A stretch of 64,000 bases of DNA from a bacterium (GTDB lineage Bacteria; ARS69). Below, piece by piece: positions 1-64,000 of the stretch; the stretch's first letter is position 1; every line of letters begins with the position of its first letter. The notes under the pieces are model-generated. The model ran no database searches. It had not been told where the DNA came from and saw nothing but the letters and a program-made list of their open reading frames with translations. Location of the stretch: positions 1-64,000 of the forward strand of contig JALGZR010000019.1 in NCBI GenBank assembly GCA_025774805.1, written 5' to 3'. The position numbers and the translations under genes were made by a program.

Positions 1-1
1 G

Positions 2-154
2 ATGCTGCGCAAGCTGATGAGCGAGGGCAAGCCGGTCCCCAAGGAGTTCTCCCGGCCGGAAGTCATCGCGGTCCTCAAGGAGTACTACGACTCCCTGGAG
101 GAGAAGGTGGAGGTGAAGCTGCACGGCGCGGCCACCGGAGACGCCAAGCGCTGA
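2..154 (+). CDS. sat: Sulfate adenylyltransferase, C-terminal fragment
   Basis: Last 50 residues of dissimilatory ATP sulfurylase, which activates sulfate with ATP to APS in the cytoplasm, the first step of sulfate reduction. The gene runs off the left window edge; the ATG at position 2 is an internal methionine, not a start. Visible are the family's C-terminal features LRKLMSEG, then FSRPEV, YYDSL and EKVEVK, which match the end of sulfate-reducer Sat proteins as I remember them. The neighbouring qmoABC supports this, although aprBA is not between sat and qmo here. Identification rests on a short tail but the motif order is distinctive. Confidence 0.88.
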
Positions 155-712
155 GACGGTAGTCGTGATTCGTTCAGAGGGGCCGGTCAGGACCGCGGAC
201 CGGCCTCGCGTTGGAGACGACCGGAGGCGTGAGGTGTCATGTCAAGACGTGACCCTTTCGTTCAATTCGGCTCTTTCGAGTTGCGTTCGCGATCCGCAGT
301 CCCGGGTTCCGGGAGCAACCAGCGCGCTCAGCCTATCTGGTTGGCGTCAAGCCAGTTACGCGCCTCGACCGGATGGCGGTCAGAAGTGGACTCCAGACGC
401 GTCTCTTGTTGGGGTGCTGATCGAGTCTCAGTTCCAGTTCCGAAGACGAACGTACGACGTGCGCGTAGCACGAACGGGTGATACGAGGCACACCTGACAG
501 TCTCACTTCCGAGGTGAGCCATGCGCTCTGCATCTTCGTGCAGTCCGGGTCGGTTCCCACCTCTCTTTCGGGTCTCGCGCTGGCAGGCATGGCTCGCGGC
601 GAGCACGGCGGCTTGCGGTGCATCTCGTCTATTCCATCGGACAGCCCGCCCGGCAAACTCGCCATGATCAAGACACGCCAGGCGCGTCACGAAGGACCCG
701 GGAGACGGCCTC
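155..712. other. Long non-coding gap between sat and qmoA
   Basis: 558 bases with no convincing gene. The short open frames in it have atypical composition and no ribosome site. It holds one hairpin close to the sat stop (listed separately) and presumably the qmo promoter, but I see no clear -35/-10 pair or sigma-54 site. Confidence 0.6.
181..205 (+). terminator. Possible sat terminator hairpin
   Basis: GGCCGGTC (181-188) and GACCGGCC (198-205) form a perfect 8-bp stem around a 9-base loop, 26 bases after the sat stop codon. No T-tract follows, so an intrinsic terminator is only possible; it may instead be a 3' stabilising hairpin. Confidence 0.35.
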
Positions 713-1975
713 ATGAACGCTGATGCAAAACCCATTCTCATAATCGGAGGGGGGATCGCGGGGATGACGGCGGCCGTGGAAGCCGCCGAGATCGGCTACC
801 GCGTTGTCCTCGTGGAAAAGGAACCTTTTCTCGGCGGGCGCGTGGTGCGCGTGCATCAGTACTTCCCCAAGATGTGCCCGCCGGCCTGCGGGTTCGAGAT
901 CAACGTTCGCAGGATCAGACAGAATCCGAGGATCACGGTGCACACGCTCGCCGCGGTAGAGGAGATCTCCGGCGAGGCGGGCAATTTCAAGGCCAGAATC
1001 CGAATACGCCCGAGGTACGTCACCGGCGAGTATGCGGTGGACGATTCCGTCGCTGCGCAACTGACCTCCGAGCGGGACAACGATTTCAACCTGGGCATGG
1101 ACAAGACCAAGGCGCTCTACATGCCGCACGACATGGCCTATCCGCACGTGCACGTCCTCGATCGGGACGCCCTGTCCGACGCCGACGCTGAGACGCTGAA
1201 GAATGCCTGTCCTCCCGGGGCCATCGATCTGGACATGACCGAGCGAGAGATAAGCGTCGACGTCGGAGCCGTCATCGTGGCGACCGGGTGGCGGCCCTAC
1301 GATGCCACCAAGCTCGACAATCTGGGGTTCGGGCAATACCCGAACGTGATCACCAACGTCGTGATGGAGCGATTGGCCGCCCTGGGGGGACCGACCGGAG
1401 GGAAGATCGTCCGGCCTTCCGACGGCAAGCCGGCGGATACCGTCGCGTTCGTACAATGTGCCGGCTCGCGCGACGAGAACCATCTCCCGTACTGCTCGGC
1501 GGTCTGCTGCATGGCCTCACTGAAGCAGGTCCGATTCCTCAGGGAGCAGAACGAGAAGTACAGGGCCACCGTCTTCTACATCGACATCCGGACCATCGGC
1601 TACCTGGAGAAGTTCTACTACGACATGCTGGAAGACGAGAATGTCTCGTTCACGAAAGGCAAGGTGGCCAAGATCAGCGAGGACGAGGCAAGCCACGACT
1701 TGTTGCTGGACGTCGAGGACACGCTGTCCGGTGAGATCCTACACGAGACCTTCGACATGGTCGTGCTCGCCACCGGGATCGTACCCAACACCGCCGACGT
1801 CAAGATCCCCTTCGAGCTGAAGTACGATCAGTATGGGTTCATCGATGGTTCCACGGACGTCGACGGCGTGTACGCCGCCGGCTGTGCCAAGCATCCGTGC
1901 GACGTTTCCCGTACGACAAAGGACTCGACTGCCGCCGCGCTGAGAGCGATTCAGTGCCTCAACAGGGGAAAGTGA
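713..1975 (+). CDS. qmoA: QmoA, HdrA-like flavoprotein of the quinone-interacting complex
   Basis: Soluble FAD subunit of QmoABC, which carries electrons from menaquinol to APS reductase (AprAB) at the inner face of the membrane. 420 aa, close to the usual QmoA size. GGGIAGMTAA at residues 12-21 is the FAD-binding Rossmann loop, with MCPPACG at 54-60. A Cys cluster with CAGSRD (249-254) and CSAVCC (261-266) is typical of HdrA-like proteins. A second FAD/NAD-type motif near the C terminus reads GVYAAGCAKHP. The start at 713 follows a GGGAGA purine stretch. qmoB begins four bases after its stop, so the genes are co-transcribed. Confidence 0.95.
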   Translation: MNADAKPILIIGGGIAGMTAAVEAAEIGYRVVLVEKEPFLGGRVVRVHQYFPKMCPPACGFEINVRRIRQNPRITVHTLAAVEEISGEAGNFKARIRIRPRYVTGEYAVDDSVAAQLTSERDNDFNLGMDKTKALYMPHDMAYPHVHVLDRDALSDADAETLKNACPPGAIDLDMTEREISVDVGAVIVATGWRPYDATKLDNLGFGQYPNVITNVVMERLAALGGPTGGKIVRPSDGKPADTVAFVQCAGSRDENHLPYCSAVCCMASLKQVRFLREQNEKYRATVFYIDIRTIGYLEKFYYDMLEDENVSFTKGKVAKISEDEASHDLLLDVEDTLSGEILHETFDMVVLATGIVPNTADVKIPFELKYDQYGFIDGSTDVDGVYAAGCAKHPCDVSRTTKDSTAAALRAIQCLNRGK

Positions 1976-1979
1976 TCTC

Positions 1980-4253
1980 ATGGCAGACAAGATCGGCGTC
2001 TTCATTTGCATCGGCTACGGAATCGCCGAAGCGCTCGATATCGAGGCGCTGTGCAAGGTTGCCACGGATGATCTCGATGTGCCGTTCTGCAGGACTGTGG
2101 AGTCTTGCGAGGGACCCGGTCTTCAAGCCATCAACGAAGACATCGCGAACGAGGGTCTGACCAAGGTGCTCGTCGCTGGAATCTCCCCCCGCCGTTATGC
2201 GCAGGGCGCTTTTGCCGATGGCGTGATCGTCGAGAAAGTCGGCCTGCGGGAGCAGGTGGTGTGGTGTCAGCCGCCGAACGAAGAGGACACGCAGATGCTC
2301 GCGGAGGACTATCTCCGCATGTACATCACTAAGCTGCAGAAGATGGAGCCGCTCGAGCCGTTTCAGTCGGAAGAACCCATCGACAAGAGCATCCTGGTGG
2401 TCGGCGGCGGGATCACCGGCATGACGGCCGCACTGGAGGCGGCCAAGGCCGGCTATGACGTCCACCTGGTCGAGAAGACCGACAAGCTCGGCGGCTGGCT
2501 GGCGAAGCAGCACAAATCCGTCCCGACGAGACCGCCGTATCGCGAGTTGGAGGAGACGGGTGTCGATGCGCTCGTGGCCGAGATCGAGGGGAACTCCCGG
2601 ATCAACGTGTATACGTCGGCCACGACCAGCGCCATCAAAGGTGCGCCGGGGCTCTTCGATGTGACGCTCGCGTCGAGTGGGAACGGCAAGCCGGCGGGAG
2701 AATCCCTGGCCACGCTCCGCGTCGGGGCCATTATCCAGGCGACCGGCTGGAAGCCGGCGGACCCCCGCGACCACCTGCCTTACGGCAAGCTCGAGGATGT
2801 TGTTCGCAACGTCGACCTGGAGGCCATGGTCAAGGAGGGCGGCCCCATCACACGTCCCTCCGACGGCAGAGAGGTGAAGAGCATCGCGTTCATCCAGTGC
2901 GGTGGCTCGCGGGCCAAAGAACTTCACTCGTATTGCTCTTCGATCTGCTGTCTCTCTTCGCTGAAGCAGGCCCTCTACCTGCGGGAGAGTGATGAGGAAG
3001 CCAAGGCGTACATCGTCTACGAGTTCATTCGGACGCCGGGTCAGTACGAGGACTTCTATCGCAGGGTCCAGGAAGATCCCGGCGTATTCCTGACCAAAGG
3101 GGAAGTGACCGACGTCACTCGCGATGAGGACGGGGGACTCGTCGTCACCGTCCGGAACACCATGCCCGGCGACCACGTGCAGGTGAAGGTGGACATGGTG
3201 GTACTGGCGGCAGGCATGGTGCCGAATGCCGCCGACGGGGAGGCCATCCGCGCGCTGGAGGATGCGAAGATCAAGGCCAAGGTAGGGGAGACGGAGGCTC
3301 AACGCGCTCAGGCTGCGGAGAAGGTGGAGGAGCTCAAGCATCACGAAGGCACGGAAATTCTCAATCTGCATTATCGTCAAGGGCCCGATCTGCCGAATCT
3401 CCAACACGGCTTTCCGGATTCGCATTTCATCTGCTTCCCTTACGAAAGCCGACGCACCGGAATCTACGCCGCCGGATGCGTGCGCCAGCCCATGGACGGC
3501 CTCGCAAGCAGAGAGGACGCGGCGGGGGCCGCGCTGAAGGCGATCCACTGTGTCGAGTTGACCTCCCGAGGAGAGGCGGTTCATCCGCGCGCGGGCGACA
3601 AGTCCTACCCCGATTTCTTCCTGCAGAGATGCACGCAGTGCAAGCGATGCACCGAGGAGTGTCCCTTCGGGGTACTCAACGAGGATATGAAGGGCACTCC
3701 GCTGCTGTGGGCAACGCGGTGTCGTCGCTGCGGGGTCTGCATGGGCGCCTGCCCCGAGCGAATCGTCTCCCTCAAGGATTATTCAGTGGAAATCGTGGCG
3801 TCCATGATCAAGGCGGTCGAGGTCCCGGACGAGATCGAGGAGAAGCCGAGGATCCTGGCACTGCTTTGTGAGAACGATGCCTTCCCGGCGTTGGACCTCG
3901 TGGGGCAGCACCGCCTGCGATGCAACCCTTACGTTCGCGTCATCCCCGTCAGATGTCTGGGTTCACTCAATCCCGTGTGGGTCTCGGAAGCCCTCTCGGC
4001 CGGATACGACGCGGTCCTGTTGATCGGCTGCAAGTACGGCGACGATTATCAATGCCACTTCATCAAGGGGAGCGAGCTGGCTTACACGCGCAGCGACAAC
4101 ATCAGAGAAAAGCTGGAGAAGATGGCCATGGAGAGCGAGAGGGTCGAGCTCCACCAGCTGCAAATCTCCGACTACGACAAGCTCCCCGAGATATTCGAAA
4201 ACGCTGCCAGAGTGATCGAAGAGATCGGCATGAACCCGTTCAAGGGAATGTGA
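1980..4253 (+). CDS. qmoB: QmoB, HdrA/MvhD-like flavoprotein
   Basis: Second soluble flavoprotein of QmoABC, thought to contact AprAB. 757 aa, as in sulfate reducers. The first 120 residues or so form a Cys-rich domain, followed by FAD-binding VGGGITGMTAA at about 141-151. An HdrA-type cluster CGGSRA ... CSSICC lies near 310-330. Two [4Fe-4S] ferredoxin motifs, CTQCKRCTEECP and CRRCGVCMGACP, lie near 550-595. The C terminus is an MvhD-like domain containing VRCLGSLNP and IGCKYGDDYQC. It follows qmoA by four bases and precedes qmoC. The fused MvhD-like domain distinguishes QmoB from QmoA. Confidence 0.95.
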   Translation: MADKIGVFICIGYGIAEALDIEALCKVATDDLDVPFCRTVESCEGPGLQAINEDIANEGLTKVLVAGISPRRYAQGAFADGVIVEKVGLREQVVWCQPPNEEDTQMLAEDYLRMYITKLQKMEPLEPFQSEEPIDKSILVVGGGITGMTAALEAAKAGYDVHLVEKTDKLGGWLAKQHKSVPTRPPYRELEETGVDALVAEIEGNSRINVYTSATTSAIKGAPGLFDVTLASSGNGKPAGESLATLRVGAIIQATGWKPADPRDHLPYGKLEDVVRNVDLEAMVKEGGPITRPSDGREVKSIAFIQCGGSRAKELHSYCSSICCLSSLKQALYLRESDEEAKAYIVYEFIRTPGQYEDFYRRVQEDPGVFLTKGEVTDVTRDEDGGLVVTVRNTMPGDHVQVKVDMVVLAAGMVPNAADGEAIRALEDAKIKAKVGETEAQRAQAAEKVEELKHHEGTEILNLHYRQGPDLPNLQHGFPDSHFICFPYESRRTGIYAAGCVRQPMDGLASREDAAGAALKAIHCVELTSRGEAVHPRAGDKSYPDFFLQRCTQCKRCTEECPFGVLNEDMKGTPLLWATRCRRCGVCMGACPERIVSLKDYSVEIVASMIKAVEVPDEIEEKPRILALLCENDAFPALDLVGQHRLRCNPYVRVIPVRCLGSLNPVWVSEALSAGYDAVLLIGCKYGDDYQCHFIKGSELAYTRSDNIREKLEKMAMESERVELHQLQISDYDKLPEIFENAARVIEEIGMNPFKGM

Positions 4254-4352
4254 GGGACGTGTAGCGGTTTATGGCGGTTTGCTGTTTGGGGGCGACTCAC
4301 GAGAGTGGCCGGAGGATGGACGGGGGTGGAAGCCGCCGAGGAGATTCCACAA

Positions 4353-5657
4353 GTGACACCGAAGACCCGAGCGCAGGAGAGCCTGCGGACGGCTCCTGCC
4401 CCACCGGAAGAAAGCGGTCCGGTCCGCCTCGAGCCGGATCTGGACTTCATTCGCGCGCTGCGCAAGCACGGCGTAGATGACTACAAGAAGTGCATGCAGT
4501 GCGGCACCTGCTCGGCGACGTGCGACCTGTCGCCGGATCACGAGCCCTTCCCACGTAAGGAGCTGGCCTGGGCCGTCTGGGGGATGAGAGACCGTCTGCT
4601 GCGGGACCCGGACGTCTGGCTGTGTCACCAATGCAATGACTGCTCGACGCGGTGCCCCCGCAGCGTCCGGCCGGGAAACATATTGGCCGCGGTCCGCCAG
4701 GAGGGCGTGCTGCACTATGCGTTCCCCCGTTTCCTGGGCCGATGGGTCAACCAGCCCGAGTGGCTGCCACTCTTGCTGGGCATCCCGATTGCGCTGCTCA
4801 CGCTCGCTCTCGTCTGGAAGGACCCGATCGAAAGTGCCCTGGGCATTTCGAGGCCAGCCGGCGACAGGATCCTGTACAATTACTCCAGTGTGTTCCCCCA
4901 CTGGATGCTGAACGCCTTCTTCGGCTTCTTCAGTCTCCTGGCTCTCGTCGCGATCCTCGTCGGGGTGGTGTGCTTCTGGCGTGCCATGAAGGTGGGTGTG
5001 CCGCCAGATCGAGTCGCCAACCTGGGCCGCGGCGTCGTCCCGAGCATCTTCACGACCATCAAGACGGTCTTCACCCACGACGACTTCGTCCAGTGCACGA
5101 GGGCCAGCCCGCGGTTCCTTTCCCACCTGTGCGTCTTCTTTGGCTTCCTGGCCCTGACGCTGGTCACGCTGTGGGTGATCACCGCCAGGTACAACCCCCT
5201 GATTCAAGGGGAGTTCATCTATCCCTTCGCCTTCTTGAACCCGTGGAAGATGCTGGCCAACGTGGGCGGTATCGCGCTCATCGCCGGCTTGCTCCTGATG
5301 ATTCGAGATCGTTTCAGGGACAGAGAGGATCTCGGCACGGGCTCCTACTTCGACTGGGCTCTGATCTCGAAGCTCCTGTTGGTGGCGATCACGGGATTCA
5401 TTACCGAGGTGTTGCACTACCTTCGCCTGGAGCCTCACCGACACATCGCTTACTTCGTACACCTGGCTTTCGTGTTCGCGATCTTGATGTACCTGCCGTA
5501 CTCGAAGCTCGCCCATCTGGCGTACCGTGCCACCGCTATGGTCTTCGCAGAGCACACCGGCCGACACGTGGCAGCGGCGTCTTCCGTGGCGAACAGCGGG
5601 CAGGCTCGTGGGGAAGAGGAAGGAGATGATGTCGGAAGAACCACTGCGGCGCCGTAG
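4353..5657 (+). CDS. qmoC: QmoC, membrane HdrC/HdrE-like subunit
   Basis: Membrane subunit that oxidises menaquinol and feeds QmoAB. The N-terminal HdrC-like domain has two [4Fe-4S] motifs, CMQCGTCSATCD and CHQCNDCSTRCP. The C-terminal half has about six hydrophobic helices with His residues, as in NarI/HdrE cytochrome b subunits. Start choice is uncertain: GTG 4353 has GAGGAG nine bases upstream and gives 434 aa, while GTG 4326 (behind GGAGG) and GTG 4305 are also in frame. The 3' end overlaps the next cytochrome gene by about 30 bases, so qmoC and the JOP-like genes appear translationally coupled. Confidence 0.92.
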   Translation: MTPKTRAQESLRTAPAPPEESGPVRLEPDLDFIRALRKHGVDDYKKCMQCGTCSATCDLSPDHEPFPRKELAWAVWGMRDRLLRDPDVWLCHQCNDCSTRCPRSVRPGNILAAVRQEGVLHYAFPRFLGRWVNQPEWLPLLLGIPIALLTLALVWKDPIESALGISRPAGDRILYNYSSVFPHWMLNAFFGFFSLLALVAILVGVVCFWRAMKVGVPPDRVANLGRGVVPSIFTTIKTVFTHDDFVQCTRASPRFLSHLCVFFGFLALTLVTLWVITARYNPLIQGEFIYPFAFLNPWKMLANVGGIALIAGLLLMIRDRFRDREDLGTGSYFDWALISKLLLVAITGFITEVLHYLRLEPHRHIAYFVHLAFVFAILMYLPYSKLAHLAYRATAMVFAEHTGRHVAAASSVANSGQARGEEEGDDVGRTTAAP

Positions 5658-6000
5658 AAGCGCTCTGATCGTGGCCGTTCCAGCGGTGATCCTGCTGGCT
5701 CCTCTCGGATACAGTGTCGTGTCCGCGCTGTTCGCCCGCGAGACCGTACCCTCTCCGACGTTTCTTGAGAGGCCTGACCCGATGTACGAGAACTGCGTCA
5801 AAGAGACGACGTACATGCGCTACCACCACTGGGAGCTGCTGAGGGCGGTCCGAGAGGAGGTCGTCCGCTACGGAGAGCGGGGGGAGATAGGCCTTCACAA
5901 GTGCATGGAATGCCACAAGAGTCGAGAACGCTTCTGCAATCAATGCCACGACGCCGTGAGTCTGTATCCGGACTGTTTCGGATGTCATTACTATCCATGA
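5626..6000 (+). CDS. DsrJ-like periplasmic triheme cytochrome c (Qmo-linked copy)
   Basis: 124-aa cytochrome with one N-terminal membrane anchor or uncleaved signal (about residues 12-36) and three CxxCH haem sites: CMECH 93-97, CNQCH 104-108 and CFGCH 117-121. The segment ENCVKETTYMRYHHWELL keeps the Cys (C57) that aligns with C46 of the second DsrJ in this window and, by family knowledge, with the unusual His/Cys haem ligand of DsrJ. The start is ATG 5626 or 5629, both beside AGGAG. It overlaps the end of qmoC. It is clearly a paralog of the dsrJ at 31181. Its position after qmoC is unusual and suggests a periplasmic branch for the Qmo complex. Confidence 0.85.
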   Translation: MMSEEPLRRRRSALIVAVPAVILLAPLGYSVVSALFARETVPSPTFLERPDPMYENCVKETTYMRYHHWELLRAVREEVVRYGERGEIGLHKCMECHKSRERFCNQCHDAVSLYPDCFGCHYYP

Positions 6001-6099
6001 GGACGCGAGTGTGTCTTGTTGCCTCGTTGCGACTGAACGAGAAGATCTTGGAGTCCAAGGGCCACAGAATGGAACAACCGTCCGGAGGGTAGGCGAAAG

Positions 6100-6840
6100 A
6101 TGGACAGAAGAGAGTTCCTGACAGCTACGGGTGGCGTGTTGGTGGCAGGAGGTTCCTCTGTCCATGCGGTCCGATTGCTGACCACGTCGAGCGTGAGCCG
6201 GACAGGCGCAAAAGGCCCGGCGACCAAACGCAAGTGGGGGATGGTCATCAATCTCAACAAGTGCCGGGAGGACTGTACAGCGTGCCTGGAAGCCTGCCGG
6301 GAAGAGAACAACGTGGCCTTCCACGGCGACAGCCGCTGGGACGTGCACTGGATCAGGAAAGTCACAGTCAGGAGCGAAAGCGCCGGCCAGATCACCGAGA
6401 AGCAGGTGCTGTTGCTGTGCAATCACTGCGACAGGCCGCCGTGCGCGCAAGTCTGTCCCGTGCAGGCCACCTACAAACGTGACGATGGCATCGTCATCGT
6501 GGATCACCACCGATGCATCGGATGCCGGTATTGCATGATCGCGTGCCCGTACAACGCACGGTATTTCAACTTGAAAGAAAGCGAGGAGTGGCCCAACAAG
6601 GAGTTTCCCAAGCGATCGCACGGGGTGGCCGAAGCCTGCACCCTGTGCACGCATCGCCTGGAGAGGAATCAACAGCCGGCATGCGTCGAAACCTGCGCGC
6701 GCAGGGGCTTTGGAGCTTTGACCGTCGGTGATCTGAACGATCCCGAGAGCGATGTTTCGAAGTTGATCGCGAGTCATTCGACCAAGCGGATCAGAGAGGA
6801 TCTCGGCACGGAGCCGAAGGTCCACTATATCGGCCTCTAG
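6100..6840 (+). CDS. DsrO-like Tat-exported ferredoxin (Qmo-linked copy)
   Basis: 246-aa periplasmic iron-sulfur protein of the NrfC/DsrO type. The N terminus MDRREFLTATGG is a twin-arginine-like signal. Four Cys clusters follow: CREDCTACLEACR, CNHCDRPPCAQVCP, CIGCRYCMIACP and CTLCTHRLERNQQPACVETC, predicting several [4Fe-4S] centres. It would relay electrons between the DsrJ-like cytochrome and the NrfD-like protein. The gene is about 100 bases after the DsrJ-like gene. Its TAG stop (6838-6840) coincides with the left CTAG end of a palindromic element. A paralog (dsrO) lies at 31564. Confidence 0.87.
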   Translation: MDRREFLTATGGVLVAGGSSVHAVRLLTTSSVSRTGAKGPATKRKWGMVINLNKCREDCTACLEACREENNVAFHGDSRWDVHWIRKVTVRSESAGQITEKQVLLLCNHCDRPPCAQVCPVQATYKRDDGIVIVDHHRCIGCRYCMIACPYNARYFNLKESEEWPNKEFPKRSHGVAEACTLCTHRLERNQQPACVETCARRGFGALTVGDLNDPESDVSKLIASHSTKRIREDLGTEPKVHYIGL

Positions 6841-6985
6841 CCCGGACTATTCATGAACGACCTGCTGCGATCGCGGATCCGCACCACCGGACGGGCGTCC
6901 TCGCGTCTCGCACCCTGCGACGTATCGTTCAGATACGACTCGGGTTCGAGATCTCGCGACGGCCCTTCATGAATAATCCGGGCTA
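6838..6985. repeat. Family A palindromic element, copy 1
   Basis: 148-bp element without coding capacity. The ends TAGCCCGGACTATTCATGAA (6838) and TTCATGAATAATCCGGGCTA (6966-6985) are inverted with one mismatch, and CTAG is present at both outer edges. The interior contains a CGTATC/GATACG hairpin. It is homologous over most of its length to 27189-27369, but lacks the right arm of an internal palindrome found there. It looks like a non-autonomous inverted-repeat element (MITE or BIME type). Confidence 0.85.
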
Positions 6986-6997
6986 GGAGAGGGCGAC

Positions 6998-8200
6998 ATG
7001 CAGCTCGAGTTCGAGAGGATCGAGGGAGGGTCAGTTCAATACCACGCGACGTTGACGATCCTGGCGGCGCTGGCCGTCGCGGGCGTGGTCGCCACGTGGT
7101 GGGTCTCCGAACAGGGGATCTGGGTGACGGGGATGAACAACCGGGTTCCCTGGGGCCTCCAGATCGTGATGGCCGTGTATTACATCGGGTTGTCGGCCGG
7201 GTCGCTCGTCATCTCCGGCTTGTACGGAGTCTTCGGAAAGGTGGAGTACAAGCCGTTCGCGAGAATCGCAGTCTATCTGGCGATGCTCTTCCTGATTGCC
7301 GGTCTGCTGTCGATCCTCACGGACCAGGGAAGGATGGACCGGGTCTTCGTCGAACCATTCGTCTACTTCAATCTCCAGTCGATGTTCTCGATCAATCCGA
7401 TCCTGTACATCGGACACATCCTGATCTGCGTGCTTTACCTTTGGGCGCTGTTCGAGGAGAGGAAAACGCTGACGAAGGTGGTGGCAACCGTCGCCTTCGG
7501 GTGGGCCTTCTGCGTGCACAGCGGCACGGGGGCGATCTTCGGCTTCGGAGCGCGCGTGCTGTACGAATCGCCCCTGCTGCCGGCGAGTTTCGTGGCGGCG
7601 GCCATGGCATCGGGCACCGCGCTAATGATCTTGGTGATCGTCGCCCTGTTCAGAATCACGAGGCGGCCGTTGGACGACGAGCTGGTGCTATGGCTCGGAC
7701 GGTTTCTGGCCGTGTGCATCATCGTGGTCGTGTACTTCCTGTTCATGGAGAACGCCTACCGAGTCTACGTCGTCGAGCTGCGCTATGCGGCGCTGTACTA
7801 TCTTTTCGATGGCCTTCACGGCTTCCTGTTCTGGGGTGGGCTCGTCATTGTCGGCCTGATCGTCCCCATGGCGATCCTCTTCATTCCCAGGACTGGCAAG
7901 TCGATTCGGTGGGTCGGCATCGCATCCGCCCTGGTGGTATTCGGTGTCCTGTGCGAGCGGTATGTGATCGTCATTCCCGGGCTGACACACCCGCCGGAGC
8001 TTTTTCCGGGCATGGAGGTCATCGGACTCCGAGAGGGAATCGTCGATTATTCGGTCAGTTTCGCCGAGATTGTCCAAGCTCTGGGTGTGCTGGGGGCCAT
8101 CGGTTTCCTGTTCGTCTGGGGTTTGAAAACTTTCAAACTGCTACCGACGGAGGCGCGGGCTGTGGTGCAGCCCGCCGCCGCCAAGGCTCCGGTTAGCTGA
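6998..8200 (+). CDS. DsrP/NrfD-like integral membrane protein (Qmo-linked copy)
   Basis: 400-aa polytopic protein of the NrfD/PsrC/DsrP family with about ten hydrophobic segments. It would interact with menaquinone in the membrane and exchange electrons with the DsrO-like ferredoxin. Motifs fitting the family include GLQIVMAVYYIGLSAGS in the second helix region, ENAYRVYVVELR, and a late loop GLTHPPELFPGMEV. The start at ATG 6998 is set by AGGAGAGG just upstream, which sits at the edge of the palindromic element. It is the last gene of the sat-side qmo-JOP cluster and a distant paralog of dsrP at 32345. Confidence 0.87.
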   Translation: MQLEFERIEGGSVQYHATLTILAALAVAGVVATWWVSEQGIWVTGMNNRVPWGLQIVMAVYYIGLSAGSLVISGLYGVFGKVEYKPFARIAVYLAMLFLIAGLLSILTDQGRMDRVFVEPFVYFNLQSMFSINPILYIGHILICVLYLWALFEERKTLTKVVATVAFGWAFCVHSGTGAIFGFGARVLYESPLLPASFVAAAMASGTALMILVIVALFRITRRPLDDELVLWLGRFLAVCIIVVVYFLFMENAYRVYVVELRYAALYYLFDGLHGFLFWGGLVIVGLIVPMAILFIPRTGKSIRWVGIASALVVFGVLCERYVIVIPGLTHPPELFPGMEVIGLREGIVDYSVSFAEIVQALGVLGAIGFLFVWGLKTFKLLPTEARAVVQPAAAKAPVS

Positions 8201-8361
8201 CACGAGTGGGGATCTCGAAGCATGGAGCCCAATTCCCTCTTTAAGAACGATTGCGGATACAGCATAGGCAGTCGCTCCGGTTCGAGAGGCGTGCCCACTA
8301 GTAACTCTATGGAACGTCGCGTTATACTTCACAATCGCTTTCGGTACACGAGGAGTGAGTC

Positions 8362-8811
8362 ATGCCCGAGGACAAAGAAGTCCTGATCATCGACGACAGC
8401 GAAGAGAACGTCGCCTTCATGCAGGAGATTCTCCAGGAGATGGGACTCCCGTCCCGGGTGGCCTGTAACGGGAAAGAGGGGATACAGGCGCTGCGGGAGA
8501 AGCGACCCGACCTTGTTCTGCTGGACGTCATGATGCCCCGCAAGAGCGGCTTGAAAGTCTTCCAGGAGATGAAGCGGGATCCCGAGCTCGAGAAGATCCC
8601 GATCATCATTGTCACCGGGCTCGGCGAGGTCACCGGCGTCGATATCGAGACGGGCCGGGAGGACGAGAAGGAGAGCTACCGGGACGACGTCGTACGTCGT
8701 TTCGGAGCGAGTCTTCGCAAGCAGCTTGCCGGTCTCACGCCAGACGGTTTGGTCGAGAAGCCGATCGATCCCCCGGAGCTCATGGGCAAGATCAGAGAGC
8801 TCCTGTCCTAG
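8362..8811 (+). CDS. Single-domain response regulator with an inserted segment (copy 1)
   Basis: 149-aa stand-alone receiver with no output domain. The acidic pair is D11-D12, the phospho-acceptor is D55 in LVLLDVMMPRKSG, and the conserved Lys is in VEKPIDPPEL. Between the Thr of IIIVTG and that Lys there are about 40 extra residues, including VTGV and ESYRDDVVRRFG, where normal receivers have a short stretch. GAGGAGTGAG precedes the ATG. It sits 20 bases upstream of a di-heme histidine kinase, its probable partner. A close homolog with the same insertion lies at 41020, also beside a di-heme kinase. Confidence 0.88.
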   Translation: MPEDKEVLIIDDSEENVAFMQEILQEMGLPSRVACNGKEGIQALREKRPDLVLLDVMMPRKSGLKVFQEMKRDPELEKIPIIIVTGLGEVTGVDIETGREDEKESYRDDVVRRFGASLRKQLAGLTPDGLVEKPIDPPELMGKIRELLS

Positions 8812-8831
8812 CACCGAGGTTTCCGGCGGAC

Positions 8832-10844
8832 GTGGCAGACCGGCGCCGGAGCCTTAGACCCGGAGCCCAGCCGGTGGCGAGCCGAGGCCGGAGCATCCAG
8901 TGGCGGATCATGGCGCGGCTGTTGCCGCTGCTGGCACTCGTCTTCGCCGCCGTGATGATCTGGCTGAGCACGGTCCAGCGAGACGCGCTCTACGCGAACA
9001 ACCTGGAAACCGTCCGGCGTGCGAGCCGCGCGACGGTCCGCGCCACCGACGTCTCGATGCTGAACGCGCAGGGAGATCATCCCTGGGACTGGCTGAGACC
9101 GAGGATCGAGACGCAAGAGGGTACCTGGATCCGGATTGTCGGCGCGCAGGGTCGGATGGCCTTCTCGAGCGACCCGACCGAGGTGGAAACACCTCCCGAT
9201 CTCGATGATTTTTCCTGCGCGCCCTGCCACGCGGGGAGGCCCGATCCGGTTCCCGCGACGGCCATCGTGCCGGGACCAGGTGGAGATCACTACCAGGTCC
9301 TGGCCACGCCCTTGCACAATCGCGATGAATGCCGTGTCTGTCACGAGGCGCAGGAACCGAACCTCGGAATCGTCCTGGTGGGTCAGAGCGTCGAACCGAT
9401 TCGCCGGGTCGTGCGGACCGTTCGGATCGGCATCGCCGTTGCTGTCGGGATCGCTCTGTTGCTGACGATCTTGACGACACGGATGGTGCTTGGTCGGCTG
9501 CTGGGCCGGCCTCTGCAAAGGCTTGTGAAGGGGGCGCGGTCGATCGGGGCCGGCGATCTCGGACAGCCGATCTATCTGGGTGAAACCACGGAGTTGACCG
9601 AGCTGGCCGACGCGCTGAACCTCTCGACATCGCGGCTGGCGGAAATGATCCACCGCGTGGAGCGGCAGCGCGACGAGTTCCGGACCCTGTATCACTTCAC
9701 CGATCAGATCAATCGCGCCGTTCGACCGGAAGAGCGCCGGCGCCGTGCCGTGGAGCTGGCGACCCAGTTCCTGGGAGCCGAGTGCGTCCTCGTCCAGGCC
9801 GACTACCAACCGGAGTCACAGACCGGACAGGGAACGATCACGCTCCGCGAAGCCGGAGGTTTCGAGGATCATCCGTTCCGGTTCGGCCCCGACGCTCAGG
9901 AGGGTGTCCCACCGTTCCTGAGCCGGATCATCGAGCGCTGGCTGAAGGGCGAGTTCGACGACAAGGCCATGGTGAAGGAAGGCTGGATCGAGGGCTACCC
10001 CGTGCAGCACGAGGGAGGGCAGCATCTGGGACTCCTTCTGCTACCGATTGACCGGTTCGGCGAAACGGAGCAGGTGCCGCCCGACCCCGACTTGGTTCGC
10101 GCGATGTGCCGTCACATCGCGATCGCGATCGAGTTCTCGGGGATGCAGACCGAGCTCGTCGGCCAGGAGCGCCTGGCGGCGATCGGAGAGACCATCGCCG
10201 GACTGGCGCACTGCCTGAAGAACGCTCTCAACGCGCTACGCGCGGGTCTGTTCATTACGGACCGCGCACTCGATGGAGACGACCCGGAGAAGCTCCGTCG
10301 CGGGTGGCGCATCACCAAGGTGGGGATCCGGCAGATCGAGGAGCTCAGCCTCGACATGCTCTACTACGTCAAGGAACGAAAGCCCGTGCGCAAACAGACG
10401 AATCCAAACGTAGTCGTCCGAAAAGTCATTGAATTGCTGAGCGAGACGGCATCCGAAAGAGACGTCCAGCTGCGCGTGGAGCTCGACGAGCAAGTCGGTG
10501 GTGAGCTGCTGGATCGCACCACGATCTACCGGGCAATCCTGAATCTCGTGACCAATGCGATCGACGCGTGCACCGAGTCGGAGACCGGGGATCTCGTGGT
10601 GGTGCGGACCCTCTCTACGCCGGACGGGATCGTGCTGACCGTCGAGGACAACGGCATCGGGATGACGGACGACGTCCGTTCCCGGCTGTTTACCCGCCTC
10701 TTCTCGACCAAGGGCGGCAAGGGAACCGGTCTGGGTCTCGCCGTGGTCAAGAAGATCGTGGAGGAGCACGGTGGATCCGTCGAGGTCGAGTCGACGCCGG
10801 GGCGCGGCTCGTCGTTCCAGATACGCCTGCCACGATCAAGCTGA
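8832..10844 (+). CDS. Di-heme sensor histidine kinase (copy 1)
   Basis: 670-aa membrane kinase. TM1 (about 27-47) and TM2 (about 198-219) bracket a periplasmic domain carrying two haem-c motifs, CAPCH (129-133) and CRVCH (167-171). A HAMP-like linker and a GAF-like region (about 278-430) follow. The phospho-acceptor region is GLAHCLKNALNAL (HxxKN rather than HExRN), and the HATPase has VTNAIDACTES, DNGIGM and GTGLGLAVVKK. The GTG start at 8832 has a weak ribosome site and may really lie about 15 codons downstream. Haem redox state or a ligand is the likely signal, but the signal is unproven. The gene at 41505 has the same plan without the GAF-like region. Confidence 0.88.
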   Translation: MADRRRSLRPGAQPVASRGRSIQWRIMARLLPLLALVFAAVMIWLSTVQRDALYANNLETVRRASRATVRATDVSMLNAQGDHPWDWLRPRIETQEGTWIRIVGAQGRMAFSSDPTEVETPPDLDDFSCAPCHAGRPDPVPATAIVPGPGGDHYQVLATPLHNRDECRVCHEAQEPNLGIVLVGQSVEPIRRVVRTVRIGIAVAVGIALLLTILTTRMVLGRLLGRPLQRLVKGARSIGAGDLGQPIYLGETTELTELADALNLSTSRLAEMIHRVERQRDEFRTLYHFTDQINRAVRPEERRRRAVELATQFLGAECVLVQADYQPESQTGQGTITLREAGGFEDHPFRFGPDAQEGVPPFLSRIIERWLKGEFDDKAMVKEGWIEGYPVQHEGGQHLGLLLLPIDRFGETEQVPPDPDLVRAMCRHIAIAIEFSGMQTELVGQERLAAIGETIAGLAHCLKNALNALRAGLFITDRALDGDDPEKLRRGWRITKVGIRQIEELSLDMLYYVKERKPVRKQTNPNVVVRKVIELLSETASERDVQLRVELDEQVGGELLDRTTIYRAILNLVTNAIDACTESETGDLVVVRTLSTPDGIVLTVEDNGIGMTDDVRSRLFTRLFSTKGGKGTGLGLAVVKKIVEEHGGSVEVESTPGRGSSFQIRLPRSS

Positions 10845-10851
10845 CGCCGGG

Positions 10852-11676
10852 TCAAGACCTGACCAGCAGCGGAAGCTCGGTCTCCAAGTTGGCGGGACGA
10901 ACGCGCACGAGCCACGTGTCGGCGCCGATGGAAGACGGGTGATCCAGCGCTCCCTGGTTGACTTCCAGCACTTGGCCGCTCAGGGGCACGAACACGTTGT
11001 GTGATTCGCCGGAGGCGGTCTTCAGTCTGAAGCCGACCAATCCCTGCTCGATGAGATCGCTCTCGCCGGGAGCGTCCAGTGAAGCGAGAGCGTCCACGGT
11101 GTCCAGAAACGATGCCTCGATGCCCATCCTGATCGTGCCGTCCTGCTGGTAGACGGCCCAAGAGTGCTCCCGCAGGTGAAAGCGATCGCCGGGCTTGAGC
11201 TTCAGCACCGGGAACTCGGCGCTCTCCGTTGCGGCCAGTGCCTCCGCGGTGGACGGCCCGGGCGCCACGGCACGGCGCAGTGTGCGATTGACTGGCCCCA
11301 ACAGCTCCTGCCGCGTGAAGGGCTTGGACAGATAGTCCACCGCGCCGAGGCGCAGCGCGTGGAGCGCGGTGCGGATCGTCGGGTAGCCCGTGATCATCAG
11401 CACCGGCACCTCTTGGCCCTTGGCGCGCATCTTCTCCATCAGCTGGATGCCGTTGATGTCGGGCATCATCAGGTCCATGATCACCAGGTCGTACGTTCGT
11501 GATGCAAGCAGCTCCAGCGCTTCCGGGGCTCCGAACGCCGCGTCCACCTGATGCCCTTGTCGGCCCAGTATGCGTTGCAGGCTGTCGTGGATGATTTCCT
11601 CGTCGTCTATGACCAGGATGCGGGACCCGTCGCCGGTCTGGCGGTCCTGCCGCTGTTTGATCGGCGCCTTTCCCAT
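10852..11676 (-). CDS. Response regulator fused to a GcvH-like domain
   Basis: 274 aa. The receiver (about 19-135) has DDEEI at the acidic pocket, phospho-acceptor D68 in IMDLMMPDING, and Lys in YLSKPF. The C-terminal part (about 160-265) resembles the biotinyl/lipoyl barrel of glycine-cleavage H protein: FLREHS-like entry, TVDALASLDAPG, then VFVPLSGQVLEVNQGALDHP and a final TWLVRVRP. No lysine sits where H protein carries lipoate, so it is probably a binding rather than a lipoylated domain. It is convergent with the kinase ending at 10844. It lies 41 bases after the next minus-strand kinase, its likely partner. Confidence 0.8.
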   Translation of the reverse strand: MGKAPIKQRQDRQTGDGSRILVIDDEEIIHDSLQRILGRQGHQVDAAFGAPEALELLASRTYDLVIMDLMMPDINGIQLMEKMRAKGQEVPVLMITGYPTIRTALHALRLGAVDYLSKPFTRQELLGPVNRTLRRAVAPGPSTAEALAATESAEFPVLKLKPGDRFHLREHSWAVYQQDGTIRMGIEASFLDTVDALASLDAPGESDLIEQGLVGFRLKTASGESHNVFVPLSGQVLEVNQGALDHPSSIGADTWLVRVRPANLETELPLLVRS

Positions 11677-11717
11677 TGCCGTGCTCCTTGCCAGTCCGTT
11701 CGGGTGCGGCGAACGGC

Positions 11718-13541
11718 CTACTCGGTCGAGACCGGTAGGACGATACGAAACTTGCTGCCGGTACCCTCTCGGCTCTGCACTTCCACGCGACCTTCGTGCC
11801 GCTCTACGATCGTGCGCACCGCCGCCAGACCGAGGCCGTATCCCTCTTCTCCCTTACTCGAAACGAACGGTTCGAAGATGTCTCCGAGTCGGTCTTCCGG
11901 GATTCCGCAGCCCGTGTCGGACACGGTGATTTGCACCGTATCCTCGTCGTCGTCGGCGGCCGTCCGGATGGAGATCTCGCCGCGGGATTTCATCGCGTCT
12001 CTGGCGTTGATCACGAGGTTCAGCAAAGCCTGGTGGATCTTGTGGGGATCGGCATGAATGTCCGGCAGGTCATCTTGGAGATCGACGTCGAATTCGATGT
12101 TGTGAAACGAGGCCTGACGCTCCACCATGGTCAACATGTGCGAGATGACGTCGTTGATGTGGATCCACTGCCGGTCCAGCCTTTTTGGGCGCGAGAACTC
12201 CAGCAGATCCCCGACGATACGCCGACAGCGCAGTGTTTCGTTAACGATGACCTCGTAGTCCTTGCGAACGGGGTCGTCGGCGTCGGCCTCCAACAGCAGA
12301 TCCTCGGCAAACGTGAGGACCCCGCTAAGAGGGTTGTTCAGCTGGTGGGCGACGCCGGCGGCGAGCCGGCCGACGGCCGCGAGCTGTTCGGTCCGCACGA
12401 GCTCGCGCTGAAGCTGCCGCCGCCGGGTTTGGTCCTGGCTGACGCAACAGATGCCCACGACGTCTCCCTTGTAGTCTCTGAGAGGAAGCCGCTCCGACGC
12501 CAAGATCCGCTCCTTCCCCCGGATCTTGAGCACCTCCTCGCTGACATGACGGCCGCCGGTGGCGAGCGTCTCTTGGTCTAGCTTTTGGATGAGGTCGGCC
12601 GTCTCCTTGTCGAACACGTCGGCGGCAGTCTTGCCGATCATTTCGTCGCGGCTCATGCCGACCACTTCCTCGGTCCAGGGATTGACGACCAGGTAGCGGC
12701 CCTCAAGGTCCTTGATGGTGATGACGCCGTGCACCGCGTTGATGATTTGCTGGAAGCGCCGAGCGGACTCCTCGGTCTCTCGCTTCAGCGTGACCTGCTC
12801 GGTGATTTCGCGAGCGGTCTCGACGACCCGCGTGATCTTCCGATGCTCGTTGAACAGAGGGATCGCCGTGATCTGGAAGTGCCCTTCTTTGCCGGACGAG
12901 GCCAGCGCGCTCCGGATCACAGTGACCGGCTGTCCGAAGGTGGTGACCTCGTCGAGGAGTTCGGTGAGATTCGCCGACCAGTCCGCAGCGTCTTCCCGGG
13001 TGAAAACATCGCGGATCGACAGACCACGCACCTTGTCGCGCGTCTTCCCGGCAATGCGCACGAACCCCTCGTTGACACGAACGATGCGCATCTCCTGGTC
13101 GAGCACGACGACCACGTCCGGAATGGCGTCCAAGATGTCCTGGAGCAGGGCGCGATCGCGGTCGACCTTGGATTGCAGCTCGGTCTTCTCGTGGAGCTCC
13201 CCCAACAGGTTCTCTGCCACGTCCCCCAGATCCCAAAACACCCGGGCCACGAAGTGGTCCATAACCCTGACACCGGGCGGAACGTGCCGGTGAATCCGAT
13301 CCAGCACCTCGTCCGAACCGGTCAGCTCGATGACCAGTTCGAGGCCGGGAAGAGCCAACGCATGCTTCACGGAGCCCAGCGTTTTCCAGCCACGATCTCG
13401 GGCGAAACGCATGCCAGGCGCGTCTGGATCGATGTCGACCACCGCGAGGATGTGAGGGTCGAGGAATCGCAGCTTCCCTTGCTCGAAAAGCTCGAGGAAA
13501 GCGCGGCAGCCTGGCCCGGCACCGATGACCGCGGTCTTCAT
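11718..13541 (-). CDS. Soluble histidine kinase with N-terminal Rossmann domain and two PAS domains
   Basis: 607-aa cytoplasmic kinase without membrane segments. Residues 1-115 look like a dinucleotide-binding fold: VIGAGPGCRAF at the N terminus and VVDIDPDAPG after the second strand. Two PAS domains follow (about 135-245 and 262-380). HisKA has GVAHQLNNPLSG. The HATPase has LVINARDAM, DTGCGIP and GYGLGLAAVR. It is probably paired with the receiver-GcvH protein encoded immediately downstream on the same strand. The Rossmann domain suggests NAD(P)H or a related ligand as input; that is inference from the glycine-rich loop only. Confidence 0.85.
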   Translation of the reverse strand: MKTAVIGAGPGCRAFLELFEQGKLRFLDPHILAVVDIDPDAPGMRFARDRGWKTLGSVKHALALPGLELVIELTGSDEVLDRIHRHVPPGVRVMDHFVARVFWDLGDVAENLLGELHEKTELQSKVDRDRALLQDILDAIPDVVVVLDQEMRIVRVNEGFVRIAGKTRDKVRGLSIRDVFTREDAADWSANLTELLDEVTTFGQPVTVIRSALASSGKEGHFQITAIPLFNEHRKITRVVETAREITEQVTLKRETEESARRFQQIINAVHGVITIKDLEGRYLVVNPWTEEVVGMSRDEMIGKTAADVFDKETADLIQKLDQETLATGGRHVSEEVLKIRGKERILASERLPLRDYKGDVVGICCVSQDQTRRRQLQRELVRTEQLAAVGRLAAGVAHQLNNPLSGVLTFAEDLLLEADADDPVRKDYEVIVNETLRCRRIVGDLLEFSRPKRLDRQWIHINDVISHMLTMVERQASFHNIEFDVDLQDDLPDIHADPHKIHQALLNLVINARDAMKSRGEISIRTAADDDEDTVQITVSDTGCGIPEDRLGDIFEPFVSSKGEEGYGLGLAAVRTIVERHEGRVEVQSREGTGSKFRIVLPVSTE

Positions 13542-13924
13542 GACGGTGAGTTCCCCGTGGGCGAGTCCGCCGCTATTTTACGGCGCTCGACATCCAGTGG
13601 TCCAGCCAAAGCCCCGGTGACACGACCCTCTCCGCACGCTGACTCGCTTTTCTGTGAGGACACGACCACGAAGCGGGCCGAAGCGTTTCAGCAAAGGGCC
13701 GAGAGGATGGGTGTCAAGGTCATTGCAACGTACGCCCTGGGGTCGATTGTCCTCCTTTTCGGGAAGCGTCTGCGCGACGCCAGGGGAAGCACGTCCCCGA
13801 GCCCACGTGACCGGCGCGGGTCCTCCGATCGCACGGCTCCTGCCCGGGCGCCAAAGGCCTACGACCGCGCAGTCTTCTGGGTTATGCTGTCTGGAACCGC
13901 ATGTGCCGCCACCGGAGGCCTCCC
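13542..13924. other. Divergent intergenic region
   Basis: 383 bases between the minus-strand kinase and the plus-strand pyrophosphohydrolase. It must carry both promoters, but I see no clear promoter pair, repeat or RNA gene. The open frames crossing it are extensions or shadows of neighbouring genes. Confidence 0.5.
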
Positions 13925-14269
13925 GTGACTGATCTCCGAGTCCTCACCCAGCGGATCGTCGCTTTCCGCGAGGCCCGCGACTGGGCTCAGTTCCATACCC
14001 CCCGCAACCTCGCCGCTTCCCTGTCCATCGAAGCCGCCGAACTCCTGGAGGTTTTCCAGTGGGACCTGGATGACGGCAGGACGCTCGATCCCGACCGGCG
14101 CGAGCGCATCGCCGAGGAGCTGGCCGACATTGGCATCTACGCCCTCCTACTCGCTCACGAGGCCGGTTTCGATCTGGTCCGTGCCATGACAGACAAGATC
14201 GAAGAGAACGAACGGAAGTACCCGGTCGATAAGGCCAGGGGCCGCTCCACCAAATACACTGAGTTCTAG
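13925..14269 (+). CDS. MazG-like nucleotide pyrophosphohydrolase
   Basis: 114-aa all-alpha NTP pyrophosphatase of the MazG/dCTPase (RS21-C6) type, expected to hydrolyse non-canonical or excess (d)NTPs to NMP and pyrophosphate. The metal-binding motif is visible as EAAELLEVFQW followed by EELADIGIYALLL. The GTG start at 13925 has GGAGG six bases upstream. The TAG stop (14267-14269) is the left CTAG boundary of a palindromic element. It shows no evident link to the sulfur genes; it is a single-gene housekeeping function. Confidence 0.88.
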   Translation: MTDLRVLTQRIVAFREARDWAQFHTPRNLAASLSIEAAELLEVFQWDLDDGRTLDPDRRERIAEELADIGIYALLLAHEAGFDLVRAMTDKIEENERKYPVDKARGRSTKYTEF

Positions 14270-14465
14270 CCTTGATCTTCCGGAAAATCTCGGCGGAAAC
14301 CGCTGACGCTCGCACGATAGCACGTCATCCGCGACCGTGCTCGCCCTCGCCAATCCTCACTTATCGTGAGATAAGCTCCGGTTGGCTCGGGCGGTTTGCT
14401 TTGCGGCCCCGGCTGACGCACTCTCGCGCGTTTCCACGCAAGGTTTTCTGGAAGATCAAGGCTAG
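14266..14465. repeat. Family C palindromic element
   Basis: 200-bp element. The left arm CTAGCCTTGATCTTCCGGAA (14266) and the right arm ending TTCTGGAAGATCAAGGCTAG (14446-14465) are inverted with one mismatch and extend a few bases further inward. CTAG bounds both sides. There is no open reading frame of interest inside. It differs in sequence from families A and B but shares the CTAGCC...GGCTAG ends. Confidence 0.82.
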
Positions 14466-14763
14466 GACGCGGTGCAGCTCCGGGCTGGACCCGCCCGCCA
14501 CTTCATCCAGGACGCGATCCATAATGCCATCACCGGCAAGTTGGCAGATGAGTCAGATTCTGCAGACCGCGGCTCCCCGCGAGATCGGTCATCGAGTCCG
14601 GGGTCCGGCGACTCCGCGAGGCGGTCACGACCCCGCGACTCGCGTCCGGGGCTGGGCGGGGAATCCGGATCCGGTACTATACTCCAAGGCGTCGACCAGG
14701 CGCGAGCTGTGGCCGCCCGGGTACGCGGCCATCGCCGGCAAGCTGCTCCACGGCGAGTTTGAC
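14466..14763. promoter_or_regulatory. Upstream region of the MK-like operon
   Basis: About 300 non-coding bases between the palindromic element and the 41-aa peptide gene. The only promoter-like signal is TACTATACT at 14675-14683, which resembles an extended -10 box and stands out in GC-rich surroundings. No convincing -35 is seen, so this is a weak call. Confidence 0.25.
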
Positions 14764-14889
14764 ATGACGACGCTCTACTGTCTGACCGGTGCCGCGGTGC
14801 TCTTCGTCCTGCTCTCGCTGATCCCGGAATGGATCGAGAAGCGGTACGGCGACAGCGACGTTCTCGCCGGCAACAGGAGAGGCGCGTGA
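14764..14889 (+). CDS. 41-aa single-span membrane peptide upstream of the DsrM-like gene
   Basis: A small protein beginning MTTLYCLTGAAVLFVLLSLI with one hydrophobic helix (about residues 5-22) and a charged tail (EWIEKRYGDSD). Its TGA stop overlaps the ATG of the DsrM-like gene, which argues for real, coupled translation. A GGCGAG purine-containing stretch lies upstream. I do not recognise a family; it could be a small accessory subunit or assembly factor of the MK-like membrane complex. Confidence 0.6.
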   Translation: MTTLYCLTGAAVLFVLLSLIPEWIEKRYGDSDVLAGNRRGA

Positions 14890-15797
14890 TGGCAGAGACG
14901 GTGGTTTTTGCCATTCTGACGGCGTGGATCTGGGTGGCCCTGGGCGTGATGGTGGTCGGCTGTGCCTGGCGGGCGATGAGTTGGGCGCGGGCTCCCGAGC
15001 ACCTGCGCTGGGACCTCTACCCGGTGGCCCATGAGCCGGGCCGGGCCCATGGAGGTTCCCACCTGGAGCACAAGGACTGGTGGACCCGGCCCCGACGAAA
15101 AAGCCACCTTGGCGAGATCTCCTTCATGGCACTGGAGATCCTGCTTCTCAAGGGTGTCTGGGAGAACAACCGGAAGATCTGGTGGGGCTCGCTTCCATTC
15201 CACTGGGGTCTCTACGCGCTGGTGCTCACCACCCTGGGCGTCTTTCTCGCGGCCACCGGTCTCGTGCCCGGTCCCTGGCCGACCGTGCTGGCGGTGGCCG
15301 GCACGCTGGGTGGCAGCGCCACCGCCGCCGGCGCGCTGATCCTGCTCATGCTCCGCTCGACGGACCCGCGTTTGCGCCCGTGCACCGCGCCGGTGGACCG
15401 GCTCAATCTCACCCTGCTCATCCTCGTCGGGGGACTGAGCGCCGCGGTGGCAGCGGGCCCCGGGGGCATGCAAACGGTCACCATGGCTGTGGCGCAGATC
15501 GCCCGGCTGGACCCGCCCCGGGTCTCCGCCCTGATCGGTCTGCAGATGGCCACGGCCGCGCTGTTCCTTCTCTATCTGCCGTTCACGCGGATGGTTCACT
15601 TCTTCGCAAAATACTTCACCTATCACAAGGTGCGCTGGGATGACCGTGAAGTCCTGCCGGGAAGCTCCCTGGAGAGACGTCTCCGCGCCTCTCTGGACTT
15701 TGGCGTGACTTGGTCTGCGGAGCATGTCCGGACGGGGGAAACCTGGCTCGAGGTGGCAACGACGCTTCCCAAAGAGTCCGCGAAGAACGGAGACTGA
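14889..15797 (+). CDS. DsrM/TmcC-like cytochrome b membrane subunit
   Basis: 302-aa NarI/HdrE-related protein with about five to six hydrophobic segments, expected to bind haem b and exchange electrons with quinone. Family-like parts are FMALEILLLKGVWENNRKIW, HWGLYALVLTTLG and FLLYLPFTRMVHFFAKYFTYH, with His residues spaced along the helices. The start overlaps the stop of the 41-aa peptide. The DsrK-like gene follows after two bases. It is a divergent paralog of dsrM (28573); TmcC/HmeC are the other possible names. The partner Fe-S protein is cytoplasmic. Confidence 0.82.
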   Translation: MAETVVFAILTAWIWVALGVMVVGCAWRAMSWARAPEHLRWDLYPVAHEPGRAHGGSHLEHKDWWTRPRRKSHLGEISFMALEILLLKGVWENNRKIWWGSLPFHWGLYALVLTTLGVFLAATGLVPGPWPTVLAVAGTLGGSATAAGALILLMLRSTDPRLRPCTAPVDRLNLTLLILVGGLSAAVAAGPGGMQTVTMAVAQIARLDPPRVSALIGLQMATAALFLLYLPFTRMVHFFAKYFTYHKVRWDDREVLPGSSLERRLRASLDFGVTWSAEHVRTGETWLEVATTLPKESAKNGD

Positions 15798-15799
15798 GC

Positions 15800-17410
15800 G
15801 TGCCTCTCCCGCACCTGAAGAGCCCCGAGGACGTCGAGCGCTTTCTCGACGAGAACGAGGGGCTGGACGTCAAGAATCTGGTCCCTTTGCCCCACCCTTA
15901 CGAGGACTGGGAGGATGAGCCGATCCCTGCGCTGACCGAGGAGCAGCGCGGTCGCTACGAGGTGGGGCCGGACGGGATCAGTGCCACGCGGACGCCCGTC
16001 CCGGAGACCGAGGAGGAACGGGAGGAGAAGGTCGCCGGGTTCCTCGAAGGGCTGGGCAAGCTCCTGACGAAGGAGAACAACTGGACGTTTCTCCAGCCGT
16101 TGCTGCTCTCCCTCGACAACTGCGTCAAGTGTCAAACCTGCTCCGAATCTTGCCCCATCTACACGGCGTCGGGAAGGCCGGAGCAATACCGGCCGACGTT
16201 CCGGGCGGAGGTGCTCCGGAAGATCATCAGTCGCTACCTCAAGCCAGGTGGGAACCTCTTCCCGAAGCTACGGGGCAACGATGTCGAGCTGAACTGGGAA
16301 GCGGTCATCCAACTTGCCGAGCTGTCCTACCGTTGCACCCTCTGCCGGCGCTGTGCCCAGGCTTGTCCCGTGGGCGTGGACAATGCCCTGATCACTCGGG
16401 AGATCCGAAAGCTCTTCAGCCAGGAGCTGGGCATCCACATGCCGGAGCTACACGACGTCGGGACGGTGAAGCAGCTCGCCACGGGCTCGTCCACCGGTCT
16501 CAACCCCGCCGGGGTCCGGGACATCGCCGAGTTCACCGAGGAGGACATCCGCGAGAAGACGGGGCTGGACATCAGAATCCCGTTCGACGTCGAGGGGGCC
16601 GACTATTTGGTGATGCACAACGCGGGGGAGTTCCTCTCCTGGCCGGAGAATCTCCAGGCGTTCACCATCATCCTCACGGTCGCTGGCGTGAACTGGACCA
16701 TGGCCTCCGACAAGATTGGTTACGACTCAGTCAATTACGGTCTGTTCTACGACGACGTCCAGCTCTCCAGAATTGCCCTCAGGCACTACGAGGTGGCGAA
16801 GAAGCTGAAGGCCAAGAGGTTTCTGATGGGGGAGTGCGGGCACGCTCACAAGGCGACCATGCCCATCGCCGGCCGCGTCCTCCCGAAGGAGCTCCAGGTG
16901 CCGGGCGAGAGCGCTCTGGTCCTGCTGGAGGATCTAGTGATGAACGACCGGATCAGACTCGATCCGTCACGCAACGACTTTCCGGTGACGCTCCACGATC
17001 CCTGCAACATCACGCGCTCCATGGGCATCGTCCAGCCGCAGCGCAACATCCTGAAGAAGATCTGTCCCCAGTTTCGCGAGATGGAGCCGCACGGTGTCAA
17101 TAACCTCTGCTGTGGCGGCGGCTCGGGCTTCGCGGTAGGCCAAGGCCTGAACTTCCCCGCGTGGCGAACGCGCGTTTCGGGCCGGCTCAAGTTCTGTCAG
17201 ATTCTCGAGGCCTTCTCCGCCAGCATTGAACCGGAGACGAAGAAGTACGTCTGCGCTCCCTGTTCCAATTGCAAGGGACAGTTGCGGGACATCCTCACCT
17301 ACTACCAGGGATGGGATCGGTGCGGCATCTTGTATGGGGGGTTGGTCGAGCTCATTGTCAATGCAATGGTCGATGTTCCGGAGGGTTTCCTGGAGTGGGA
17401 GTTCCATTGA
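15800..17410 (+). CDS. DsrK/TmcB-like HdrD-type Fe-S protein
   Basis: 536-aa cytoplasmic iron-sulfur subunit of the HdrD/DsrK/TmcB family. Two ferredoxin motifs, CVKCQTCSESCP and CTLCRRCAQACP, are followed by two Cys-rich CCG-type regions, CGHAHK ... LHDPCNITR ... NLCCGGGSG and CAPCSNCKGQL. These build the catalytic [4Fe-4S] site that in HdrD and DsrK reduces disulfides or trisulfides. The GTG start at 15800 follows the DsrM-like stop by two bases. An acidic N-terminal 100 residues precedes the Fe-S region. It is a divergent paralog of dsrK (29572); its substrate may be DsrC-trisulfide or another thiol carrier. Confidence 0.85.
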   Translation: MPLPHLKSPEDVERFLDENEGLDVKNLVPLPHPYEDWEDEPIPALTEEQRGRYEVGPDGISATRTPVPETEEEREEKVAGFLEGLGKLLTKENNWTFLQPLLLSLDNCVKCQTCSESCPIYTASGRPEQYRPTFRAEVLRKIISRYLKPGGNLFPKLRGNDVELNWEAVIQLAELSYRCTLCRRCAQACPVGVDNALITREIRKLFSQELGIHMPELHDVGTVKQLATGSSTGLNPAGVRDIAEFTEEDIREKTGLDIRIPFDVEGADYLVMHNAGEFLSWPENLQAFTIILTVAGVNWTMASDKIGYDSVNYGLFYDDVQLSRIALRHYEVAKKLKAKRFLMGECGHAHKATMPIAGRVLPKELQVPGESALVLLEDLVMNDRIRLDPSRNDFPVTLHDPCNITRSMGIVQPQRNILKKICPQFREMEPHGVNNLCCGGGSGFAVGQGLNFPAWRTRVSGRLKFCQILEAFSASIEPETKKYVCAPCSNCKGQLRDILTYYQGWDRCGILYGGLVELIVNAMVDVPEGFLEWEFH

Positions 17411-17682
17411 CGGACGGAGCCTCTCGCATGGCCTGCGGCTGATCGAGCCGCGCACGGCCGAAGACACAGCGGAAGAGGCGTTACGAGAAGGAAATGCCCG
17501 GCCTCCGGCGCGCTCCTGCCGTTTCCGACGAACCACGAATCGAGAGGGTCTGTGGCACATTTCGCCGGGTGAACGGCTTCCCTCTCTGGCACGAGCGCTG
17601 CAATTCCTGTAATCGGTTCAGTCTGTCGTCGTGCTGGATGTTGTCACGCCATGAAGCCTGCTGAGATGGCAAGGAGGAGGCA

Positions 17683-19359
17683 ATGGCCGGCCCCGAGAAG
17701 AAGCGCAGCCCGCTGATCGCGCTGGAGGACTGGTGGACCGTCTGGTTCGGTCTCGTCATCATCCTCGTCGCGACCGCACTGTCGCTCGCGACCTACTCCG
17801 GGAGCCTCACGCAGCTGAAGGTGCCCAAGCTGGGCGGTTGGGTTTCCAGCCCGATCGACGCCTTCTACGGAGCGAAGGAGACCAAGCTGACTCTGAAGGA
17901 GGACGTGACTCCGGCCACTCTCGCCGAGGCGATCAACGCCAAGAAGCCGAAGGCGACGGCCGAGGTCGTCCCCGCCGAGGGGGGCGTCCGGCTGAGGATC
18001 TCCTCCGATCGGGACAGGGCGGGCCAGGTGATCAAGGTCTCTCCCAACCTGATGGGAGGGGAGGAGCTCACGTTCACGAAAGAGGACCCGGATCCGGACG
18101 GCATGGGGGCGAAGGCCTACGTCTCCCAGGTGTTCCCCTCCGACTCCGTCAATCTGGGCAGCGGCCTCTTCACCGTCAGCGCTCAGCGGACCGGCGTGCT
18201 GATCTTGCCCTGGATCGTGGCTTTCGCCCTGGTCGGGATCCTCACGGCCATCGGCGTGTCGGTGATGGGGCAGAGCCCCGGGAAGTACTTCCTGGCCTTC
18301 GTCGTCATCCTGTTGCTGGCGGTGATCTCCTACACCGTCGCGAATCAGGTGCAGATCAAGGGTTGGGGGCTGAGCTACGCCATGTGGGCTCTGCTGATCG
18401 GTCTCCTGATCTCGAACACGATCGGCACCCCCGAGTGGCTCAAAGCCGGTGTTCGCACCGAGATGTACATCAAGACCGGGCTCGTGCTGCTGGGCGCCGA
18501 GATCCTGTTCGGCAAGATCCTGAGCCTCGGACCCCCGGGGTTGATGGTCGCTTGGATCGTCACGCCGACCGTGATCCTCTTCATGTGGCTCTTTGGCACC
18601 CGCATTCTCAAAATGAAGAGCAAGTGCCTCGTGATCATCATCGCCGCGGCGACCTCGGTCTGCGGCGTCTCGGCCGCCATCGCCGCGGCGGGGGCCTCAC
18701 GGGCCAAGAAGGAGGAGCTGACGCTCGGCGTCGGGATGACGCTGTTCTTCACCGTGCTGATGATGATCTTCATGCCGATCGGCATCAAAGCGGCCGGCAT
18801 GTCCGACGTGCTGGGGGCGGCCTGGATGGGCGGCACCATCGACGCCACCGGAGCGGTCGTGGCCGCCGGGTCCATGCTCGGTCCGCGGGCCGAGACGGTC
18901 GCCGCAGTGGTGAAGATGATCCAGAACGTGCTCATCGGCATCGTGGGGTTCTTCATCGCGGTCTACTGGGTCATCGTGGTCGACCGGGTTCCCTCGGGGC
19001 CCCGGCCCAACGCGATGGAGATCTGGCACCGGTTCCCGAAGTTCATCATCGGGTTCATCGGCGCCTCGCTCGTCTTCTCCTTCGTTCTCTCGCCGCTCTT
19101 CGGATCGCTGTTTTCGGGAGACGGCCTGAAGCTGGTGGAGAAGGGGGTGATCAAAGCCGTCACGAATCCCCTGCGGGGCTGGTTCTTCTGCCTCGCCTTC
19201 GTCAGCATCGGGCTCGAGTCGAACTTCCGGGAGCTGGCGAAACAGATGGAGGGCGGCAAGCCGATGGTCCTCTACGTCGTCGGGCAGAGCTTCAACCTGG
19301 TTCTGACCCTGTTCATGGCGTGGCTCGCCTTCCTCGTCCTGTTTCCGCACGCGATCTGA
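17683..19359 (+). CDS. YeiH-family (PSE) putative sulfur-anion exporter
   Basis: 558-aa polytopic membrane protein of the YeiH/UPF0324 putative sulfate exporter family. After TM1 there is a soluble insert of about 130 residues, probably periplasmic, before the transporter core. Core features are LLISNTIGTPEWLKAGVRTE, AAATSVCGVSAAIAAAGA, WMGGTIDATGAVVAAGSM and IGLESNFREL. AAGGAGGAGG precedes the ATG. Placement between the MK-like pair and dsrA-dsrB suggests export of sulfite, sulfide or another sulfur species; the substrate is not shown by sequence. The family is normally about 340-350 aa, so this protein is unusually long because of the insert. Confidence 0.82.
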   Translation: MAGPEKKRSPLIALEDWWTVWFGLVIILVATALSLATYSGSLTQLKVPKLGGWVSSPIDAFYGAKETKLTLKEDVTPATLAEAINAKKPKATAEVVPAEGGVRLRISSDRDRAGQVIKVSPNLMGGEELTFTKEDPDPDGMGAKAYVSQVFPSDSVNLGSGLFTVSAQRTGVLILPWIVAFALVGILTAIGVSVMGQSPGKYFLAFVVILLLAVISYTVANQVQIKGWGLSYAMWALLIGLLISNTIGTPEWLKAGVRTEMYIKTGLVLLGAEILFGKILSLGPPGLMVAWIVTPTVILFMWLFGTRILKMKSKCLVIIIAAATSVCGVSAAIAAAGASRAKKEELTLGVGMTLFFTVLMMIFMPIGIKAAGMSDVLGAAWMGGTIDATGAVVAAGSMLGPRAETVAAVVKMIQNVLIGIVGFFIAVYWVIVVDRVPSGPRPNAMEIWHRFPKFIIGFIGASLVFSFVLSPLFGSLFSGDGLKLVEKGVIKAVTNPLRGWFFCLAFVSIGLESNFRELAKQMEGGKPMVLYVVGQSFNLVLTLFMAWLAFLVLFPHAI

Positions 19360-19372
19360 GGTGGGAACGCGG

Positions 19373-19567
19373 ATGAGGTGGCTCCGCTTCTGCGGCGGGC
19401 TCTTTCTCCTGGGAGGCCTCGTCACCTTGCTGGCGGCGGGTCCCCTCCCCGGGCCGGTGCTCCGCAACAACGCCGATCAGGACATCGAGGCCACGGCCCT
19501 GTTCTACATGGACCTGGACGAGATGCCGGAGCTGGAGTGGCGCCTGGGGGCGATGCGGCAGGAATAG
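19373..19567 (+). CDS. Small exported or membrane protein after the exporter
   Basis: 64-aa protein starting MRWLRFCGGLFLLGGLVTLL, a signal peptide or membrane anchor ending near AAGPLP, followed by an acidic tail (ATALFYMDLDEMPELEW). The ATG lies 13 bases after the exporter stop with GAGGTG in between, so it is probably cotranscribed and may be an accessory subunit. I recognise no family. Confidence 0.55.
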   Translation: MRWLRFCGGLFLLGGLVTLLAAGPLPGPVLRNNADQDIEATALFYMDLDEMPELEWRLGAMRQE

Positions 19568-19711
19568 GAACGTCGGGAGCGGCCGGATCGCGATGTTACG
19601 GAAGGGAAACACCGTCCCCACGCGGGCTTTCCCGGACAGCGGCGTCCCCGGGATAAACTGCTGTCAATAGAGAGGTTAGCCTCGAGTTCCGACAACTCCG
19701 GCCGTGGCATG

Positions 19712-19733
19712 AGTGTTGCTTTGCAACAGTTTA
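19712..19733. promoter_or_regulatory. Palindrome upstream of dsrA, possible operator
   Basis: TGTTGC-TTT-GCAACA (19713-19727) is a perfect 6-bp inverted repeat, about 120 bases before the dsrA start. Its right half continues as GCAACAGTTTA, partly complementary to TAAACTGCTGTC at 19654-19665. It could be a regulator site or mRNA hairpin of the dsr leader; no named operator matches. Confidence 0.3.
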
Positions 19734-19845
19734 CGGATGTCTCGTCCGTGGGTCGGTCCGGGGGCGGAAACCATCCCTCCGCTCCGGCACGGGGTCGACC
19801 GCTCGGCGGTCGGAACGCTGGTCTGGGTGTCGAGAAGGAGTCGTA

Positions 19846-21042
19846 ATGAGCGAACAGAAGAAGGGGACGCCGCTCCTGGACGAGCTGGAAAAGGGTGCAT
19901 GGCCCAGCTTCGTCAAGGAGATCAAGAAGGAAGCGAAGAGGCCGATGGTGCGGGATCTCCTGGGCGTCCTGGAGCGCTCCTACGAGGAGAAGATCGGCCA
20001 CTGGAAGCACGGCGGACTGGTCGGCGTGATGGGATACGGAGGCGGCGTCATCGGCCGCTACTGCAATCTCGGGGAGGAGTTTCCCGAGGTCGCCGAATTC
20101 CACACGTTGCGTGTCAACCAGCCCGCCGCGTGGTTCTACACCTCCGACGCACTGCGCAAGCTGTGCGACGTCTGGGACGAGCACGGGTCGGGCCTGACCA
20201 ACATGCACGGCTCGACGGGCGACATCATCTTCCTCGGCGCCAAGACGGAGGAACTGGAGCCGACGTTCTCCGGGCTGACGGAAGCCGGGTTCGACCTGGG
20301 TGGCTCCGGGTCGGACATGCGCACGCCGAGCTGCTGCGTCGGGCCGGCCCGCTGTGAATGGGCATGCTACGACACCCTCAACGCGTGCTACGACCTCACC
20401 CAGCAGTTCCAGGACGAGCTGCACCGACCGATGTTCCCCTACAAGTACAAGTTCAAGTTCGCCGGCTGTCCGAACGACTGCGTGGCTTCGGTGGCCCGGG
20501 CGGACATGTCCATCATCGGGACCTGGAAGGACGAGATCCAGATCGACCAGAAGGAAGTCCAGGCCTACGCCAAGAACGGCACGGACATCCAGAAGGAGAT
20601 CTGTGACCTGTGTCCGACGAGGTGCATGGACTGGGACGGCCAGAAGCTCGAGATCGACGACGCCGAGTGCGTCAAGTGCATGCACTGCATCAACGTGATG
20701 TCCAAGGCGTTGAAGCCGGGCCAGGAACGTGGTGCCGCCATCCTCATCGGCGCGAAGGCACCGATCATCGGTGGGGCCCTGCTGTCGTCGGTGCTCGTCC
20801 CGTTCATCGAGATGAAGCCGCCGTACGAGGACCTGAAGGAGCTCACCGAGGCCATCTGGGACTTCTGGGGTGAGCATGGCAAGAACCGCGAGCGCGTTGG
20901 GGAATTCATCCAGCGTGTGGGACTCGGGGCGTTTCTCGACGAGATCGGTCTGGAACCCGTGCCCGAGATGATCGCGCACCCGCGCAGCAATCCCTACATC
21001 TTCTTCGAGGAAGATCTCGAGGAAGAGGATGAGGACGAGTAG
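19846..21042 (+). CDS. dsrA: Dissimilatory sulfite reductase alpha subunit
   Basis: 398 aa, normal for DsrA. With DsrB and DsrC it reduces sulfite in the cytoplasm using sirohaem coupled to [4Fe-4S]. The cofactor Cys are seen as C164/C170 in the [14 protein letters not shown] stretch and C208/C212 in GCPNDC. The inserted ferredoxin domain has [11 protein letters not shown] and [11 protein letters not shown] near 260-290. The C terminus is a run of acidic residues. The start follows GAGAAGGAG. dsrB follows after a short tandem duplication. Bacterial reductive-type features (with dsrD nearby) suggest sulfite reduction. Confidence 0.98.
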
Positions 21043-21069
21043 CTCCGGGCATGCGAGTAGCTCCGGGCA
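21037..21069. repeat. Short tandem duplication at the dsrA-dsrB junction
   Basis: GAGTAGCTCCGGGCA occurs at 21037-21051 and again at 21055-21069, separated by TGC, giving an 18-base tandem unit. The first copy carries the dsrA stop codon. It looks like a recent slippage duplication; it lengthens the spacer before dsrB without touching its AGGAGG site. Confidence 0.8.
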
Positions 21070-21080
21070 AGGAGGCTTCC

Positions 21081-22157
21081 ATGACGACAACCGAACGTAA
21101 GACCGATATCGGACCCCCTCACTACGAGCAATTCCTCCCGCCCGTCATCAAGGCGAACTACGGGAGGTGGGCCCACCACGAGATCGTCGAGCCGGGCGTG
21201 ATGGTGCACGTAGGGGAATCGGGGGACAAGCTGTACACGGTTCGCGCGGCGACGCCACGCCTGCTCGCCATCGCCACGATTCGTCTCTTCGCGGATTTGG
21301 CGGACAAATACTGCGACGGTCACCTGCGCTTCACCAGCCGCAACAACGTGGAGTTCTTGCTCACGGACAAGTCGAAGATCCCGGCCCTGAAAAAGGATCT
21401 GGAGGGAGAGGGCTACCTGGTCGGGGGCATCGGCAACGCCATCTCCAATATCGTCCACACCCAGGGTTGGGTTCACTGCCACTCCGCCGCGTCCGACGCG
21501 TCCGGCGTGGTGAAGTGCATCATGGACGAGCTGCACCCGCACTTTACCGGCATGGAGCTTCCGGGCAAGCTGCGCATCGCGTTCGCGTGCTGCCTGAACA
21601 TGTGCGGAGCGGTCCACTGCTCCGATATCGCCGTGCTGGGCGTGCACACGAAGGTCCCGGTCATCGACCACGAGGAGCTGCCACGGGTCTGCGAGGTGCC
21701 GACCCTGGTCGCATCGTGCCCCACCGGTGCCATCCGGCCGGCCACGGTCGACGGACACAAGTCGGTGGAGATCGAGGATCCGCAGTGCATGTTCTGCGGC
21801 AACTGCTACACGGTGTGCCCCTCGGTGAAGATCAACAACGCGGACCATGACGGGATCTCGATCTGGGTCGGCGGGAAAGTCTCCAACGCCCGCCGGGAGC
21901 CGATGTTTTCCAAACTGGCGATTCCCTATCTCCCCAACAACCCGCCGCGGTGGCCCGAGGTCGTCGAGGCGGTGAAGGGCCTCGTCGACGTGTGGGCGAA
22001 ACACGCCCGCAAGCACGAGCGCATGGGCGAATGGATTGATCGGATCGGCTGGAAGCGGTTCTTCAAAATCGCCGGCATCCCGTTCACCAAGTACCACATC
22101 GACGACTTCACGCATGCCGGTGAGACCTACAAGCGCTCGGTCCAGCTGAAGCACTAG
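21081..22157 (+). CDS. dsrB: Dissimilatory sulfite reductase beta subunit
   Basis: 358 aa. It provides the catalytically active sirohaem site of Dsr[13 protein letters not shown] (170-180) is the Cys motif around the sirohaem-[4Fe-4S] centre. A ferredoxin-type motif [13 protein letters not shown] follows. Sulfite-binding basic residues lie around [10 protein letters not shown]. The chosen ATG (21081) has AGGAGG seven bases upstream; an upstream in-frame ATG at 21051 lies inside the duplicated spacer and is unlikely. dsrD starts nine bases after its stop. Confidence 0.98.
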
Positions 22158-22166
22158 GAGGCATGC

Positions 22167-22418
22167 ATGAGCCAGCCGACCGTTGATGACGTCGCCACCG
22201 CGATGTTCGACCTGATCAAGGCGACGCACGGCAAGAAGAACCTGAAGCCGATGGACGTCACGAAGGCCATGATCGACCAGTTCGGCGAGGACGCCTGCGA
22301 CAAGAAGCTCTGCAAGAAGGCCATTCGCCAGCTCATCGATTCCGGCCGCTGCATCTACAGCTATGTCGGCGGGAGTTACATCACGTTGCCGGCCGAGGAG
22401 GAATCCTCGGAGGGCTGA
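22167..22418 (+). CDS. dsrD: DsrD, allosteric activator of DsrAB
   Basis: 83-aa winged-helix protein. In sulfate reducers DsrD binds and activates DsrAB and is largely restricted to reductive Dsr systems. Visible family features are MFDLIKATHGKKNLKPMDVT, then CKKAIRQLIDSGRCIYSYVG, with an acidic end. It directly follows dsrB with a TAGGAGG site spanning the dsrB stop. Its presence is the best single indicator here that the pathway runs toward sulfide. Confidence 0.95.
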   Translation: MSQPTVDDVATAMFDLIKATHGKKNLKPMDVTKAMIDQFGEDACDKKLCKKAIRQLIDSGRCIYSYVGGSYITLPAEEESSEG

Positions 22419-22489
22419 GGCGGCAGTCGGGGGGGGCCGGCCCGCGCCGGCCTCGATGCTTGGGATCGCGACCGACAAGGGATGAGGTC

Positions 22490-22927
22490 ATGGCGCACGT
22501 CCATGTGCCGGAGCGCATCGAGAAACTGGTGAGCACGCTCCGCCAATGGCAGAAGATCGAGCGGGAGGTGGTCGAATCGTGCGCGTCGATCATGGAGAAG
22601 ACCAAAAACGCCCGGATCAGGCAGTTCATGGAGACCATCCGCAATGACTCCGCCCAGCATCATCGGCTGCAGCAGTTCCTCGTCGACAGCCTGACAAAGG
22701 AACAGATCAAGCTGACGCCGGAGGAGCTGGGCGAGGTCTGGGACGAGATCACGGCGCACGACGAAGTCGAGCGGAAGACCATCGAGCTGGCGGAAGAGTG
22801 CAAGGAGGAGTGCAGGTTCTTCGTACAGCGTGCGCTCCTTGACTACCTGATCACGGACGAGGAGAAGCACGATCAGCTCCTCCAGTCTCTCGAGGAATTC
22901 AAGAAGAACATCTACCCGTACGGTTAG
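22490..22927 (+). CDS. Ferritin-like four-helix protein in the dsr operon
   Basis: 145-aa alpha-helical protein. Two helix pairs carry ExxE/H-type residues: EREVVESCASIMEKTKN, QHHRLQQFLVDSL, DEVERKTIELAEECKEEC and TDEEKHDQLLQSLEEF, resembling rubrerythrin/ferritin-like folds that may bind a di-iron centre. The start 22490 has GATGAGG upstream. It lies between dsrD and dsrL on the same strand and is likely cotranscribed. A role in metal or oxidant handling for Dsr is a guess. Confidence 0.65.
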   Translation: MAHVHVPERIEKLVSTLRQWQKIEREVVESCASIMEKTKNARIRQFMETIRNDSAQHHRLQQFLVDSLTKEQIKLTPEELGEVWDEITAHDEVERKTIELAEECKEECRFFVQRALLDYLITDEEKHDQLLQSLEEFKKNIYPYG

Positions 22928-22961
22928 ACATCGCCGCGAGGAAACAGGGGAAGGGGCGCCG

Positions 22962-24692
22962 ATGAGCCTGCTGAACAAGAAGAAGAAGAAAGGCGGGGCC
23001 CGTCGCGCCCTGCGCGGTGGTGGGTCCTCCGGAACGCAGATCTCGTCGCTGCGGCCCCAGGCCGTGGAAAAGCTGCCGCCCTGCACCGGGCACTGCCCCA
23101 GCGACAACGACATCCGCGGCTGGCTCACCGTGATCGCTCACCACGGGAAGTACGGTCTCTCTCTGGAAGAGGCCCGTGATCGGGCGTGGCGAATCGAGGT
23201 GGAGACGAATCCGTTCCCGGCGGTGATGGGGCGGGTCTGCCCGCACCCGTGCGAGACGAGCTGCAACCGTGTGCACAAGGACGGGGCCGTCGCGATCAAC
23301 TCCGTGGAACGGTTCATCGGCGACTGGGGTATCGAGAGAGGGCTGAAGCTATCCGCCCTCGACGGCGATGCGGCCGGCGAGAAGATCGCCGTCATCGGGG
23401 CGGGCCCCTCGGGTCTTTCCTGCGCCTATCAGCTGGCCCGCCGCGGCTACAAGGTCACCGTCTTCGATGCCTTCGAGAAACCGGGCGGCATGCTCCGCTA
23501 CGGCATCCCGTCCTACCGCCTCCCTCGCGAGGTGCTGGACGCCGAGATCCAACGCATCCTCGACATGGGCGTCGAGTTGCGCAGCAACACCTCTGTGGGA
23601 GAGCCCATCACCCTGGACGAGATCCGCAAGGAGTACGACGCCGTTTTCGTCGGCATCGGCGCGCACCAGGGCAAGACCATGGGGATTCCGGGTGAGGACG
23701 GCTCGGGGGTCTACACCGGCACGGAGTTCCTCAACCTTGTCAACTCGGGCCGGGGAGCCGAGATCGGCGATCGGGTCATCGTGGTCGGCGGCGGCGACAC
23801 CGCGATCGACGCGGCGCGCGTCTCCCTGCGTCTGAGCCCCGACGCGGCGGCCGTCTCGCGCCGCCTGGGCGCCGAGGTGACGATTCTCTACCGCCGCACG
23901 CGGGCCGAGATGCCGGCCATCGAGCGCGAGATCGAGGAGGCCCTCGAAGAGGGCATCAAGATCGAGTTCCTCGCGTCGCCGGCGAAGGTGATCCGGAGTG
24001 CCGACGGCACCGTGGAGAAGCTGGCCGTGCAGCGCTTCGAGCTGGGCGAGCCCGACGACTCGGGCCGGCGCCGGCCGGTTCCCATCGAGGGGGATGTCTT
24101 CGAGCTGGAGGCGGACACCCTGATCATGGCGGTGAGCCAGGCCCCCGACTGGAGCACCCTGGGCGGCGGCATCGAAACCAAGGGCAACTGGCTGGAAGTG
24201 GACGAGTGGGGCCGCACGGGAATGGAGGGGGTCTGGTCGGGGGGTGACACCCTGACCCTCGGGCTGGCCACCATCTCCATCGGTCAGGGCCGCAGGGCGG
24301 CCGAGTGCATCCACGCGAAGCTCCGCGGGCACGAGCCGAAGTCCCCTCCCGATCGCCCGGCGATCGGCAAGGATCGTCTCAAGCTCGACTGGTACAAGGA
24401 GGCCCCGCGAGCGGAGCGGAAGATCCTCGCCCCGGAGGAGCGGCTGGCGCGTCCCATGGATGAAATGGACCTCGGTGTCACCGAAACACAGGCGCAGGCG
24501 GAGACGGAGCGCTGCTTCAGTTGCGGTCTCTGCTTCGGCTGCGAGAACTGCTGGATGTACTGCCAGGTGAACTGCTTCAAGAAAACCAAGGAACTCGAAC
24601 TGGGGCACTTCTACGACATCGACCTGGGCACGTGTGACGGCTGCAAGAAGTGCGCTGAGGAGTGTCCCTGCGGTTTCCTCGATCTGTACTGA
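22962..24692 (+). CDS. dsrL: DsrL, NAD(P)H-dependent iron-sulfur flavoprotein
   Basis: 576-aa member of the glutamate-synthase small-subunit family. A Lys-rich N terminus precedes the GltD-type Cys motif PPCTGHCPSDNDIRG and CPHPCETSC. The FAD loop VIGAGPSGLSCAYQLARRGY and the NAD(P) loop VVGGGDTAIDAARV follow. Two Cys-rich ferredoxin regions at the C terminus are CFSCGLCFGCENCWMYC and CDGCKKCAEECP. DsrL exchanges electrons between NAD(P)H and DsrAB. Known DsrL is needed for sulfur oxidation in Allochromatium, while a type-2 form co-occurs with DsrD. The gene lies in the dsrABD operon, so the type-2 reductive role is favoured. It is slightly shorter than the Allochromatium protein. Confidence 0.9.
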   Translation: MSLLNKKKKKGGARRALRGGGSSGTQISSLRPQAVEKLPPCTGHCPSDNDIRGWLTVIAHHGKYGLSLEEARDRAWRIEVETNPFPAVMGRVCPHPCETSCNRVHKDGAVAINSVERFIGDWGIERGLKLSALDGDAAGEKIAVIGAGPSGLSCAYQLARRGYKVTVFDAFEKPGGMLRYGIPSYRLPREVLDAEIQRILDMGVELRSNTSVGEPITLDEIRKEYDAVFVGIGAHQGKTMGIPGEDGSGVYTGTEFLNLVNSGRGAEIGDRVIVVGGGDTAIDAARVSLRLSPDAAAVSRRLGAEVTILYRRTRAEMPAIEREIEEALEEGIKIEFLASPAKVIRSADGTVEKLAVQRFELGEPDDSGRRRPVPIEGDVFELEADTLIMAVSQAPDWSTLGGGIETKGNWLEVDEWGRTGMEGVWSGGDTLTLGLATISIGQGRRAAECIHAKLRGHEPKSPPDRPAIGKDRLKLDWYKEAPRAERKILAPEERLARPMDEMDLGVTETQAQAETERCFSCGLCFGCENCWMYCQVNCFKKTKELELGHFYDIDLGTCDGCKKCAEECPCGFLDLY

Positions 24693-24697
24693 GTCGC

Positions 24698-26188
24698 ATG
24701 GAGCTTCTCACCCCACGCCTGGTGGTTGGCGGTCTGGCGGGCGACAGCGGAAAGACGCTCGTGGCGCTCGGCCTGTCCCGCGCGTTCGTCAGCCGGGGCC
24801 TTAGTGTCGGCCCCTACAAGAAGGGGCCGGACTACATCGACGCGGCGTGGCTCGGGGCGGCGGCAGGAGCGGCGGGGCGGAATCTCGACACTTTCCTCAT
24901 GGAGCGCTCCGCCATCGGGTCCGGCCTGTCGCGGTCCGGATCGGCCGACCTGCTGATGCTGGAAGGCAATCGCGGGCTGTTCGACGGCCTCGACTCCGAG
25001 GGGAGCCACTCCACCGCCGAGCTGGCCAAGCTCATCGGCGCCCCCGTGCTTCTGGTGCTCGACGTGACGAAGATGACCCGCACGGCGGCGGCCCTGGTGG
25101 TCGGCTGCAAAGCTCTGGATCCGCAAGTTCCCTTGGCGGGGGTGGTGCTGAACCGGGTGGGCACGGCACGCCAAGAAGGCGTTCTCCGAGAGGCCATCGC
25201 GGCGGCAGGCGGGCCGCCGGTCCTGGGCGCGATTCCCCGCCTGGAAGAAGAGTGGCTGCCCGGGCGCCATCTTGGCCTGGTCACGGCGGTCGAGCACCCA
25301 CGACGTGAGGAAGCTTTGCAGGCAGTGGCGTCGGCGGTGGATCGCCACGTGGATCTCGAAGCCGTCCTCGACGTGGCGCGGTCCGCGACTCCGGTCCGTT
25401 TCCCCGATCCCGACCCGATTCCGGCGGGAGCGACCGTGAGAATCGGCGTCCTGCGGGACGAGGCGCTGAGCTTTTACTACCCGGAGAATCTGGAGGCGCT
25501 GCAAGCCTGCGGCGCCGAGCTGGTGACGGTGTCTCCGCTTCGCGATGATCATCTGCCGGACCTGGACGGTCTCTACTTCGGCGGCGGGTTTCCGGAGACT
25601 CATGTGAAGCGACTGGCTGCCAATGACTCGCTGCGTGAATCGGTGCGGGAAGCGGCAACGGCCGGAATGCCGATCTACGCCGAGTGTGGCGGACTGATGT
25701 ATCTTGCCCGCGAACTCGTGGTGGACGGGGTCTCCCACTCCATGGCGGGCGTGCTCGATCTGGTCGTCGAGCAGACAGCCCGGCCTGTGGGGCACGGATA
25801 CGTGGAGGCGGAGGTCGATGGGTCGAATCCGTTCTTCGAGTGCTCGACGCGCCTGCGCGGACACGAGTTCCATTACTCCCGAATCCTGTCCGGACATGAC
25901 GCCAGCGCCTCGTGCCTCCGCCTGCAACGCGGTCATGGGATCGGGGGCGGACGCGACGGCCTCGCCGTGGGGAACGTTTGGGCCTCTTACCTGCACGTGC
26001 ATGCCTTGGGGACGCCCTCATGGGCCGGGACGTTCACGGCCCTCGCACGCGCCTGGCGAACGAAGAGGGATCGGGGTAAGGGGCGCCGTCGCCCGACCTC
26101 GTTGAACGGGCGAGGACACGGGAAGCCCGAGGAACATGAAGACACGACTGGGCCAGAAGATCATGAGTTTGCTCCGGCAAGGGCGTGA
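24698..26188 (+). CDS. dsrN: DsrN, sirohaem amidase (cobyrinate a,c-diamide synthase-like)
   Basis: 496-aa CobB/CbiA-type glutamine amidotransferase that amidates sirohaem to siroamide for DsrAB. The ATP-binding part has GGLAGDSGKTLVALGL and GPDYIDAAW. The C-terminal class I amidotransferase half has FGGGFPETH, catalytic-Cys motif YAECGGLMYLA and GHEFHYS. The chosen ATG is five bases after the dsrL stop. The last 40 residues or so are polar and degenerate, and the 3' end overlaps the HEAT gene by 53 bases. The operon position matches known dsrN. Confidence 0.92.
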   Translation: MELLTPRLVVGGLAGDSGKTLVALGLSRAFVSRGLSVGPYKKGPDYIDAAWLGAAAGAAGRNLDTFLMERSAIGSGLSRSGSADLLMLEGNRGLFDGLDSEGSHSTAELAKLIGAPVLLVLDVTKMTRTAAALVVGCKALDPQVPLAGVVLNRVGTARQEGVLREAIAAAGGPPVLGAIPRLEEEWLPGRHLGLVTAVEHPRREEALQAVASAVDRHVDLEAVLDVARSATPVRFPDPDPIPAGATVRIGVLRDEALSFYYPENLEALQACGAELVTVSPLRDDHLPDLDGLYFGGGFPETHVKRLAANDSLRESVREAATAGMPIYAECGGLMYLARELVVDGVSHSMAGVLDLVVEQTARPVGHGYVEAEVDGSNPFFECSTRLRGHEFHYSRILSGHDASASCLRLQRGHGIGGGRDGLAVGNVWASYLHVHALGTPSWAGTFTALARAWRTKRDRGKGRRRPTSLNGRGHGKPEEHEDTTGPEDHEFAPARA

Positions 26189-26660
26189 AGAGACGGTGGC
26201 CGGATTGGCCATCTCTGACCGGCGGGCCCTGCGTCCTCTCATGGGGAGGCTGTGGGATCCCGATCCGCGGATCCGGCGTCACGCGGCCGGCGCCATGGGT
26301 CGATCCGCGGAGGCACATCCGACGCTCGGGCTGGAAATGGTGCGCCGTCTGATGTGGGCCCTCAATGATGAGGCCGCGACCAACGGGGTGTTCGGCATCG
26401 CGGCCCTCGGGGAGATTGGCCATCGATGTCCGGAGATTCTGGAGCCGTTCATTTCCCCGTTGGTCTCCATGGCCTGGGACGAGGGGATCCGGCTGGAGCT
26501 ACTGAAGGCCCTCGGCCGCGTTGCGGAAGCGGATCCGCGACTGGTGAGGCGCGACCTCGCGCGTCTGGAGGCCTTCGTGGACGAGTCGCAAGAGGAAGAA
26601 CGCGACGCGTTCCAGCGTCTGGTCGCGCTGGCCGGGGAGAGCAACCGTGAACGCAACTGA
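26136..26660 (+). CDS. HEAT-repeat protein in the dsr operon
   Basis: 174-aa all-helical protein with HEAT/PBS-lyase-like repeats: ALRPLMGRLWDPDPRIRRHAA, then EAATNGVFGIAALGEIG, then EGIRLELLKALGRVAEADP. Such repeats bind partner proteins. It overlaps the end of dsrN and the start of the TPR gene, so all three are translationally linked. Together with the TPR protein it is probably an assembly or docking factor for Dsr components; no catalytic motif is present. Confidence 0.75.
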   Translation: MKTRLGQKIMSLLRQGREETVAGLAISDRRALRPLMGRLWDPDPRIRRHAAGAMGRSAEAHPTLGLEMVRRLMWALNDEAATNGVFGIAALGEIGHRCPEILEPFISPLVSMAWDEGIRLELLKALGRVAEADPRLVRRDLARLEAFVDESQEEERDAFQRLVALAGESNRERN

Positions 26661-27207
26661 AGGAGCGACCCACGGGATGGAACGCTACCTGGAGCGGGTC
26701 CGGGAGAATCCGGAGTCCGCCGCCGCTCACTATAACCTCGGTCTGGCCTACACCCAGCGCGGACGGCCCGACCGCGCCGAGAAGCACTACCGCAAGGCTC
26801 TCGAGCTCGAGCCCGACCTGGTGGAGGCCTGGGTCAACCTCGGTGGCGTGCTGTTGTTCAAGTGGGACTTCCCGGGCTGCGTCGCGGCCAACGAGGAGGC
26901 CCTGAAGCGCCAGGACGACTTGCTTCTGGCTCACTACAACATCGGCCAGGCCTGTCTCTACCTGGCCGACACGGAAGGAGTGCTGCGCAGCTTCCGCCGC
27001 GTCGTGGACCTGGACCCGGGGCACGCGGCGGGGCACTACTTTCTCGCCGTCGGGCTGCTGGCCGCCGGCCGCGTGCCCGAGGCCGTGGAGGAGATGGCTC
27101 GCGCCAAGGCCCTGGGCCACTCACCAGCCCCCGAGTTCCTGCGGGCCCTGAAGACCGCCGCCAAGGAACTGATTCGATCCACCGACCCTAGCCCGGACTA
27201 TTCATGA
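26647..27207 (+). CDS. TPR-repeat protein in the dsr operon
   Basis: 186 aa with at least three tetratricopeptide repeats: AHYNLGLAYTQRGRPDRAEK, AWVNLGGVLLFKWDFPGC and AHYNIGQACLYLADTEGVLR, then AGHYFLAVGLLAAGR. It is a scaffold protein with no enzyme motif. It overlaps the HEAT gene by 14 bases. The last five codons and the TGA stop lie within the family A palindromic element, so its natural C terminus may have been altered by that insertion. Confidence 0.8.
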   Translation: MNATEGATHGMERYLERVRENPESAAAHYNLGLAYTQRGRPDRAEKHYRKALELEPDLVEAWVNLGGVLLFKWDFPGCVAANEEALKRQDDLLLAHYNIGQACLYLADTEGVLRSFRRVVDLDPGHAAGHYFLAVGLLAAGRVPEAVEEMARAKALGHSPAPEFLRALKTAAKELIRSTDPSPDYS

Positions 27208-27369
27208 AGGATCTGCTGCGATCGCGGATACGCGCCACCGGACGGGCGTCCTCGGGGTTCGTACCCTGCGACGTATCGTTGAGATACGCCTCGGGTCCAA
27301 ACCCCTGCGGGTGCCCGTCCGGTGGGCGTCTCCGCAATCTCGCGACGATCTTCATGAATAGTCCGGGCT
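27189..27369. repeat. Family A palindromic element, copy 2
   Basis: 181 bp between the TPR gene and dsrC. The ends are TAGCCCGGACTATTCATGAA (27189) and TTCATGAATAGTCCGGGCT (27351-27369). Internally CACCGGACGGGC pairs with GCCCGTCCGGTG and CGTATC with GATACG, so the whole element can fold into nested hairpins. It is homologous to 6838-6985, which lacks the second internal arm. The left edge keeps CTAG; the right edge has decayed to CTGG. Confidence 0.88.
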
Positions 27370-27424
27370 GGCAATTCGACCGATCTCGGGGCGGAAGCTC
27401 CGGATAACAAAGAGGAGAGATGAG

Positions 27425-27742
27425 ATGCCGGAGTTCACACACGGAACGATCACGCTCACCGTCGACGAAGATGGATTCATGCAGGAGCCCGACAAGTGGA
27501 ACGAAGAGGTTGCGGCTGCTCTTGCGACCACCGAGGCGGTCGAGGATCTCACCGATGACCACTGGAAGGTGGTCAACTACCTGCGCCAGTACTATCTCCA
27601 GTTCGGCGTCGCTCCGATGATCCGGAAGCTGACCAAGGAGACCGGGCTCAACCTGAAGAAGATCTACGAGCTGTTCCCGTCCGGGCCGGCCAAGGGCGCG
27701 TGCAAGGTGGCGGGGCTGCCCAAGCCGACCGGTTGTGTCTGA
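27425..27742 (+). CDS. dsrC: DsrC, sulfur-carrier protein
   Basis: 105 aa, normal size. DsrC takes the sulfite-derived sulfur from DsrAB as a trisulfide between its two C-terminal Cys, and DsrMKJOP reduces it. Both redox Cys are present: C93 (GACKVAG) and the penultimate C104 (PTGCV), eleven residues apart as in functional DsrC. DDHWKVVNYLRQYY and YELFPSGPAKGAC are family signatures. The ATG at 27425 has AGGAGAGATG upstream. It stands alone between the palindromic element and the dsrM operon. Confidence 0.97.
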   Translation: MPEFTHGTITLTVDEDGFMQEPDKWNEEVAAALATTEAVEDLTDDHWKVVNYLRQYYLQFGVAPMIRKLTKETGLNLKKIYELFPSGPAKGACKVAGLPKPTGCV

Positions 27743-28009
27743 GAAGCATCGCCCGCGAGCGACTTCGGGGGGGCGAACAGCCTGCCTGGCGGAATCGGAG
27801 CCGGGCAGGGGGCTCGCCCCCTCGCCGTATCCGGCTGTTACCGGGTCGTAACACTCGGAGGCTCCCGCGCCTCGAGCGTCCGGCACTCGCCCACATCCGT
27901 CCGTGCAAGCCGTTGAATTTCAATAAATTGGATGTGCGCCACCGAGCCTGTGATTGGCACGCCGGTTGCAAAAACTGAACTCCGCGAAGGACCATCGGAG
28001 GAGCCAGTG

Positions 28010-28576
28010 ATGAACCGGCTCGACGGTCTGCAGGAGAGGCGGGCGGCGGTCATCGACCGCTGGAAGGCGCTGACGCTCGCGGTCTATCCGGAGCGTGCCG
28101 CGGAGTTCATCGTCCGGGAGCCCGACCGCTTCCGGAATCCGGTGGGCCACCTGGTGGGCGAGAACCTGGAGATTCTCTACGACGGCCTCCTCGCAGATGC
28201 GCCGGCGGAGACGATGCGGGCAGCGTTGGACGGCATCGTGCGCATCCGTGCGGTGCAGGACCTCTCCCCCTCAGCCGCGGTCGGGTTCGTCTTCCTGCTG
28301 AAGCAGGCCGTTTGCGAAGAACTGAGCGGGGGTGACGGCGATCCGGCCGCCGAGATCGAGCCCGCCGGGCTCTTCGATCGCATCGACCGGCTCGCGCTGC
28401 AGGCCTTCGACCTGTTCATGCGGTGCCGGGAGCAAATCTACGACCTTCGCGTGCGCGAAATTCGCGGCCGGGCGCCGAGGCCGCACACGTCACTCCGGGC
28501 GCGCGAGATCGAGGGGACGGAACGGTCCGGAAGCGAGTGGGCCGGTTCCGAGACCAAAGGAGAGGGAGCGGGATGA
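28010..28576 (+). CDS. RsbRD N-terminal-domain protein upstream of dsrM
   Basis: 188-aa cytoplasmic protein resembling the RsbRD N-terminal (RsbR-type sensor) domain: RRAAVIDRWKALTLAVYP, FRNPVGHLVGENLEILYDGL, then FVFLLKQAVCEELSGG. The start at 28010 has GGAGGAG upstream. Its stop overlaps the dsrM start (ATGA). To my knowledge a protein of this type often sits just upstream of dsrMKJOP in sulfate reducers, where its role is unknown; regulation or assembly of the complex is likely. The C-terminal 50 residues are polar and probably disordered. Confidence 0.78.
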   Translation: MNRLDGLQERRAAVIDRWKALTLAVYPERAAEFIVREPDRFRNPVGHLVGENLEILYDGLLADAPAETMRAALDGIVRIRAVQDLSPSAAVGFVFLLKQAVCEELSGGDGDPAAEIEPAGLFDRIDRLALQAFDLFMRCREQIYDLRVREIRGRAPRPHTSLRAREIEGTERSGSEWAGSETKGEGAG

Positions 28577-29565
28577 GGGCCATGATCGCCTTGCTCGCCT
28601 TGGCCGTGCTGCTCGGTGTGGTCTGGGCGGGAGTCGGCCTGGCTGGCCAGCGGACCTTGTTCGGAATCGTCATTCCCTACGTGGCCATTGCCGTGTTCCT
28701 GGTCGGCATGGTCTACCGGGTCCTGCTCTGGGCCGGGGCGCCCGTACCGTTCCGCATTCCGACGGTGTGCGGCCAGCAGCGCTCGCTGCCCTGGATGCGG
28801 CGGGACCCGCTGGAGAGCCCGAGCGGGACACTCGAGGCCGTCGGGCGGATGGCCGGCGAGATCCTGCTGTTCCGCTCGCTGTTCCGGAATACCCGCGTGG
28901 GGCTGAAGGGATCGGACCGCGTCGTCTACCACTCGGAGAAGCTCCTCTGGCTCGCCGCCCTGGCCTTCCACTGGTCCTTCCTCATCATCTTCGTGCGGCA
29001 CCTGCGTCTCTTCCTCGATCCCACGCCGAGTTTCGTCCATCTCATCGAGGTCGTGGACGGCTTCTTCCAGCTCAGTGTGCCGGTCTTCTTCCTCTCCGGC
29101 GGCCTGATCCTGGTCGCTCTGCTCTACTTGCTCGGGCGGCGCCTCCTGGATGCGCAGGTGCGCTACATCTCACTGCCGACGGACTACTTCGCGCTGTTCC
29201 TCCTGATCGGTGTCGTGGTCTCGGGCATCTTCATGCGCTACATCACCAAGGTCGATCTGCTCAAGGTGAAGGAGCTCTCCGTCGGCTTGACGACCTTCCG
29301 GCCGGCCCTGCCGGAGGGCATCGGCCTGCCGTTCTACATTCACCTCTTCCTCGTCAGTCTCCTCTTCATCTACTTCCCCTTCAGCAAGCTCGTCCACATG
29401 GGGGGAGTGTTTCTGAGCCCGACGAGGAATCTGGCGAACAACAACCGCAATCGGCGCCACATCAACCCCTGGAACCCCGAAGTGGAGGTACACACGTACG
29501 CCCAGTGGGAAGAGGAGTTCCGAGACAAGCTCGAGGCCTCCGGCATACCGTTGGATGGGAAGTGA
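28573..29565 (+). CDS. dsrM: DsrM, cytochrome b membrane subunit
   Basis: 330-aa NarI-like subunit of DsrMKJOP that exchanges electrons with menaquinone and passes them to DsrK. About six hydrophobic segments are visible; His-bearing helices include HWSFLIIFVRHLRLFLDP and FYIHLFLVSLLFIYFPFSKL, expected haem b ligand sites. The C-terminal cytoplasmic tail (RRHINPWNPEVE) is typical of DsrM. The start overlaps the preceding stop codon. dsrK follows six bases after its stop. Confidence 0.94.
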   Translation: MRAMIALLALAVLLGVVWAGVGLAGQRTLFGIVIPYVAIAVFLVGMVYRVLLWAGAPVPFRIPTVCGQQRSLPWMRRDPLESPSGTLEAVGRMAGEILLFRSLFRNTRVGLKGSDRVVYHSEKLLWLAALAFHWSFLIIFVRHLRLFLDPTPSFVHLIEVVDGFFQLSVPVFFLSGGLILVALLYLLGRRLLDAQVRYISLPTDYFALFLLIGVVVSGIFMRYITKVDLLKVKELSVGLTTFRPALPEGIGLPFYIHLFLVSLLFIYFPFSKLVHMGGVFLSPTRNLANNNRNRRHINPWNPEVEVHTYAQWEEEFRDKLEASGIPLDGK

Positions 29566-29571
29566 TCGGTC

Positions 29572-31188
29572 ATGGAGAAGTCGCCGCAGGAACTGCTTCA
29601 GCTTGACTACCACCCACCCCGGCGGGATTGGATGGATCCCGCCGTCGACTTCGAGGCCCGACGCGGGAGCTGGAGCTATCCCGGCGTCGGGAAGAACCTC
29701 AAGTACATGGGGTACGCCAACCCCCGGGAGTGGTCTCCCACCGATGACGATTGGAAGCTGCCCGACGGATGGCAGAAGATCCTCCACGAAGGTCTGAAGG
29801 AACGCCTCGGCAAGTACCGTTCCCTGCGGGTCTTCCTCGATTCCTGCGTGCGATGCGGCGCCTGCGCCGACAAGTGCCACTTCTACATCGGATCGGGGGA
29901 TCCGAAGAACATGCCCGTCCTGCGGGCCGAGCTGCTGCGCTCCGTCTACCGCAACGACTTCACGCTGGCGGGACGCATCCTCGGCCGGATCGCCGGCGTC
30001 CGCAAGCTCACCCCCGACATTCTCAAGGAGTGGTACTACTACTTTTTCCAGTGCACGGAGTGCCGCCGTTGCTCGGTGTTCTGCCCCTACGGCATCGACA
30101 CGGCGGAGATCACCATGTTCGCCCGGGAGCTTCTCAACCTCGTGGGACTGAACATCAACTGGGTCGTCGAGCCCGTGGCCAACTGCCATCGCACGGGCAA
30201 TCACCTGAACATTCCGCCGCACACCTTCAAGGACAACATCGAGTTTATCTGCGAGGAGTTGGAGGACGCCACCGGGATCAAACTGACGCCCCCCATTAAT
30301 CGCAAGGGCGCGGAGATTCTGTTCGTCGTCCCCTCGGCCGACTACTTCGCCGACCCCGGCATCTTCACCTTCATGGGCTACCTGCTGCTGTTCGAGCACA
30401 TCGGACTGGACTACACGTTGAGCGCCTACGCCTCCGAGGGCGGCAATTTCGGCCTGTTCACCTCCCACGATACCATCAAGCGGCTCAACTACAAGATCTA
30501 CGCCGAGGCTAAACGGCTCGGAGTGAAGTGGATCCTGGGCGGCGAGTGCGGTCACATGTGGAGGGTCCTCCACCAGTACATGGACACCATGAACGGTCCG
30601 GCGGACTTCCTGGAGCGTCCGGTCTCGCCGATCACCGGCACGCGTTTCGAGAATGCGGCCTCGACGCGGATGGTCCACATCTGCGAGTTCACGTCCGACC
30701 TGATTCACCAGGGCAAGCTCAAGCTCGATCCCTCGCGCAACGACCGCTGGCGGGTGACGTTCCACGACTCCTGCAACCCGTCCCGGGCGATGGGCCTCCT
30801 GGAAGAGCCGCGCTACGTGCTGCGGAACGTCTGCAACTACTTCCACGAAATGCCCGACAACACCATCCGGGAGCAGACCTTTTGCTGTGGTGGGGGCGCA
30901 GGGCTGGGAAACGACGAGAACATGGAGATGCGCATGCGTGGCGGGCTGCCGCGAGCCAACGCGGTCAAGTTCGTGCAGGAGAAGCACGGCGTGAACCTGC
31001 TCACGTGTGTCTGCGCCATCGACCGGGCGACCCTACCGCCCCTGATGGAGTACTGGGTCCCCGGGGTCGACGTGTCGGGCGTCCACGAGCTGGTGGGCAA
31101 CGCCCTGGTGATGGAGGGGGAGAACGACCGCAAGACGGACCTGCGTGGAAACGGCGCGAACGACGAGGAAGGAGGTCCCGATGCGTGA
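29572..31188 (+). CDS. dsrK: DsrK, HdrD-like catalytic subunit
   Basis: 538-aa cytoplasmic Fe-S protein thought to reduce the DsrC trisulfide. Ferredoxin motifs CVRCGACADKCH and CTECRRCSVFCP are followed by catalytic Cys-rich CCG-type regions: GGECGHMWR, FHDSCNPSR, QTFCCGGGAG and LLTCVCAIDR. These match DsrK, in which a special [4Fe-4S] centre performs disulfide chemistry. The end overlaps dsrJ by a few bases. The paralog at 15800 shares the plan but is divergent. Confidence 0.95.
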   Translation: MEKSPQELLQLDYHPPRRDWMDPAVDFEARRGSWSYPGVGKNLKYMGYANPREWSPTDDDWKLPDGWQKILHEGLKERLGKYRSLRVFLDSCVRCGACADKCHFYIGSGDPKNMPVLRAELLRSVYRNDFTLAGRILGRIAGVRKLTPDILKEWYYYFFQCTECRRCSVFCPYGIDTAEITMFARELLNLVGLNINWVVEPVANCHRTGNHLNIPPHTFKDNIEFICEELEDATGIKLTPPINRKGAEILFVVPSADYFADPGIFTFMGYLLLFEHIGLDYTLSAYASEGGNFGLFTSHDTIKRLNYKIYAEAKRLGVKWILGGECGHMWRVLHQYMDTMNGPADFLERPVSPITGTRFENAASTRMVHICEFTSDLIHQGKLKLDPSRNDRWRVTFHDSCNPSRAMGLLEEPRYVLRNVCNYFHEMPDNTIREQTFCCGGGAGLGNDENMEMRMRGGLPRANAVKFVQEKHGVNLLTCVCAIDRATLPPLMEYWVPGVDVSGVHELVGNALVMEGENDRKTDLRGNGANDEEGGPDA

Positions 31189-31573
31189 TCGAGGCGCGAT
31201 CTTCGCGGGGCTCGTCTTCTTCCTCGCTCTGGTCACCTATCCCATCTGGTCGGGCCTGGCGGCCGGCGAGGGCGGGGGGCCGCCGGAGCTGGTCCTCCCC
31301 CCCGAAGGGGAGAAGTGCGTGGAGGAAACGTCCGCCATGCGCACCGACCACATGCAGCTCTTGATGGAGTGGCGGGACGAGGTCGTACGCGACAACGACC
31401 GGATCTACACCACCGCGGACGGACGCCGTTTCTACAAGAGCCTCTCCGGGACCTGCATGAGCTGCCACGCCGACAAGGAGCAGTTCTGCGACCGGTGCCA
31501 CAACTACGTCGCGGTGACCCCCTACTGCTGGGACTGCCACGTCGAGCCCCCGGGAGGGCAGCGATGGGATTGA
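31181..31573 (+). CDS. dsrJ: DsrJ, periplasmic triheme cytochrome c
   Basis: 130 aa with an N-terminal membrane anchor (about 6-28) and three haem motifs: CMSCH 92-96, CDRCH 103-107 and CWDCH 116-120. C46 in EKCVEETSAMR is the conserved Cys associated with the unusual His/Cys haem ligation. AGGAGG precedes the ATG, inside the end of dsrK. It is the periplasmic end of the DsrMKJOP electron path. Its last codons overlap dsrO. Confidence 0.95.
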   Translation: MRDRGAIFAGLVFFLALVTYPIWSGLAAGEGGGPPELVLPPEGEKCVEETSAMRTDHMQLLMEWRDEVVRDNDRIYTTADGRRFYKSLSGTCMSCHADKEQFCDRCHNYVAVTPYCWDCHVEPPGGQRWD

Positions 31574-32337
31574 AGAGGAGAGCGTTCTGCAGGCTCGCCG
31601 GACTCGGCACGCTGGGGATGGCCGGAGTTCCGGCCGGCCGCGCACTCGGGGAGAAACCGCGGTCCTCGCCGGAGGACGTGAGAGAGCCGATCCTGGGCAA
31701 GCGGTGGGCCATGGTCGTCGATCTGCAGGCGTGCCGCAAGAAGGAGGGCTGCCGGGACTGCATCGCCGCGTGCCACGAGGCCCACAACGTTCCCGACCTC
31801 GGCCATGAGAAGCACGAGGTGAAGTGGATCTGGAAGGAGCCGTACGCGGAGGCGTTCCCCAACCAGCACCACGACCACATGCCGCACCACATGCAGCACG
31901 AGGCGACGCTGGTCTTCTGCAACCACTGCGACGAGCCGCCCTGCACGAGGGTCTGCCCCACGCAGGCCACCTGGAAGCGCGAGGACGGCATCGTGATGAT
32001 GGACTGGCACCGGTGCATCGGTTGCCGCTACTGCATCGTGGCCTGCCCATACGGTTCGCGCAGCTTCAACTGGCGGGATCCCCGACCCTACATCGAGGAG
32101 ATCCGCCCCGATTTCCCCACCCGGAGCCGCGGCGTCGTGGAGAAGTGCACGTTCTGCGACGAACGCCTGTCCAAGGGGCGACTTCCGGCGTGCGTGGAGG
32201 CCTGTACGACCCGCTGCCTCGTCTTCGGCGACCTGGAGAACCCGGACTCGGAAGTCCGAAAGCTCTTGGCCACGCGTCACGCCATTCGTCGGAAGCCCGG
32301 CCTGGGCACCGGGCCCGAAGTCTACTACCTGGTATGA
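31564..32337 (+). CDS. dsrO: DsrO, Tat-exported ferredoxin
   Basis: 257-aa periplasmic Fe-S subunit linking DsrJ and DsrP. The N terminus MGLKRRAFCRLAGLG is a twin-arginine signal. Cys clusters are CRKKEGCRDCIAACH, CNHCDEPPCTRVCP, CIGCRYCIVACP and CTFCDERLSKGRLPACVEAC. A His-rich insert (HHDHMPHHMQH) lies before the second cluster and is absent from the Qmo-linked paralog at 6100. It overlaps dsrJ by ten bases. Confidence 0.95.
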   Translation: MGLKRRAFCRLAGLGTLGMAGVPAGRALGEKPRSSPEDVREPILGKRWAMVVDLQACRKKEGCRDCIAACHEAHNVPDLGHEKHEVKWIWKEPYAEAFPNQHHDHMPHHMQHEATLVFCNHCDEPPCTRVCPTQATWKREDGIVMMDWHRCIGCRYCIVACPYGSRSFNWRDPRPYIEEIRPDFPTRSRGVVEKCTFCDERLSKGRLPACVEACTTRCLVFGDLENPDSEVRKLLATRHAIRRKPGLGTGPEVYYLV

Positions 32338-32344
32338 GGTGACT

Positions 32345-33502
32345 ATGCTGGAGAAGGCGTTCTCGGGAGGTCGCAGATACTGGGGCTGGATCGGCTTCCT
32401 GCTGCTGGTGGTGGCCGCCGGCGGCTACTCCTACCTGCACCAGCTCGGTCACGGCCTGGGGATCACCGGCTTGAGCCGGGATGTGACCTGGGGCTTCTAC
32501 ATCGCACAATTCACCTTTCTCGTCGGCGTGGCGGCCTCCGCGGTGATGGTGGTCTTGCCCTACTACCTGCATGACTTCAAGGCCTTCGGACGGGTCGCGA
32601 TCCTCGGAGAGCAACTGGCCATCGGGTCGGTGATCATGTGCGTGCTGTTCATCACCGTCGATCTCGGGCAGCCGGGCCGCATGGTCAACATGCTGCGCCA
32701 CCCGTCGCCGCGCTCGATCCTGTTCTGGGACATGATCGTTCTCAACGGCTACCTGCTGCTCAACGTGATCATCTCGCGCGTGAGCATGAACGCGGAGCGC
32801 AACCGCACGCCGCCCCCCGGGTGGATCAGGCCGGTGATCCTGCTCTCGATCCCCTGGGCGCTCAGCATCCACACCGTCACGGCGTTCATCTACTCCGGAC
32901 TCGCCGCACGGCCCTTCTGGATGACGGCGATCCTCGCCCCGCGATTCCTGGCCTCGGCCTTCTCGTCCGGCCCGGCACTGCTGATTCTCCTCTGCCTGGT
33001 GCTCAGGCGATTCACGCGCTTCGACGCCGGCTGGGACGCGATCCAACAGCTGGCGGTGATCGTGACCTACGCCGTCCTGACCAACGTCTTCTTCGTTCTG
33101 ACGGAGTTCTTCACGGCCTTCTACAGCGCCATTCCCGAGCACGTGGAGCACTTCCGCTACCTCTACCTGGGATTGGATGGGCACCACGAGCTGGTGGCCT
33201 GGATGTGGCTTTCGGCCGCTCTGATCATGGTCGCCGCGGTGATCCTGGTGAACCCGGGAACGCGGCGGGCGAAGACGCCGTTGACGTTCGCCTGCATTGC
33301 AGTGGTCGCCTCGATCTGGATCGAGAAGGGCCTCGGCATGATCGTGACCGGTTTCGTGCCGTCTCCCCTGGGCAAGGTGACGAGCTACGCTCCGACGATC
33401 CCCGAGGTGTTGATCACGCTGGGCATCTACGCGGGCGGTGCGCTGGTCGTCACCATGCTCTACAGAATCACCCTATCCCTCCGGGGTGAGTTGCGAACCT
33501 GA
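32345..33502 (+). CDS. dsrP: DsrP, NrfD-type membrane subunit
   Basis: 385-aa polytopic membrane protein (about ten helices) of the NrfD family, the second quinone-interacting subunit of DsrMKJOP. Recognisable stretches are SRDVTWGFYIAQFTFLVGVA, IPWALSIHTVTAFIYSGLAA, VEHFRYLYLG and TGFVPSPLGKVTSYAPTIPE. ATG 32345 is preferred over GTG 32339 because GAGGTG lies upstream at the right distance. The flavoprotein gene follows 11 bases later. Confidence 0.95.
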   Translation: MLEKAFSGGRRYWGWIGFLLLVVAAGGYSYLHQLGHGLGITGLSRDVTWGFYIAQFTFLVGVAASAVMVVLPYYLHDFKAFGRVAILGEQLAIGSVIMCVLFITVDLGQPGRMVNMLRHPSPRSILFWDMIVLNGYLLLNVIISRVSMNAERNRTPPPGWIRPVILLSIPWALSIHTVTAFIYSGLAARPFWMTAILAPRFLASAFSSGPALLILLCLVLRRFTRFDAGWDAIQQLAVIVTYAVLTNVFFVLTEFFTAFYSAIPEHVEHFRYLYLGLDGHHELVAWMWLSAALIMVAAVILVNPGTRRAKTPLTFACIAVVASIWIEKGLGMIVTGFVPSPLGKVTSYAPTIPEVLITLGIYAGGALVVTMLYRITLSLRGELRT

Positions 33503-33513
33503 CCGAGGTGCCC

Positions 33514-35187
33514 ATGACCGAGCGTCGCCACACAGTCCTGATCGTGGGCGCCTCTGCCGCCGGACTGCGCTGCGCCTGCCGCCTGGCACGCTTGCGGCCG
33601 GACTGGCGGATCCGGGTCCTGGAGGCGCGGGCGACCTTCTCCTACGCGGCCTGCGGCCTGCCCTACGTGCTCTCCGGCGACATCGCCGACCCCCAGGCCC
33701 TGCGGCGCACCGTCTACGGAGTGATCCGGGACACCGCGTACTTCGCGGGACACAAGGGCGTGGAGGTCCTCGCCGGCCACCGCGTCCTTGCCATCGACAC
33801 GCAGCGGCGTGCCTTACGAGCCGAGGGACCGGATGGCGAGTGCGAGCTGGGCTGGGACGAGCTGGTGCTGGCCACCGGCGCCCGGCCCCGCCGCCTGCAG
33901 GAGCAGCCGGATCATCCACGGGTCGTCTCGTTTCACCGCTGGGATGATCTCGAACCGCTGCGCCGGGGGCTCGCAGAGGGCCGGATCGACCGCGTCGCGA
34001 TCGTGGGCGCCGGCCCGGTGGGCTGCGAGCTGGCCGAAGCGTTTCACAGTCTGTGGGGAGCGGAGGTGGTTCTGCTCGAGGAAGCGAGTGCCCCGCTCCC
34101 CGGAATCCTCGACCCGGACGTGGCAACGTGTGTCGCGGGACACCTTCGAGCGAACGGCGTGGAGCTAGGGCTCGAATCCCCGGCTCGGCGCATTGAGGTC
34201 GTCGGCGAGCGAGTGGCTCTCACCGTGGCAGACGGAACGGTCGAGGCCGACGTGGCCGTCGTGGCCGTGGGTGTGCAGCCCGCCGTCGAGCTGGCCCGCG
34301 AGGCCGGGATCAAGCTGGGGACCGGCGGAGCCATCGCCGTCGACGAGCGTCTGGCCACATCGGCGCCCCACGTGTGGGCCGCCGGTGACTGCGCCGAGGT
34401 GCACCACGCTGTTCTCGGTGAGCCCGTGTCTCTCCCGCTGGGCTCGCTGGCGAACCGGCAGGGCCGCACCCTGGCCGAAATCCTCGCGGGCCGCCCGGAC
34501 CGCTTCCCCCCGGTGGCCGGAGCCGTTGCTGTCAAGGTCTTCGACTGCAACGTGGCGGCGACGGGTTGCACCCTGTCCCGGGCGCGGGAACGCGGGCTGC
34601 AAGGGCGTGCCGCCTGGATCACCGTCGAGGATCGGGCGCACTACTGGCCCGAGGCCGAGCTGATGCACCTCAAACTGGTCTACGAGACCGGCTCGCGCAG
34701 GGTGCTGGGAGTCCAGGCCGTGGGGAAGGGTGACGCCGTCAAGCGCGTGGACGTGGCCACCCAGCACATCGCGGCCGGGGGTACCCTCGACGATCTCGCT
34801 CACGTGGAGCACTCCTACGCCCCGCCTTACGCTCCCGCCATGGATCCGCTGGCCGTCGCCGCACAGGTGGCCCAGAACCAGGAGGACGGCATCGAGGCCG
34901 CGGCGCCCGACGAGGCTCTCGACGACGGCACGCGCATTCTCGACGTGCGGCTGGCGGAGGAGTCGGCGGCCCGCCCCGCCTTCCCAGACCGGGCGATGCA
35001 CGTCGCTCTGGGCGAGCTGTCGAGCCGGCTCGACGAGATTGACCCTGCGACGGGGCTCGTCGTCTGCGAGCGGGGGACACGATCGGCCGAGGCGGTCCGC
35101 CTGCTGCGGCGGCAGGGCATTCGCGCGCGCTATCTCGGCGGCGGACTTCGCTGGCGCGCTCTGGTGGAAGAGAGTGGGGCCTCATGA
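33514..35187 (+). CDS. CoA-disulfide/persulfide reductase-like flavoprotein with C-terminal rhodanese
   Basis: 557-aa fusion. The N-terminal 440 residues or so are an FAD/NAD disulfide oxidoreductase: VGASAAGLRCACRLA, redox Cys C47 in FSYAACGLPYVLSG, NAD loop AIVGAGPVGCELAEAF, and late FAD motif VWAAGDCAEVHH. The C-terminal rhodanese domain has active-site C518 in VVCERGTRSAE. This plan matches NADH-dependent persulfide or CoA-persulfide reductases (CoADR-Rhd/Npsr), which release sulfide from persulfides. Position right after dsrP suggests handling of sulfane sulfur from the Dsr pathway. GAGG precedes the ATG. Confidence 0.88.
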   Translation: MTERRHTVLIVGASAAGLRCACRLARLRPDWRIRVLEARATFSYAACGLPYVLSGDIADPQALRRTVYGVIRDTAYFAGHKGVEVLAGHRVLAIDTQRRALRAEGPDGECELGWDELVLATGARPRRLQEQPDHPRVVSFHRWDDLEPLRRGLAEGRIDRVAIVGAGPVGCELAEAFHSLWGAEVVLLEEASAPLPGILDPDVATCVAGHLRANGVELGLESPARRIEVVGERVALTVADGTVEADVAVVAVGVQPAVELAREAGIKLGTGGAIAVDERLATSAPHVWAAGDCAEVHHAVLGEPVSLPLGSLANRQGRTLAEILAGRPDRFPPVAGAVAVKVFDCNVAATGCTLSRARERGLQGRAAWITVEDRAHYWPEAELMHLKLVYETGSRRVLGVQAVGKGDAVKRVDVATQHIAAGGTLDDLAHVEHSYAPPYAPAMDPLAVAAQVAQNQEDGIEAAAPDEALDDGTRILDVRLAEESAARPAFPDRAMHVALGELSSRLDEIDPATGLVVCERGTRSAEAVRLLRRQGIRARYLGGGLRWRALVEESGAS

Positions 35188-35245
35188 ACCGAAATGTCAC
35201 GCGAAGAGGATGGACGTTGCGCGAGGAATGCGGGGAGGCGAACTG

Positions 35246-37048
35246 ATGTTTCCGGCCATGCTGCACCTTACGGGCAAGTGCTGCCTCGTCGTCGGTGCCG
35301 GCGGCGTGGCGTTACGCAAGGTCCAGGGCCTGATGGCGGAGGGCGCGCGTGTCCACGTGGTGGCCCCGGAAGTCGTCCCTCAGCTCGAGACGCTGGCCGA
35401 GTGCGGGCAGATCACCCTCGCGAGACGGGCGTATCGCTCAAGCGAGGCCGCGGACTACGTCCTGGTCTTCGCGGCGACGAACCGGAGAGAGGTGAACCGG
35501 AAGGTGTTTGAGGACGCGAGCCGCGCCGGGGTCTGGGTCAACTCGGCGGACGACCCCGAGCACTGCAGCTTCCACCTCCCGGCCCGCGTTCAGCGGAACC
35601 CACTCCAGATTGCCATCGCGTCCGGCGGGGAAGTTCCCTTCGCCGTCCGGCGGCTCCGACAGCTCCTGGAGCAGCGCTTTGGCCCGGAGTGGGGCGAGTG
35701 GATCGAGGCGGCCTCCCGCTTTCGCTCGCGCGTTCTCGGGATGGGTGTTGATGCGGTGGAGCGGGAAGCGTGCTTCAGCCGCTTCTTTGACGCCACCGTG
35801 GACCGTGAACGCCTCTCGGCAAGGGTCCCGACGGAGTCGGAGCAGGCGGAGTGGACCGGGGTGAAGACCGCGGGTGAAGGGCGTGCCGAGGAGCCATCGC
35901 GCCAGCGATCGGCCGCCGGCCAGAGGGAGCGGACGGGAGAACGGGTTGCCCCGGTCTCCCTGGTAGGGGCCGGGCCGGGGTGCGCGGGGCTCCTGACCCT
36001 CCGCGGCCGGGAGCGGCTGATGGAGGCGGATGCGGTTGTCTACGACCGGCTCGCGGCTAGCGCGCTGCCGTGCGACCTTCCGCCGCAGACGGAGCTGCAT
36101 TGCGTGGGAAAGACCCCGGGACGCCACCCGGTGCCGCAGGAGGAGATCACCGCATTGCTCGTCCGCTTGGCGCGCGAGGGCAAGAGAACCGTCCGCCTGA
36201 AGGGCGGTGACCCTTACGTCTTCGGACGTGGAGGAGAAGAGGCCGAGACGCTGCACGCCGAGGGTATCCCGTTCGAGGTGGTTCCCGGCGTCAGCTCAGG
36301 CTTCGGTGCCACGGCCTGGGCGGGAATCCCCGTCACGCACCGGGGAGAGGCCGTGCGGGTCACCCTGCTCACCGCCCACGAGTGTATTAAGAGGAAGGGC
36401 CCTCAGGTCCGCTGGGACCTGCTCGCACAAGATCCTCATTCCACCCTCGTCGGCTACATGGGCGTGGCCACGCTGCCGCAGGTGGCGAAATCGCTCATCG
36501 CCGGCGGCATGGATCCGGCCACGCCGGCGGCGATGATCGAGCGGGGAACCGTGGCCACCCAGCGGACCGTGATCTCGACGCTGGACGATCTTCCCGAGGC
36601 AGTCATTCGCGAGGGGCTGCAGGCGCCGGCGTTGTTCGTCATCGGACCCACCGTCGGGCACGCCGACGTACTGAACTGGTTCGATGCGCTCCCGCTGGCC
36701 GGGGAACGACTGGTCGTCCCCGGGGGCGCCTCCGAGTTGACGCGGGACCTGGAGGCAGCCGGCGCGGAGATCGTGGCGGTGCATCCTCCCGTGTCACCGG
36801 CGGCGCGAGTAGTCATTGCCGCAGCACCGCTCACGGGCTGTGTGCTGCGGAGCCCGGCAGAGGTCGAAATGCTGGACGAGGAGCGCCAGGCATCGGGTTG
36901 GGAGAGGGATCCCGTGACCTGGTGTCTCGGTGGCGAGACCGCCGAGCGCGCGCGGAAGCTCGGCTGGCAACAGGTCCGGCAGGTCGACGAGGGCATCGGC
37001 GGTCCGGAATTGGCCGACGTGATACGGGGACGGGAGTATGCGGCATAG
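35246..37048 (+). CDS. Trifunctional sirohaem/uroporphyrinogen protein (Met8-CobA-HemD fusion)
   Basis: 600 aa in three parts. Residues 1-200: precorrin-2 dehydrogenase/ferrochelatase (CysG-N/Met8) with VGAGGVALRKVQGLM. About 234-475: uroporphyrinogen-III C-methyltransferase (SUMT) with VSLVGAGPGCAGLLTLRG, VVYDRL, RLKGGDPYVFGRGGEE and PGVSSGFGATAWAGIPVTHR. About 485-600: a short HemD-like (uroporphyrinogen-III synthase) domain with CLGGETAERARKLGW; it is about half the usual HemD size, so its activity is uncertain. It supplies sirohaem for DsrAB. GGGGAGG marks the start at 35246. Confidence 0.88.
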   Translation: MFPAMLHLTGKCCLVVGAGGVALRKVQGLMAEGARVHVVAPEVVPQLETLAECGQITLARRAYRSSEAADYVLVFAATNRREVNRKVFEDASRAGVWVNSADDPEHCSFHLPARVQRNPLQIAIASGGEVPFAVRRLRQLLEQRFGPEWGEWIEAASRFRSRVLGMGVDAVEREACFSRFFDATVDRERLSARVPTESEQAEWTGVKTAGEGRAEEPSRQRSAAGQRERTGERVAPVSLVGAGPGCAGLLTLRGRERLMEADAVVYDRLAASALPCDLPPQTELHCVGKTPGRHPVPQEEITALLVRLAREGKRTVRLKGGDPYVFGRGGEEAETLHAEGIPFEVVPGVSSGFGATAWAGIPVTHRGEAVRVTLLTAHECIKRKGPQVRWDLLAQDPHSTLVGYMGVATLPQVAKSLIAGGMDPATPAAMIERGTVATQRTVISTLDDLPEAVIREGLQAPALFVIGPTVGHADVLNWFDALPLAGERLVVPGGASELTRDLEAAGAEIVAVHPPVSPAARVVIAAAPLTGCVLRSPAEVEMLDEERQASGWERDPVTWCLGGETAERARKLGWQQVRQVDEGIGGPELADVIRGREYAA

Positions 37049-37952
37049 TGCCCCGGCGGTCGCCGCGCTGCTCCTCCTGCTGGCCTGCCCCTCGCTGGCA
37101 CAGCGAGAGACGGAGCCGAAGACCAAAGAGGATCCGCTGCTATTCGGGGTTGTGAGCTTCTACCATCCGCGGCTCATGTTTCTCAAGTACGGGCCGCTGG
37201 TTGACCACCTGAGCGAACACACGGGACGGCACTGGGAGCTGAGACTCAGCGCCACCTATGAGCAGACGGTCAGCGAGCTGTGCTCCGGCCGCCTGACTGC
37301 AGCCCACCTCGACCCCCTGACCTATGTCCGAGCCCACGCCGCGTGCGGCGCCGAGCCGGTGGCGCGCTTGAATACCGGTGGACGGGAGACCCATCTCAGC
37401 TACATACTGGTTCGCGAGGAAAGCCCGATTCGGAAGCCGGCCGACCTGAGAGGCAAGCGGATCGCTTTCGGCTCGGCGCTGTCCACGTCCTCCCACCTGG
37501 TGCCCCGCGCCATCCTAGTGCAGGCCGGGCTGGCACCTGGAAGAGACGTGTCCTGCTCCTATCTCGAGCACCATGAGGAGGCGGCGCGTGCGGTGGAGCA
37601 GGGAGAAGCGGACGCCTGCGGCGTGCGCGACATCGTCGGTGACCGCTTCCTGAAAAGAGGTCTTCGCCTGCTGGTGAAATCCGACCCGATCCCGAACTCC
37701 CCCGTCGTCGTCGCCCCCGGTGCGGCGGCCGGCGTGCGGCGGTCGCTGGCGCGCGCTCTCGTCGACCTCCCTCGGGAGGATCCGGCCATGGCGAAGATCA
37801 TGGCCACCTGGGACCGGGAACTAGCCGACGGGTTTGCACCCGCAACCGATGCCGATTACGACGACATCCGCGACCTGGCCAGAGAGGTCCTGGGAGCGAG
37901 GGCGCTGACGCTTCCCGAGGAAACCCTGCGATGCGCGGGGTCCCGTTCCTGA
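37038..37952 (+). CDS. PhnD-like periplasmic binding protein linked to a kinase
   Basis: 304-aa protein with a cleavable signal peptide (AAVAALLLLLACPSLAQ) and a type 2 periplasmic binding fold of the PhnD/SsuA group: FGVVSFYHPRLMFLKYGPL, LDPLTYVRAHA, DLRGKRIAFGSALSTSSH and AVEQGEADACGVRD. The gene overlaps the sirohaem gene and abuts a histidine kinase. No ABC permease or ATPase is nearby. It therefore probably acts as the extracytoplasmic sensor of the kinase, as in TtrS-like systems, possibly for an oxyanion or organosulfur compound. Confidence 0.82.
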   Translation: MRHSAPAVAALLLLLACPSLAQRETEPKTKEDPLLFGVVSFYHPRLMFLKYGPLVDHLSEHTGRHWELRLSATYEQTVSELCSGRLTAAHLDPLTYVRAHAACGAEPVARLNTGGRETHLSYILVREESPIRKPADLRGKRIAFGSALSTSSHLVPRAILVQAGLAPGRDVSCSYLEHHEEAARAVEQGEADACGVRDIVGDRFLKRGLRLLVKSDPIPNSPVVVAPGAAAGVRRSLARALVDLPREDPAMAKIMATWDRELADGFAPATDADYDDIRDLAREVLGARALTLPEETLRCAGSRS

Positions 37953-37953
37953 G

Positions 37954-39432
37954 ATGTCGAGACTCGGCCTCAGAACCAGGTTCTTCCTCTATTCCAACAC
38001 GCTGATCGTCGTCACGATGACCATCGTGGCGATTATCGCCATCGCCCACGAGCGGCGCTCACGCTACGAGGCTGTCGAGCGCCGGGGACGGAGCATCTGC
38101 GAGGCGATGGCCATCCACATCACCGACGCGCTGATGTACGAGGACCTCGAGCTGCTGATGAATCGCGGGCTAATCGACAGTTTCATCTCCGAGATCCAGA
38201 TGCTCAACCAGGATTTCATGCGATACGTGATCGTGGCGGATCCCGACGGTCAGGTGACGCACTCCGACGAGTGGCAGCTGCTGGGCAAGAGCCTCGACCG
38301 GGCGCTGGGCCAGAGCGCCGTGGGCCAGGCGCCCCTGGCGGAGATCCGCGAGAGAGAGGGGGACGAGCGGGTCCTCGAGGTCAGCAGCCCACTGAGCATC
38401 TCGACCAAGTTCTGGGGCTCCTTGATCGTGGGGTTCTCCTTGCAGCAAGTTGAGGACCGGGTCCAGCAAGTTGCCTCGCGGGTCGTTCAAGTGGCCATCT
38501 TGCTGCTGGTTGGCAACTCGGCCATGACGGCCATCTACGTCGAGACCCTGATCCGGCCGATCCTCGATCTTCACCGGATGATGAAGCGTGCCGCGCGCGG
38601 GGACCTTGCAGCCCGCGCCCAGACACGGTCCAGCGCGGCGGAGGTGGGAGAGCTGGCGAAGCAGTTCAACCGCATGATGGACGATCTGGAGGAAGCCAAC
38701 GAGCGGGAGAAGGTCCGACAGGCGCAGCTCGCGCACACGGAGAAGATGGCTGCCGTCGGCACACTCGCGGCCGGTGTGGCCCACGAGGTGAACAATCCCC
38801 TGGGCGGTGTCCTCGCGTGTATCGAGAACATGAGATCCAACCCCGACGATAGCGAGCTGCAGAGTCGCTATCTGGGATTGATCCGGGACGGACTCGAGCG
38901 AATCGAGCAGACAGTGGCCAACCTGCTGGATTTCTCGCGGCACGGGACCATGGAGCTGGCGCCGACCTCCGTCAACCACACGTTGCGGCACGTCACGGAG
39001 CTGGTCCAGTACCAGCTCCGCAAAGGCGGAATCGCGGTCCGCTGGGCTCTCGACCCGAAAGACCCGTACGTGATGGCCGATCACTTCCGGTTGGAGCAGC
39101 TCTTTCTCAACCTTGTGCTCAACGCGCTTCAGGCCATGCCGGAAGGAGGCGATCTGACGTTACACACGCGCCACAAGGATGGAACGGTCATCGCCGAGGT
39201 TCGCGACACGGGCGTCGGTATCCCCGATGACGTGCGGGATCGGATCTTCGATCCATTCTTCACGACCCGGGAGGTTGGCGAGGGGACTGGGCTCGGGCTG
39301 ACCGTCAGCGACACCATCGTGACCTCGCACAACGGCACGCTGGAGATGGAGAGCGTGGTCGGCGAGGGGTCGGTCTTTCGCATCATGGTCCCGTTGCTGG
39401 GCCTGGGAGCGGAGGGAGAAGACGTAGGGTGA
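37954..39432 (+). CDS. Membrane sensor histidine kinase
   Basis: 492 aa. TM1 (about 10-30) and TM2 (about 171-193) frame a periplasmic sensor domain of roughly 140 residues (DMYEDLELLMNRG-type helical CHASE/4HB-like region plus a PAS-like fold). A HAMP domain follows, then HisKA with GVAHEVNNPLGG. The HATPase has NLVLNALQAM, DTGVGIP and GTGLGLTVSD. The start is one base after the PhnD-like gene. It is expected to phosphorylate the sigma-54 regulator encoded next, whose GTG start overlaps its stop. Confidence 0.88.
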   Translation: MSRLGLRTRFFLYSNTLIVVTMTIVAIIAIAHERRSRYEAVERRGRSICEAMAIHITDALMYEDLELLMNRGLIDSFISEIQMLNQDFMRYVIVADPDGQVTHSDEWQLLGKSLDRALGQSAVGQAPLAEIREREGDERVLEVSSPLSISTKFWGSLIVGFSLQQVEDRVQQVASRVVQVAILLLVGNSAMTAIYVETLIRPILDLHRMMKRAARGDLAARAQTRSSAAEVGELAKQFNRMMDDLEEANEREKVRQAQLAHTEKMAAVGTLAAGVAHEVNNPLGGVLACIENMRSNPDDSELQSRYLGLIRDGLERIEQTVANLLDFSRHGTMELAPTSVNHTLRHVTELVQYQLRKGGIAVRWALDPKDPYVMADHFRLEQLFLNLVLNALQAMPEGGDLTLHTRHKDGTVIAEVRDTGVGIPDDVRDRIFDPFFTTREVGEGTGLGLTVSDTIVTSHNGTLEMESVVGEGSVFRIMVPLLGLGAEGEDVG

Positions 39433-40811
39433 GGAACCAAAGGCGCCGACTGCTGATCGTGGAGGACGAGCCGCTGCTCGGGGTGGCCATCGCGGATGCG
39501 CTGCGCCAGGAGGGGTGGCTCGTAGATGTTGCCGAGGACGGAATCATGGGAGAGGCGCTGTTCAAGAAACATGCCCCCGAGCTGGTCCTCGTCGACCTGG
39601 TCATGCCACAAATGGACGGGATGGAGCTGCTGCGTCGAATCAAGGCCTCGGATCCCCAGTGCACCGTCGTGATGATCACGGCTCACGGATCCGTGGAACG
39701 GGCGGTGGAGGCCATGAGACACGGGGCGGCCGACTTCATCACCAAGCCGTTCCGGATGAACCAGCTCATCGTCCGCCTGGAGAATGTCTGCTCCATCCGC
39801 TCGCTTCGCGAGCAGAACGTGCGCCTGCAGGAGCAGCTGGAGCGCCGCTACTCCTTCTCCAAGATCGTGGGCAAGAGCAAGGAGATGCAGCGGGTCTTCG
39901 AGCTGATCCGGGTGGTGGCCGACTCGGAAGCCAGCGTGCTGATCCACGGAGAGAGCGGGACCGGCAAGGAGATGGTGGCCAACGCCATCCACTACAACTC
40001 GTCTCGCCGTGCGAAGCCGTATGTACGCGTGAGCTGCGCCTCGCTTCCCGAAACGCTCATCGAATCGGAGCTGTTCGGTTACGAGAAGGGGGCCTTTACC
40101 GGGGCCAGTCAGCGTCGCATCGGGCGGTTCGAGGCGGCCAGCGGGGGAAGCCTGTTCCTCGACGAGATCGGCGATCTGCCCATGACCTTTCAGATGAAGC
40201 TGTTGCGTGTGCTCCAGGAGCGGCAGATCGAGCGGCTGGGCTCCCATCACCCCATCGATGTCGACGTGCGGGTCATCTCGGCTTCGCTGCGTCCCCTGGA
40301 GACCGAGATCGTAGAGGGTCGCTTCCGGGAGGATCTGTTGTTCCGGATCAACACCGTCACGATTCACGTTCCTCCCTTGCGGGACAGGCGCGAGGACATC
40401 CCGCTGCTGGCCCGGACCTTCCTGGAGGAGTTCGAGCGCGAGCGGGACAAGCAGATCGAGGGGTTCACCGACGAGGTCCTCGATCTCTTCGACGCCTATG
40501 GCTGGCCGGGCAACGTGCGTGAGTTGCAGAATGTCGTCGAGCGTGCGGTGCTGTTCTGCGGAGGCCCGCGCATCACCATCGAGGAGCTTCCGGCCTCCTT
40601 GCGAGGAACCGTCGCAGAGCCTCCTGACGTCCCCGAGCAGGGGGGGGTCGTCTCCCTGGTGGAGGCGGCCGCGCGGGCGGAGATCGATGCAATCCGAGCG
40701 GCGCTGACGGCCTCCGAGGGGCGCCGGATGGAAGCGGCTCAGCTCCTGGGAATCAGCCGCAAGACCCTCTGGGAGAAGATGAAGCACTACGCCATCTCCG
40801 TGGACAGCTGA
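39429..40811 (+). CDS. Sigma-54-dependent response regulator (NtrC family)
   Basis: 460-aa activator. The receiver has EDEPLL, phospho-acceptor Asp in LVDLVMPQMDG and Lys in ITKPF. The AAA+ domain has Walker A GESGTGKE, sigma-54 loop GAFTGA, Walker B SLFLDEIGDLP and sensor-II region GWPGNVRELQNVVERA. The C-terminal Fis-type helix-turn-helix includes GRRMEAAQLLGISRKTLW. The start GTG overlaps the kinase stop. It would activate sigma-54 promoters of nearby or distant sulfur genes; I found no clear -24/-12 site in the window to name as a target. Confidence 0.92.
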   Translation: MRNQRRRLLIVEDEPLLGVAIADALRQEGWLVDVAEDGIMGEALFKKHAPELVLVDLVMPQMDGMELLRRIKASDPQCTVVMITAHGSVERAVEAMRHGAADFITKPFRMNQLIVRLENVCSIRSLREQNVRLQEQLERRYSFSKIVGKSKEMQRVFELIRVVADSEASVLIHGESGTGKEMVANAIHYNSSRRAKPYVRVSCASLPETLIESELFGYEKGAFTGASQRRIGRFEAASGGSLFLDEIGDLPMTFQMKLLRVLQERQIERLGSHHPIDVDVRVISASLRPLETEIVEGRFREDLLFRINTVTIHVPPLRDRREDIPLLARTFLEEFERERDKQIEGFTDEVLDLFDAYGWPGNVRELQNVVERAVLFCGGPRITIEELPASLRGTVAEPPDVPEQGGVVSLVEAAARAEIDAIRAALTASEGRRMEAAQLLGISRKTLWEKMKHYAISVDS

Positions 40812-40905
40812 GTGCCCTCGCCCGGCGCGCGGACGGACGGAGTTGGCGGGCATTCCGTGGTCGAGGAATCAGGGGAAGGATTTGAAACCGAAATGGGCAA
40901 TCACC

Positions 40906-40970
40906 CTAGCCTGCATTTCTCACCAGGCTCGCCGCTGCCGTAGCGGAGACTGGTGAGAAATGCAGGCTAG
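40906..40970. repeat. Family B palindromic element, complete copy
   Basis: 65 bp with perfect 21-bp inverted arms: 40906-40926 starts CTAGCCTGCATTTCTCACCA and 40950-40970 is its exact complement ending GCAGGCTAG. The 23-base loop holds a small CCGCT/AGCGG hairpin. It lies in the 208-base gap between the sigma-54 regulator and the receiver gene, and is the most intact member of the family. Confidence 0.92.
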
Positions 40971-41019
40971 CCCATGGGGCGGCCGCAGGAAACAGAAGGG
41001 AAACGAGAGGAGGTGAGTC

Positions 41020-41469
41020 ATGGCCGGGGAGAAAGACATACTGATCGTGGACGACACCGAGGAAACCGTGGTCTTCATGGCACAGATCCTCGAAGACCAC
41101 GGCTTTCAGTTCCGGATCGCCAAGAACGGCAATGAAGCGATGGCGGCCATGGGCGAGAAACGGCCAGATCTGGTCCTGCTGGACGTCATGATGCCCCGCA
41201 AGAGCGGAATCAACGTATTCAACGACATGAAGAGAGATCCCCAGTTGGCCGACATTCCGATCATCATCATCACGGGAGCGGCAACGGTGACCGGAGTGAG
41301 TCTCAGGAACGGCACCCAGGAACCCAAGAAATCCTACGGAGATGATTTCGTTCGCAGCCTGGGCTCCGTGCTGTACGAGAAGCTGAAGGATCTCGAGGTG
41401 GACGATCTCCTGGAAAAGCCGATCGAACCGCAACTGCTGATCGAGAAGATCAACAGGTTGCTCGCCTAG
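41020..41469 (+). CDS. Single-domain response regulator with an inserted segment (copy 2)
   Basis: 149-aa stand-alone receiver, same length and architecture as the protein at 8362. It has acidic D11-D12, phospho-acceptor D55 in LVLLDVMMPRKSG, an extended stretch after IIIITGAATVTGV including KKSYGDDFVRSLG, and the conserved Lys in LEKPIEP. GAGAGGAGGTGAG precedes the ATG. It lies 35 bases upstream of the second di-heme kinase. The two loci are clearly duplicated modules. Confidence 0.88.
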   Translation: MAGEKDILIVDDTEETVVFMAQILEDHGFQFRIAKNGNEAMAAMGEKRPDLVLLDVMMPRKSGINVFNDMKRDPQLADIPIIIITGAATVTGVSLRNGTQEPKKSYGDDFVRSLGSVLYEKLKDLEVDDLLEKPIEPQLLIEKINRLLA

Positions 41470-41504
41470 AACAACTCCGCAGCTTCAGGGGGCAATCACT
41501 CCTC

Positions 41505-43028
41505 ATGACCGAGATGCCCGACAGCCGCGCACCATCGAACGAACCGGTCCCCGGTCGCGCTCCGACCATTCAGCGCCGGATTCTGGTCCGGTTGGTACCG
41601 CTGCTGATCGTGATCTTTGCCATCGTTCTGTACTGGCTCGGCACGAACCTCCAACGGACCCTGTATGCCGCAAACCTCGAGATCGCCCGGAACTCCAATC
41701 TCATGGCGGTCTACGCGGTCGAAACCTCGATGAACACGGTCGACGTCCATCAACCCTGGGATCTCATCACGCAGAGGATTCCGCGGTCCGAAGGGACGGA
41801 TATCGAGATCATCGGCACGAACGGCGTCGTTTTGTTCTCGACCGTTCCGACAAAACGCGGAACCGTCTACGATCTCCGAGATCCTTCGTGCTCGGAGTGC
41901 CACCCCGGGGGATCATCACGCGCGACTTCCGAGACGACCTTCATCAGCACTCCGAGGAGCGTCCGGGAGCTCGTTTTTGCCGCACCCTTGCGAAACGCGG
42001 AAGACTGTCAGAGCTGTCATGCGGCCCAGGGAAACAAGCTCGGCATGGTCATGGTTCGGCAATCTCTGGATCCGATCGACGACCAGATCCGCATCATCCT
42101 TGCCGGCATCGCCGTCGCCGGCGGGATCGCCCTCCTGATGACCATTCTGACGACTCGCGTTCTTCTCGGACGCTACCTGGGCCGCCCGCTCCACAGACTG
42201 TTGGCGGGCGCGGAGGCGATCGGGGCAGGCGATCTCCAGCACAGGGTCGAGTTACCCGACCGCACCGAGCTCACGTTGCTGGCCGACACGCTCAACGAGT
42301 CCACAGAACGGTTCGCACGTCTGCACAAGGAGCTTCTGCAGCAAGAACGTCTGGCGGCCGTCGGCGAAACCGTCGCGGGGCTGGCTCACTGCCTGAAGAA
42401 CCTGCTCAACGGTCTGCGCGCGGGGCAATATGTCATCGATCGAGCCGTGGAACTGGACGACGCCAAGAAACTACGTACGGGCTGGCGTGTCATGAAGAAG
42501 GGCGTCGGGCAGGTCGAGCAGCTTACCTTCGACATGCTCTACTACATCAAGGAGCGCGAACCCGAACTCAAGCCCACCAACCCCAACCAGATTGCCATGG
42601 AGATCATCGACCTGCTGAGCGAGTCGGCCGGCGCGCAAGACGTTCATCTCCAGGCGGATCTGGACCCGGTCATCGGTTCGGTGGCGCTGGATCGGACGCT
42701 GATCTACCGGGCCCTGCTCAACCTGGTGACCAACGCCATCGACGCGTGCACGGAATCGGAGACCGGAGACCGAGTCATCTTCAGGAGCCGGATTGCCGCT
42801 CCGGACAAGATCGTCCTGACGGTCGAAGACAACGGCATCGGCATGTCCAAGGAAATCCAGTCCATGCTGTTTACACGTTTCTTCTCCACCAAGTCGGCCC
42901 GCGGAACGGGCCTGGGACTGTCGGTGGTCAAGAAGATCGCCGAGGAACACGGCGGCAGCCTGGATTTCGAATCAGAGCCGGGCAAAGGCTCAGCCTTCCA
43001 CATCCACCTTCCGCTATCAGGCGGTTAG
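41505..43028 (+). CDS. Di-heme sensor histidine kinase (copy 2)
   Basis: 507-aa paralog of the kinase at 8832. TM1 is about 26-47. The periplasmic domain has haem-c motifs CSECH (129-133) and CQSCH (168-172) at nearly the same positions as copy 1, and TM2 is about 198-220. HAMP follows, then directly the phospho-acceptor region GLAHCLKNLLNGL. The HATPase has VTNAIDACTES, DNGIGM and GTGLGLSVVKK. It lacks the GAF-like region of copy 1. The paired receiver gene is just upstream. Predicted role: haem-based redox or ligand sensing. Confidence 0.88.
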   Translation: MTEMPDSRAPSNEPVPGRAPTIQRRILVRLVPLLIVIFAIVLYWLGTNLQRTLYAANLEIARNSNLMAVYAVETSMNTVDVHQPWDLITQRIPRSEGTDIEIIGTNGVVLFSTVPTKRGTVYDLRDPSCSECHPGGSSRATSETTFISTPRSVRELVFAAPLRNAEDCQSCHAAQGNKLGMVMVRQSLDPIDDQIRIILAGIAVAGGIALLMTILTTRVLLGRYLGRPLHRLLAGAEAIGAGDLQHRVELPDRTELTLLADTLNESTERFARLHKELLQQERLAAVGETVAGLAHCLKNLLNGLRAGQYVIDRAVELDDAKKLRTGWRVMKKGVGQVEQLTFDMLYYIKEREPELKPTNPNQIAMEIIDLLSESAGAQDVHLQADLDPVIGSVALDRTLIYRALLNLVTNAIDACTESETGDRVIFRSRIAAPDKIVLTVEDNGIGMSKEIQSMLFTRFFSTKSARGTGLGLSVVKKIAEEHGGSLDFESEPGKGSAFHIHLPLSGG

Positions 43029-43088
43029 GGCTACTTCACCCTCTCCTTCACTCCCGCGAGTCGCATTCCCGGATCCCACGCGCTCGCG

Positions 43089-43266
43089 ATGGCTCTGGTC
43101 TACCTGTTCGTCGAGCGCATGGGAGCCAAGGCCGATCTATCGGACGTGTCCGGGTCCGTGTTCTGGTTCCTGACCGGTGGCGATCCTCATTGCCATGATC
43201 GGTTACGCGATCGGGAACCCCGCCGCGTTCGGGGCGGCCCTGCTCTGCCGCTGGGTGGGGGGGTGA
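43089..43266 (+). pseudogene. Possible frameshifted remnant of a small membrane protein
   Basis: The frame from 43089 reads MALVYLFVERMGAKADLSDV ... SVFWFLTGG; continuing one base out of phase gives AILIAMIGYAIGNPAAFGAA and a stop at 43264-43266. The joined reading looks like a continuous two-helix membrane protein broken by a one-base shift near 43180. It overlaps the 3' end of the minus-strand glycosyltransferase. Low confidence; it could be chance. Confidence 0.25.
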
Positions 43267-44450
43267 AGGCTCTGCCGCTTCCCATGGGCCGACGGCGGTC
43301 TCAGGTCGACTGCGGCCGATGCCAGCGACCGCCGGAGCGCCTCGTCGTCGCGAAGCCGGCGCAGCCAGTCGGCCAGCTCGCGGACCGTGCCGGCCGGGTC
43401 GTCGACGGCGATCCTGACCCCGGAGCGCTCGTCCACCATCTCCGCCGGTCCGCCCCAATCGAAGCAGACGACGGGCACGCCGCTGAGCATTGCCTCCAAG
43501 AGTCCCGACCCGCCGCTGTCCCGGAGCGCCGGGAAGACGAAAACGTCGGCACCGGAGTAGTGGGCGTCGAGCTCGTGACGGGGCAGACGTCCCGTGAAGC
43601 GAACGTGGTCGGCAACCCCGAGACGCGCCGCTTCGCGCTTCCAGAACCCGAGGGCCGCGCCTCCTCCGACGACCGTGAACAGGTAATCGCCGAGGTCTGC
43701 CTCGCGGAGCGCCTCGAAGACGAGCGGCATGACCCGGGTGGCGAAGCAGTTCCCGACGAAGAGCAGCCGGAATGTGCCGTCATGGTCACGCACGCGGACG
43801 ACCGGTGGCCTCGCCTCGACATCGTCGGGCAGCGCGTTGGCCGGAACCACGCGACACCGGGCATGGCACCAGGCCGGAAGGAACGCGAGGGTGGTGTGGT
43901 TCGAGACGAAGACGACGTCGGCGCGCCGCAGGGATCTCTGAATGACCGGGGCCTCGAGCCACGGCCGGTTCAGGAGATGGCGCAGGCGCTCCGAATGGCG
44001 GGCCCGGCCGAGATACCGGTCGAAACCGGCGGGAACACACTCGCCGCCGGCGATCGGCCCCCACACCGAGGGAATCCCGAGCCGGTCGAGAAGGAAAGGC
44101 ACGCGGAAGGTGTGGAACGTCGTGTGGTGAACCAGGGCGAAGCCCCGCTCCCGGTGGAGGCGCTCGCCGAGGCGGGCCGCCCGCACTTGCCAGAGGACCT
44201 GCCGCAGCCACGTGCCCAGCTGGCCCCCGGGTCCGGTGATCCGCCGGTACCAGCGCGGCACGTCGACATAGTGAGCCCGGATGCCGTGCCGCGACGCGTG
44301 CCGCTCGATCTCGGCGCGGTGGATCGGGGTCGTCACCAGGTGCACCTCGAACTCGCGCGACGCCTCGCGGGCCCAGCCCCAACCCAGCCGGTACTCGCCG
44401 GTCCCTTCGGGATTGCAGGCGTAGGCGCTCATCAGGATTCTAGCCTGCAT
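43203..44450 (-). CDS. Glycosyltransferase family 4
   Basis: 415-aa GT-B glycosyltransferase, probably for surface polysaccharide. The N terminus has RILMSAYACNPEGTGEYRLG and the donor-binding half has FVGNCFATRVMPL, ADVFVFPALRDSGGSGLLEA and VPVVCFDWGGPAEMV. The first ATG and preceding GGTGAG belong to the family B palindromic element (ATGCAGGCTA), so the element appears to supply the start; an internal ATG at 44432 is the alternative. The last 35 residues or so are Pro/Arg/Gln-rich and unlike the family, so the C terminus may be frameshifted or run on. Confidence 0.82.
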   Translation of the reverse strand: MQARILMSAYACNPEGTGEYRLGWGWAREASREFEVHLVTTPIHRAEIERHASRHGIRAHYVDVPRWYRRITGPGGQLGTWLRQVLWQVRAARLGERLHRERGFALVHHTTFHTFRVPFLLDRLGIPSVWGPIAGGECVPAGFDRYLGRARHSERLRHLLNRPWLEAPVIQRSLRRADVVFVSNHTTLAFLPAWCHARCRVVPANALPDDVEARPPVVRVRDHDGTFRLLFVGNCFATRVMPLVFEALREADLGDYLFTVVGGGAALGFWKREAARLGVADHVRFTGRLPRHELDAHYSGADVFVFPALRDSGGSGLLEAMLSGVPVVCFDWGGPAEMVDERSGVRIAVDDPAGTVRELADWLRRLRDDEALRRSLASAAVDLRPPSAHGKRQSLHPPTQRQSRAAPNAAGFPIA

Positions 44451-44621
44451 ATCTCACCAGCCTCTGCTGCGGCAGCGGCTCGCCGCGCCTGGCTTCGTCG
44501 CTGGCGCGCTTCCGCCCTGCGACGGGGCTACAGTCCCGCCTCGGGCGAAAGCACCCCATCTCCTCGCCAGACACGACGATCCTTGAGCCTCGCGACGAGC
44601 CTGGTGAGAAATGCAGGCTAG
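44440..44621. repeat. Family B palindromic element, expanded copy
   Basis: 182 bp with CTAG at both edges. The left arm starts CTAGCCTGCATATCTCACCA (44440) and the right arm ends GGTGAGAAATGCAGGCTAG (44603-44621). The interior contains GCTGCGGCAGCGGCTCGCCG, the reverse complement (one mismatch) of the core at 56591-56610, plus about 100 extra bases. It may be two fused or rearranged elements. Confidence 0.85.
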
Positions 44622-44636
44622 GCTTCATGTCCGCAA

Positions 44637-45962
44637 TCACGCCCGAGCGCGGATCGTGTCGGCGGCGTCCTTTCCGTCGAGCATGGCGTCTTCCATGCCC
44701 CCGTATCCCCAGCCTCCCCACCGTCCGCCGCAGAGAATCGAGTGGTCGCGCAGGCAGCCGAGCACGTGCGCACGGGCGCGCTCGTAGTTCTGGTCGAAGA
44801 TGACGTAGGCGTGGGGAATCGTGGCGAGCTCGGCGAACAGCAGTTCGTCGTCGGAGGCGAGAATGCCGATCGTCGTCATCCCGTCGAGCACGCGGCGCTT
44901 CAGACCCTCGACGTCGGCGAGCTCCGCCTCACTCAGCCCGGACATCTCGACGTAGTAGCTGCGGCACCCCTCGGGCGCGGAGCTCCGGTGCACCGCCGAG
45001 TAGGAGCCGACCCGATAGAAGATGAACTCCCTCTCCGGGACGTACAGCCAGTGGTAGTGACCGGCGTCGCTTCCCTCACCACGGACCCCGATATCGAAGT
45101 AGTGAACCGTCGTGGCCCGCAGCTCGGAGGCGGCGTGGGTCAGGTGATCGGGCGCCGACTTCAGGATCGACACGAACGGCTTCAGCGGCATCGTGTTGAC
45201 GAGCCAGTCGTAGCGCACGGTGCGGCCGTCGCCGAGGAAGGCGACACGGGCGGCCGGATCGACACCGGTCACCTCGACCCCGTAGACGGGCCGCTCCCCG
45301 AGCGCGCCGGCGAGCGCGCGGGGAAGCGAGCCTATTCCGCCGGTGCGCGGGTAGAGAAAGCGTGCGCTGTAGCCGAGCTGCTCACGGGAGAACCCGAGCG
45401 CGCCGCGGATCACGCTCTCCGTCCCGGGACGGGGGATGAACCGCTCGGCGTACTCGGGCATCAGCTCCTCGAGACCCACTCCCAGCAACTTCTGGTTGTA
45501 AGGGATCATGAAGTGACGGGCGATGCCCTCGCCGAATTGGCGCATCACCCACTCCCGGAAGTTCTCCGGAGGGTTCGGGTCGCGTCCCAGTCCGAAATCC
45601 TCCGGGTGCCGGGCCCGGAGGAACCCCAGAACGCAGTCGAGGATGATCTCGCGCGGCAGCCCGTACGTGTTGGCCTGAAAGGGATACCGGGTGAAGACCC
45701 GGTGGGAGAAGATCGCGGCCCGTCGCTCGTGCTCGACCATGTCGTCGCCCATGAGACGACCCACCAGCCTCTGGGTGTAGGGATTTCGAAGGTGCAACCA
45801 GTGTCCGGTTCCGTCGCACAGAAAACCGCCGGCTCGGGTCCGGGTCCGGGCCACGCCGCCCGGCTCGTCCTCGCGCTCGACCACGAGGTATTCGGAGCCG
45901 AGATGATGCGCGCAGGACAATCCGGTCAGACCGGCGCCGATGATGAGGACGGGTACCTGCAT
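44637..45962 (-). CDS. FAD-dependent amine oxidase/protoporphyrinogen-oxidase-like protein
   Basis: 441-aa flavoprotein: VLIIGAGLTGLSCAHHLG is the FAD loop, followed by VVEREDEPGGVARTRTRAGG. The C-terminal CGGRWGGWGYGGMEDAMLDG closes the FAD site. It resembles the NAD(P)-binding/UDP-galactopyranose-mutase-like proteins often found in surface-sugar clusters. The neighbours (glycosyltransferase, polysaccharide deacetylase) support a role in glycan precursor modification. The exact reaction is not determinable. The deacetylase gene lies 23 bases upstream on the same strand. Confidence 0.78.
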   Translation of the reverse strand: MQVPVLIIGAGLTGLSCAHHLGSEYLVVEREDEPGGVARTRTRAGGFLCDGTGHWLHLRNPYTQRLVGRLMGDDMVEHERRAAIFSHRVFTRYPFQANTYGLPREIILDCVLGFLRARHPEDFGLGRDPNPPENFREWVMRQFGEGIARHFMIPYNQKLLGVGLEELMPEYAERFIPRPGTESVIRGALGFSREQLGYSARFLYPRTGGIGSLPRALAGALGERPVYGVEVTGVDPAARVAFLGDGRTVRYDWLVNTMPLKPFVSILKSAPDHLTHAASELRATTVHYFDIGVRGEGSDAGHYHWLYVPEREFIFYRVGSYSAVHRSSAPEGCRSYYVEMSGLSEAELADVEGLKRRVLDGMTTIGILASDDELLFAELATIPHAYVIFDQNYERARAHVLGCLRDHSILCGGRWGGWGYGGMEDAMLDGKDAADTIRARA

Positions 45963-45985
45963 GCCCCTCGCCGTTCGGATCTCGA

Positions 45986-46759
45986 TTATCGCTTTCTGAG
46001 ATTATCGGCAGCGCCCCGGAGCGCTTCATAGGCTCCTGTCGGCAGGATCGATTTCAGAGCCTCCTTGCCCGAGTATATGGAGCCGAGGAGGCCCGCGTGT
46101 CGCCCGCCGATCAGGTTCGAGAGCCTCCTCTCGTCCACGTGCCGGTTGATCGGCAGGCACTCCAGGCGGCTCGGGTTCCAGATGCGGTTGTGACCCCAGC
46201 GCATCGTCCGGACGGCGCGGAATCCGATCTCGCCCGCGATATCCGGGACCTTTCCTCCGCAGTAGCCGCCGGGGGGCGCGAACGCGACCGGTCGCTCGCC
46301 GGTCAGCGCGGCCAGGATCTCCTGGCTCGTGAGAAGCTGATCTCGGATTTCCGCCGGCGGCAGCCGATCGAGCCGGACGTGACGGTGACTGTGATTGGCC
46401 ATCAGGTGTCCGGCCCCGGCCATCTCCGTGACCTGGGCGCGGGTGAGAGACGCCGGACGATCGAGCTTCTCGGTGGGGACGAAGAACGTCGCCCGGACCT
46501 CGTGCCGGGCCAGCATCGGGAAGACGGTCTCGTGGTGATCGGCGGTGGCGTCATCGAAGGTCAGGATGCAGGCATCGTCCGGGGGGGCGGCATCGACGGC
46601 CTCGCCGAGCGTGAGGAAGCGGTACCCCCGACTCCTCAGCAACCGGAGGTGCTCGTCCAGGCGACGCGGCGACACCGTGTAGAAGTCGGGTCTCTCGCCG
46701 GGGCAGGGGTCGAGGACCTTGTGATAGGTGAGAATCACCACCATGGGACCATATCGCAT
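45986..46759 (-). CDS. Polysaccharide deacetylase (NodB homology)
   Basis: 257 aa. VILTYHKVLD begins the fold. The metal/catalytic motif ACILTFDDATADHH and the second His motif MANHSHRH are present, followed by FAPPGGYCG. It would remove acetyl groups from N-acetylated surface sugars. The start may be ATG 46759 or the internal ATG 46744 (MVVILTYH). There is no signal peptide, so it would act in the cytoplasm or need other export. First gene of a three-gene minus-strand glycan cluster. Confidence 0.88.
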   Translation of the reverse strand: MRYGPMVVILTYHKVLDPCPGERPDFYTVSPRRLDEHLRLLRSRGYRFLTLGEAVDAAPPDDACILTFDDATADHHETVFPMLARHEVRATFFVPTEKLDRPASLTRAQVTEMAGAGHLMANHSHRHVRLDRLPPAEIRDQLLTSQEILAALTGERPVAFAPPGGYCGGKVPDIAGEIGFRAVRTMRWGHNRIWNPSRLECLPINRHVDERRLSNLIGGRHAGLLGSIYSGKEALKSILPTGAYEALRGAADNLRKR

Positions 46760-46942
46760 GACCGGTCGTGTTCCGGCAACCTTCCAGACCGACCTCCCTC
46801 ATCCCGTCTCGAGTCGGAGGAACCGGCCTCGGCTCTCCGCGGCTCGATTCCCCGGGCCGTCCGATTGCGGACAGGATCCGTCCGGAACCGGCCGTTCACC
46901 GGTGATCCGTCGATGGGGCTGCTCGAGGCCGATCCTCTCGCG

Positions 46943-47728
46943 TTACTCGGCGACCCCGTTCAGGCTCCAGTCGTAGTCGAGGAACCGGATCTCGACGTCC
47001 TCCGCCGAGTCCAGAGCCGCCAGCGCGGGCACGTAGGGACGCACCCAGTCCTGAAGCGAGCCGTCGGACTCGAAGTCCGTCCGGTACCAGTCGAAGATCC
47101 TCGAGAGGCGGAGCCTCCCGTCCCCGTCGGGGAAGAGGGCTCCGGCGCCGGCGAGAAAGGATGTCGTCTGCTCCTGGAGCTGAGCCTCGAGCTTTGCGCC
47201 GACAAAGGCCTCGGCGCGCAGGGGAGGACAGCTCACCGCCGCGCAGTTCAGGGCGAAGTGGATACGGGGCTCCTGGAAACGGGGCCGGATGATCTCGTTC
47301 TCGATCTCGTCGAGCGATCGCTTCTCCCCGTCGATCGTGATGAGTTCCTTCTTCCAGGGGGTCCGGATCACTCCCCCGAGATCCTTGATGCTCTTCACCG
47401 GATACCCGTCCAGGATGAGATCCAACGTCACCGCGTTGTACACGTTGATCCAGTACGCGAGCCGATCCTCCCGCGGAAGCTCGGACGGCGCGACGTCCGC
47501 CATGCGATCGAGGTACTCCTGGAGGGCTTCGCGGTCGCTGGCGCTCGCGTGCCATGCCGTGTAGCGGACTCCCCCCGGCGTCACGTAGCGACCCAGAAGG
47601 TCATCGTAGGCGGAGTGGTCGGGCGCGGGCGCGGCGGCCCCCGCCGACACCGCCCCGTACGGTGCGAGCCCGAGCGAGGCGATCACGAGCGAAGCAGCGA
47701 TCCGCCGGCCCCGAATCCGGTCGGTCAT
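46943..47728 (-). CDS. DUF547 exported protein
   Basis: 261-aa protein with a signal peptide (IAASLVIASLGLAPYGAVSAGAAA) and a DUF547 domain: LAYWINVYNAVTLDLILDGYP, GGVIRTPWKKELI, LNCAAVSCPPLRAEAF and the C-terminal FLDYDWSLNG. The family is common but of unknown function; conserved Cys/His residues have suggested a hydrolase-like fold. The start chosen is the second Met (47728) with GGGAGG upstream. It is transcribed divergently from the sulfotransferase. Confidence 0.88.
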   Translation of the reverse strand: MTDRIRGRRIAASLVIASLGLAPYGAVSAGAAAPAPDHSAYDDLLGRYVTPGGVRYTAWHASASDREALQEYLDRMADVAPSELPREDRLAYWINVYNAVTLDLILDGYPVKSIKDLGGVIRTPWKKELITIDGEKRSLDEIENEIIRPRFQEPRIHFALNCAAVSCPPLRAEAFVGAKLEAQLQEQTTSFLAGAGALFPDGDGRLRLSRIFDWYRTDFESDGSLQDWVRPYVPALAALDSAEDVEIRFLDYDWSLNGVAE

Positions 47729-47894
47729 CGAGGAACCCTCCCGCGGAGACCCGCGGCGTTCGGTCACGTACGTGAGATGCGCTCACCGGCCGAGGGATTC
47801 GGCGCGAAACGCCTCGGATCCGGCATCCGTGATATCATGGGCGACGGTTGCGCGCTCCTCCCGATCCCCGCATTCGACCCGTGAGGCACCCTCC

Positions 47895-48908
47895 ATGGAC
47901 GAGAGCTACCCTGTCTTCGTCGTCGGGGCCCCTCGCACGGGGACCACCCTCGTCCGGGAGATCCTCAACCGCCATCCCCGCATCTATCTGTTCGACGAGG
48001 TCCACTTCTTCGAGCGGGTCTGGGACGATCGCCAGCACCTCGGCGATCTCAAAGCGCCTCTCTCGCAGACCCAGGCCATCCTCCGGCTCCGCGAAATCGT
48101 CCGGGATTTCGGCCCGGACTCGCAGGTGGCCCAGGTGCTCACGATCGAGGAGTACCGGCGCCGTCTCCTCGGGGAGGGGCGCCGCTACGCGACCTTGCTC
48201 AGGATCCTGCTTCGAGCCGGGGCCGAGCTGAGAGGCGCCGAGATCTGGGGCGACTCGAGTCCCCAGGACGTTCTCTATCTGCCGACGATCCTCGAGTGGT
48301 ATCCGAACGCCCGGATCGTCGCCCTGGTTCGGGATCCCCGCGGATTCCTCAGCTCCTACAAGAACTATTATCGACGCAGGGAGCCCACCTATCGGGAGCG
48401 CTACAATCCGCTCACGAACTCGATCCTCTGGAGAAGCTACATGCGGGCCGTTCTCGAAGCGGAGCGATCGCCGGCGAGCTCGTCCGTTCTCCGGTTGCGT
48501 TACGAGGACCTCACCGCCGATCCGGAGGCCGAGGTGCGGCGGCTCTGCGATCACGTCGGGGTCGAGTTCGACCCGGCCATGATCGATGTCGACCGGTCGA
48601 ACTCCTCGTTCGCCCTCGAGAGCGGGTGGCCCGCGGGGCGAGGGATCTACTCGTCGTCGACGGATCGGTGGCGGACCGAGCTCGGCCCGACGGAGATCTG
48701 GCTGGGCGAGCGCATCTTCGCCCCCGTGATGACGGAGCTCGGGTACCGGCCCGTCGCCCGATCCGAGGGACTCCGGCCGTCTCCGGTCGAGCTCCTCCGA
48801 ATTCTGGCGATTCTCCCCGGGCGCCTCTACAACATGCTCTTCCGCTCCCACAAGCCCTTCCGGCTGTCCAAGGTCCGGCGCGTGCTCTCGCACTTCCGTT
48901 CCTCCTGA
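47895..48908 (+). CDS. Sulfotransferase family protein
   Basis: 337-aa PAPS-dependent sulfotransferase-type protein. The 5'-phosphosulfate loop VVGAPRTGTTLVREIL is at residues 9-24. The 3'-phosphate-binding region is IVALVRDPRGFLSSYKNYYR, and a C-terminal STDRWRTELGP resembles the usual dimer/KW motif. It may sulfate surface glycans made by the neighbouring enzymes. No APS kinase is visible in the window to make PAPS. The start is the Met at 47895; the frame extends upstream without features. Confidence 0.86.
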   Translation: MDESYPVFVVGAPRTGTTLVREILNRHPRIYLFDEVHFFERVWDDRQHLGDLKAPLSQTQAILRLREIVRDFGPDSQVAQVLTIEEYRRRLLGEGRRYATLLRILLRAGAELRGAEIWGDSSPQDVLYLPTILEWYPNARIVALVRDPRGFLSSYKNYYRRREPTYRERYNPLTNSILWRSYMRAVLEAERSPASSSVLRLRYEDLTADPEAEVRRLCDHVGVEFDPAMIDVDRSNSSFALESGWPAGRGIYSSSTDRWRTELGPTEIWLGERIFAPVMTELGYRPVARSEGLRPSPVELLRILAILPGRLYNMLFRSHKPFRLSKVRRVLSHFRSS

Positions 48909-48989
48909 GGCCGCCGAGCTCTCGCTTCAAGGACACACCCCCGCGTGCCGATGCAAGATTGACCCTGTTCCGGGTCGGGAGGGGCCGTT

Positions 48990-49739
48990 GTGCGTGTCTT
49001 GATCGCTGACGACAATCCCGTCTCTCGGCGCCTCCTGGTGTCCTCCCTCGAGAAATGGGGCTTCGATCCCGTGCCGGCGAACGACGGGCGGGAAGCGTGG
49101 GGAATCCTCGAGGGGGAAGACCCTCCCCGGATGGTCATCCTCGACTGGATGATGCCCGAGATCGAGGGCCCCGAGGTGGTCCGGCGCCTCCGCCGGCGCG
49201 AGGAGGGGAACGAGCCCGGGAAGACCTCGTACGTGATTCTCCTGACCTCGAAGGAGACGGCGGACGACATCGTCGAGGGCTTCTCCGCCGGCAGCGACGA
49301 CTACGTCACGAAGCCGTTCAACCGGGAAGAGCTGAAGGTGCGCGTCTTCGTGGGGGCCCGAATGCTCGATCTGCGGCGGAGACTGGCCGACCGCGTCCGT
49401 GAGCTCGAGATCGCGCTCGAACGGGTGGAGACTCTCCAGGGGCTGCTTCCGATCTGCTCGTACTGCAAGAAGATCCGGGAAGATCGCGGCTACTGGACCG
49501 ACGTCGAGTCCTACTTCGAGCGGTACTCCGCCGCCGAGTTCAGCCACGGCGTCTGTCCCGACTGCTACGAGACGCACCTCCGGCCCGGGCTCGAGGAGAT
49601 GCGCAACCCCGGTAAGGCTCCGGAGATCACGGAGAGATCCGAGATCGTACGGCGCCGGGATCCCGACGGCGACGACTCGGATTCGGCGATCCTCCGCGCG
49701 GTCCGTCCCGGAGGAGATCCCCCGTCTCCGTCTTCCTAG
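48990..49739 (+). CDS. Response regulator with C-terminal Cys-rich domain
   Basis: 249 aa. The receiver has IADDNPVSRR, phospho-acceptor D52 in VILDWMMPEIEG and Lys in YVTKPF. A coiled-coil linker follows (LEIALERVETLQGLLP). The Cys-rich module CSYCKKIREDRGYW ... FSHGVCPDCYETH is a widespread C-terminal module after receiver and PAS domains, possibly metal-binding. A polar tail ends PSPSS. The GTG start at 48990 opens MRVLIADD. The TAG stop is provided by the family B repeat arm at 49737. Confidence 0.87.
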   Translation: MRVLIADDNPVSRRLLVSSLEKWGFDPVPANDGREAWGILEGEDPPRMVILDWMMPEIEGPEVVRRLRRREEGNEPGKTSYVILLTSKETADDIVEGFSAGSDDYVTKPFNREELKVRVFVGARMLDLRRRLADRVRELEIALERVETLQGLLPICSYCKKIREDRGYWTDVESYFERYSAAEFSHGVCPDCYETHLRPGLEEMRNPGKAPEITERSEIVRRRDPDGDDSDSAILRAVRPGGDPPSPSS

Positions 49740-49757
49740 CCTGCGTTTCTCACCAGG
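49736..49757. repeat. Family B single repeat arm between convergent genes
   Basis: CTAGCCTGCGTTTCTCACCA (49736-49755) is one arm of the family B element; the second arm is absent. The plus-strand regulator ends on its TAG (49737-49739) and the minus-strand small protein ends on TGA read from TCA (49750-49752), so both stop codons lie inside the arm. Confidence 0.8.
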
Positions 49758-49998
49758 CCCGGAAGAACCGGTGCGTCGTTCCCTCACGGCCGATCCGGAC
49801 GCGGATCGATCGCAGACACCGGGGGCAACGTCCCTCGTACGCGGTCTGGTCCCGGTTGCGGTAGAGACGCGCATAGGCGCCGCAGCAGTCGAAGCGCACT
49901 CCGAGGAAGGGGCGGGCCGCTCCGCCCCGGGCCGGCTCCCCACGGCCTCTCCCGTAGATCGCGGCCCGGGCGCGCCGACGCTTCTCCGATCGGGTCAC
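49750..49998 (-). CDS. Small Cys-rich (zinc-ribbon-like) conserved protein
   Basis: 82 aa, basic N terminus ([18 protein letters not shown]) then [20 protein letters not shown] and [15 protein letters not shown], ending RFFRAW. The CC...CPRC pattern suggests a zinc ribbon. Similar short proteins with a YARx[11 protein letters not shown] core and RFF ending occur, as I recall, in other GC-rich environmental bacteria; function unknown. The GTG start at 49998 is chosen because upstream sequence has no family character. The last Trp and stop come from the repeat arm. Confidence 0.6.
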
Positions 49999-50012
49999 GG
50001 GGGGGGCTCGGC

Positions 50013-50585
50013 TCAGAACGGGGTGAGGGAGCGGGGCATCTCGGCGGCGAGCTCTCGGAAGATCCGGCCGAGCCCGACGCTCAGGGGATCGCCACCGGGG
50101 GTCGGCAGGACGCGGTTGACGCTCCAGATCACCGAGCCGCTTCTCAGGTCGACGAGGCGAGCCTGAAACCCGATCCGGCCCTTCTTGCCGAGGAGCCAGA
50201 ACCCGGGCCTTCCCGGCTCCCACGAGTAGACCTCGGCGAGCAGCGCGCCGTCGATGCCGAGCTCTTCGATGAGCTTCCCGCCCGAGCCGTCGAAGAGGAC
50301 GTTCTCGATCGTCAGCTCACGAAGCTCGAGCATTCGCTCGAACCGCTCGTAGTCGAGCACCTCGTACGACTTGAGGAGCTCGGTCGCGTAGAGCGCCGCA
50401 ATCGATCGGCCCTCGTTCTCGGACGGCTTGATCTCCTCGGGAAGGGAGATCGGAAGGACGACGATCCTCGCCTCGCCGCCGGGCGAGTGCCGGTGACTGA
50501 CGGCCAGGTGGCCGGAGTGGGAACAGCCCGTTCCCGCCAGCACCGCGAGGACCGGCCCCAGAGAGCGGATTCGGATTCCGAGCAC
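50013..50585 (-). CDS. Predicted lipoprotein, CsgG/FlgO-like
   Basis: 190 aa. The GTG start at 50585 has GAGGAG four bases upstream. A hydrophobic leader ends in a lipobox-like LAGTGC. The body has [14 protein letters not shown], then [20 protein letters not shown], then [13 protein letters not shown] and [15 protein letters not shown], a pattern of CsgG/FlgO/TolB-N-like outer-membrane lipoproteins. The same frame is open without stop back to an ATG at 50855 that overlaps the HDOD gene stop. A longer 280-aa protein is therefore possible, though it would bury the signal sequence. Confidence 0.7.
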
Positions 50586-50851
50586 GGGACTCCTCTCCCG
50601 GATGATTGGGATTCCTTGGTCAGGATCGGCGGGATTCTGGGAGATCTTGAGCCCGGAACCGGAGGGAGCGGGCCGGGGGGAGGGCCGCAGGAGACCAGCG
50701 GGTGGCGGAGAACCGGGGGGCGGGCTCGCGAAGCTCCCGGAGCCGGGCGGCGAGTTCCTCGCGGTCTCCGCGGCCACGTCTTCGAGGCTCCCCGAGGGGT
50801 CTCGCTCCAGCTTGTCCCCGAGAAGCCGGTTCAAGCGCCTCGCGGAGTCGG

Positions 50852-51781
50852 TCATCCGCTCTCCCGATGGAAGTCGAAGAGGTGCTGGTTCGCCTCGATC
50901 TCGGCGTCGAGGTCCTCGGCGAGGATCTTGAGGTCCGGTCGGCTCAGCTCGAGGGCGTCGAGCGACTCCGGAACCAGCCGCACGAGATTCACCCCGACCG
51001 ACGTGATGTCTTTGACCGAGCAGATGAGATTCGCGATCGAGACGCAGTGGACCAGGGCCTCGTCCGGCCCCCGGTAGCGTGTCGGCTCGTGGTGGTGGCG
51101 GATCGCCGAGAGCACGGTCTCCGGCAGCTTCCACTTCGCCCCGACGTCCGCCCCGAGCTCCGTGTGATCCCATCCGACACTCTTCCGCTCCACCTCGCAG
51201 AGAGTCCGGGAGGTGTTCAGCTGGGTGATCACGTGGCGGAAGTCCTCGTGCCGGTTCTGATCGAAGAGGATGATTCCGATGTCATGGAGAAGTCCCGCCA
51301 GAAAGGCGTTCTCGAATCCGGGGAGACGCGAGCGCGCGGCGATCATCCGGGAGCAGATCCCGACGGACAGCATGTGCCGCCAGAGCTCGGTTCTCTGGTA
51401 GGTGTGGATCGGCTTCCCCGATCGAAAGAGCCCGCTCACCGTGGCGGTGATCGCGAGATCCCGAATCTGTTGGAATCCGAGATAGGCGACGGCCTGGCCG
51501 AGGTCTTCGACTCCGCGGCGAAGGCCGTAGGAGGCGGAGTTCACGCACCGGAGGACCCGCGAGCAGAGGGAGGGATCGGCCTCCACCACCGCCTTGAGGT
51601 GCGCTGCGCTGGCCTCCGGATCCCCGGCGACCTCCATGACCCGCAGGGCCACCAGGGGAAGGGAAGAGATTCCGTCGATGGTCGAGACGGTATCGGTCAG
51701 GGTGGGCCGGGAGTCTCCCGTGCCGGGCGCCGCCGGCGCCTCCCCCCCCGGGCGGACGGAATTGGAGCTGAACGGACCCAT
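50852..51781 (-). CDS. HDOD-domain signalling protein
   Basis: 309 aa. The HDOD domain (about 35-235) shows LPLVALRVMEVAGDPEAS, ADPSLCSRVLRCVNSASYGL, LAGLLHDIGIILFDQN, DHTELGADVGAKW and ILSAIRHHHEP-like text. HDOD proteins are usually non-enzymatic regulators of two-component or motility pathways. The N-terminal 30 residues are disordered. Its stop overlaps an ATG of the frame that continues into the lipoprotein gene. Confidence 0.88.
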   Translation of the reverse strand: MGPFSSNSVRPGGEAPAAPGTGDSRPTLTDTVSTIDGISSLPLVALRVMEVAGDPEASAAHLKAVVEADPSLCSRVLRCVNSASYGLRRGVEDLGQAVAYLGFQQIRDLAITATVSGLFRSGKPIHTYQRTELWRHMLSVGICSRMIAARSRLPGFENAFLAGLLHDIGIILFDQNRHEDFRHVITQLNTSRTLCEVERKSVGWDHTELGADVGAKWKLPETVLSAIRHHHEPTRYRGPDEALVHCVSIANLICSVKDITSVGVNLVRLVPESLDALELSRPDLKILAEDLDAEIEANQHLFDFHRESG

Positions 51782-51908
51782 TGACCCTCCTCGGTCGAAG
51801 AGAGAGTCTCCGTCCGGAATATCGTCCGCGCGAGATGGGGTCTTGATGGCTCCCTGAACCGGCCCGTCGGGGGTGTCGGGCCTCGCGCCGTCTCGTCGCG
51901 CCGTCTCG

Positions 51909-51932
51909 ACTCGGCCCCGATCGGGGCCGGGT
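51909..51932 (-). terminator. Hairpin after the minus-strand membrane protein gene
   Basis: CGGCCCCGATCGGGGCCG (51912-51929) is a perfect palindrome, extended by A-T, C-G and one wobble pair to 51909-51932, immediately after the stop at 51932-51934. No U-tract follows on the minus strand, so termination is plausible but not certain. Confidence 0.4.
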
Positions 51933-52408
51933 CAGATGGCCCGAACGACCTCCTTGAGGGTCCCGAGCGGAATCGAAGCCTGGACCACTTCGTCGGGGGT
52001 ATCCACGTACACCCGCAGCTTTCCGTCCCGCTTCTCGATCGCGACCAGCTCGGTCCGGGTCCTCACGTCGATGAGCACTCCGTCCGGCGCGCGGGAGAGC
52101 TCCTCGAGCACCGCCCGGGCGATCTCCAGCCCCATGATCGCCTCTTCGTCGAGCTCTCCCCGGATCTCGTCCAGGACATGACCCGGCGCGAGTCGAAGAG
52201 CGAGCGGGACGACGACGGCGGGAACGTGCGCTCCCACGCAGCAGCCCTCGCCGGTCTTGTCCACGACCCGGACCTCGATCGTCCCGGAGTGATAGACGCT
52301 CGATCCGACGAGGACGAGCGGCGTGATCAGGAGCAGCGGGAGGCCGAACAGTATGACGAACAGGGTCCGCGGTTTCCTCCGCGGCTTCCTCTGCGGCTCT
52401 TTCCGCAT
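51932..52408 (-). CDS. Membrane-anchored protein with the same repeat as its neighbour
   Basis: 158 aa. A basic start (RKEPQRKPRRKPR) and one transmembrane helix (about 17-37) precede an extracytoplasmic domain: TGEGCCVGAHVPAVVVPLAL, LDEEAIMGLEIARAVLEELS, then VLIDVRTRTELVAIEKRDGK and VVQASIPLGTLKEVV. The domain resembles the repeats of the adjacent exported protein (52422). GGAGGAGG precedes the ATG. I recognise no named family. Confidence 0.7.
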   Translation of the reverse strand: MRKEPQRKPRRKPRTLFVILFGLPLLLITPLVLVGSSVYHSGTIEVRVVDKTGEGCCVGAHVPAVVVPLALRLAPGHVLDEIRGELDEEAIMGLEIARAVLEELSRAPDGVLIDVRTRTELVAIEKRDGKLRVYVDTPDEVVQASIPLGTLKEVVRAI

Positions 52409-52421
52409 GGGGGCCTCCTCC

Positions 52422-52997
52422 TCAGTCCGAGGTGTTTTCGCGGTCGATCCAGATCCGCACGGTGTTCTCGTCGTCGTTGACGGTGACGAGATCCCCTTGG
52501 TTGCCGTGCTCGCCCAGCGCCTCCACCGCCGCGGCGAGATCGAGCTCGTTCTCCTCACCCGACGTCAGGGCGTCGATCACGGCGAGGGGAACCCGAACGT
52601 CCACCCGATTCTCGACCTCGTCCGTGCGCGGGTGTCGCTCCTCCACATGGATCAGGAGGTAGCCGCCCTCCTTGGCCACGCGGACAAAGTCGCGCCGATC
52701 CTGCACCGTCACGTACTCACCGTCCTCCGCCTCGCGGAGGGCGTCGAGGATCGCGACCAGATCCGCCCGGTCGAACTCCTCCCCGTCCAGAACGATCCGG
52801 CCGCGGTGGAAGTCGTCGTCTTCGATGAGGGGAAGGATCGCGGAGACCAGAGAGAGAGGGACGTTGATCCGTACCCGCTCGGAGTCCTCGTCCAGACCGT
52901 CGACGGACACGTGGAGCCACTGGTCGTTGTCCCGGGCGCCGGCGATGGTCGCGGACAGAACGAGACCGATGAGGCCGAATCCCAGCTTCTTCCACAT
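52422..52997 (-). CDS. Exported protein with two copies of an unnamed repeat domain
   Basis: 191 aa with a signal peptide ([17 protein letters not shown]). Two similar units follow: [18 protein letters not shown] ... [20 protein letters not shown] ... [18 protein letters not shown], then [19 protein letters not shown] ... [14 protein letters not shown] ... [10 protein letters not shown]. Each has a strand with VPL, an acidic helix and a strand ending in an acidic residue. It is cotranscribed with the membrane-anchored neighbour 13 bases downstream. Function unknown. Confidence 0.72.
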
Positions 52998-53340
52998 GTC
53001 GGTCCTCCCGTTCCAAGGGTGGGGGTCGAACGATCACTGCCGATGGATGGGAATACGGGAGAGGCGGGGGAAGGGTTGCCCTCGGGCGGTGAGAGGGCCC
53101 CTTTTGCCTGGTCTCTCGGGTCCCCGCCCGACCCCCGGCGGGGAGGGGCTCTCCAACCGATTGAAACGAGGAAGGTTGTGTTCAAGGTCGCGCTCAAGAC
53201 CGCCTCGAGCGAGGCCGATTCTAGGGCGAGGCAACTTGGCCTGCGTTTCTCAACTGGCGCGGCGATCCGCGGCCGCAGCAGAGCACGGTGAGAACCGCAA
53301 GCCAGCCCTCGATCCCGAGAGACCCTCTCGAAGGGACGAG
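52998..53340. other. Intergenic region with a decayed family B repeat
   Basis: 343 bases between divergently transcribed genes. Apart from the repeat at 53235-53305 it shows no gene or clear promoter. Open frames crossing it are extensions of flanking reading frames. Confidence 0.5.
53235..53305. repeat. Family B palindromic element, decayed copy
   Basis: The left arm CTTGGCCTGCGTTTCTCAAC and the right arm CGGTGAGAACCGCAAGCCAG (53286-53305) still pair imperfectly. The core GCGGCCGCAGCAGAGCA resembles the core at 56600-56615. The CTAG edges are lost. Confidence 0.65.
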
Positions 53341-54807
53341 ATGAACGAACGGCATCCCCTCCTCGCCCGACAGCTCGAGGAGGTGGGCTGGACCGACCCG
53401 GGGGTCCGGCCGACCGCGGAGCAGCTCCGCGCTCTTCTGGAGCGCGTGGAGGGGACCTACGCCGAGGCGGACCGGTACCGGCGCAAGGCGAATCGCTCCC
53501 GCAACCGGTCCTCCCGCGTGATGGAGCAGGCGCGCAGCGACTTCGTCGCGAACATGGGCCACGAGATCCGGACACCCTTGAACGGCGTGATCGGGATGTC
53601 GGAGCTCCTGCTCGAGACGGAGCTGGTGTTGGAGCAGAGGGAGTACGCGAGCACGATTCGGGACTCCGCCCGTCACCTGCTCTCGATCATCAACGATCTC
53701 CTGGACTACTCACGGATCGAGGCGAACCGGCTGCTCCTCGAGTCGATCCCGTTCGATCTCGGGCGCACCACCGAGGACGTCGTCAAGCTCATGTCCGCGG
53801 AGGCGGGGCGCAAGAAGATCGAGCTGATCCACCGTTTCGATTCGAAGACCCCGCGCCGGGTCATCGGCGACCCCAGTCGTATCCGACAGGTCGTGTTGAA
53901 CCTCGTGGGGAACGCGGTGAAGTTCACGCGCAAGGGGCACGTGATCGTGGATGTGCGAGTGGTCGAGGCGAACCCGACGGTGGCGATGGTCCGGATCGAG
54001 GTCAAGGACACCGGGATCGGCATTCCCGCGGAGCGTCTCGATGCGATCTTCGAGCAGTTCATGCAGGCGGACGAGAGCAAGCCCCGGCACTTCGGAGGCA
54101 CCGGTCTCGGCCTCGCGATCTCCCGTCGTCTCGCGGAGCTGATGGGCGGGTCTCTGGCGGCCCGGAGCGAGCCGGGACGGGGCTCGACGTTCCGGTTCGA
54201 TGTCCCGCTGCGCATTGAGACGAACGTTGCGCCGACGCTCTACGCGGGGGAGCTCGTCGGAGTGCGCGTCCTCGTCGTGGACTCGGCCAACGTGACGCGG
54301 TCGGCCCTCGTGGATCAACTCGCCTCGTGGGGATTGCGCTGTGACGGCGTCGAGTCCGAAGCCATCGCATCCCGTCAGCTCAACGCGGCCGTGGAGAAGG
54401 ACGACCCCTATCAGGTCGTGATTCTCAGCTCGAACCTCGAGAACCTGGATGCGGAGGCCTTCGGAGCCCTGGTGAAGGGGCAGGCAAACCTCGCGGCCAC
54501 GGAGCTCATCTACCTGGCGTCCGTCGGGGAGCAGGGTCAGTCGAAGCGGTTGCAGGAGATCGGATTCTCCGGCTACCTCGTGAAGCCCGTCCGGGAAACG
54601 GCGCTCAAGGACATGCTCTCGGTCGTGGTGGGAGGGCGCGCGACCGGAAAGAAGCGCGTTCTCGTCACGCAGCACACATTGAAGGACTCGACGATTCTCC
54701 CCTGTCCTCCCGAGCTGCGTGCCGGGAAGGAGACCTCCGGTCCCCCGCCCGCCGATCCCGCCTCGGCTCACACCAAGCGCGTACTTCTCGTGGACGACAA
54801 CCGATAA
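53341..54807 (+). CDS. Hybrid histidine kinase, N-terminal part (frameshifted gene)
   Basis: 488 aa up to a premature TAA. A cytoplasmic N-terminal coiled coil precedes HisKA with [20 protein letters not shown]. The HATPase has [24 protein letters not shown] and [19 protein letters not shown] degenerate receiver-like domain ([20 protein letters not shown]) lacks the normal acidic pair. The second receiver begins VLLVDDN and is then cut: inserting one C at 54801-54802 restores DDNPIN and runs into the downstream frame. The gene is therefore a hybrid kinase broken by a one-base deletion, real or from assembly. Confidence 0.85.
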
Positions 54808-55175
54808 ACCTCCGCGTCGGGCGATCCATGCTCGAGAAGCTCGGGTGCGAGGTGGACACCGCGGAGAACGGGGCCGAGGCGATCGACCGGCACGCGAGCG
54901 GAGCCTACGCGATGGTCCTCATGGACCGCCGCATGCCCGTTCTCGACGGTTATCAGGCGGCGGCCCGCCTCCCCGAGCGCGAGCGAGCATCGGGGCGCCA
55001 CACCCCGATCATCGCCATGACGGCCAACGACGAGACCCGAGATCGGGATCGCTGTCTGGCGGCGGGCATGGACGGCTTCCTGGCCAAGCCGATTCTGACC
55101 GACGACCTTCGCAGCACTGTGGAGAGGTGGCCGTCCGCGCCTCGCCGGGCCCCCTCGACCCCCCGTTCGTCCTGA
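54808..55175 (+). pseudogene. Detached receiver domain of the frameshifted hybrid kinase
   Basis: Continues the kinase above in another frame: [20 protein letters not shown], then phospho-acceptor Asp replaced in context AMVLMDRRMPVLDGYQ (LMDxxMP retained), PIIAMTANDE and LAKPI. It is a good receiver lacking only its first strand and acidic pair, which lie before the frameshift at about 54802. The ATG at 54828 could in principle start a separate product, but that would lack the N-terminal acidic pocket and be non-functional. Confidence 0.75.
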
Positions 55176-55318
55176 TCCCCCCGGAGGCACCCGCCTCCCG
55201 TTGGCGCTCTCGTCGAATGCACTTATAGTCTCGCTCGGTGGCATCGGAAGTGGACCGTCCGGCCCGCCCGCGGAAGACGGGATTCCGACCGGAGGGGAAG
55301 GCTCTTGGATAAACGCCC

Positions 55319-56536
55319 ATGAACGCTCGCATCCGGTGCGCGTTGGCCCCGTCCGTTCGCGTCGTCCTCCTGTCCGCGCCGCTTGCGGCGATCGCCGCCG
55401 GCTGCGCGTCGACGGGACCCGACGGCGCGTTTCGGCCTCTGGTCCGGGGGGCGTGTCTCGCGAGTCCCGGCGAGATGCCGGCCGTGCTGGGATCGGTCGT
55501 GGTGGTCGCCCCGGCCGGTGACGGACCGGCCGCGACCGGCCCGCCCGCTCCGGAGGGGAAGGAGCTCGGGGCGCGGCTCACCGCGATGACCCGCGAGCTC
55601 CTGGAACACCGCGGATACCGCTTCGACCCCGAGCGCTCCTCCGTTCGCCTGACGGTTCGGGTGGAGACCGAGGACGCCGGGCCTCACGCCGCGCGGAAGC
55701 TGCCCGAGGTCGGGCTGGAGAGCGGTCTGAATCGTGCCGACGCCGACACCTGGGCCCCTGTCGGGGTCGCCGTCGCCACCCGGGTCCACCGCCGGAAGGT
55801 CCTGCCGGATCGGGCTGGGGAAGGACCGGTGTCGGGGGACCTCACGACTCGCCGCGTGACTCTCGAAGTCCGTCTGCACGAGATCCAGGCCTGGAAGGGA
55901 GAGGCGCGCTGGACCGGGGGATCCGAGGGTCCGGAGGGCCAGCTCGCCTCCGCGATCCGTCTCCTCGTCTGGCATCTTCCCCGCGTGAAAGAGGGGGCAA
56001 GGGCCTTTCATCCCCTGGAGATCTCCGAGGTCGTCGGTTTCTACCGGGCGCGGTGCGCACAGGGACCGGTGATCTGCCCCGCTCTTCCGTTCGAGATCCG
56101 CTTTCCCGACCTCGAAACCGCGTACCATCAGGGATCCGGCTCCGGAGAGATCGACTGGAGCGAGACGGTCAACTCCCACTCGATCTCGCGTCCCGAGCTG
56201 CTTCCCGCGTACCTGCGTGTCCTCGAGACCGCGGATCGGGCGCTGCCCCGGGGGCGGCTGAGCCCTGAGGATCCGCTCGACGCGGAACTCTGGCGCTCGG
56301 TCACCCTCTTCGAGCGGGTGCGGGACGCGGCCACGGGCGACGAGGTCCACGTCCGGATCGAGGCGGTCCTCAAGAGCGCAACGAATGCCTACGAGGTCCG
56401 GAGCTGCGAGGTGGTCCCGCCGCTGGAGGTCCGTCACGTCGAAGCGGAGCTCGCAGAGTGGGACGCGGCCCTGCGCGGATGGGAAGAGGAAGAGCGGTCG
56501 GAGGAAGAAGAGGCCGGGGAGGCCGACGGAGAGTAG
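55319..56536 (+). CDS. Predicted lipoprotein of unknown function
   Basis: 405 aa. A signal peptide with lipobox PLAAIAAGC predicts an outer- or inner-membrane lipoprotein. The body is mixed alpha/beta with VVVVAPAGDG, RLTVRVETED, LTTRRVTLEVRLHEIQAWKG and SAIRLLVWHLPRV. The C terminus is strongly acidic (EEEERSEEEEAGEADGE). I recognise no family and no catalytic motif. A family B repeat lies just downstream, before the S8 protease. Confidence 0.72.
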   Translation: MNARIRCALAPSVRVVLLSAPLAAIAAGCASTGPDGAFRPLVRGACLASPGEMPAVLGSVVVVAPAGDGPAATGPPAPEGKELGARLTAMTRELLEHRGYRFDPERSSVRLTVRVETEDAGPHAARKLPEVGLESGLNRADADTWAPVGVAVATRVHRRKVLPDRAGEGPVSGDLTTRRVTLEVRLHEIQAWKGEARWTGGSEGPEGQLASAIRLLVWHLPRVKEGARAFHPLEISEVVGFYRARCAQGPVICPALPFEIRFPDLETAYHQGSGSGEIDWSETVNSHSISRPELLPAYLRVLETADRALPRGRLSPEDPLDAELWRSVTLFERVRDAATGDEVHVRIEAVLKSATNAYEVRSCEVVPPLEVRHVEAELAEWDAALRGWEEEERSEEEEAGEADGE

Positions 56537-56555
56537 ACTGATTGCGGGTGCCCCC

Positions 56556-56638
56556 GTCCTTCGCCTCTCACCAGGCTCGTCGCGAGGCCGCGGCGAACCG
56601 CTGCCGCAGCAGGGCATGGTGAGAAGCGCAGGCCAAGG
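56556..56638. repeat. Family B palindromic element, partly decayed copy
   Basis: CTCTCACCAGGCTCGTCGCG (left, 56565) and GGTGAGAAGCGCAGGCCA (right, about 56618-56635) flank the core AGGCCGCGGCGAACCGCTGC. The core also occurs inverted in the copy at 44440. Arms are imperfect and CTAG edges are lost. Confidence 0.75.
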
Positions 56639-56717
56639 TCGCCCTCGTCCCTTCCCGTGATCTATCATCGCCCGACTCTCCACTTTCTGGCCGTCCCGCT
56701 TCCGACGGAGTTTTCCC

Positions 56718-59700
56718 ATGACGATGGTCCGATCCGCTCTCGTACCGATCCTCCCGCTCTTCGCAATGGTCCTGACCCTTCCCGCTCCGGCTCCCTCCAC
56801 CGAGCCCTCGTTTCCGGCGACGGCGCTTCTGCCGAAGGCCGAGACCGGCGTCGATCGGTTCCTCGCGGAGCACCCGGAGTACGACGGCCGCGGCGTGATC
56901 GTCGTCATCTTCGACAGCGGGGTGGATCCCGGTGCCCCGGGACTGCAGGTCACGACCGACGGCAAGCCGAAGATCATCGACGTGATCGACGGCTCGGGCA
57001 GCGGGGACGTCGACACCTCGACGCGCCGGCAGCTCGAGGAGGGGACGCTCGACGGCCTCTCCGGACGGCGGCTGAGACCGCATCCCGACTGGAGCTGTCC
57101 CACGGGGGAGTACCACCTGGGGCTCAAGCCGGCGTACGAGCTGTTCCCGCGCGGTCTGGTGACCCGCCTGAAGGAGAAGCGGAGAGAGGACTGGGACGAG
57201 AGCCACCGGATCGCGGTGGAGACGGCGAACCGGGAGCTCGCCGATTGGAAAGACGCTCACCCCGAGCCGGCGGGTGAGGACCGGAAGTGGCGAGAGGAGC
57301 TGGAGGCGCGTCTCGAGAGGCTGAACGCGCTCGCAGAGGACTGGGACGATCCGGGTCCCGTGTACGACTGCGTCGTGTTCCACGACGGGGAGCGTTGGCA
57401 GGCCGCGATCGACACCGACGAGGACGGCGACTTCGAGGACGAGACCTCGCTCACGAGTTTCCGCGATGAGCGGCGCTGGGCCACGTTCGGAGAAGAGGAT
57501 CTCCTGAACTACGTGATCAACGTATACAAAGAGGGCGACCTGCTCTCGATCGTCGCGGACGCCGGCGCCCACGGAACTCACGTGGCCGGAATCGTGGCCG
57601 CGCACGACCCCGACCGTCCGGAGATGAACGGCATCGCCCCCGGGGCGCAGCTCGTGACGGTGAAGATCGGCGACACGCGTCTCGGATCGACCTCGGTCGG
57701 GACCGGAGACGTTCGGGGACTCGTCGTGACCCGGCAGCACGACGCCGATCTCATCAACATGTCGTACGGCGGTCCGACCGCCATGCCCGACTACGGCCGG
57801 ATCGACGATCTGCGCGGCGAGATCGTCAACGACGACGGGGTGATCTTCGTCTCGACGGCCGGGAATTCGGGGCCGGCGCTCTCCTCCGTCGGCGGTCCGG
57901 GGGGCACGTCCTCGGCCACACTGGGTATCGGAGCCGCGATCTCTCCTCCGATGATGGCGGCACAGTACTCGGTCCGGGATCCCTACGACGAACTGCAATA
58001 CCCCTGGTCGAGCCGGGGTCCCGTGCCGGACGGCTTCCTCGGCGTCGACTTCAGCGCTCCCGGCGCCGCGATCTCTCCGGTTCCGAACTGGACGTTGCGC
58101 GGAAACGCGCTCATGAACGGCACGTCCATGGCGGCGCCCAGCGTCTGCGGGGGCATCGCGCTCCTCCTCTCCGGGATGAAGGCCGAAGGGGTCCCCTACA
58201 CGCCGCACACGGTCCGGCGCGCCCTCGCGAACACGGCGCGTCCTCTTCCCGGCATGACGCCGTGGGACGAGGGCGCCGGCACGGTGCAGATCGACCGGGC
58301 CTGGGAGCATCTCCTCGAGCACGCCGGCCGATCGGACGGGGACGTGCGCTTCGAGATCTCCGTCGCCGCGAAGGCGGGAGGTCGAGGTATCTACCTGCGC
58401 GAGCCCTTCGAGAACGACCGTCCCTTCCTCTCCTCCGTGACCGTCGATCCGGTCTTTCCGGAGGAGGCCGACAATCGCGACAAGGTCGAGTACGAGACGC
58501 GCGTGCTCCTCGAGCCGTCCGAGCCCTGGGTGGAGGTCGCCGACGCCGTCCTCCTCATGCACGGAGGGCGGAGCTTCGACGTGCGGGTGGATCCGACCGG
58601 GCTTCCGCCGGGCGCCCACTGGGCCGAGATCCGGGGCCTGGACGCCCGCGATCCCCGTCTCGGTCCTCTCTTCCGGGTGCCGATCACGGTCATCCGCACG
58701 CTCCCCTTGGAGGTCGGGTCGGAGTGGATCTACCGGGACACTCTCCGTTTCGTCCCGGGCCAGGTCGAGCGGCGCTTCCTCGCCGTTCCGTTCGGCGCCA
58801 CGTGGGCCGACCTCACGCTTCGCCGTCTCGACGACGACACCTCGCGCCGCCTCATCCTCCACACGGTCCAGCTCGTCGAGGGGGAGGCATATTCTTCCCA
58901 CAGCTTCCGCCGCTGGATCGGCTTCCGGGAGGACGCGGAGGTCGTCCGCACGATCCCGGTCGTCGGTGAGCGGACGCTCGAGCTTGCCGTCGCTCAGGAC
59001 TGGCGAAGTCTCGGGGAGTCGGAGTTCGAACTCGAGGTCGAGTTTCACGGAATCGTGCCGGCCGACGAGCGCATCGCGCTCGACGGGGCCGGGATCGCCG
59101 TGCCGCTCGACGTGACGGCTCCTCTGCGGAGCGAGTCGCTCTCCCCGTCCGGCTCGCTGAAGACACTGCGGCGCCCGCTCCGGCCGTCCGAGACCGAGAT
59201 CCGGGCGCTCGGCCCGGAGCGGGACCGTCTCTCGAAGGAGCGCCAGGTCTACGAGATGATCGCGACGTACGACGTGGCCGTCGCGGAGAAAGGGGAGTTC
59301 TCGGTCGTGCCCGCGATGAGCGCGCTTCCGCACATCGAGGACACGTACGAGTCGCAGCTCTGGATGATCCACGACGCGAACGGCCGGCGCGTCGCCGTGG
59401 GCGCGGGGGGAATCGACGAGACGGTGTCGCTCGACGAAGGCGACTACACGCTGCGGTACCACGTGCGACACGACGATCCGGCGGCGCTCGAGGCGATCGA
59501 GAGCGTGGCCGTGCTTCTCGACCGGAAGCTGGACCCGCCGATCTCGCTCTCCTTTCACCGTGACGCCGCCGCCGCGATGGAGGACCGGGACCCGTTCGGC
59601 ACGCGCCGGCTCGCGGCAGGGGAGACGGCCCGTCTCGTGATCGCGGTGCCCGGTCCCGATGCGCTTCCCGAGGAGGCGAAGGAGGGGGACATCCTCCTGG

Positions 59701-60566
59701 GATCGGTGACGTTTGGCGAGAGCGACACCTCGCTGTCCGGATCCGGCCGGAGGCCCGGGGGGTACCCGGTGACGATGGCGGTGCCTCCCTCCCCGGCCAC
59801 CCCGGAGGATTCCGACGCCGCCGAGGACGAGGCGGCGGACGAGAGGAGCGAGCTGGAGAAGCTCGCGGAGGAGGTACGCGACCTGAAGGTGGAGCGGCTC
59901 GAGACGCTCACCGGCGAGGAGAACGTCGAGGCCTTCGACGCGCTCGCAGACGAGATCCTGGACGAGTGGCCGCACCACCTTCCCGTACTCGTGGCCAAGC
60001 TCCGTCGCCTCGATTCCGACGAGGAAGGAGAGAAGAAGGACGCGGGGGCGGTCGTGAAGGCGGCCGACCGGGTGATCGACCGCGTCGACACGGAGGAGCT
60101 CGCGGCGCACTTCGGCGTCACGGTGGACGAGGAGGATCCCGCGGCCCGGGCGAAGCACAAGGAGATGAAGGCGAGGCGGAGTGCTCTGCGCGAGGCGCTT
60201 CGCCGCAAAGCCGGCGCAATCCACGAGGTAGCGCGGGATAGGGCGGCACGATCGGCCGACGGCGCGATCGATCCCGAGGACGATCACGTCCGTGCGTTCG
60301 AAATCGCCTTCGACGAGTACGACCGGTGGGTCGATCCCGACGACGAGGAGCGACTCGAGCTCGCACTGGATCGGGAGCGATTGCACGGACGTCTCGGCAG
60401 CGCTCTCGCGATGCTCGACCGGCATATCGCCGACGCCGAGAAGCCGGAGCGGGATCTCTACGAGCGGCGGATCGCCCTCCTCGAAGGGCTCGGCTGGAAT
60501 CACGCGGCGGAAAGCGGGCGGCGGGACCGTCTCGTGCGGTTCCCACCGGGGATGCCGCCGTTCTAG
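56718..60566 (+). CDS. Secreted S8 serine protease, tripeptidyl-peptidase-II-like
   Basis: 1282-aa subtilase with a signal peptide (SALVPILPLFAMVLTLPAPAP). The catalytic triad is D66 in VIFDSGVDPGAPG, H285 in GAHGTHVAGI and S470 in NGTSMAAPSVCGG. A long insert between Asp and His, the text LQVTTDGKPKIIDVIDGSGS, and large C-terminal domains are typical of tripeptidyl peptidase II, which cleaves tripeptides from N termini. The C-terminal third is rich in Glu/Asp/Arg helices. The TAG stop is part of a degenerate palindromic element. It is probably a periplasmic or extracellular protein-degrading enzyme. Confidence 0.9.
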   Translation: MTMVRSALVPILPLFAMVLTLPAPAPSTEPSFPATALLPKAETGVDRFLAEHPEYDGRGVIVVIFDSGVDPGAPGLQVTTDGKPKIIDVIDGSGSGDVDTSTRRQLEEGTLDGLSGRRLRPHPDWSCPTGEYHLGLKPAYELFPRGLVTRLKEKRREDWDESHRIAVETANRELADWKDAHPEPAGEDRKWREELEARLERLNALAEDWDDPGPVYDCVVFHDGERWQAAIDTDEDGDFEDETSLTSFRDERRWATFGEEDLLNYVINVYKEGDLLSIVADAGAHGTHVAGIVAAHDPDRPEMNGIAPGAQLVTVKIGDTRLGSTSVGTGDVRGLVVTRQHDADLINMSYGGPTAMPDYGRIDDLRGEIVNDDGVIFVSTAGNSGPALSSVGGPGGTSSATLGIGAAISPPMMAAQYSVRDPYDELQYPWSSRGPVPDGFLGVDFSAPGAAISPVPNWTLRGNALMNGTSMAAPSVCGGIALLLSGMKAEGVPYTPHTVRRALANTARPLPGMTPWDEGAGTVQIDRAWEHLLEHAGRSDGDVRFEISVAAKAGGRGIYLREPFENDRPFLSSVTVDPVFPEEADNRDKVEYETRVLLEPSEPWVEVADAVLLMHGGRSFDVRVDPTGLPPGAHWAEIRGLDARDPRLGPLFRVPITVIRTLPLEVGSEWIYRDTLRFVPGQVERRFLAVPFGATWADLTLRRLDDDTSRRLILHTVQLVEGEAYSSHSFRRWIGFREDAEVVRTIPVVGERTLELAVAQDWRSLGESEFELEVEFHGIVPADERIALDGAGIAVPLDVTAPLRSESLSPSGSLKTLRRPLRPSETEIRALGPERDRLSKERQVYEMIATYDVAVAEKGEFSVVPAMSALPHIEDTYESQLWMIHDANGRRVAVGAGGIDETVSLDEGDYTLRYHVRHDDPAALEAIESVAVLLDRKLDPPISLSFHRDAAAAMEDRDPFGTRRLAAGETARLVIAVPGPDALPEEAKEGDILLGSVTFGESDTSLSGSGRRPGGYPVTMAVPPSPATPEDSDAAEDEAADERSELEKLAEEVRDLKVERLETLTGEENVEAFDALADEILDEWPHHLPVLVAKLRRLDSDEEGEKKDAGAVVKAADRVIDRVDTEELAAHFGVTVDEEDPAARAKHKEMKARRSALREALRRKAGAIHEVARDRAARSADGAIDPEDDHVRAFEIAFDEYDRWVDPDDEERLELALDRERLHGRLGSALAMLDRHIADAEKPERDLYERRIALLEGLGWNHAAESGRRDRLVRFPPGMPPF

Positions 60567-60618
60567 CCCGGGCTATCCTGCATTTCTCGCCAGGCTCGTT
60601 GCGAGGCTGCGGATAGTC
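60563..60618. repeat. Degenerate CTAG-bounded repeat after the protease
   Basis: Begins CTAGCCCGGGCTATCCTGCA and continues TTTCTCGCCAGGCTCGTTGC, so a family B left arm is preceded by a short family A-like end. No right arm is seen. The TAG is the stop codon of the protease gene. Confidence 0.6.
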
Positions 60619-60699
60619 TGCCGCTCGCGGCTTGCTTTCGATCCCCCCGAGGGTCCATCATCCCAACGGCTGCTCTCAGCCGGAAGGGAGGTCTCTGTC

Positions 60700-61398
60700 A
60701 TGCGCATTGCTTCTGTCTTCGCACTCCTGATTCTCGCCTTCGGACCGGCGCACGCCAGCGGGTTCGACCGCGACGGGAATCCCTTGTTCGGCGACGGCAC
60801 CATCCGGGATCCGTCGGATCCCGTTGCTCCGCACCCCGGCGTCATGATCTTCGACAACCAGGCCGACTTCCTCGCCGCCGCCGGCAGCGTGACCACCGAG
60901 GATTTCGAGGACGAGCCGCTCGTGGGCGACTGCAGCAGCGGCGCACAGACGTTTCTGTCGTTCGACCACTTCGACGCCACGGCGACCCCCGCCGCGCTTA
61001 AGGTGCTCGGTGTCGATTGCGGCAACGGCAACCACAACACGACCCCGGGCGGCTTCAAGTACCTGTCCGCGGACACGGATCTCGGGGGCGTCTCCGCCTT
61101 CGTGACGCTGTCTTTCAACACGTTCCTCCACGCGTTCGGGCTCTATCTCATCGACATCGAGGCCGGCGGAGGAAGCGTGGAGCTCACCATCAACGGAGTC
61201 CCTTACCTGGTACCAGGGGGCCCGAACGGTGGAGAGAGCTACTTCGGGATCGTGAGCCCGGTCTCTTTCACCGACATCGAAATCGCGATCGTCTCGGGCT
61301 CCGACAGCCACTACTCGCTCGACGACATCGCGTACGGCGCGGGGCCGGTCGCGGTCGAGGCCGACTCCTGGGGCAAGGTCAAGGCGATCTATCGCTAG
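60700..61398 (+). CDS. Secreted protein with C-terminal SWGKVK motif
   Basis: 232 aa. A signal peptide (MRIASVFALLILAFGPAHA) is followed by a beta-rich domain: IFDNQADFLAAAGSVTTEDF, then FGLYLIDIEAGGGSVELTIN and SLDDIAYG, reminiscent of PEP-CTERM-type or choice-of-anchor secreted proteins. It ends VEADSWGKVKAIYR, closely matching the end of the next secreted protein. GGAAGGGAGG precedes the ATG. No enzyme motif; probably an extracellular or surface protein. Confidence 0.75.
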   Translation: MRIASVFALLILAFGPAHASGFDRDGNPLFGDGTIRDPSDPVAPHPGVMIFDNQADFLAAAGSVTTEDFEDEPLVGDCSSGAQTFLSFDHFDATATPAALKVLGVDCGNGNHNTTPGGFKYLSADTDLGGVSAFVTLSFNTFLHAFGLYLIDIEAGGGSVELTINGVPYLVPGGPNGGESYFGIVSPVSFTDIEIAIVSGSDSHYSLDDIAYGAGPVAVEADSWGKVKAIYR

Positions 61399-61647
61399 AC
61401 GCCTCGGCCGACCGACGGTCGAGAGTCACCATGCCGGGAAGTGGGCGCGGGGCGGTTCTCCGTGACCGCCTCGTGCCGCCCGGCAAGCGCTCGGGGAGAC
61501 GTGTCGGAGGAGCTTGGCCCGCCTTCTGCGCACGGTCCGGAGCTCTCCGGGGAGACCTGCCGGCCGGCCGGCGCGCACCGGAAGCGGTCGGGTTGTGATG
61601 CGGGACCGTACCGTGCGAGAATCGCAGGGTACGGAGGTCGATCGTCC

Positions 61648-63069
61648 ATGCGCTTTCCCGACGGCGCGCTCCCGCGCGGGTCCCGCCTCTCCACTCCGGT
61701 CGTCGCGGCCCTTCTCGCGGCGGTCGCCCCCCTCGGGGCCGCGGAGCACTCCGTCCGCGCCGACGGTCTCGGGGACTTCCCGACGATTCAGGCCGCCGTC
61801 GACTCCGCGGACGCCGGAGACGTGATCGTTCTCGAGGACGGGGTCTTCACCGGGAACGGGAACCGCGACGTCCGCTTCTTCGGAAAGGACCTCGTCGTTC
61901 GCTCGCGCAACGGGCCCGGCGCCTGCACGATCGACTGCGAGGGGTCCAGTGGGGACCCCCATCGCGCCTTTCGACTCGATGCCGGGGAGACACCGGCCTC
62001 GCGGATCGAGGGGATCACGATCGTCGGGGGCTTCGTCGAGGGTCCGTTCCCCGAGAGCGGCGGCGGCGGCATTCTCATCGCGTACGGAAGCCATCCCGTC
62101 GTGACGGACTGCGTGTTCGACGGGAACCGAACCGGCTTCCAGGGATTCGGCGCGGGACTCCTCGCCTGGGAAGACTGTGACATCACGCTGACGGACTGCG
62201 TGTTCGTCCACGGGGAGTCGGGCTGGTACGGAGGAGGATTCGTCCTCCGCCGGTTCTGCGACGCGACGGTCGAGAGGTGCATCGTTCTGGACAACGAGGC
62301 GTTGCACGCCGGGGGAGGCGCCTCGATCACGCGCTCGAACGCCATCGTGAACGACTGCGTCTTCGCGGACAATCGGGTCACGGAGGCGGGCGGGGGAGGG
62401 GTCCTCGTCAAGGCGGAAGCGGAGCCCGTCTTCACGCGGTGCGTGTTCGTCGGCAATCGGGCGTGGGCCGGCGGCGGGATCGGTCTCGGCAACGATCCGC
62501 GCGTCACGCTGGTCGACTGTCTCTTCGACGGCAACGTGTCGCAGGTCGGAGGCGGCGGAGCCATCGAGCTCGACGCGAACCGCTGCGGGGCCTTACTTAC
62601 GGGCTGCACGCTCGTGAACAACGCGGCGCCCGGGTGGGGACAGCATCTCTACGTCGGTCCGACGTCCGACGCGACCGTCCGCAACTCGATCCTCAGTGGG
62701 GGGTGCACGGCGATGAACCCCGCTCGCGTGGAGTACGGCGGAACGCTCGACATCGACTGCTCCCTGGTCGAGGGAGGTGAGGAGGCCGTCTCGGGAGGAG
62801 GAACCCTGATCTACGGGCCGGACAACTTCGACGGGGATCCGATGTTCTGCGACCCGGACACCTGCGGCGCCTCTTCCTGGCCCACCGGGGACTACACTCT
62901 CGACTCCCAGTCGCCCGCGACCGCGGGCCAGAGCGGCTGCGGTCTCGTCGGCGCCTTCCCCGTCGGGTGCGGAGCGACTCCCGTCGAAGGCGGCATCGGG
63001 GGAAGATCCTGGGGGCGGGTCAAGGTTCTCTACCGGGGCACGCGGAACCCGCCGTCCGGCGGGGGCTGA
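61648..63069 (+). CDS. Secreted right-handed beta-helix protein with C-terminal SWGRVK motif
   Basis: 473 aa. A signal peptide (LSTPVVAALLAAVAPLGAAEH) leads into a pectate-lyase-like beta helix: DFPTIQAAVDSADAGDVIVL, then many repeats of the type VTDCVFDGNR ... GGGILI, LTDCVFVHGES ... GGGFVL, VDCLFDGN ... GGGAIEL. It ends GGRSWGRVKVLYRG plus a short tail. The start is the Met at 61648, behind GGAGGTC; upstream codons lack signal-peptide character. It is probably a surface carbohydrate-binding or structural protein. Confidence 0.85.
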   Translation: MRFPDGALPRGSRLSTPVVAALLAAVAPLGAAEHSVRADGLGDFPTIQAAVDSADAGDVIVLEDGVFTGNGNRDVRFFGKDLVVRSRNGPGACTIDCEGSSGDPHRAFRLDAGETPASRIEGITIVGGFVEGPFPESGGGGILIAYGSHPVVTDCVFDGNRTGFQGFGAGLLAWEDCDITLTDCVFVHGESGWYGGGFVLRRFCDATVERCIVLDNEALHAGGGASITRSNAIVNDCVFADNRVTEAGGGGVLVKAEAEPVFTRCVFVGNRAWAGGGIGLGNDPRVTLVDCLFDGNVSQVGGGGAIELDANRCGALLTGCTLVNNAAPGWGQHLYVGPTSDATVRNSILSGGCTAMNPARVEYGGTLDIDCSLVEGGEEAVSGGGTLIYGPDNFDGDPMFCDPDTCGASSWPTGDYTLDSQSPATAGQSGCGLVGAFPVGCGATPVEGGIGGRSWGRVKVLYRGTRNPPSGGG

Positions 63070-63087
63070 GCCCTGATGTGAGACTTC

Positions 63088-63121
63088 GAAGCCCCCGGGA
63101 CCAAGGGGTCTCGGGGGCTTC
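63088..63121. terminator. Strong bidirectional terminator hairpin
   Basis: GAAGCCCCCGGGACC (63088-63102), loop AAGG, and GGTCTCGGGGGCTTC (63107-63121) form a 15-bp stem with one G-U wobble. TTC/GAA borders occur on each side, and the hairpin lies exactly between convergent genes ending at 63069 and 63145. It should terminate both. Confidence 0.85.
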
Positions 63122-63144
63122 TTCCCCAACGACGATCTCGTGCC

Positions 63145-64000
63145 TTACTCGTTCGAGCGATCGACCGCCACCAGGCGCCCGCCGCCGCTCACGTAGGCGA
63201 CGACCGACGGGCCGAACCCGTCCCCCCGGTCGACCTGGAACTTGATGGCCGAGAACTCGCCGCCGCCCGAGGGCACGGCGACTTCGAGGGCGCGGATCTC
63301 TTGCCATTCCGACCAGCCGCCCACGGGATCGCGATCTTCGTCGACCGTAGCGGTCTTCACGCGATAGCGCGACTCGGCGGCCGTCCAGAGGCCACGGTCG
63401 ATCCCGAGATCCACGGCCCTCACCGATCCTCCTTCCACCCGGAAGTAGTCGATGGGACAGACCTTCTGGAACCACTCCCGACCGATCATGTCGCGCCGTT
63501 CGGCGAGCACCCTCGCCACGTAGCTGGCGGCGCTCGGGTTCTGGTACTTCGCTGTCTGGCAGACCGCCTCGAGATGCTCGTCGCGGAACGCGGTGATGAT
63601 CTTCGCGGCCCAGTAGCCGTCTTGCTGGGTCATCTTCGCGAAAGCGGTGTTCGGTGTGAGCGGCTTGAATCCGCCCGGGTTGTAGTACTCGGCGCTCCAG
63701 TACCCGACTTCGTCGAGGCCCGCCGGCCGTTCGAGCCGGCGCCAGTCGTCCTCTTTCAGACCGACGGTGAAGAGCCGCCCCATTGTCTGCCAGAAGTCGA
63801 ACCCGTACTCCATCCCGTTCTTGGGGACGGGGCCGTGAGCCCCGTTGCCGAGCGAGCTCGCGAAATCGATCAGATAGTGGCGTACGAAACGCTTGCCGTC
63901 TTCCTCGACGTAGAGGTCGAGGGTGTTGTGCTGCTTCGTGTCGAAGTGGTTGACCCAGCCCGCGAGCAGTCGCAGGCCGCGCAGATCGCGCCGATCCTCG
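63145..64000 (-). CDS. Conserved protein of unknown function, 5' part outside window
   Basis: Partial gene; the frame stays open to the right window edge (codons through 63999), so the start is outside. Visible are WVNHFDTKQHNTLDLYVEED, FVRHYLIDFASSLGNGAHGP, EYYNPGGFKPLTPNTAFAKM, DGYWAAKIITAFRDEH and REWFQKVCPIDYFRV. The pattern suggests an enzyme with conserved His/Asp residues (NHFD, HYLIDF), similar to kinase-like or CotH-like folds, but I cannot name a family. It is convergent with the beta-helix gene. Confidence 0.65.
   Translation of the reverse strand, partial: EDRRDLRGLRLLAGWVNHFDTKQHNTLDLYVEEDGKRFVRHYLIDFASSLGNGAHGPVPKNGMEYGFDFWQTMGRLFTVGLKEDDWRRLERPAGLDEVGYWSAEYYNPGGFKPLTPNTAFAKMTQQDGYWAAKIITAFRDEHLEAVCQTAKYQNPSAASYVARVLAERRDMIGREWFQKVCPIDYFRVEGGSVRAVDLGIDRGLWTAAESRYRVKTATVDEDRDPVGGWSEWQEIRALEVAVPSGGGEFSAIKFQVDRGDGFGPSVVAYVSGGGRLVAVDRSNE

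Follow-up and report, generated by a model that had tools for sequence, protein, structure and literature searches.

On the 64,000-nucleotide stretch of DNA analysed here (the window), the genes qmoABC (713–5657, plus strand), which encode the electron-supply complex of APS reductase, are followed on the same strand by genes for a triheme DsrJ-like cytochrome, a Tat-exported DsrO and a 10-helix NrfD protein, the last ending at position 8200. These three products (J, O and P in the following) recall the periplasmic arm of the sulfite-reduction complex DsrMKJOP, and the locus raises the question of whether they join QmoABC in a single complex. An earlier note on this DNA proposed as much and knew of no described Qmo complex with JOP subunits; full-text literature searches likewise found no paper describing one, which for a large survey of Dsr and Qmo proteins (PMC10504309) applies to its main text, which distinguishes two Qmo types, mentions DsrO homologues whose neighbourhood is unclear and draws no Qmo-JOP link. 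Our analysis suggests that the qmoABC-JOP cluster encodes an undescribed kind of respiratory complex, joining the electron-supply complex of APS reductase to the periplasmic haem-and-quinone module of the sulfite-reduction complex.

Gene content and order of the cluster

The window comprises bases 1–64000 of contig C105 from a metagenome-assembled genome (MAG) of 5.1 Mb in 284 contigs, whose phylum is represented in the collection by only five genomes. Window position 1 is the first base of the contig and lies within the last 50 codons of sat. The continuation of qmoABC into J-O-P described in the earlier note was recovered with all its parts in place (Table 1). The ATG start of J at 5626 lies 32 nt before the qmoC stop (5657), with AGGAAGGAG upstream of the start. 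Gaps of 99 nt and 157 nt separate J from O and O from P, and a search for terminator-like sites from qmoC to P of the window gave none. The single qmoA copy found in the MAG encodes a protein with 67–78% identity to the QmoA of other clusters of the stand-alone type described below versus about 44–62% to canonical QmoA, and QmoB combines two 4Fe-4S sites, an FAD domain and a C-terminal MvhD/FlpD domain.

Table 1. Features of the window in and around the qmo-JOP cluster and the canonical dsrMKJOP genes
Feature	Position	Strand	Evidence
sat (ATP sulfurylase), C-terminal end	1..154	+	72% identity over 50 residues to Sat C-terminus in L048
qmoA, stand-alone QmoAB type	713..1975	+	HdrA-type flavoprotein score
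qmoB	1980..4253	+	HdrA-type; Pfam FlpD, Fer4, FAD; stand-alone QmoB clade
qmoC, J-linked type	4305..5657	+	NF038018, 377 bits (cut-off 300)
J, DsrJ-like membrane-anchored triheme c-type cytochrome	5626..6000	+	NF038038, 64 bits (cut-off 100)
O, DsrO, Tat-exported ferredoxin	6100..6840	+	NF045797, 284 bits (cut-off 200)
Repeat element in O-P gap	6838..6998	+	26-bp inverted ends, multicopy in genome
P, NrfD-family integral membrane subunit, ~10 helices	6998..8200	+	Pfam NrfD, 165 bits; 88 bits on DsrP (cut-off 350)
Response regulator, single-domain	8362..8811	+	Response_reg
HAMP sensor histidine kinase, periplasmic part with two CxxCH	8832..10844	+	HAMP, HATPase_c
Canonical reductive-type dsrMKJOP	28573..33502	+	DsrM 494, DsrJ 156, DsrO 295, DsrP 458 bits, all above cut-offs

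J carries one N-terminal membrane anchor (residues 14–32), three CxxCH motifs and the extra conserved cysteine of DsrJ (Cys57, in CVKET), and it shares with DsrJ the residues C57, M64, H68, R76 and R81 besides the three haem motifs. On the curated DsrJ model (NCBIfam, cut-off 100 bits) the qmoC-linked J proteins score 43–96 bits, the window J thus falling below, and canonical J proteins 124–162. O has an RREFL Tat motif and 16 invariant cluster cysteines, corresponding to four [4Fe-4S] sites. P of the window scores 88 against the 350 bits of the reductive DsrP model and falls in a separate clade at 99–100% support; its membership of the NrfD family follows from the Pfam match (165 bits) and from about 10 helices in an AlphaFold model. 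The closest fold to this model, whose mean pLDDT of 70 makes its details unsafe, is ActC of alternative complex III (ACIII; TM 0.72), with PsrC also among the closest folds. P is a putative second quinone site. A sequence search for solved-structure relatives of J and P found none.

A canonical DsrMKJOP is encoded separately at 28.6–33.5 kb, as the earlier note had it: DsrM, J, O and P all pass their cut-offs, and dsrK lies at 29572–31188. Two further observations concern the region before it. A second, divergent DsrM/DsrK-like pair (26–27% identity) occupies positions 14829–17410, between the qmo-JOP cluster and dsrAB, and at 19846–24692 dsrAB-dsrD occurs together with a DsrL-like gene (22962–24692), an unusual combination on record for some Acidobacteria and Ignavibacteria.

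Occurrence in other genomes

With two J-linked QmoC sequences as queries, a search through a single genome for each species returned 80 qmoC loci. The earlier note had held that absence of the arrangement from any related genome would speak against it; the neighbourhood comparison found J directly downstream of qmoC in 17 of 87 compared loci, that is, in the window and 16 others. The remaining 70 had no multi-CxxCH gene within 1.5 kb, where sequence was available. By record titles, the qmoC-J loci come from at least five phyla (Acidobacteriota, Planctomycetota, Gemmatimonadota, candidate division LCP-89 and the window's own phylum). Full J-O-P was read in 13 loci (the window, L047, L051, L052, L053, L055, L056, L057, L062, L063, L064, L066 and L257); in L054, L058 and L061 a contig end truncates the cluster, and L070 has J and neither O nor P. 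The strand is always shared, and in the 11 loci measured J overlaps qmoC or sits within 63 nt of it. In a draw of 396 genomes from an Acidobacteriota collection, P of the qmo-linked type was found in four, all already among the known loci.

Since the same order recurs at 16 other qmoC loci, it is not due to chance, and their inclusion of the scaffolded chromosomes CP070666, CP070812 and CP070717 rules out an assembly artefact. Relocation of JOP from a broken DsrMKJOP was also ruled out, as 16 of the 18 genomes with JOP encode a canonical DsrJ separately. In L062, ORFs that seemed fused proved by tblastn to be out-of-frame artefacts.

Phylogeny of the subunits

The qmo-linked proteins form clades apart from the reductive DsrJ (100/100), DsrO (100/98) and DsrP (100/100), which rules out a recent copy of the local DsrJOP. 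The trees included one oxidative-type (rDsr) JOP sequence, from G146, a genome of the Acidobacteriota collection with a dsrMK-L-J-O-P-N cluster in the oxidative-type arrangement (L282); further oxidative-type JOP sequences were sought in plasmids and viral contigs, where none were found. P is sister to this oxidative-type DsrP (100/99) and O tends likewise, less clearly (91/90), while the tree with the oxidative-type J was too divergent for J to be placed. The second DsrJOP-like set of the earlier note is therefore present as J-O-P and is no plain copy of the local DsrJOP, given these affinities of P and O and the scores of J and P below the cut-offs.

All 17 J-linked QmoC form one clade (support 100/98), whose sister clade is JOP-less and includes second copies from the same genomes. 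The QmoB of the same loci fall into two distant groups, 13 from stand-alone clusters together and four from integrated clusters among canonical QmoB. Because QmoC is one clade and QmoB is in two groups, QmoC and JOP travel together while QmoAB has been exchanged, and the simplest reading of the trees is that QmoC-JOP is a cassette combined with two QmoAB lineages. The nearest JOP-less relative of the stand-alone QmoB group is that of L091, where (531–10392) sat-aprBA is followed by stand-alone-type QmoAB (77–80% identical to the window) and a plain QmoC without JOP, the reverse combination of modules. An apparent swap of arm parts was seen in L059 (9992–12889), in which J-linked QmoC and J are followed by O and P matching reductive DsrO and DsrP.

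A signature loop in QmoC

Positions 371, 374, 377 and 379 of QmoC are H, R, P and R in 17 of 17 J-linked sequences, whereas JOP-less QmoC have R371 (67/67) and A379 (66/67). The hydropathy of QmoC indicates six helices, with residues 371–380 between TM5 and TM6, beside the haem ligand candidate H386. Provided that the N-terminal Fe-S domain is cytosolic, this loop is predicted to be periplasmic and is where a periplasmic arm would dock; being a feature of a single clade, the signature may reflect ancestry rather than docking, as shared descent alone could fix these residues. The Fe-S cysteines C63, C66, C69, C73, C107, C110, C113 and C117 are conserved in all 84 sequences, as are the candidate haem b histidines H274, H386 and H404, with H258 in 83 of 84. 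Together, the four residues and the J clade are simple markers for finding the variant in metagenomes.

Genomic settings and the APS reductase genes

The J-linked clusters occur in two settings. Thirteen, including that of the window, stand alone and have a distinct QmoAB type. A sensor kinase homologue lies beside 12 of these 13, with CxxCH motifs in eight of the 12 (at residues 129 and 167 in the window), usually accompanied by a single-domain response regulator; kinase and response regulator alone recur, and no other conserved soluble enzyme gene was found with the stand-alone clusters. Four integrated clusters (L056, L059, L064 and L070) lie inside an apr-qmo-sat-dsr superoperon and have canonical QmoAB, with aprBA immediately upstream of qmoABC-J in L056, L059 and L070 and with the set of L064 lying within qmo-JOP-sat-dsrC-dsrMK.

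Two QmoC above the cut-off were found in 11 genomes, each with at most one full AprA, and in the resolved cases the sole AprA neighbours the JOP-less Qmo. The link to APS reduction drawn in the earlier note thus holds only indirectly for the stand-alone clusters, the window's among them, since the sole aprBA usually adjoins a second, JOP-less Qmo. In the window genome one Qmo was found and aprA was not found in the MAG, where sat ends 558 bp upstream of qmoA; a missing contig is a likely cause, because the contig ends in sat and relatives have sat after aprBA-qmoABC. Nor was aprA seen in CP070812, but the upstream region there contains a 100-N gap, so that absence is not implied.

Several neighbouring arrangements were recorded besides. 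In most loci compared, aprA and qmoA are separated by two small conserved genes (13094–14200 in L052), one for an Ogr/Delta-like zinc finger and one for a CxxCxxCC zinc- or iron-chelating domain. L068 (10004–13591; Acidobacteria, Zodletone) encodes a QmoC from the JOP-less clade, followed by O and a divergent P (42%) and by no J, and the same genome has a complete qmoABC-JOP (L257). The window contains, at 41020–43028 beyond the dsr cluster, a second response regulator (54% identity to its counterpart by qmo-JOP) together with a second c-haem sensor kinase (63%); a duplicated signalling pair is thus found near both JOP-bearing complexes of the window.

A proposed six-subunit Qmo variant and its alternatives

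What was observed is the gene content and order, their conservation, the joint inheritance of QmoC and JOP, the signature in the QmoC loop and the presence of JOP in addition to DsrMKJOP; we consider it rather probable that these reflect a six-subunit Qmo variant with a periplasmic J-O-P arm and a second quinone site, serving AprAB. The Qmo complex with JOP subunits put forward in the earlier note has gained from these data: the gene set is real, comes on top of DsrMKJOP, recurs in several phyla and goes with a QmoC clade of its own that has a signature in the predicted periplasmic loop, as expected for such a complex. By analogy with established Qmo, QmoAB at the cytoplasmic face would exchange electrons with AprAB, and QmoC would pass them via its Fe-S centres and two b haems to membrane quinone. 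The J-O-P arm, built like that of DsrMKJOP and presumably docked on QmoC in the assembled complex, would offer the triheme cytochrome and the four-cluster ferredoxin as periplasmic relays and P as a second quinone-binding, possibly ion-translocating NrfD subunit; it would serve wherever electrons have to pass between the AprAB reaction and the periplasm. AprAB is the probable partner because aprBA lies upstream of qmoABC-J in three of the integrated clusters and the fourth set lies inside qmo-JOP-sat-dsrC-dsrMK.

Compared with QmoABC type I of Desulfovibrio, Archaeoglobus and Chlorobaculum, QmoA, QmoB and QmoC are all present, QmoC exceeds the curated cut-off, and the four candidate b-haem histidines and the Fe-S cysteines are kept; different are J-O-P after qmoC, the J-linked QmoC clade with its new loop signature, and the separate clade of stand-alone QmoAB. 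With DsrMKJOP the cluster shares a cytosolic Fe-S part, a di-haem b membrane subunit and the J, O, P arm in the same gene order. It differs in the scores of J and P, which do not reach the DsrJ and DsrP cut-offs, in the additional presence of a full canonical DsrMKJOP and in the lack of a DsrK (CCG) catalytic subunit, with QmoABC in the place of DsrMK; here the earlier note, in which QmoAB replaces DsrMK, needs correction, as the whole of QmoABC rather than QmoAB alone would take that place. The oxidative-type DsrJOP of G146 resembles the set in its sister P, in the tendency of O and in similarly low DsrJ and DsrP model scores, and is linked to dsrMK-L-N instead of qmoABC. The dsrOhPh-tetrahaem locus of cable bacteria likewise has an O-P-like pair and a periplasmic multihaem cytochrome outside the dsr operon, but the cytochrome is tetrahaem and not a DsrJ-type triheme, qmo linkage is absent and P is near reductive DsrP (PMC13047784).

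The conserved linkage is also compatible with two separate complexes expressed from one operon, J-O-P then being a quinone/periplasm oxidoreductase of its own, transcribed together with qmoABC and coupled to it only by electron exchange through the quinone pool. NrfD/NrfC pairs are highly modular, and OP-type modules stand alone elsewhere, for example in the cable-bacteria locus (PMC13047784); moreover, the arm is not strictly indivisible, as L070 has J without O-P and L068 has O-P without J. Yet J follows qmoC immediately and often overlaps it, residues specific to JOP-linked QmoC are fixed in a predicted periplasmic loop, and JOP co-segregates with QmoC and not with QmoAB, so that we regard an independent oxidoreductase as rather unlikely. 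JOP as an alternative arm for DsrMK, or for the orphan DsrMK-like pair at 14829–17410, placed near qmoC by chance, is highly improbable: this second pair does lack a JOP of its own in the window, but in other loci JOP is unlinked to an orphan pair, the canonical DsrMKJOP is complete, and JOP follows qmoC in at least five phyla.

A different doubt concerns the partner. QmoABC-JOP could be a real complex in which stand-alone QmoAB serves some other cytosolic flavoprotein or disulfide enzyme and plain Qmo serves AprAB, given that the sole aprBA of stand-alone genomes adjoins the JOP-less Qmo. That both Qmo types occur in 11 genomes, never with more than one full AprA and usually with it beside plain Qmo, would fit such a division, as would the distinct clade of stand-alone QmoAB and the type II Qmo of unclear role on record (PMC10504309). 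The integrated clusters, however, place JOP-type QmoC by aprBA, L091 places stand-alone-type QmoAB by aprBA, and the stand-alone clusters bring along no other conserved soluble enzyme gene, which makes a non-AprAB partner an unlikely reading. We therefore retain the six-subunit variant serving AprAB as the preferred one.

Such a complex would bear on energy conservation by sulfate reducers at the APS step and on the role of JOP in DsrMKJOP, and would mark the arm as a portable module attachable to another Hdr-like core. Qmo with and without JOP in one cell offers a natural comparison for the contribution of the arm.

Direction of electron flow

The earlier note suggests that the complex could drive an uphill step from menaquinol to APS. 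The potentials of menaquinone and of the APS/sulfite couple are close, about −75 and −60 mV; there is thus no evident need for strong uphill driving, and electron flow the other way is no less plausible. With odds only slightly better than even, we favour oxidation of sulfite to APS, or else reversible operation, on the grounds that P belongs to the oxidative DsrMKJOP lineage and that many of these genomes have a separate plain Qmo beside aprBA and sat. The c-haem sensor kinase, the redundancy with plain Qmo and the haem-copper oxidases in 13 of the 19 genomes searched point the same way, and Sat-AprAB-Qmo running in reverse has been proposed (PMC13047784). In the other six of these 19 genomes no haem-copper oxidase was found, and five of the six have J-linked Qmo, which weakens a role in aerobic oxidation. 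For the reductive direction speak these JOP genomes without haem-copper oxidase, the dsrAB and dsrD of the window and some relatives, and the integrated cases with JOP-Qmo as the sole Qmo.

Tentatively, QmoABC-JOP may be a transmembrane APS reductase:quinone/cytochrome oxidoreductase in its own right, occurring in at least five phyla and often beside an ordinary Qmo. It would let organisms with reductive-type Dsr run AprAB in the sulfite-oxidizing direction (or reversibly) under a c-haem sensor kinase, as a second Qmo dedicated to the pathway's reverse half; this wider proposal is possible rather than probable. A Qmo with a JOP arm would also bear on the direction in which the pathway runs in uncultured Acidobacteriota, Gemmatimonadota and Planctomycetota, a direction that tends to be guessed from the genes present.

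A repeat element between O and P

A multicopy repeat of the genome fills the 157-nt gap between O and P; it has inverted ends of 26 bp and folds as a strong hairpin. About 150 bp long, it is present in the window genome in tens of copies, full or partial, and the O-P gap in relatives measures 2–24 nt, which makes the repeat a late local insertion specific to the window genome. Within the window, one copy lies inside the JOP set (6838–6998) and another just upstream of dsrC (27187–27369).
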